DNA from: a virus
Virus record (IMG/VR): IMGVR_UViG_3300010885_008505
Span: 1-24,713 of that record
Reading direction: 5' to 3' (one strand)
DNA length: 24,713 nucleotides
Under the pieces are notes generated by a model. That model did not search any database. It had not been told where the DNA came from and saw only the letters and a list, made by a program, of their open reading frames with translations. A program made the translations under genes and the position numbers. Positions 1 to 24,713 of the stretch are shown one piece after another. The first letter of the stretch is position 1, and the number at the start of each line of letters is the position of its first letter.

Positions 1-1233
1 CTGCATGGCAGTATGACGCAGTTCGTCAATTTGCTCTTGATAAGGATCACTCTCACCTGCTTTAACAATCAGCTGAGTTTCTAGAGTTTTAAGATTATTT
101 TGATGTTTAAGCGCCTGTTCAACAGTATCATAGTAAGTATCAGGACGAGTATTTACTGGGCCAACGCTATCAATTTCTCTTTGTATTTTATTACGATCAC
201 TGACTACTTTGTCGTGATATGTGTTAGCTTCGTTTAGGTGTTTGTTAGCCTCAGCTGACATTTCCTCATGTTTGTGATCATGTAGTTCTTGTTCACAAGC
301 GTGGCATTTTTTATCCTGCAACTTAGCAAGCTCGCTTGCGTACTTTTTTACGCTTCGCTCCGCTTGCGCTGTCGCGGCATCTAGCGTTGCCTTTTCCTTA
401 TTCAGGCTTTTCAGCTTTGCTGATCTCTCTTCAAAAAGTTTTAGCTCGCTGTGCTTGGTAAGTTCAGCTTCGATATCTACGCCTTCTAATTCAATAATGG
501 CTCGACCAATCTTTTCAACTTCTTGATCGTGCTGGGTGTTCCACGCCGACTGTCTAGTTGTTAGACTATCAATACTTTGCTGTATCTTATCATTGGATTT
601 CTTTGCGGCTTCAATATCTGCATTTTCTTGGAATACTTCATCTTTAGTTGTTTTGATAAGTTCCTTAAGACGATCTGCTTTTTCACTCAGGAGGGTTATT
701 CCTAATAGTTGCTCAATAATAGCACGTTGGTCGTTTGCCCTCATGCTCAAGAATGGTTCAGTATACGTGTTGAGTGCAACAATATGTTTAAACATATCGT
801 GACTCATACCTAAGATATCATCTAAATCTTTTTGTGTTTCACGAACATCACCTTGAGCATCGTCGGTTTCGGCAGTGTCTTGTTCTTGATCGTTAACAAA
901 GAACTGTAAAATATTAGGTTTACGACCGCGTTCAATACGGTAGTCTGTGCCATCCTTTTCAAATGCTAGTGTGACTAACATATTCTTATTATTAATTTTA
1001 TTAATAAGATTATCTTTTTTAATGTTAGTTAACGCATTGCCATAAAGTGCATAAGTTAACGCATTGACAATAGTAGTTTTACCAGTACCATTGCGGCTAC
1101 CGCTATCATCACCGCCTTGATCTAAGTTTTCACCTAGTACAAGTGTTAAATTTTGTTGTGCGAAATTTACAGCCTGGGTTTGATTCCCCACACTCATAAA
1201 GTTCTTAACTGTTAATTCTTTTATTTTTATCAT
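1..1233 (-). CDS. 46: gp46-like recombination endonuclease subunit (Rad50/SbcC-type ATPase), 3'-truncated by the window edge
   Basis: Large ATPase subunit of the phage gp46/gp47 nuclease, which resects DNA ends for recombination-dependent replication. The first 411 residues are present and the frame is still open at base 1. Visible: the N-terminal MSVG segment (13-16), a P-loop SRNGTGKTT (46-54), then a GRKP-type strand typical of gp46, a coiled-coil-rich region from about residue 180, and a zinc-hook CHAC (C310, C313) as in Rad50. T4 gp46 is about 560 aa, so roughly 150 residues, including Walker B, should lie to the left. An acidic/Gly loop (34-45) precedes the P-loop, whose first Gly is Ser. 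The ATG at 1233 overlaps the gp47 stop as ATGA with no Shine-Dalgarno, so translation is probably coupled to gp47. The family call is firm. Confidence 0.93.
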   Translation of the reverse strand, partial: MIKIKELTVKNFMSVGNQTQAVNFAQQNLTLVLGENLDQGGDDSGSRNGTGKTTIVNALTYALYGNALTNIKKDNLINKINNKNMLVTLAFEKDGTDYRIERGRKPNILQFFVNDQEQDTAETDDAQGDVRETQKDLDDILGMSHDMFKHIVALNTYTEPFLSMRANDQRAIIEQLLGITLLSEKADRLKELIKTTKDEVFQENADIEAAKKSNDKIQQSIDSLTTRQSAWNTQHDQEVEKIGRAIIELEGVDIEAELTKHSELKLFEERSAKLKSLNKEKATLDAATAQAERSVKKYASELAKLQDKKCHACEQELHDHKHEEMSAEANKHLNEANTYHDKVVSDRNKIQREIDSVGPVNTRPDTYYDTVEQALKHQNNLKTLETQLIVKAGESDPYQEQIDELRHTAMQ

Positions 1234-2267
1234 AGATTATTGTAGATCGATAAAAGCATATTTTTGTCAAACTGATCGCTGTCAATACTAATAATTTGAC
1301 TGCTAACAATTTGATCTACGCTTTCGAATGCCTGTATGTCAATGTTAGTATTAATTTCAATATCTTTCTTTTCGGCAATAAGCGTTAGCTCACGGATATC
1401 ATAATCTGCGATAAATTTTTCTTTAATAAAACTTGCTTCTTCAAATGTAATATCTATATCTAGTGTAACACGTAAATGTTGCTTGGGCAAGATTATTTTG
1501 TCTGCATTATCGATAAGCTCACTTAGTTTAGTAGTACGGAATGTAGGCTGCCCTGGCCAAGTATGATACTCAGGTTGACCGCCCCATTCTAACACCATCA
1601 TGCCACGGTCATCATCCCACGCATCTGCATAGTTGTGCGGAAACGCATTGCCGATATAAATCATATTTTGACGTTGCTGACGTTTGTGAAAATGCCCACT
1701 AAATCCTAATTCGTAATTTTGAAAACTATCTAATTGTATCTCACCGTGATCTGGCATTTGTACCATAGCGTTCATGAAGAAGCTGGGTAATTCAAAGTGA
1801 CCAAATATATACTTGCCGCCTTTCTTACCTATACTCTTCCATTCATCTCCTACTAACCACGGGCAGAGAGTAACCTCGCCAATAGTAGTGGGCTGATGAA
1901 CCACAGTAATCCCAGGGATATACTTGCCAAATTCAACGGAATGAATATCCCGTTTATCTTTATAATACAGATCATGATTACCAGGGAAAAAATAAAATTG
2001 ATCAAACGCCTGACCGAGCTTTTCCAAGGCCCTAAGGCTATAGTCCATAGTAGTGATATTAAGACTGTTGCGATTATGATGCCAGTCTCCCATAAAAATT
2101 CCTGTATCACAGCCTTGCTCCTTTGCTTTAGCAATATACCAATCTACGAAATCTTCACAGTCTTTGTTATGAACACTACTGTTAGATTTTAATCCAAAGT
2201 GGATATCTGTAAAACAGGCTACTTTTTTAAACAGTTGTGTCGGTTGCTGTGTCAGTGGTTGTGTCAT
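1230..2267 (-). CDS. 47: gp47-like recombination endonuclease subunit (Mre11/SbcD-type nuclease)
   Basis: Metallophosphoesterase subunit partnering gp46. All phosphodiesterase motifs are visible (345-aa numbering): DIH (D21, H23), GDWHHNR (D61), GNHD (N97, H98), GHFE (H157) and GHFH (H192, H194), so the di-metal centre looks intact. Length is close to T4 gp47 (about 339 aa). The frame is open to an ATG at 2282 (350 aa), but the ATG at 2267 has GAGG nine bases upstream and the 2282 ATG has none, so 2267 is preferred. The folded domain begins about 13 residues later. The start lies inside the end of gp55 (41-nt overlap, or 56 nt from 2282) and the stop overlaps gp46, giving one translationally coupled operon. 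The order 55-47-46 resembles T4. Confidence 0.93.
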   Translation of the reverse strand: MTQPLTQQPTQLFKKVACFTDIHFGLKSNSSVHNKDCEDFVDWYIAKAKEQGCDTGIFMGDWHHNRNSLNITTMDYSLRALEKLGQAFDQFYFFPGNHDLYYKDKRDIHSVEFGKYIPGITVVHQPTTIGEVTLCPWLVGDEWKSIGKKGGKYIFGHFELPSFFMNAMVQMPDHGEIQLDSFQNYELGFSGHFHKRQQRQNMIYIGNAFPHNYADAWDDDRGMMVLEWGGQPEYHTWPGQPTFRTTKLSELIDNADKIILPKQHLRVTLDIDITFEEASFIKEKFIADYDIRELTLIAEKKDIEINTNIDIQAFESVDQIVSSQIISIDSDQFDKNMLLSIYNNL

Positions 2268-3099
2268 TAGTTGTATCCTCATTATGCCGTTTTAATGCCG
2301 CGGCGTGTTCACCTGCACCTGTTCTGCTGTAGCTAGGGTTCATACCATTCATTTCGAGAATATCGTCTCGTATGTTTTGATTGCGTTTTTCAATATTGAT
2401 AACACGCACAAATGAATTAGTAACAGCGGCAGTAAAATAAGCAAAAGGATTATCACTTTTAGATTCATCAAATTGTAGCCCTATTTGTGTCAACTGTAAA
2501 ATAGCTTGACCTTTCATTTCATCGTTGTAAGTATATCCACGAACGTTCCCGCGAGTAGCATACCTCTCACATAATTTTAACATCATTCTTGCTAGAGTTG
2601 GAGTGATTTGGCCCGCATCTTTGTCAAAGTGCCCTTTATCCAATGTGCCCTTCCAATGACTCTTGCCAACACATATTAATTTTTCTGGATCAGTGTCATC
2701 AAACTTCCAGTGCTGGAACGGTGGGAAGTTTACTTTATCTCTATGGTCGGCGAGACTTTTAGGATTTTTCTTACGTGTATTGTTTAGCGGAATGTGATCA
2801 AAACTCATAATTCTAAACACTAAATCTAACTTTTGAATTTTTTTATAATCAATTTCGCAGTCTGCTTGTTTGATCTTCTCACCGGCCTTTTTACGGGTAG
2901 AATATTCTAAGTCACCAATACGTTTAGCTCTATTTCTCTTGGCCTCTGCTACTGTTCTTATATTAATTTTATCTACACTAGGTAGTATGATATCATATTG
3001 ATGATATTCTGGTTTAGTAAACACACAATACGAACTTTTTGAACGGTGTATTTCCAACAACATATCCTTGTTGTTTAGGTAGTTAACTTTAGCTGTCAT
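2227..3099 (-). CDS. 55: gp55-like late-transcription sigma factor with a large extra region
   Basis: Sigma factor expected to direct host RNA polymerase to phage late promoters. The N-terminus VNYLNNKDMLLEI (5-17) resembles the start of T4 gp55. Residues about 174-240 match its sigma region-2 core: CERY, GYT, then FDESKSDNPFAYFTAAVTNS and an FVRVINIEKR helix. T4 gp55 is 185 aa, whereas this protein is 290 aa; the excess is a basic, aromatic-rich segment at about 20-165 containing HWKFDD and GKSHWKG. The C-terminus is an Asp/Thr repeat tail and lacks the hydrophobic SLDFLYE-type sliding-clamp motif that I recall at the T4 gp55 end. Start: GGAG (3109-3112) nine bases before ATG, just downstream of a strong promoter. 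It is first in the 55-47-46 operon. An N-terminal fusion is an alternative to an insertion. Confidence 0.85.
   Translation of the reverse strand: MTAKVNYLNNKDMLLEIHRSKSSYCVFTKPEYHQYDIILPSVDKINIRTVAEAKRNRAKRIGDLEYSTRKKAGEKIKQADCEIDYKKIQKLDLVFRIMSFDHIPLNNTRKKNPKSLADHRDKVNFPPFQHWKFDDTDPEKLICVGKSHWKGTLDKGHFDKDAGQITPTLARMMLKLCERYATRGNVRGYTYNDEMKGQAILQLTQIGLQFDESKSDNPFAYFTAAVTNSFVRVINIEKRNQNIRDDILEMNGMNPSYSRTGAGEHAAALKRHNEDTTNDTTTDTATDTTV
2230..2277 (-). repeat. Four imperfect 12-bp tandem repeats in the gp55/gp47 overlap
   Basis: Read on the minus strand, four consecutive 12-nt units begin GATACAACT, GACACAACC, GACACAGCA and GACACAACT. In the gp55 frame they encode a C-terminal D-T-T-x tail. In the gp47 frame the last three give TQPL, TQQP and TQLF. 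The array spans the end of one gene and the start of the next, and includes the preferred gp47 start codon. Confidence 0.85.
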
Positions 3100-3108
3100 T
3101 AATTCATT

Positions 3109-3112
3109 CTCC
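3109..3112 (-). promoter_or_regulatory. Ribosome-binding site of gp55
   Basis: GGAG on the minus strand, nine bases from the ATG at 3099. It fixes the gp55 start and falls only a few bases after the predicted transcription start. Confidence 0.75.
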
Positions 3113-3121
3113 GGATGTTAT

Positions 3122-3150
3122 ATTATAAACTACGCACATTAAAAAGTCAA
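3122..3150 (-). promoter_or_regulatory. Sigma70-type promoter for the gp55-gp47-gp46 operon
   Basis: On the minus strand, TTGACT (3150-3145) is followed after exactly 17 bases by TATAAT (3127-3122). That is five of six matches to the -35 consensus, a perfect -10 and ideal spacing. Transcription would begin near 3115, leaving a leader of about 16 nt that contains the gp55 ribosome-binding site. It would let unmodified host polymerase make the late sigma factor and recombination proteins before late genes are on. Inferred from sequence only. Confidence 0.75.
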
Positions 3151-3157
3151 CTAAATA
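3124..3157 (+). promoter_or_regulatory. Candidate late promoter region for the baseplate operon
   Basis: Two weak matches to the T4 late box TATAAATA face the tail genes: TATAAACT (3124-3131) and ACTAAATA (3150-3157), each 6 of 8. A start after the second box would give a short leader with the AAGGA at 3167-3171. The first box overlaps the -10 of the divergent gp55 promoter, so use of one might interfere with the other. AT-rich DNA gives such matches by chance. Confidence 0.3.
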
Positions 3158-3166
3158 TTATACCAA

Positions 3167-3171
3167 AAGGA
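3167..3171 (+). promoter_or_regulatory. Ribosome-binding site of the gp48-like gene
   Basis: AAGGA nine bases before the ATG at 3181. It supports that start for the first gene of the rightward baseplate operon. Confidence 0.7.
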
Positions 3172-3180
3172 CAATTATAA

Positions 3181-4173
3181 ATGGCAGACTTTATTTCATC
3201 GGCTAACGCCGCAACTGGCGCTATTACAGGGGCCGCTACTGCGGTCAACACAGCTAGTAACTTGGCAACAGCAATATCCGCAGGATACGGTGCAGACTCT
3301 CTTGCAGGTGCAATACGAGCTATTGATTTACCGGCGGCCGGCGAAGCAATTGGCGACATTATGGGAGCAGTGGCTTCCTTTAGTGATACTGATAATCCAA
3401 ACGATTGGCGTGTTAGACTAAGCATAGCCAAGTGGACTAGTTTCCAAAGTAGCCCAGTATTGAAACCATTGAAAGATGCAGGCGCTTTAATTTTTCCGTA
3501 TACTCCAAAGATTAATATAACCAGTAGTGCAACATACTCATCCAGCTCAAATATTGTACATAGTAATTATAAGTTCCAAGCCTTTCAAAGCAGTAATCCT
3601 GGACAGATTACAATTACTGCTCCAATGTATGTGTCGGATCCTACAGAAGGTCTGTACTGGATTGCCATGGTACATTATCTTCGTTCATTAACAAAGATGT
3701 TTGCAGGCAACGATCCTAAAGCAGGTAACCCTCCTCCAGTTGTTATGTTAAATGGTTATGGTAATTATGTTTTTAAAAATGTTCCAGTAGTTGTTACAAA
3801 ACTGCAAGTGGACTTGGCTCAAGAATGTGATTACATCGGAGTTAATGTAGTAGGTTCTGCCGCAGGAGAAATTCAAGGAATTACTGATAGTATCGGTGGA
3901 TTGTCAGACAGCTTAGGTAGTGTGTTAGGAGGATTCGGTGGCGAGGTAGCCGGTGCAGTAAGCTCAATTGCAGGCGGTATCGGCCAGATAGCTGGCCTAG
4001 CAGACAGCTTAGGTATTGGTGGCGAGATCAGTGGCGGCGTAAGTCATGTTCCAACTAAGAGTACTTTTACAATAGACCTAATGCCAATCTACAGTAGAGA
4101 TAGTGTTCGTAAATTCAGTCTTGATAGATTTGTATCGGGCGGATATCTAAATAACCCATTCGGATACATCTAA
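3181..4173 (+). CDS. 48: gp48-like baseplate tail tube cap protein
   Basis: Tail tube cap or tube-initiating baseplate protein expected to join the hub to the first tube ring. The 330-aa length fits T4 gp48 (about 364 aa). Family-type segments: LIFPYTPKINITSSATYSSS (103-122), HSNYKFQAF (127-135), QITITAPM (142-149), YLRSLTKMFAGNDP (166-179), a PPPVVMLNGYGNYVFKNVPV strand region (185-204), and a C-terminal STFTIDLMPIYSRDSVRKFS (294-313). Residues 1-65 and about 232-287 are Ala/Gly/Ser-rich and amphipathic; the second carries repeated DSLG motifs. gp54 has a related fold, but the C-terminal TFTIDL...R pattern and the position next to gp53 favour gp48. First gene after the divergent promoter region, with a good ribosome-binding site. 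Confidence 0.82.
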   Translation: MADFISSANAATGAITGAATAVNTASNLATAISAGYGADSLAGAIRAIDLPAAGEAIGDIMGAVASFSDTDNPNDWRVRLSIAKWTSFQSSPVLKPLKDAGALIFPYTPKINITSSATYSSSSNIVHSNYKFQAFQSSNPGQITITAPMYVSDPTEGLYWIAMVHYLRSLTKMFAGNDPKAGNPPPVVMLNGYGNYVFKNVPVVVTKLQVDLAQECDYIGVNVVGSAAGEIQGITDSIGGLSDSLGSVLGGFGGEVAGAVSSIAGGIGQIAGLADSLGIGGEISGGVSHVPTKSTFTIDLMPIYSRDSVRKFSLDRFVSGGYLNNPFGYI

Positions 4174-4174
4174 T

Positions 4175-4477
4175 ATGGCATCAAATTATACAAGTACAAG
4201 TCCATGGTTTAATACTCAGGTAACAAACAATTACCTTGATATATTATCAATACGACCAGTTAGTTCAGAAGTTGATGACTTCTTATATAACATTCAACCG
4301 CAATATACTTATCGTCCAGATTTGCTAGCATTTGACTTGTATGGCGATGCAACCTTATGGTGGGTATTTGCACAACGTAATATGGACGTACTTCAAGATC
4401 CAATTCTTGATTTCGTCCCAGGTACTAAAATTTACATTCCAAAAAACAGTAGTCTTCGAAATGTGTTAGGATTATAA
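4175..4477 (+). CDS. 53: gp53-like baseplate wedge protein, short form
   Basis: Baseplate wedge component. A single 100-aa domain with the gp53-type core: LDILSIRPVSSEVDDFLYNI (22-41), YTYRPDLLAFDLYGDATLWW (44-63) and FVPGTKIYIP (80-89), the last resembling the end of a LysM-like fold. T4 gp53 is about 196 aa, so roughly half is absent. It starts one base after the tube-cap stop and ends one base before the next gene, whose AGGA ribosome-binding site (4468-4471) lies within its final codons. Translational coupling along the operon is therefore likely. Confidence 0.82.
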   Translation: MASNYTSTSPWFNTQVTNNYLDILSIRPVSSEVDDFLYNIQPQYTYRPDLLAFDLYGDATLWWVFAQRNMDVLQDPILDFVPGTKIYIPKNSSLRNVLGL

Positions 4478-4478
4478 T

Positions 4479-6686
4479 ATGCCTCTTAATGTACCAGCAG
4501 TTAATCCTTCACAAATAGCTAATACCGGTGCTCTAGTAGATTCGGTAGGATCTGCTACGGGACTTAGTGCAGTAACTAATGCAGTATCCGGAGCATTTGG
4601 TGCCATCGGCGGCTTCTTTACAAAATTATCCGGTACTAAATTACCACTACCAAATCCATTATTTGCCTATGCAAGTTATGATTATGTTCTTGGAATCGCC
4701 TGTTTAAGTTCTAATGAAATTAATAATCCCGGTGCTACTTATATGGCTGGCAAGCCTGTTAAACTAATATGTAAGAGTGCTAACGCTGATCCAAATAATA
4801 GAATTAAAACGGCATACGGTAAATTTGATTTTTTTATCGATAACGTTATGGTCAAGAGCTTAATAGGATTTGAAAGTGGTAACAACAGCAATGTTGCCAC
4901 TATGTCATTTGATATAATAGAACCATATAGTATGGGCATGTTCTTTGTTGCCTGTGAACAAGCCGCGTTGATTCAAGGACATCGGAGCTGGCGAGAAGCT
5001 CCGTTCTTATTGACTATTGAATTTAGGGGTAACAAAGAAACCGGCCAAATCGCCAATATTCCAAATACAAAAAGATCAATACCGTTTCTCTTTTCTGATA
5101 TTAGTATGTCAGGTACTAAAGACGGATCTACTTATTCTTGTAAAGCACTTGCCTGGGGAAGCGGCGCTATAACAGATAGTGTTAAGAAGTTTAAAACTGA
5201 CATCAATGCTCAAGGTAAAACTGTGCAAGAAATTCTTCAAACGGGAGAAAACAGTGTTCAGGCTTCGATGAACAAGAAATATAAACAGATAGCAGAACAA
5301 AATGGTATAGCAAATGCTGACGAAGTAATAATTTATTTCCCCACAGAAACAGCATCAGATGTCGGCGCGGCATCGGGCAGTAAAGCAGAAGAAATTTCGT
5401 TTCCAGCGGTCCAGACAATGGGCAATATTAATCTTAATGCAAAGGAAGCTGTTTTTAAACAATTGGGCGTTTCACGTAGCGATATTAACGGTACACTAGT
5501 ACAAGATACTGCTAATGCCATAGGAAATTCTCCTATGCGAATGGCAGCAAATGATTCCCCAACAACAAAAGAATCTAAAGCATATTCAATTTCTGCTAAA
5601 ACTTATGTACGAGCTCTCAACACAGCTGATACATCAATAACTAGTATGAATTTTGCACAAAGTACTGATGTGCTATCGGCAATCAATAATACTATTATGA
5701 ATAGTGCGTTTGCAGATACAACATTACAGTCAGCAAATATTGATGCAACCGGTATGCGTAACGCTTGGCTTATTGTGCCACAACAGTATATCCTTAGTGA
5801 TGAGATAAATGCAGTAACTGGAGCAAAACCTAAACTACATGTTTTTAAAATTATTCCCTATAAAACACATAATAGTAAGATTATATCTGCAGGTGTTAAA
5901 CCGGCAGGATACGATAATTTAAACAAACAAGTAGTTAAGGAATACAACTATCTATATACAGGAAAAAACGTTGATATAATTGATTTTAAAATTGGATTTA
6001 ATTTTAGTTTTACTACTATGTTACCGGTATCTTCTAACTCTCAGTCAATCGATACATCAACTGCCGTCGCACAAGGTGATGGAGCGAAACCGCAATCAGA
6101 TGTTAATCCTGTAGGCCAAGCTAAACAATCTGAATCTGGCACAATAAACGGAATTACAGAGTTTGTTCAAACACTTACTGGAACAGATCTACAGGGAGGC
6201 GGAGGAGCAGAAACACAAGCAACTCGTTCAGCACGAGTATGGTTTGATGCATTAACTAGAGGCGACGAGATGACGGTATTAAAGATGAAAATTATTGGAG
6301 ACCCTTATTATATTGCACAAAGCCTAGGTAATTATACCGCCACTCCTACACAATATTCTAATTTAGATAGTAAAGGCTCGGTAAATGCACAAAGCGGTGA
6401 AGTTGATGTACGAGTTAATTTTAGAACTCCGATAGATCTTAATCAAAGCACCGGTTTGTATACATTTGGTGGCGCAACAAAAAGTGCTCCGGTTAATAAA
6501 TTTAGTGGGCTTTATCAGTTGATAGTTGTCAATAGTACTTTTAAAGGAGGCATATTTCAGCAAGAACTAAAAGGCATAAGACGGCCTCTTCAAGAATCTA
6601 AACGACCTGAAGCAACTCCGGCAGAGACTTATAATAATAATTCAGACGGCGTTAACAAATCAGACAAGTTTAACACATCAAATTAA
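4479..6686 (+). CDS. Putative baseplate hub protein (gp27-like role)
   Basis: 735-aa structural protein between gp53 and the gp5-like spike, where a hub subunit would be expected. The N-terminus (about 15-50) is Gly/Ala/Ser-rich and amphipathic. A beta-rich domain follows (about 57-250: FAYASYDYVLGIACLSSNEI, then FIDNVMVKSLIGF, DIIEPYSMGMFF). The middle (about 250-420) is Gln/Ala/Ser-rich, perhaps flexible. The C-terminal half carries YNYLYTGKNVDIIDFKIGFN (489-508), GDPYYI (from 607) and a final GLYQLIVVNSTFKGGIFQQE strand pair. TGKN.DI and GDPY strings recur in phage hub proteins. T4 gp27 is only about 391 aa and I see no direct alignment, so the role rests on motifs and position. Start: AGGA seven bases before ATG. 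Confidence 0.6.
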   Translation: MPLNVPAVNPSQIANTGALVDSVGSATGLSAVTNAVSGAFGAIGGFFTKLSGTKLPLPNPLFAYASYDYVLGIACLSSNEINNPGATYMAGKPVKLICKSANADPNNRIKTAYGKFDFFIDNVMVKSLIGFESGNNSNVATMSFDIIEPYSMGMFFVACEQAALIQGHRSWREAPFLLTIEFRGNKETGQIANIPNTKRSIPFLFSDISMSGTKDGSTYSCKALAWGSGAITDSVKKFKTDINAQGKTVQEILQTGENSVQASMNKKYKQIAEQNGIANADEVIIYFPTETASDVGAASGSKAEEISFPAVQTMGNINLNAKEAVFKQLGVSRSDINGTLVQDTANAIGNSPMRMAANDSPTTKESKAYSISAKTYVRALNTADTSITSMNFAQSTDVLSAINNTIMNSAFADTTLQSANIDATGMRNAWLIVPQQYILSDEINAVTGAKPKLHVFKIIPYKTHNSKIISAGVKPAGYDNLNKQVVKEYNYLYTGKNVDIIDFKIGFNFSFTTMLPVSSNSQSIDTSTAVAQGDGAKPQSDVNPVGQAKQSESGTINGITEFVQTLTGTDLQGGGGAETQATRSARVWFDALTRGDEMTVLKMKIIGDPYYIAQSLGNYTATPTQYSNLDSKGSVNAQSGEVDVRVNFRTPIDLNQSTGLYTFGGATKSAPVNKFSGLYQLIVVNSTFKGGIFQQELKGIRRPLQESKRPEATPAETYNNNSDGVNKSDKFNTSN

Positions 6687-6689
6687 TAT

Positions 6690-8066
6690 ATGTCAAAAAT
6701 TCCAAACGCTTTTCATAGTTCGTCAGCTCCTTCGAAGCCAGATCCCGGACCGTTCTTAGCTAGGGTGGTAAGCCATCAAGATCCATCATTCATGGGTAGT
6801 TTACAAGTAGAACTATTGCGCCCAATTGGTAATGATAGCAGTACTTCTGAATTAAGAACTGTCAGCTATTTAAGTCCATTTTATGGAGTCACAGGTGTTA
6901 AGTTCACAGGTGAAGATGCTGAAAATAATACCTATAATGAAACACAAAAAAGCTACGGCATGTGGATGGTACCTCCTGATGTAGGAACTACGGTGATGGT
7001 TATCTTTATACAGGGTGATCCCAAACGCGGTTATTGGATTGGCTGTATACAGGACGAGAATATGAATTTTATGTTGCCTGGAATTGCGGCAACTGAAGCA
7101 GTTGTTGAGGGCACTGGTCGATCTCCAGTAGCTGAATATAACAAAAAATTAAATAATACTAATAGCGATCCTACGACTTATCTAAAACCACAACATACTA
7201 ATCAATATCTTAATTTAGTTATTCAGGGACTTGACAAAGATGACATACGAGGGTTAACAACTAGTAGTGCAAGGCGAGAAGCACCTAGTATGGTGTTTGG
7301 TATCAGCACTCCGGGACCGGTTGACAAGAATACTAATGCTAAACAAGGTGCCGTTGGACAAAAAGATAGTCAAGTACCTAATGCATTTGTTAGTAGATTA
7401 GGCGGATCAACGTTTGTAATGGACGACGGTGATGCCGCGTTTCTTCGTAAGAAATATGCTGACGAAGGCCCGCCAGAGTACGCCGCTGTAGAGCAAAACG
7501 AAACAGATGGTAATGTCAACATACCACACAACGAACTGGTAAGAATTCGTACACGTACTGGACATCAGATCTTGTTGCACAACAGCGAAGATTTAATCTA
7601 TATTGGCAATGCTAGCGGCACTAGTTGGATTGAATTAACCAGTAACGGAAAAATAGACATATATGCTAAGGATAGTATTAGTGTACACAGTGAGAATGAT
7701 ATAAATTTTACTGCTGATCGAGATATAAATTTTACTGCTAAACGTAATTTTAATCTTAATTCTGCAGGTGCAAATAATTTAACAGCGACCGGAGCAACTA
7801 ATATTAGAAGCGGCGGCAACCATGTTGAAACTGCCGCTAACATTCATATGAACGGACCAGCGGCCGCAACTGCTCCTAAAGCCGCAAGGATACCACAACA
7901 CGAACCGTGGGCCGGACATGAAAACTTAAACCCAACAGAACATACTCCTGCAAAAACAGTAGCGGTCGCAAATCCAGTTGCCCCTACAGCAACTTATTGG
8001 AAGAAATATACAACCAGCATTGATACATTTAAACGTGTAACTCCGCCTGATCAAGGAAATCAATAA
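6690..8066 (+). CDS. 5: gp5-like central spike (tail needle) without a lysozyme domain
   Basis: Cell-puncturing spike of the baseplate hub. Residues about 20-125 form the gp5/VgrG-type OB-fold (PFLARVVSH, GSLQVELLRP, YGMWMVPPDVGTTVMVIF, GYWIGCI). Residues 126-280 are a linker containing GLTTSSARREAP and STPGP, with no recognisable T4-lysozyme domain. From V284 a beta-helix begins (VRIRTRTGHQILLHNSEDLIYI), with short strands such as INFTADRD and INFTAKRN, continuing to about 390. The tail carries PQHEPWAGHENLNPTEHTP (402-420), whose histidines could form a tip metal site. T4 gp5 is about 575 aa; the difference fits loss of the lysozyme domain. Start: ATG three bases after the hub stop, no clear ribosome-binding site, probably coupled. 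Confidence 0.85.
   Translation: MSKIPNAFHSSSAPSKPDPGPFLARVVSHQDPSFMGSLQVELLRPIGNDSSTSELRTVSYLSPFYGVTGVKFTGEDAENNTYNETQKSYGMWMVPPDVGTTVMVIFIQGDPKRGYWIGCIQDENMNFMLPGIAATEAVVEGTGRSPVAEYNKKLNNTNSDPTTYLKPQHTNQYLNLVIQGLDKDDIRGLTTSSARREAPSMVFGISTPGPVDKNTNAKQGAVGQKDSQVPNAFVSRLGGSTFVMDDGDAAFLRKKYADEGPPEYAAVEQNETDGNVNIPHNELVRIRTRTGHQILLHNSEDLIYIGNASGTSWIELTSNGKIDIYAKDSISVHSENDINFTADRDINFTAKRNFNLNSAGANNLTATGATNIRSGGNHVETAANIHMNGPAAATAPKAARIPQHEPWAGHENLNPTEHTPAKTVAVANPVAPTATYWKKYTTSIDTFKRVTPPDQGNQ
7698..7745 (+). repeat. Two 24-nt tandem units in the spike beta-helix
   Basis: GATATAAATTTTACTGCT begins both units (7698 and 7722), followed by GATCGA in the first and AAACGT in the second. They encode the octads DINFTADR and DINFTAKR. 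Eight-residue repeats are the strand period of gp5/VgrG triple-stranded beta-helices. Confidence 0.85.
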
Positions 8067-8509
8067 TGAGTTCAAACGCAAATCTTTATAAAAAAATAAC
8101 ATTACCGGCTGCAAGCCAACCGGATAACATTGGCCCTAAGATGTATAAGGGGTTTAGTACAATTAACACATCGTCTGAAAATCACAATCTATATGACTTT
8201 GAATTAATTAAACAGGACATACTTAATCATTTTAATACCCGTCAAGGCGAACGTTTGATGAACCCTACATTTGGCTGTGTTATATGGGATCTATTATTTG
8301 AACCTCTAACAGAAGAGCTTAAGAATTTGATATTAGACAATATTAACGTTATTATCAATTATGATCCCAGGATCACAGCTGAAAGTGTGATAGTTACTAG
8401 CTACGGTCAGGGTATACAAATACAATGTACATTAAAGTTTCTTCCTTATAATATCCAGCAATCACTACAATTAAGGTTTGATCAAGCCAATGGGCTTTTG
8501 GTCGCTTAA
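8066..8509 (+). CDS. 25: gp25-like baseplate wedge / sheath-initiator protein
   Basis: GPW/gp25 family protein, expected to link the wedge to the first sheath ring. It is 147 aa against 132 in T4. The core matches the family: a DFELIKQDILNHFNTRQGER stretch (44-63), with GER followed by NPTFGCVIWDLLFEPLTEEL (66-85), then a beta segment with INYDPRI and the C-terminal FLPYNIQQSLQLRF. The ATG shares one base with the spike stop (TAATG), indicating translational coupling. A 50-bp gap follows before gp6, the longest in the right arm. Confidence 0.93.
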   Translation: MSSNANLYKKITLPAASQPDNIGPKMYKGFSTINTSSENHNLYDFELIKQDILNHFNTRQGERLMNPTFGCVIWDLLFEPLTEELKNLILDNINVIINYDPRITAESVIVTSYGQGIQIQCTLKFLPYNIQQSLQLRFDQANGLLVA

Positions 8510-8533
8510 TTAACTACACACATAATAGAATAA

Positions 8534-8541
8534 AATAAATA
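8534..8541 (+). promoter_or_regulatory. Candidate late promoter (AATAAATA) upstream of gp6
   Basis: AATAAATA matches the T4 late box TATAAATA at 7 of 8 positions and fits the relaxed NATAAATA form reported for cyanophages. It lies in the only sizeable gap within the baseplate genes. A start 5-7 bases downstream would leave a very short leader holding the second AGGA. An internal late promoter would boost gp6 and the giant downstream gene. Confidence 0.5.
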
Positions 8542-8554
8542 CAGGATACAGGAT
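8541..8554 (+). promoter_or_regulatory. Duplicated ribosome-binding site before gp6
   Basis: The 7-bp unit ACAGGAT occurs twice in tandem, giving two AGGA sites. The second (8550-8553) is six bases from the ATG at 8560; the first is 13 bases away. A leader starting near 8547 would retain only the second. Confidence 0.6.
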
Positions 8555-8559
8555 ATAAT

Positions 8560-11500
8560 ATGAGTTCAACCGATAGACAAAATAATTTACTAATATCAGA
8601 AGATTGGAAAAAGATCTATCAGAGTTTCCGCAATGCAGATTTCCAAAGCTACGACTTTGAAAATTTACGCAGAACTATGATCCAGTATTTGCGCACAAAT
8701 TATCCTGAAGATTTTAACGATTACATTGAGTCTAGCGAATACCTTGCCCTAATTGACCTTATTGCATTCTTGGGCCAAAGCATAGCTTTCCGCGTTGATT
8801 TAAATGCTCGTGAAAATTTCTTAGAGCTTGCTACTCGTAGAGATAGTGTACTAAGACTAGCACGATTAATTAGTTATAATCCTAAACGAAATATTGCCGC
8901 CAGTGGTCTACTAAAAATTTCAACTGTACAAACAACTGAAACTGTTATAGATAGCAACGGTCGTAATGTTGCTAGCCAAGTTATTGCTTGGAACGATCCA
9001 AGCAATACTAATTGGTATGATCAATTTATTAAAGTGTTAAATGCCGCGTTCCCTCAAACACAACAATTTGGTAGTCCTGCCGCATCCGAAACAATTTACG
9101 GAGTTCCTACAAGTCAATATAGATTTAATGCAACAAATACAAATGCACCAATATACGGATTTACTAGTACAGTTGCTGGTCGATCTATGAATTTTGAAAT
9201 AACTAGCACAACGTTCACTGGGCAATCTTTTATTTACGAGGAGCCACCAAAACTTGGAAATAAACCAGCATGTGTTTATAGAGAAGACGGCCACGGCGCA
9301 GGAAGCTCTGGAACTGGGTTTTTCTTTTATTTTACCCAAGGCAATTTACAAGCCGGCCAATTTAATATTACTCAACCGAGCAGTAATGAAAGTATAGATA
9401 TCGCAACACAAAATATCAACAATGATGATGTGTGGTTATACTCATTAGATCAGAATGGCGCCGAAAGCGATCTATGGACAAAAGTAAGTTCTACTACTGG
9501 CAATAATATTATCTATAACAGTCTAAACAAAAGCATTAAAAATATCTACACTGTAGTTACTCGTACCGGCGACCAAGTTAGTTTAGCCTTTAGTGATGGT
9601 ACGTTTGGAACACTGCCATTAGGTGACTTTAGAACATATTATCGTATCAGCAACGGATTAGCTTATACAATTAATCCTGCCGATATTAGAAATATTAGTA
9701 TTAGTATTCCTTATATTTCAGCTTCGGGGACTGCAGAATCGATAACAATTACACTAGGATTAACATCTTCGGTTAGTAATGCGTCCGCGACAGAAGATAA
9801 CACATCTATAAAAAATAATGCTCCGCAAACTTACTATACACAAAATAGAATGATAACTGGTGAAGACTACAACATAAGTCCGTTATCTGTATCGCAACAA
9901 GTTGCAAAGATAAAAAGTGTTAATAGAACTAGCAGTGGTATAAGTCGTTATTTTGATCTAGCAGACCCAACGGGAAAATATTCTAGTACAAATTTGTTTG
10001 CAGACGACGGCGTTATATATCAAGATTTTTATTCTGATTCAGGCATTCAATTTAAATATGTGACTAAAACTGATATTCAAGCAGTTATATATAATCAAGT
10101 TACTGATATTTTAGGCAGTCCGGATCTATCTAATTTTTATTACAGTAACTTTGTTAACTTTCTAACAGCCAGTCTTAATATTGCATGGTATAAAACAACG
10201 TCTGACACTGTTTCTTCAACAGGATATGTTGGTGATACAGTTGATGCAACTCCTTATAAAGTAGGAACATATACTAATACTGACTTAAAATATCTAACTA
10301 AGGGTGCTCTAATCAAATTTACAGCTCCAGCCGGAAAATACTTTAATACAAAAAATGCAAATCAACTAGTAACTGGTACTGCAACTATTCCAGGAGCAAC
10401 AACTTACCTTTGGGCTGAAGTAGTAAGTGTTAACGGTGACGGAACAGCAAATAATACTGGAAAATTATCAACTGGATTTGGACCGATCACTTTAAATCGA
10501 TCAGTGCCGTCAGGTGCGATTCTTTCAAAATTAATTCCAGCGTTGACTACAACTATTAATTCAACTGTAATTACTACGATGATTGATTTAATTTTTGCAA
10601 ACAAGCCGTTTGGATTACGTTACAATGCCGCCGATCAAAGTTGGCAGATTATTTACGAAGCTAATCTTGACACATCATCTTCATTTAGTTTAGGTAACCA
10701 AGGAGATACAACTAATAGTCAACAAGATGCTAGTTGGTTACTACTATTCACAACTAATAATGAATATTATACAGTTACTTCGAGACTAGTGCGTTATGTA
10801 TTTGAAAGTGATAAGCAAGTAAGATTTTATTTTGATAGTACTAATCCTATTTACGACAACACTACTGGCACAGTTATATCTGATAAAATTAATGTGCTTA
10901 GTATAAACACACAACCGGATTTAGTATCAGCATTTACGGTAGATCAACCATGGAAAGTGGTAAAAGAATATGTTGGCATTGATGGATATGTTGATAATAA
11001 AAAAATTATAATCAGTTTTACTGAAGATTTAGATAACGGTGTTATTCAAGATCCTGAAACATTTTTAAATATTGTAGCACCAACAGTTAACCCTTTGACA
11101 AAATATATTATACAACAACGTTACTTGTTAAATGACGGCCAAGACGAGTATCAATATATTGACAATACTAGCAATACGGTTGTTATTGCACCAACACAGG
11201 CATCAGTATTAACTTCATTAACAACTTACCCTGATGGACAGTATTTTTATTTCGCAGATATCAAAGTCGTTAAAAAATTAACGTTATCAACTGCGTCATT
11301 AGTTCCAACTTTAGATTATAAAGTATACATCGGAAGAAGTAATTTAAAGTTTCAATATACGCATAGTGCTGATTATAATTCACGTATTGATCCAGGCGCA
11401 AGTAATATTATGGACGTCTATATCCTAACTAAAAATTATGATATAGCGTATAGACAATGGTTAGCTAATAACAGCCTATCCTATCCATTACCACCAAGTT

Positions 11501-12024
11501 CAGACGAATTATATAATTTAATTGCACCTAGTTTAAATTTAATCAAAGCAATATCGGACGAGATAGTATATCATCCAGTATCTTATAAAGTATTATTTGG
11601 CGCGTCTGCTGACAGAGAAGTACAAGCCACATTTAAGGTTACTAAAAACGTTAGTAGTGTTGTTTCAGATAACGATATTAAAGCTAGAGTAGTAACAGCA
11701 TTAAACTCATTTTTTGCATTAGATAATTGGAATTTTGGCGATACATTTTATTTTACAGAATTAGCAACATACGTTATGAATCAGTTAACTCCCGACATTA
11801 CTAACTTTGTTATTGTACCGTCACAGTCCGATTTATATTTCGGTAGTCTATTTGAAATAAATTGCCCAAGTAATAAGATCTTTGTTAACGGCGCAACAGT
11901 AGATAACATTGAAATTATTTCAGGAATTACTGGTTCAAATATTAGAACAGTCACTGGCAACGCAATGACAACTATATCATCAAATCAAAACACAACTAGT
12001 GCAAACTACGGAGCAATAAACTAA
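8560..12024 (+). CDS. 6: gp6-like baseplate wedge protein, enlarged
   Basis: Major wedge protein that in T4 forms the inner ring of the baseplate. The N-terminus is clearly gp6-like: DWKKIYQSF, TMIQYLRTNYPEDFNDYIES, then ALIDLIAFLGQSIAFRVDLN and RLARLISYNPKRN (within 1-111). NRMITGEDYNISP (from 429) and the C-terminal FYFTELATYVMNQLTPDI (from 1063) with FVIVPSQSDLYFGSLFEI and GATVDNIEII also fit the family. At 1154 aa it is far longer than T4 gp6 (660 aa). The extra length is mostly in the middle (about 545-1000), rich in Thr, Ser and Asn and predicted beta. The ATG follows a strong AGGA. Its stop overlaps the next start by one base (TAATG). Confidence 0.88.
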   Translation: MSSTDRQNNLLISEDWKKIYQSFRNADFQSYDFENLRRTMIQYLRTNYPEDFNDYIESSEYLALIDLIAFLGQSIAFRVDLNARENFLELATRRDSVLRLARLISYNPKRNIAASGLLKISTVQTTETVIDSNGRNVASQVIAWNDPSNTNWYDQFIKVLNAAFPQTQQFGSPAASETIYGVPTSQYRFNATNTNAPIYGFTSTVAGRSMNFEITSTTFTGQSFIYEEPPKLGNKPACVYREDGHGAGSSGTGFFFYFTQGNLQAGQFNITQPSSNESIDIATQNINNDDVWLYSLDQNGAESDLWTKVSSTTGNNIIYNSLNKSIKNIYTVVTRTGDQVSLAFSDGTFGTLPLGDFRTYYRISNGLAYTINPADIRNISISIPYISASGTAESITITLGLTSSVSNASATEDNTSIKNNAPQTYYTQNRMITGEDYNISPLSVSQQVAKIKSVNRTSSGISRYFDLADPTGKYSSTNLFADDGVIYQDFYSDSGIQFKYVTKTDIQAVIYNQVTDILGSPDLSNFYYSNFVNFLTASLNIAWYKTTSDTVSSTGYVGDTVDATPYKVGTYTNTDLKYLTKGALIKFTAPAGKYFNTKNANQLVTGTATIPGATTYLWAEVVSVNGDGTANNTGKLSTGFGPITLNRSVPSGAILSKLIPALTTTINSTVITTMIDLIFANKPFGLRYNAADQSWQIIYEANLDTSSSFSLGNQGDTTNSQQDASWLLLFTTNNEYYTVTSRLVRYVFESDKQVRFYFDSTNPIYDNTTGTVISDKINVLSINTQPDLVSAFTVDQPWKVVKEYVGIDGYVDNKKIIISFTEDLDNGVIQDPETFLNIVAPTVNPLTKYIIQQRYLLNDGQDEYQYIDNTSNTVVIAPTQASVLTSLTTYPDGQYFYFADIKVVKKLTLSTASLVPTLDYKVYIGRSNLKFQYTHSADYNSRIDPGASNIMDVYILTKNYDIAYRQWLANNSLSYPLPPSSDELYNLIAPSLNLIKAISDEIVYHPVSYKVLFGASADREVQATFKVTKNVSSVVSDNDIKARVVTALNSFFALDNWNFGDTFYFTELATYVMNQLTPDITNFVIVPSQSDLYFGSLFEINCPSNKIFVNGATVDNIEIISGITGSNIRTVTGNAMTTISSNQNTTSANYGAIN

Positions 12025-15000
12025 TGGCCGATAGTAATAAAAATCCAACCGGTACACCGGCTATTGGAGAGAATTTCCTTCCAAACTTTTATAAGACTGA
12101 TGCAAACAAAAAGTTTTTACAGGCCACCATAGATCAAGTTGTACAACCTGGCTCTGTCAAAAAAATTAATGGATTTATTGGAAGAAAAACATCAAAGACA
12201 GCAACAGGTGCTGATGTTTATTTAGAAGCTCCGTCCGCACAACGAGAGCACTATCAACTTGAACCTAGTTTCACAATAAAAGATCCTTTAGGTAATACTA
12301 CTTTCTTTAAAGATTATATTGATTACATTAATCAAGTTAGTGTATTTGGCGGCGATATAAAAAATCACGCTCGATTAAACGCCCAGGAATTTTATTCATG
12401 GGACCCGCATATCAATTGGGATAAATTTGTAAATTTTCAAAACTATTATTGGCTCCCATACGGCCCTGATGTTATCACAATTTATGGTCAACAAAAATCT
12501 ATTATCAGCACATACACTGTTGAATTGCAAACCGAAGGATCGGATTATCAATACGTATTCACACCAGACGGCTTAACACCAAATCCTGTCCTAAAACTAT
12601 ACAGAGGCCAAACATATAGATTTGAGATCAATAGTCCTGGAAATCCGTTCAGCATTAAAATAGATAGATCGATAGGAAAGTTTTCTCAATACACTGACGG
12701 CGTCGAAGGCAACAGTGTGACTAAAGGTACAATTACTTTTGAAGTTCCACTAGATGCTCCGAGTTTACTTTTTTATCAAAGTGGGACAGATAGAAATCTA
12801 GGTGGCGCCATTGAAATTTCTGATATCGAAGAAAATAGTGTTATTGATGTTGAAAAAGAGTTAATTGGTAAAAAGAATTATAGTCTACCTAACGGAACAC
12901 CATTGAGCAACGGTATGAAAGTTGCATTTGTAGGAAACGTTACACCGGAAAAATATGCCAGCGGCGAATATTATGTTGAGGGTGTTGGATCAAACATTAA
13001 ATTAATCAATAAAAATATTTTAGAAATTATTACAACTTATACTGCCACCGAAGCAGTATTATTTGATGATACCCCGTTTGATGCCCAACCTTTTGGAGAT
13101 TCTTCTAACTTTGCGTCTACAAAAGATTACCTAACGGTTAGTCGATCTAGTAGAGATCATAATCCGTGGTCACGATACAATCGTTGGTTTCATAAGGACG
13201 TTATAGAAACTGTTGCGGCTTATAATAAGCAGACAATTTCATTAGATCAGACTGCTAGGGCTACTAGACCTATTATCGAATTCAATTCAGATTTACGATT
13301 ATTTAATTTTGGAACAACAGCAATTGATGATGTAGATGTTATTGATACCTATACAAAAGATGTGTTTTCTACTATCGAGGGAAGTAGGGGATATAACGTT
13401 GATGGTGTGCCACTAACTGACGGATTGCTAGTTTTATTTACGGCTGATCCTGATCGATTAGTGCAGAATAATGTTTATAAAGTAACATTTATAAATATCT
13501 CCGGATACAGACAAATTCATTTAGAATTAGTTTCTCAACCTGCGATTGATAATGTTGTTCTAATTAGAAGAGGCAATAAAAATCAAGGGCAAATGTATTG
13601 GTACAATGGCACTACTTGGAAATTAGCTCAACAAAAAACTAACACTAATCAATCTCCACTATTTGATATTGTGGATAACAACAAAATTTCATATGGGAAT
13701 GCTTCTGAATATCCAGGTACTACTTTTATAGGAACCTCGATTTTTAATTATAAAGTTGCATCGACAGGTGTTGTTGATCCGTCTCTTGGTTTTAGATTAA
13801 CTTATAAAAATATTAATAATATTGGCGACATTGTTTTTAACTTTACACTAGCAACTGATACCTTTCAATACAAATTACCCACAACTACTGCGTTAACTAC
13901 TGTATCTATCAAACAAGGGTATCTTGTTTGTCAGGATTATGTCGGTAATGCTGTTTATCAAAATGGCTGGCAAAAAGCATTAGTATCAACAATCCAAGCA
14001 GGTGTTCGAGTTTACAAGAATAGTAACTTAACAAACAATTTTCCTATAGATATTTTTAATAAGATTGACGACCTTTCAGATTTAATAGTAAAAGTGTATG
14101 TTAACGGTCTTCGATTAGATCCTGCATATTGGTCGATAGTTGATAAACCAGTTTATAAACAAATTAAACTAACTACTGCGATTGGTTTATTAGATGTACT
14201 AACTATTAAAACTTTTGCAAAACAAGCAATTAACAGTAATGGCTATTATGAGATTCCTATTAATCTTCAAAATAATCCAATGAATACTGAGATTGGCGAT
14301 TTTACACTAGGTGAAGTTTCTGATCACGTTAGTTCTATTATTGATAATATACCTGAACTATTTGACAAATCTACAGAATCGTCTGCTATAATGACCACTG
14401 GTAATCAAACATATGATCCAGACCATCCAAACATTCGAGACTTAGGAAATATTACCCCATACGGAACAAAATTTGTACAGCATAGCGGTCCTGCAAGTCT
14501 ATCAACCTATCATATAACATCTGAAACTAATAACATAGTACGAGCGATTGAGAAGAGTCGAGAAGACTACCTTAATTTTAAAAGAAATTTTATTAAAGTT
14601 GCTACTAGCCTCGGGATTGATTCTAATCCAGTGCACCAAGTTGATTTAATACTAAAAAAGATTAATAAAGATAAACCAAAAACATTTCCATATTATCTTA
14701 GTGATATGGTTCCTTACGGGTCGTTCACTGAAACAATCATTCGAGTAGTTGACTATAGAATAAAAAGTTATCCGTTAACATCTGTTTTTAATTTAGATAA
14801 GTTATCTAATCAAGCAGTTGGTGTATATCATAATGGATATGCAACATCAGTTGGAAATCAATTACTATACGGTACACATTATACATTTAACGATCAAGGT
14901 TTTATTGTATTAACTGATACTGTTCCGTTACAAAACAACGATAATATTACTATACGAGAATATGATAATACTGACGGGTCTTTCGTTCCTGAAACTCCTA

Positions 15001-18000
15001 CAAAATTAGGTATCTGGCCAAAATTTGAACCAAAAATTTATTTAGATACAACATTAATTAATCCTGTTAAAATGATTCAAGGACATGATGGGAGTTTAAT
15101 AGCAGCCTATAATGATTACAGAGATGATATTATATTAGAAATTGAAAAAAGAATTTTTAATAATATAAAAGTAAAATATGATAGTAGCGTATATGATATA
15201 GCTGATATCGTACCAAGTTTTAATAGAACTAATGCATATAGTTTGTCAGAGTTTAATCAAGTATTGGCACCTAATTTTTATAAATGGTCAGTACTAGTTG
15301 ATCAGGATTTTACTAAGCCTTTAAAATACGATATTAATAATAGTTTTACTTATAACTATACCGGCCATTCGGCAATAGACGGATCAACTATTCCTGGTTA
15401 TTGGAGAGGAATTTATCAGTACATGCTCGATACTGATCGCCCAAATATATGCCCATGGGAAATGTTAGGATTTAGTCAGCAACCGACTTGGTGGGTGCCA
15501 GTATACGGACCGGCTCCGTACACAAGAGACAATCAAGTAATGTGGCAAGACATTGCTGATGGTGTAGTAAGAGAGCCCGGCGCCCCTGCAATTACGTTAA
15601 CGAAGTATGCAAAATCATTTTTAATCAAGCATATTCCTGTCGATAATACTGGCAAGTTGATTAGTCCGCTTGCTTCGGGCCTTGCATTTGGCACAGTTAC
15701 ACAGCAAACTGATGGAGATTTTGTATTCGGTGATATTGCACCAGTTGAAGCCGCATGGAGAAGAAGTAGTCATTTTCCGTTCAGTGTCATTTTAGCTTCC
15801 ATGTTATTAACACCTGCAAAAACATTTGGGGTGTTACTAGATAGATCTAGAATTGTAAGAAATTTAGCTAATCAATTAGTATATAGTGATACTAATTTAC
15901 GAATTACTCCTGCGAGTATAAAGCTACCGAGTATTAGTTCTAGTAAAAATAGAATTCAAACAGCAGGTATAATTAATTATCTAACAAATTATATTTTAAG
16001 CGATAATTTAAAATCATATACAGCATATCAATATGATTTGACAAACATGATGGCAAAATTAAGCTATCGTGTAGCCGGGTATACTAGCAAACAAAAATTT
16101 AATTTATTATTAGATTCAAAAACTTATGCATCATCCGGATCAGTTTTTGTACCTCAAGAAGATTATGACATTGTTTTAAACAGTTCAAATCCTATTAAAA
16201 AAATTACATATAGCGGAATAATTATTACTAAATTCTCTAACGGATTTTCTGTTAAGGGGTATAGTCTAACTGAACCATATTTTAAATATTATCAGTATAC
16301 ACAATCTGGATCAACTATAAATGTTGGCGGTATATCAGAATCATTTAATACATGGGATATTAGAAAACAATATGCCGCCGGTACGATTGTTAGGGTAAAT
16401 CAAGCGTTTTATAGGGTTAAAACAACGCACACTACTTCAACAAATTTTGAGCCGCAGTACTATCAATCGTTGCCTAGACTACCAATTATTGGTGGCCGAG
16501 ATGCAGTATTCCGCAAATCATGGAAACGATCAGATCCGATAATTGCTCCATACGGCACTTATTTTTCTAACGTTCAAGCCGTAGTAGACTTTATATTAGG
16601 GTACGGTGAATATTTAAAAGATCAAGGATTTATATTTGATGAGTTTAATAAACGCTTAGGTACAGTAACTAACTGGGAAACTAGTGCTAAAGAGTTCATG
16701 TTCTGGTCTACTCAAAACTGGAGTAGTGGTAAGAATCAATGGAAAGATTGGAATCCGACTATTGATATTGCGTATGATGAAGTTGTACAATATAATGGAG
16801 TATTTCATCGTGCTATAAAAAATGTGCCAGCCGGGGCAACCTTTGACCTTACAAATTTTGTTAAATTAGATAGTTTAACAACGGTAGGTAACGGAGTAAT
16901 TAGTCTTAGTCCAAGTGCAGATAAAATTAGTTTTAATACTAATCTTTCGGTCGTAGATGATATTTCTAATCCATTTAACGGATATGAAATTTTTAAAGTT
17001 GACGGTACTCCTTTAGAAAAATCATATATCAATTCTTATAGAAAAGACAATGCAGTTAGTTATGCGCCGATAGGTAATGACGGTATATATGGTGCAAGTT
17101 TTTATCTTGTACAAAAAGAACAAGTAGTCATAATGTCTAATGCTACAATGTTTAATGATACAGTCTATAATCCATCAACTGGTTATAGACAAGAACGAAT
17201 AACCGTGTCAGGTTATGTTAGTGTTGGCTGGTACGGTGGATTTGATGTACCGGGATTTATATTTGATGAAGCTATAGTTAATGATTGGCAACCGTGGGAC
17301 GGTTATAATCTTGGTGATATTGTTAAGTATAAGCAGTTTTACTACAGTGCTAACTCTGCCCTACAAGGAACTGAAAATTTTAATTCAAATAACTGGATAA
17401 AATTAACTACAGCTCCAGTACCAGCATTACTACCTAACTGGACTTATAAAGCAGGTCAATTTACAGATTTTTATAGTTTAGATAGCGACAACTTTGATGC
17501 GACCCAACAAAAAGTTGCACAGCACTTAATTGGATATCAAAAGCGATCGTATCTCGATAATATTATTAAAGATGATGTTAGTGAATTTAAATTCTATCAA
17601 GGTATGATTCGTGAAAAAGGAACACAGAATAGTTTAAACAAATTATTTGATGTACTTAGTGCCGACGGACAAGAAAGTTTAACATTTAAAGAAGAATGGG
17701 CTATTCGTTTAGGACAATATGGCGCTAGTGGATCTTTTGAAAATATTGAATTTGTTCTCGACGAAGGACAATTTAAAATTAATCCTCAGGGATTTTACCT
17801 TGTTAAACAGCCTGATCCAGAAGCATTAGATTACCTTATTAGACAAACACCTAATAACATATATTTAAAACCTATTGGTTATAATAGTGCACCATGGCCC
17901 GTTTTAGAAAATTATCAACCTTATCTTCGATCTGCGGGATATGTAAGACCGTCAGATGTGTCTTTTTCTCTGCAGTCTATAGATGATATTGTTGATTATG

Positions 18001-21000
18001 ATGTAACTACTCTTAACAACGGGTCGTATATTTGGTGTTCATTTGAAAATGCCAGTTGGAACATTTATAGATTTACTGATGTAGATTTTCAAGTCACTGA
18101 TGTAGCATACGACGGTAGCGTGATGACAGTTACATTGTTAGATTTAGTACCTCTACCGACCGGAACATGGATCGGTATAACTCAAACTAATAAAGTTAAT
18201 GGGTTTTATAAAATAACCAGCGTAACTTTAAATTCATTTACAGTTAATGCTACTATCACTAATTGGGAAACATTTACTGAACAATCTAGCATAATTGTTT
18301 ATGCACTATTAACACAAAGAAGCCAATCGATTGATACTATCGATGAAATCGTTCCTAGAAAATTATCAAAAGGTGAAACACTATGGACTGACGATGGTGG
18401 CAATGGTAACTGGGCAACATGGGAATATGCTCCGGTATATACGAAATCAATATTATCTAATTCTAATCCGGCGACCGGATTACGCTACGGAAGATCGGTA
18501 GCTGTTACACAAGACGGATCTATTCTTGCAATTTCTACAGCTAACGGAGAAGTTGTTACTTGGGATAAAGCAAGTGTTAATACGCCGTGGATACAGCGAC
18601 AGTTGATTTTAAAACCAATTATTACTACACAGCCGCAAGCAGATAATTTGTATGCAACTGTGATAGCATTTAGTAATGACAAAACTTGGCTAGCTACCGG
18701 AAGTCCGGCAGTCGGGTACGCCCATACGAAGTATCGAGGCCCATATAATGATAGTATCAATAATTATCTTATCGGTGATATTGTATCAACTGTGGTGCCA
18801 ACACCAGAGCAAGCCGATTATGAAAATGCTCTTGCCACATTAGAAGCCTATTTTGCTGGTGCAAATTGGGCAGGTGTCGGCTATCCAGCAAGCATAGCTT
18901 CTTATCAGGCACTGATAAGTTCAACAAATCCACTCATACAGGCAATCTGGATTCAAACGGCTAAAACAGTTGCAGATACATTTGATGCTTGGCAAGCGGT
19001 CTTAACTAACGTATATTTCTATAGAGCGTTACAAAACTTATTACCAGGACGAACACCCCCGACTGGGCAAACATCAAATATCTATTGGGAAAGTATTCCA
19101 TATATTCCGATAGAAGAATCGGGAACAGCAAGTAGTCTACCAGCACAGGGCGTAGTTCATCTTTATAAGAAAGATACTGATAACATTTATACACTTGTTG
19201 ATTCGTTCGTAAGTCCTACTCCGCGATCGAATGAATTATTTGGGTCTAGTATACGATTTTTTAGTGGAGTACCGTTCGGCTCAACAAATAGTAAACTAAC
19301 GGATCAACTTATTGTTGGTGCACCTGGTACTAACTCTATATATAAATTTGCTTATGGTTCGGTTGCTGAAGCAACGTCAGCATTTAACCCAGTGGGAACT
19401 GTAGGCGGAATTATTGCAGTAACATCAACTGCTGGTATATTGCCCGGCATGATAGTTTCAGGTACAGGATTCACTGGCGGTCAAACAGTACTAACCGTAC
19501 TAAGTTCAACTAAGTTAGAACTAACTGGCAGTCCTAATTCTACACCGGCCGGTGTATTAACTTTTAGTGTTGCTGGATGGTTTTTTAATTCTGTAAATGC
19601 CGCAAGTTACTACGGTCAAGGATTAGCTTATAATTTTGGTTCTAACATAGTTGTAAGTGGCAATGCAACGTCTGCATATGCAGTAATATCTTCGGGTAGT
19701 TCAATAACTGGAAGAGTTACGATTATGTCAGCTACTGGCTCACAAACTATATACGGGACTAGATCTAGTTTTGGTACATCTGTTGCAATTTCAAATGATG
19801 CAACATATATTGCAATCTCAGATATACTTGCTACTGGTGTTAAAGTTAATCAAGGCGCAGTGTACATTTATAAGTTAACTAATGGCACCTATGTGTTATA
19901 TCAAACATTAGTTAATCATAATCCAGAAAATTCCGGATTCTTTGGAAGTAAAATTGCTTTTATGTCTGATAAAACTCTTGCAATTTATAATTCAAGCGGC
20001 GACACAGTTAATTCAATGACATTTGACAGTAATGAAACAACATTTGATAAAAAGAGCACAACATTTGTTACTAAACAAATCGACAGCGGAAGAATAGATG
20101 TATACGATAATTATTATTCTAAGTGGGTGTTTAGTGAAATGCTTGATATTAAAAATTCGTTAAATGACGGATATGGTACTGGATTTGCAGTCGGCTTAGA
20201 TCATATTGTTGTAAGTTCACCAAATGCATTGGATCAGAATTTAAATTCTGGAATTATATATGATTATCATAAGGCTCCAAATACATATACTTGGACAAAG
20301 AAACGTAGTGAAATTGCAAAACCTGATGTGAGCAAGATTAAAAAAGCATATCTATATAATAGAACGACCGGAACACTAATCAAATACTTAGATGTTATAG
20401 ACCCATTACAAGGAAAAATTGCCGGTCCTGCAAGAGAAGAAATTACATACAGCTCATTTTATGATCCAGCAGTATATTCGGTCGGTAATGATAATGTTAC
20501 AGTGAATTCAAATAAACCGTGGACTTCTGACCCTATTGGAAAACTATGGTGGGATTTAAGAACTACTAAATTTATTGAACCGTATGACTCTGATATTGTA
20601 TATCGAACAAGTAATTGGAATTCGTTAGCAACCGGAGCAACAGTTGACGTATATGAGTGGGTGTCAAGTGTATATAAACCTGCCGATTGGGATAATTTAG
20701 CAGATACAGAAACTGGACTTACAAAAGGTATAAGTGGTAAGAGTTTATATGGAAATTCAACGTATAGCGTAAGTCAAGTATACGATACTATAAGTCAAAC
20801 TTTTAAAAATACATATTACTATTGGGTAAAAAACAAAACTCTTATTCCTAATGTATCAGGAAGATACATTTCATCATCAGATGTTGCATCATTAATTGCA
20901 AATCCAAGAGGTGCGGGATATCAGTATCTATCAGTAACAGGTATCAATTCATTTAGTTTAGTTAATGTTAAATCAATTTTGCATTCAACAGATGTTGTAC

Positions 21001-24000
21001 TATCTGTTGAATACTGGACCACAGATAAGATTGATAGCAACATACATAGTCATTGGAAAATTATCAGCGACGAATCGACTACAACATTACCAACAGCAAT
21101 TGAACAAAAATGGTTTGACAGTTTGTGTGGCAGAGATCGTAACGGACTTACTGTTCCTGATTTAAAACAACCAATTAAATTGCGCTACGGTATTGAAAAT
21201 CGACCACGTCAAAGTATGTTTGTAAATCGATTTGAAGCATTAAAACAATTTATTGAGCAAGTTAATATTATTTTATCTAAACATCAAATTGTACAATCGA
21301 GAAATTTACTAGCATTAGAACAATATGATTCTTATCCTGCTTTTATAACATTAGTTGACGGCACTAAAATACTGCCAAGCGGATTATATGATACTACTAT
21401 TGATACTGATGCTGAATTATCGTATGTAAGTATCGGAGCATTTAAACGTCCGAGTATTAGTCCTGTTATTGTAGACGGAAAAATCACAGGGATTACAATT
21501 AATTCTGCAGGGTTAGGATATTTGTATCCACCGTTTATCGAAATTACAGGGAGTGGTACCGGTGCAACAGTTAGGGCTAAAATTAATACACTAGGACAAA
21601 TAATTGATGCAACGGTGTTATCATCAGGTGAAGGATACGACTCAAATACTGTAGCAATAGTAAGAGATTACTCAGTATTAGTCTATAGTGATGCTCAGTC
21701 GACGGGTGCTTGGGCAATATATTCTTATGATCCACTAGGAAAAAATTGGTCAAGAACTAATACTAAAACATACGATGTACGAAATCATTGGTCTTATATT
21801 GATTGGTATGCTACTGGATATAATCAATTCTCAGCCGCAGACTACGGAGTAGATTCTATTCCGGATTTAAATTCTATCAATCCATCAATAGGGGAAACGG
21901 TTTTAGTTAGATCCGGCTCTGTCAGCGGCTGGCAACTATTGTATCGTTATGCAATATCGACTAGTACTGATTGGACACAATCTTATCAAGTAGTAGGAGT
22001 ACAAAAAGGAACTATACAGTTTAAGAAAAGTTTTTATGAATTTACTAACACTAGTATCGGCTATGATGATTCCACTTTTGATGGCGCGGTATTTGACGGC
22101 GAAGCAGTTAACGAATTAAGATTGGTGCTAAATGCATTGAAAGATGATATACTAGTTGGCGACCTTAGACAACATTATATAGACTTATTTTTTACTAGTG
22201 TAAGATATGCACTTAGTGAACAAGTATATGTTGATTGGATTTTTAAAACTAGTTTTATCAAAGCCCAGCATAATATTGGTCAACTAAGCCAACCAGTAAC
22301 ATATCAAACTGATAACTTATTAAATTTCCAAGAATATGTTAACGAAGTAAAACCATATAGAACGAAAGTTCGTGAGTATGTAACAGCATACTCTAAGATT
22401 GACAATTCAAAAACAATGGTAAGTGATTTTGATTTACCAGTAGTGTATGACAACGGAAAATTAACAACTATCAATACTTGGGTAGCTAATGGAAAGATAG
22501 AAGCAGACAACACTGCAATACAACTGTACCCTTGGAAAAATTGGTTAGATAATGTAGGATTTATTGTTACTGAACTGCATATCGTCGATAGTGGAAGCGG
22601 ATACGTATCAGAACCAGCAGTGAAGATTACTAATAACTCAGGCGCCGGCGCAACCGCTAGGGCATTTATATCTAATGGAAAAGTAAACAGAATAGTATTA
22701 CTGTCAACGGGATTAGGCTACTTGTCAGCGCCTACTGTAGAGATTATCGGAGGTCTTTCAGCTACAGGAGTATCGGCTCGAGTAGTTGCATACATCGGAA
22801 ATAGCTTAGATGCTACTAAACAACATGGTGTAGTACGATCAACACATATAAAAATTAAATTTGATAGATTGACTCAAGGATACTACGTAACTCAATTAGG
22901 ACAAACTGAAACATTTACAGGTTCAGGATCGCGTCTACAATTTAATCTAACATGGGCACCTGACATTCGTATTGGCGAAAGTACAGTAACTATTACTGCA
23001 CCTGGACAGACTAGTGAAATACTTGTATTAAGAAATCTATATACATTAGCAATTAAAAAATCTACTGCAAAAGGATATACAACATATTCTGGAACTATAA
23101 CATTTATTAATCCGCCTGCAAACTTATCTATAATTAAAGTGACTTATATTAAGGACTGGGATTTACTTAATGCGGCTGATAGAACACAGTATTATTATAA
23201 TCCTCAAGACGGGCAATTAGGTAATGAGCTATCGCAATTAATGACTGGTATTGATTATGGTGGTGTTATAGTTAGCGGGTTAGGATTTGATGTGTCAGCT
23301 GGCTGGGGAGCACTTCCTTATTATACAGATAAATGGGATACGTTTGATGCAACATATAGTGACTATATTGTAACGGTTACTGCTAATACGCATTCATTTA
23401 CATTGCCATATACTCCGACAGTCGGAACATTATTAAACGTATATTATTCACGTAATACTGTAACTACACATACAAGTGACGGTGTAGGATTGAAATATCA
23501 ATATCCTGCATCAAATAAGACACCAATAGTTACGGCATCAACGATACAAACATCGTTGGCACCAGTTACATTGTCTGGAACTGCTGGAACTCTTTTATTA
23601 AGAGTAAATTCGACGACTCGAATTAAAATAGGTGATGTGGTGTCTTGCTCTACAGTGGCAGCATTTGCTTTAAACACAGTAGTATTAAGTATCAATAGCG
23701 GTACAAATACTGTTACACTAAGTCAGATCTTGTACGTAAACGTTCCAACAAGCACAAGCGTGTTGTTTACTCGAGTATTAACTCAACCGACAGATTTTTC
23801 AATCTTTACTAATGGTACTGTTGCACTAACTACTCCAATACTATCCGGTACCCAATTAAATATTATAACAGAAATGGAACCATTAAGACTTGATGATCCA
23901 AACTTTGGAACTCCTAGTCAAACAAATACTAACGCAATTATGTCTTCTGCGACTGCTAGTGGTTCAACCTCAACATTTACTATACCGGGAACGTTTACAG

Positions 24001-24713
24001 TACTGAACGGTGACAAGTTTATTTGGCGCCAAAGTACTAGTGATGGTTCGATCAAACCTCAAGATGCTGATTACGACACAGCATTAACCGGAGGAAATCT
24101 TGCATATACTAGTGCTACAGGTCTTGCCGCAGAGGATATACTAGTAGACGGCGACGGATTAGTAACTCCAACATCTAGTCCGGCACCTGAAGAGGTAGTT
24201 CCAGGACAAGTTGTAGATAGTGTTGCAATTAAAGTATTTGATCAATTTCCAGCAGGCAGTGCAAATATTAAAGTTGATAACTATCTTGCTGACGGAATAC
24301 AGACAATATTTAAAATTACTCAAACACCGTCAAGCCCTCGAGCAGTAATTGTTAAGGTAAATTCTGATATAAAAAATTATGATACAGCATATACTGTTGA
24401 CTATAAAAATAAACTAGTAAATTTTAATACCGCACCTACTGCTAACAGTACTATCTCTATTTTTAGTCTTGGATTTAACGGTGAAAACATTTTAGACGTT
24501 GATTATTTTGTAGCTAACGGAACTACGGTTGAATTTATAACTAAAGCTCCGTGGTTAGATACTGTTACAAGTTTAGTTTACATAAATGGTATTGCAACTA
24601 GTCCTAAATTGTTTAAAACAGATAATACATATGTGAGTGCAAACAGGATTGGATTAAATTTTGCAGTTGCTCCGGCATCTGGTTCTGTGATTAACTATAT
24701 TATTGTTAGTGGC
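12024..24713 (+). CDS. Giant gp7-like baseplate wedge / virion structural protein, 3'-truncated by the window edge
   Basis: An ORF of 4230 codons without a stop, still open at the window end. The start overlaps the gp6 stop (TAATG), and its place after gp6 is that of T4 gene 7. N-terminal wedge-like features: LPNFY (19-23) and WDPHINWDKFVNFQNYYWLP (126-145). Further conserved-looking blocks are HNPWSRYNRWFHKD (379-392), RPNICPWEMLGF with WWVPVYGPAPYT (1139-1167), FKFYQGMIREKGTQNSLNKL (1855-1874; compare the KGIEASYKFLF region of T4 gp7) and EVKPYRTKVREY (3441-3452). Between them lie beta-rich modules listed separately. T4 gp7 is 1032 aa. Composition is Thr/Ser/Asn/Tyr-rich and very poor in Cys, with no signal peptide or membrane segment seen. 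The structural role is secure; the gp7 name is an inference from position and short motifs. Confidence 0.85.
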   Translation, partial: MADSNKNPTGTPAIGENFLPNFYKTDANKKFLQATIDQVVQPGSVKKINGFIGRKTSKTATGADVYLEAPSAQREHYQLEPSFTIKDPLGNTTFFKDYIDYINQVSVFGGDIKNHARLNAQEFYSWDPHINWDKFVNFQNYYWLPYGPDVITIYGQQKSIISTYTVELQTEGSDYQYVFTPDGLTPNPVLKLYRGQTYRFEINSPGNPFSIKIDRSIGKFSQYTDGVEGNSVTKGTITFEVPLDAPSLLFYQSGTDRNLGGAIEISDIEENSVIDVEKELIGKKNYSLPNGTPLSNGMKVAFVGNVTPEKYASGEYYVEGVGSNIKLINKNILEIITTYTATEAVLFDDTPFDAQPFGDSSNFASTKDYLTVSRSSRDHNPWSRYNRWFHKDVIETVAAYNKQTISLDQTARATRPIIEFNSDLRLFNFGTTAIDDVDVIDTYTKDVFSTIEGSRGYNVDGVPLTDGLLVLFTADPDRLVQNNVYKVTFINISGYRQIHLELVSQPAIDNVVLIRRGNKNQGQMYWYNGTTWKLAQQKTNTNQSPLFDIVDNNKISYGNASEYPGTTFIGTSIFNYKVASTGVVDPSLGFRLTYKNINNIGDIVFNFTLATDTFQYKLPTTTALTTVSIKQGYLVCQDYVGNAVYQNGWQKALVSTIQAGVRVYKNSNLTNNFPIDIFNKIDDLSDLIVKVYVNGLRLDPAYWSIVDKPVYKQIKLTTAIGLLDVLTIKTFAKQAINSNGYYEIPINLQNNPMNTEIGDFTLGEVSDHVSSIIDNIPELFDKSTESSAIMTTGNQTYDPDHPNIRDLGNITPYGTKFVQHSGPASLSTYHITSETNNIVRAIEKSREDYLNFKRNFIKVATSLGIDSNPVHQVDLILKKINKDKPKTFPYYLSDMVPYGSFTETIIRVVDYRIKSYPLTSVFNLDKLSNQAVGVYHNGYATSVGNQLLYGTHYTFNDQGFIVLTDTVPLQNNDNITIREYDNTDGSFVPETPTKLGIWPKFEPKIYLDTTLINPVKMIQGHDGSLIAAYNDYRDDIILEIEKRIFNNIKVKYDSSVYDIADIVPSFNRTNAYSLSEFNQVLAPNFYKWSVLVDQDFTKPLKYDINNSFTYNYTGHSAIDGSTIPGYWRGIYQYMLDTDRPNICPWEMLGFSQQPTWWVPVYGPAPYTRDNQVMWQDIADGVVREPGAPAITLTKYAKSFLIKHIPVDNTGKLISPLASGLAFGTVTQQTDGDFVFGDIAPVEAAWRRSSHFPFSVILASMLLTPAKTFGVLLDRSRIVRNLANQLVYSDTNLRITPASIKLPSISSSKNRIQTAGIINYLTNYILSDNLKSYTAYQYDLTNMMAKLSYRVAGYTSKQKFNLLLDSKTYASSGSVFVPQEDYDIVLNSSNPIKKITYSGIIITKFSNGFSVKGYSLTEPYFKYYQYTQSGSTINVGGISESFNTWDIRKQYAAGTIVRVNQAFYRVKTTHTTSTNFEPQYYQSLPRLPIIGGRDAVFRKSWKRSDPIIAPYGTYFSNVQAVVDFILGYGEYLKDQGFIFDEFNKRLGTVTNWETSAKEFMFWSTQNWSSGKNQWKDWNPTIDIAYDEVVQYNGVFHRAIKNVPAGATFDLTNFVKLDSLTTVGNGVISLSPSADKISFNTNLSVVDDISNPFNGYEIFKVDGTPLEKSYINSYRKDNAVSYAPIGNDGIYGASFYLVQKEQVVIMSNATMFNDTVYNPSTGYRQERITVSGYVSVGWYGGFDVPGFIFDEAIVNDWQPWDGYNLGDIVKYKQFYYSANSALQGTENFNSNNWIKLTTAPVPALLPNWTYKAGQFTDFYSLDSDNFDATQQKVAQHLIGYQKRSYLDNIIKDDVSEFKFYQGMIREKGTQNSLNKLFDVLSADGQESLTFKEEWAIRLGQYGASGSFENIEFVLDEGQFKINPQGFYLVKQPDPEALDYLIRQTPNNIYLKPIGYNSAPWPVLENYQPYLRSAGYVRPSDVSFSLQSIDDIVDYDVTTLNNGSYIWCSFENASWNIYRFTDVDFQVTDVAYDGSVMTVTLLDLVPLPTGTWIGITQTNKVNGFYKITSVTLNSFTVNATITNWETFTEQSSIIVYALLTQRSQSIDTIDEIVPRKLSKGETLWTDDGGNGNWATWEYAPVYTKSILSNSNPATGLRYGRSVAVTQDGSILAISTANGEVVTWDKASVNTPWIQRQLILKPIITTQPQADNLYATVIAFSNDKTWLATGSPAVGYAHTKYRGPYNDSINNYLIGDIVSTVVPTPEQADYENALATLEAYFAGANWAGVGYPASIASYQALISSTNPLIQAIWIQTAKTVADTFDAWQAVLTNVYFYRALQNLLPGRTPPTGQTSNIYWESIPYIPIEESGTASSLPAQGVVHLYKKDTDNIYTLVDSFVSPTPRSNELFGSSIRFFSGVPFGSTNSKLTDQLIVGAPGTNSIYKFAYGSVAEATSAFNPVGTVGGIIAVTSTAGILPGMIVSGTGFTGGQTVLTVLSSTKLELTGSPNSTPAGVLTFSVAGWFFNSVNAASYYGQGLAYNFGSNIVVSGNATSAYAVISSGSSITGRVTIMSATGSQTIYGTRSSFGTSVAISNDATYIAISDILATGVKVNQGAVYIYKLTNGTYVLYQTLVNHNPENSGFFGSKIAFMSDKTLAIYNSSGDTVNSMTFDSNETTFDKKSTTFVTKQIDSGRIDVYDNYYSKWVFSEMLDIKNSLNDGYGTGFAVGLDHIVVSSPNALDQNLNSGIIYDYHKAPNTYTWTKKRSEIAKPDVSKIKKAYLYNRTTGTLIKYLDVIDPLQGKIAGPAREEITYSSFYDPAVYSVGNDNVTVNSNKPWTSDPIGKLWWDLRTTKFIEPYDSDIVYRTSNWNSLATGATVDVYEWVSSVYKPADWDNLADTETGLTKGISGKSLYGNSTYSVSQVYDTISQTFKNTYYYWVKNKTLIPNVSGRYISSSDVASLIANPRGAGYQYLSVTGINSFSLVNVKSILHSTDVVLSVEYWTTDKIDSNIHSHWKIISDESTTTLPTAIEQKWFDSLCGRDRNGLTVPDLKQPIKLRYGIENRPRQSMFVNRFEALKQFIEQVNIILSKHQIVQSRNLLALEQYDSYPAFITLVDGTKILPSGLYDTTIDTDAELSYVSIGAFKRPSISPVIVDGKITGITINSAGLGYLYPPFIEITGSGTGATVRAKINTLGQIIDATVLSSGEGYDSNTVAIVRDYSVLVYSDAQSTGAWAIYSYDPLGKNWSRTNTKTYDVRNHWSYIDWYATGYNQFSAADYGVDSIPDLNSINPSIGETVLVRSGSVSGWQLLYRYAISTSTDWTQSYQVVGVQKGTIQFKKSFYEFTNTSIGYDDSTFDGAVFDGEAVNELRLVLNALKDDILVGDLRQHYIDLFFTSVRYALSEQVYVDWIFKTSFIKAQHNIGQLSQPVTYQTDNLLNFQEYVNEVKPYRTKVREYVTAYSKIDNSKTMVSDFDLPVVYDNGKLTTINTWVANGKIEADNTAIQLYPWKNWLDNVGFIVTELHIVDSGSGYVSEPAVKITNNSGAGATARAFISNGKVNRIVLLSTGLGYLSAPTVEIIGGLSATGVSARVVAYIGNSLDATKQHGVVRSTHIKIKFDRLTQGYYVTQLGQTETFTGSGSRLQFNLTWAPDIRIGESTVTITAPGQTSEILVLRNLYTLAIKKSTAKGYTTYSGTITFINPPANLSIIKVTYIKDWDLLNAADRTQYYYNPQDGQLGNELSQLMTGIDYGGVIVSGLGFDVSAGWGALPYYTDKWDTFDATYSDYIVTVTANTHSFTLPYTPTVGTLLNVYYSRNTVTTHTSDGVGLKYQYPASNKTPIVTASTIQTSLAPVTLSGTAGTLLLRVNSTTRIKIGDVVSCSTVAAFALNTVVLSINSGTNTVTLSQILYVNVPTSTSVLFTRVLTQPTDFSIFTNGTVALTTPILSGTQLNIITEMEPLRLDDPNFGTPSQTNTNAIMSSATASGSTSTFTIPGTFTVLNGDKFIWRQSTSDGSIKPQDADYDTALTGGNLAYTSATGLAAEDILVDGDGLVTPTSSPAPEEVVPGQVVDSVAIKVFDQFPAGSANIKVDNYLADGIQTIFKITQTPSSPRAVIVKVNSDIKNYDTAYTVDYKNKLVNFNTAPTANSTISIFSLGFNGENILDVDYFVANGTTVEFITKAPWLDTVTSLVYINGIATSPKLFKTDNTYVSANRIGLNFAVAPASGSVINYIIVSG
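16353..17410 (+). other. Three chitin-binding-like (CBM5/12-style) segments in the giant protein
   Basis: Three segments share the pattern W, a few residues, Y/A, G or D, [IV]V, Y or V, then an aromatic pair: WDIRKQYAAGTIVRVNQAFY from residue 1444; WNPTIDIAYDEVVQYNGVFH from 1576; WDGYNLGDIVKYKQFYYSAN from 1758. This W..Y..GD.V.Y...YY signature is typical of small carbohydrate-binding modules of chitinases and some phage tail proteins. The third is closest to consensus. Glycan binding is inferred, not shown. Confidence 0.5.
18477..20313 (+). other. Apparent seven-bladed FG-GAP-like beta-propeller in the giant protein
   Basis: Seven strand motifs of the type [YF]-G-x-[ST]-[VI]-A followed by a hydrophobic strand ending in a small turn start near residues 2155 (YGRSVAVTQDGSILAIST), 2210 (YATVIAFSNDKTWLATGSP), 2406 (FGSSIRFF, then LIVGAPG), 2530 (YGQGLAYNFGSNIVVSGN), 2583 (FGTSVAISNDATYIAISD), 2640 (FGSKIAFMSDKTLAIY) and 2717 (YGTGFAVGLDHIVVSSP). 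Several are followed by a 'VYIYK/IYDYHK' strand. Spacing is about 55 residues, with larger insertions after blades 2 and 3. Seven is the usual count for integrin-type propellers. Confidence 0.55.
21468..22785 (+). repeat. Paired GxGY beta-repeats in the giant protein
   Basis: Two related segments, about 361 residues apart, each hold two half-units. Copy 1 (about 3150-3215): INSAGLGYLYPPFIEITGSG, then GATVRAKINTLG, then VLSSGEGY. Copy 2 (about 3515-3580): IVDSGSGYVSEPAVKITNNS, then GATARAFISNGK, then LLSTGLGYLSAPTVEI. The shared pattern is GxGYxxxPxhxI followed by GAT.RA.I. The repeats are diverged at DNA level, so the duplication is old. Between the copies lies a block with VYVDWIFKTSF and EVKPYRTKVREY that looks more like conserved structural sequence. 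Confidence 0.65.
24210..24713 (+). repeat. C-terminal beta-module repeats at the window end
   Basis: At least two consecutive modules share a plan: a 'D(N/Y)Y/F.A(D/N)G..T.F' opening strand, then a 'V.V.(I/V)N..' strand, a short hairpin, and '[IV].F..AP..(G/N)S.I' closing strands. One opens at DNYLADGIQTIFKIT and the next at DYFVANGTTVEFIT. The second is cut by the window edge. This resembles tandem beta-sandwich repeats of tail-fibre-like proteins; the number beyond the window is unknown. Confidence 0.5.

Follow-up and report, generated by a model that had tools for sequence, protein, structure and literature searches.

A giant reading frame directly after gp6 probably encodes the gp7-equivalent baseplate wedge scaffold of a T4-superfamily jumbo phage

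We analyzed a 24,713-base stretch of viral DNA (the window), which is an entire IMG/VR record and a linear fragment of a larger viral genome. From the ATG at position 12024, a frame runs without a stop up to the last base, and its product is probably the oversized gp7 counterpart, a baseplate wedge scaffold, of a T4-superfamily jumbo phage. Position and precedent make a gp7-equivalent its most likely identity, a question that sequence alone cannot decide. The genes and signals that define its position are the following:

4175..4477, plus strand: gp53-type wedge protein (PHROG/Pfam matches)
6690..8066, plus strand: gp5-type hub protein with OB domain and DUF2345 (PHROG/Pfam matches)
8066..8509, plus strand: gp25-type baseplate wedge protein (PHROG/Pfam matches)
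8560..12024, plus strand: gp6-type baseplate wedge protein, 1,154 aa (phrog_10646, phrog_219)
12010..12026, plus strand: ribosome-binding-like GGAG; the gp6 stop overlaps the start of the giant in TAATG (sequence)
12024..24713, plus strand: giant ORF, 4,230 codons, 3'-truncated at the contig end, phrog_10938 family member

The first-pass annotation had claimed an ORF of at least 4,230 codons directly after gp6, and both parts of this claim were borne out: the frame is open to the contig end, a homologue in contig L085 is complete at 4,808 aa, and the gene at 8560–12024 matched phrog_10646 (E 4e-297) as well as phrog_219, the gp6 family of T4 type (E 2e-19). The ATG of the giant overlaps the gp6 stop codon by one base and the GGAG lies 10 nt upstream, an arrangement that suggests translational coupling of both genes. 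Since the L085 homologue showed 74% identity to the window protein over 4,205 aligned residues, with a dN of 0.18 and a dS of 1.55 (dN/dS about 0.12), we consider the frame a genuine coding sequence, and it is under strong purifying selection. The L085 protein runs 588 residues past the window end, i.e., about 590 residues are absent from the window giant; the full-length protein should have about 4,800–4,820 aa, and further complete relatives measured 4,702–4,946 aa. Similar long open frames were present on more than 100 contigs from independent metagenomes.

On the plus strand, the window carries genes for a phrog_12050 virion protein, gp53, a phrog_11190 virion protein, gp5, gp25, gp6 and the giant, in this order, while SbcC/gp46-like, SbcD/gp47-like and gp55 late sigma genes occupy the minus strand of its left part. 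The succession gp53, gp5, gp25, gp6, giant is the T4 wedge-gene order, and nearly the same order was found in PA5oct, RaK2 and CBB. Further, the giant directly follows gp6 in Atu_ph07, PA5oct, RaK2, CBB, Phosso and Vibrio 2.275.O. An exception was Salicola phage SCTP-2 (MF360958), where the giant lies near 128–139 kb and gp6 near 231–235 kb, about 90 kb apart. In SCTP-2, the gp6 match was divided over two annotated genes, and the giant was adjoined by another very long gene (9.3 kb). With regard to the hub, no lysozyme domain was detected in the gp5-type protein of the window (458 aa), which is unlike RaK2 gp078 (886 aa).

A conserved protein of about 200 aa (GHIKI..P..GE...DKRNAIHYENM) was encoded at the giant or a few genes further on in L091 (19753–20361) and L103 (14039–14653), where it matched phrog_11259, and also in L098, L108, L126 and L127. 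Genes of about this size at a similar place were PA5oct gp357 (detected in the virion by ESI-MS/MS), Atu_ph07 gp177 and Phosso 293. This protein is possibly a small partner of the giant.

In the PHROGs profile search, the giant matched phrog_10938, a 'virion structural protein', over five stretches (E=0, 1067.7 bits), and each of the core blocks A, C, D and E mapped below also gave a match by itself. By its sequence, the giant is a member of an already known family, mostly without an assigned function. When three pieces of it were used in tblastn, relatives were found in 57 to 82 deposited phages, counts that take in some module-only cyanophage matches, all with less than 60% identity; one query gave 557 matching stretches in IMG/VR contigs, and a search of BFVD returned mainly the giant's own family, Atu_ph07 included. 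Three marine metagenome-assembled bacterial genomes also hold a contig with the giant, and these are likely phage contigs. Virion presence is known from mass spectrometry of relatives: 21 virion peptides were reported for the homologue CBB_236 (PMC5259590) and 17 for phAPEC6 gp245 (381.9 kDa), listed directly after the 'baseplate wedge' gp244 (PMC7247149), and the record of the PA5oct giant gene carries an ESI-MS/MS note.

To map the protein, core blocks were defined by BLAST against seven divergent isolates (RaK2, CBB, PA5oct, Atu_ph07, Phosso, SCTP-2 and Vibrio 2.275.O). Core blocks and inserted modules alternate as follows:

12072..12509, plus strand: core block A, residues 17–162, common to all seven isolate homologues
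12525..12863, plus strand: cupredoxin-like accessory domain, residues 168–280 (Foldseek rusticyanin/CueO; C-terminal domain of cyanophage gp9, phrog_677)
13116..14723, plus strand: core block B1, residues 365–900 (BLAST against isolates)
14979..16313, plus strand: core block B2, residues 986–1430 (BLAST; most pLDDT 80–94)
16344..16478, plus strand: CBM5/12 (chitin-binding type 3)-like module 1, residues 1441–1485 (fold match)
16491..17993, plus strand: core block C, residues 1490–1990 (BLAST against isolates)
16728..16889, plus strand: CBM5/12-like module 2, residues 1569–1622 (fold match)
17271..17414, plus strand: CBM5/12-like module 3, residues 1750–1797 (a single weak fold match)
17586..17657, plus strand: possible gp7-type 'KGT' motif FKFYQGMIREKGTQNSLNKLFDVL, residues 1855–1878 (profile comparison, suggestive only)
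18321..20243, plus strand: beta-propeller-like insertion, residues 2100–2740 (FG-GAP repeats)
20292..21278, plus strand: core block D, residues 2757–3085 (BLAST against isolates)
21441..21662, plus strand: GSGY-type beta repeat 1, residues 3140–3213, common to cyanophage gp7 and gp8
21771..22493, plus strand: core block E, residues 3250–3490, with the family hallmark EVKPYRTKxREY at 3441
22557..22793, plus strand: GSGY-type beta repeat 2, residues 3512–3590, common to cyanophage gp7 and gp8
24270..24698, plus strand: tandem beta unit of about 65 aa in two copies, residues 4083–4146 and 4158–4225

The blocks A, B1, B2, C, D and E recur in the same order, with 23–39% identity, in the RaK2-type giants of phrog_10938 (RaK2 gp465, 3,326 aa; CBB_236, 3,340 aa; PA5oct gp355, 3,857 aa; Atu_ph07 gp180, 4,449 aa), which in most cases also lie directly 3' of gp6 and several of which were found in virions by mass spectrometry. 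In contrast with these isolates, the window and its aquatic relatives add the cupredoxin-like domain and the FG-GAP propeller, neither of which was detected by BLAST in the seven isolate homologues, and are longer (about 4,800 aa). In four of five relatives, FG-GAP repeats exceeded the Pfam cut-off, and in the window they fell slightly below it; CBM_5_12 was barely above it. Tail fibres, gp9 and cyanophage gp7 contain homologues of the added modules. In line with the first-pass suggestion that inserted domains have accumulated in a wedge protein, the position, the conserved core and the added modules fit together. A match of the giant to phrog_460 ('head closure Hc2') was explained by GSGY repeat 2 and discarded.

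The stretch between blocks C and D appears as an insertion hot spot: it holds the propeller in the window and about 210 aa in RaK2, while in Atu_ph07 and Phosso it extends over about 1,530 aa, most of which BLAST did not match to the window. In Atu_ph07, whose giant lies at 19905–33254 of L002, it corresponds to residues about 1650–3170.

With regard to structure, the model of residues 1–975 was unreliable for block A (pLDDT about 35), and Foldseek/VIA searches with residues 975–2010 matched mainly the chitin-binding-like modules; the confidently modelled block B2 matched no solved fold in these searches. When three block alignments and one relative in full length were searched against PDB sequences, only chitinase modules, one tailspike match and chance matches were returned.

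The argument for gp7 within the sequence centers on block C. T4 and cyanophage gp7 have in common the motif FY-x-x-KG[T/I]-x-x-S with a hydrophobic helix behind it, and among 28 slices of the window giant this motif was best placed at residues 1855–1878 (hhalign E 0.003–0.011). The score was reached by two of 300 column shuffles, and the motif statistics alone are weak. All of 57 aquatic relatives have KGT, as do six of the seven divergent isolates (KGS in RaK2), and residues 1801–2000 are the slowest-evolving stretch of the giant (87% identity, dN 0.09 to L085). An hmmsearch --max with the gp7-motif profile returned the orthologous positions without significance. The AF2 model around the motif was unreliable (pLDDT about 30–46), as might be anticipated if these helices need gp6 for folding. 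The core bundle and trifurcation of T4 and XM1 are built from a pair of gp6 chains and a single gp7-type chain, and gp7 orthologues including the small XM1 gp17 have been placed in this (gp6)2-gp7 bundle (PMC10457771, PMC6300606); the KGT region is a suggestive candidate for the corresponding contact with gp6. The first-pass annotation had placed 'wedge-type' blocks at residues 19–145, about 1855 and about 3440; all of them lie in family core blocks, but only the one near 1855 resembles gp7 proteins, and weakly so.

Beyond the motif, searches by PHROGs, Pfam, hhalign, Foldseek and PDB sequences yielded nothing that matched T4 gp7 over its full length or over a domain. When 28 family slices were compared by hhalign with T4 gp6, gp7, gp8, gp9, gp10 and gp11, together with reversed controls, only GSGY repeats matched; besides these, slice-wise comparison yielded the short, suggestive KGT motif and no further match to gp7, gp8 or gp10. 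The phrog_964 (gp7) profile matched neither the window giant nor the complete jumbo genomes, a model that recovered accepted cyanophage gp7 only at 8e-5 (P-SSM2) and that of S-PM2 not at all. Likewise, the Pfam models Baseplate_wedge and Tail_P2_I (P2 gpI) gave no match in block C, and Tail_P2_I also misses accepted gp7s; P2 gpI relatives from viral contigs were near-identical and of no use as a profile. T4 gp7 (5IV5) was not among the Foldseek/VIA matches of residues 975–2010, which is not counter-evidence, because the relevant region has low pLDDT. T4-type gp7, gp10 and gp12 are themselves so divergent that a comparative study divided them into up to nine clusters (PMC3037559).

A gp7 of this size has precedent, since T4-like cyanophages carry genes for 3,048–6,378 aa at this locus, and those of P-SSM2, P-HM1 and S-RIM2 are annotated as gp7. 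These proteins (S-RIM2, 6,378 aa; P-SSM2, 5,195 aa; P-HM1, 4,446 aa; S-PM2, 3,048 aa) resemble the window giant in following gp6 immediately, in their thousands of residues, in their GSGY repeats and in the candidate KGT motif. They differ in that they have the motif close to the N-terminus (about residue 200, in S-RIM2 about 700, vs. 1,860 in the window), in that core blocks A, B, D and E are not recognisable, and in that gp8 follows gp7 in P-SSM2, P-HM1 and ACG-2014e (with one small gene between in S-PM2). T4 gp7, the baseplate wedge initiator (1,032 aa), occupies the same locus after gp6 and its FYSTKGIEASYKFLFKVL resembles the window motif, but it has a quarter of the length, shows no detectable homology to the window giant outside the motif and is followed by gp8, gp9, gp10 and gp11. 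In P2 gpI, the KGT motif aligns in register with that of gp7; the minimal gp7 orthologues XM1 gp17 and P2 gpI have only about 180–240 aa and no sequence match to block C.

Gp7-equivalence is thus supported by the wedge-gene order, the gp6–giant pair of relatives, the giant cyanophage gp7s at the same place, the location of the candidate KGT motif in the slowest-evolving stretch, the presence of relatives in virions and the failure to detect any other phrog_964 gp7 in complete jumbo genomes. It is weakened by the missing T4 gp7 match, the motif statistics, the low pLDDT, the separation of gp6 and giant in SCTP-2 and the failure of the Pfam wedge models in block C. The strongest rival, which we consider unlikely, is that the giant is a peripheral fibre- or adhesin-like virion protein merely neighbouring gp6, with an undetected small protein or an enlarged gp6 in the gp7 role. 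Its accessory modules are indeed of the tail-fibre/adhesin kind, but it is the core blocks that are the most conserved parts of the giant relative to L085. Similarly, the distance between both genes in SCTP-2 would suit a mere neighbour, whereas in nearly all relatives one giant stands beside gp6; and while there is no significant gp7 homology and the window gp6 is enlarged (1,154 aa vs. 660 in T4), the slowest-evolving block contains the KGT-like motif and accepted giant gp7s of cyanophages occupy the same locus.

A fusion of gp7 with the peripheral proteins gp8, gp9 and gp10 in one chain, as proposed in the first pass, is very improbable. That proposal had drawn on the lack of gp8, gp9 and gp10 in the window, which is true but uninformative, as the window ends inside the giant gene. 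In relatives, the fusion is already refuted for gp9/gp10: directly after the giant in L085, L091 and L093 comes a gene that opens with a gp9/gp10-type N-terminal domain, the same signature lies just past the giant in the contig of 223 kb to which L054 belongs, and in PA5oct a separate gene matches the gp10 C-terminus. Inside the giant, this N-terminal domain was not found, and only the cupredoxin-like domain of the cyanophage gp9 C-terminus is shared. For gp8, the fusion could draw on its undetectability in the complete jumbo genomes tested and on GSGY repeats like those of cyanophage gp8, as it could for gp9 on the shared cupredoxin-like domain. However, phrog_977 gave no match in the giant, and phrog_438 matched only via the GSGY repeat part (model positions about 175–332 of 478). 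With T4- and cyanophage-type gp8 profiles, the complete genomes of RaK2 and PA5oct gave no match, and the sole match in Atu_ph07 was to the GSGY repeat of its giant; across jumbo genomes, matches of gp8 families fell essentially only in this promiscuous repeat, mostly inside the giant. Promiscuous modules are all that is in common, and the defining folds of gp8, gp9 and gp10 are not among them. Gp8 may have been lost in jumbo phages, may be extremely divergent or may have had its role absorbed. In L093, the gp9/gp10-type gene is followed by a 1,906-aa ORF (16271–21991) without any PHROG match.

An assembly artefact or chance open frame, for which only the contig end within the ORF could speak, is refuted for practical purposes by purifying selection along the whole length and by more than 100 independent homologues that share its architecture; a chimera is unlikely because the window has even GC and no large internal DNA repeats.

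As a gp7-equivalent, one giant would be present per wedge and six per virion, translated in a coupled manner with gp6. The helical KGT region (residues about 1800–1900, block C) would link a pair of gp6 chains within the (gp6)2-gp7 core bundle and trifurcation, on which each wedge is founded, and core blocks A, B1, B2, D and E would form a rigid wedge arm. The inserted cupredoxin-like, three chitin-binding-like, propeller, GSGY and C-terminal beta-repeat modules would face outwards, where they might dock tail fibres or touch surface glycans. A further, doubtful extension is that the jumbo gp7 scaffold inherited the platform function from the missing gp8 and itself turned into the receptor-facing surface, with six copies of a ~530-kDa protein binding host glycans through its inserted cupredoxin-like, propeller and chitin-binding-like modules. 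If this were true, host range could evolve by domain swaps inside a wedge protein and not in tail fibres.

This analysis adds the core/module map, the candidate gp7 core at residues 1800–1900 and the evidence against a gp9/gp10 fusion. The family is very widespread and supplies one of the largest proteins in many jumbo virions, with annotations that do not go beyond 'structural' or 'hypothetical', and none of the papers found resolves the baseplate of a RaK2-like phage. Taken together, a likely gp7 of jumbo phages, a map of its core and exchangeable modules and an undetectable gp8 provide a concrete working model for studies of RaK2-like phages.
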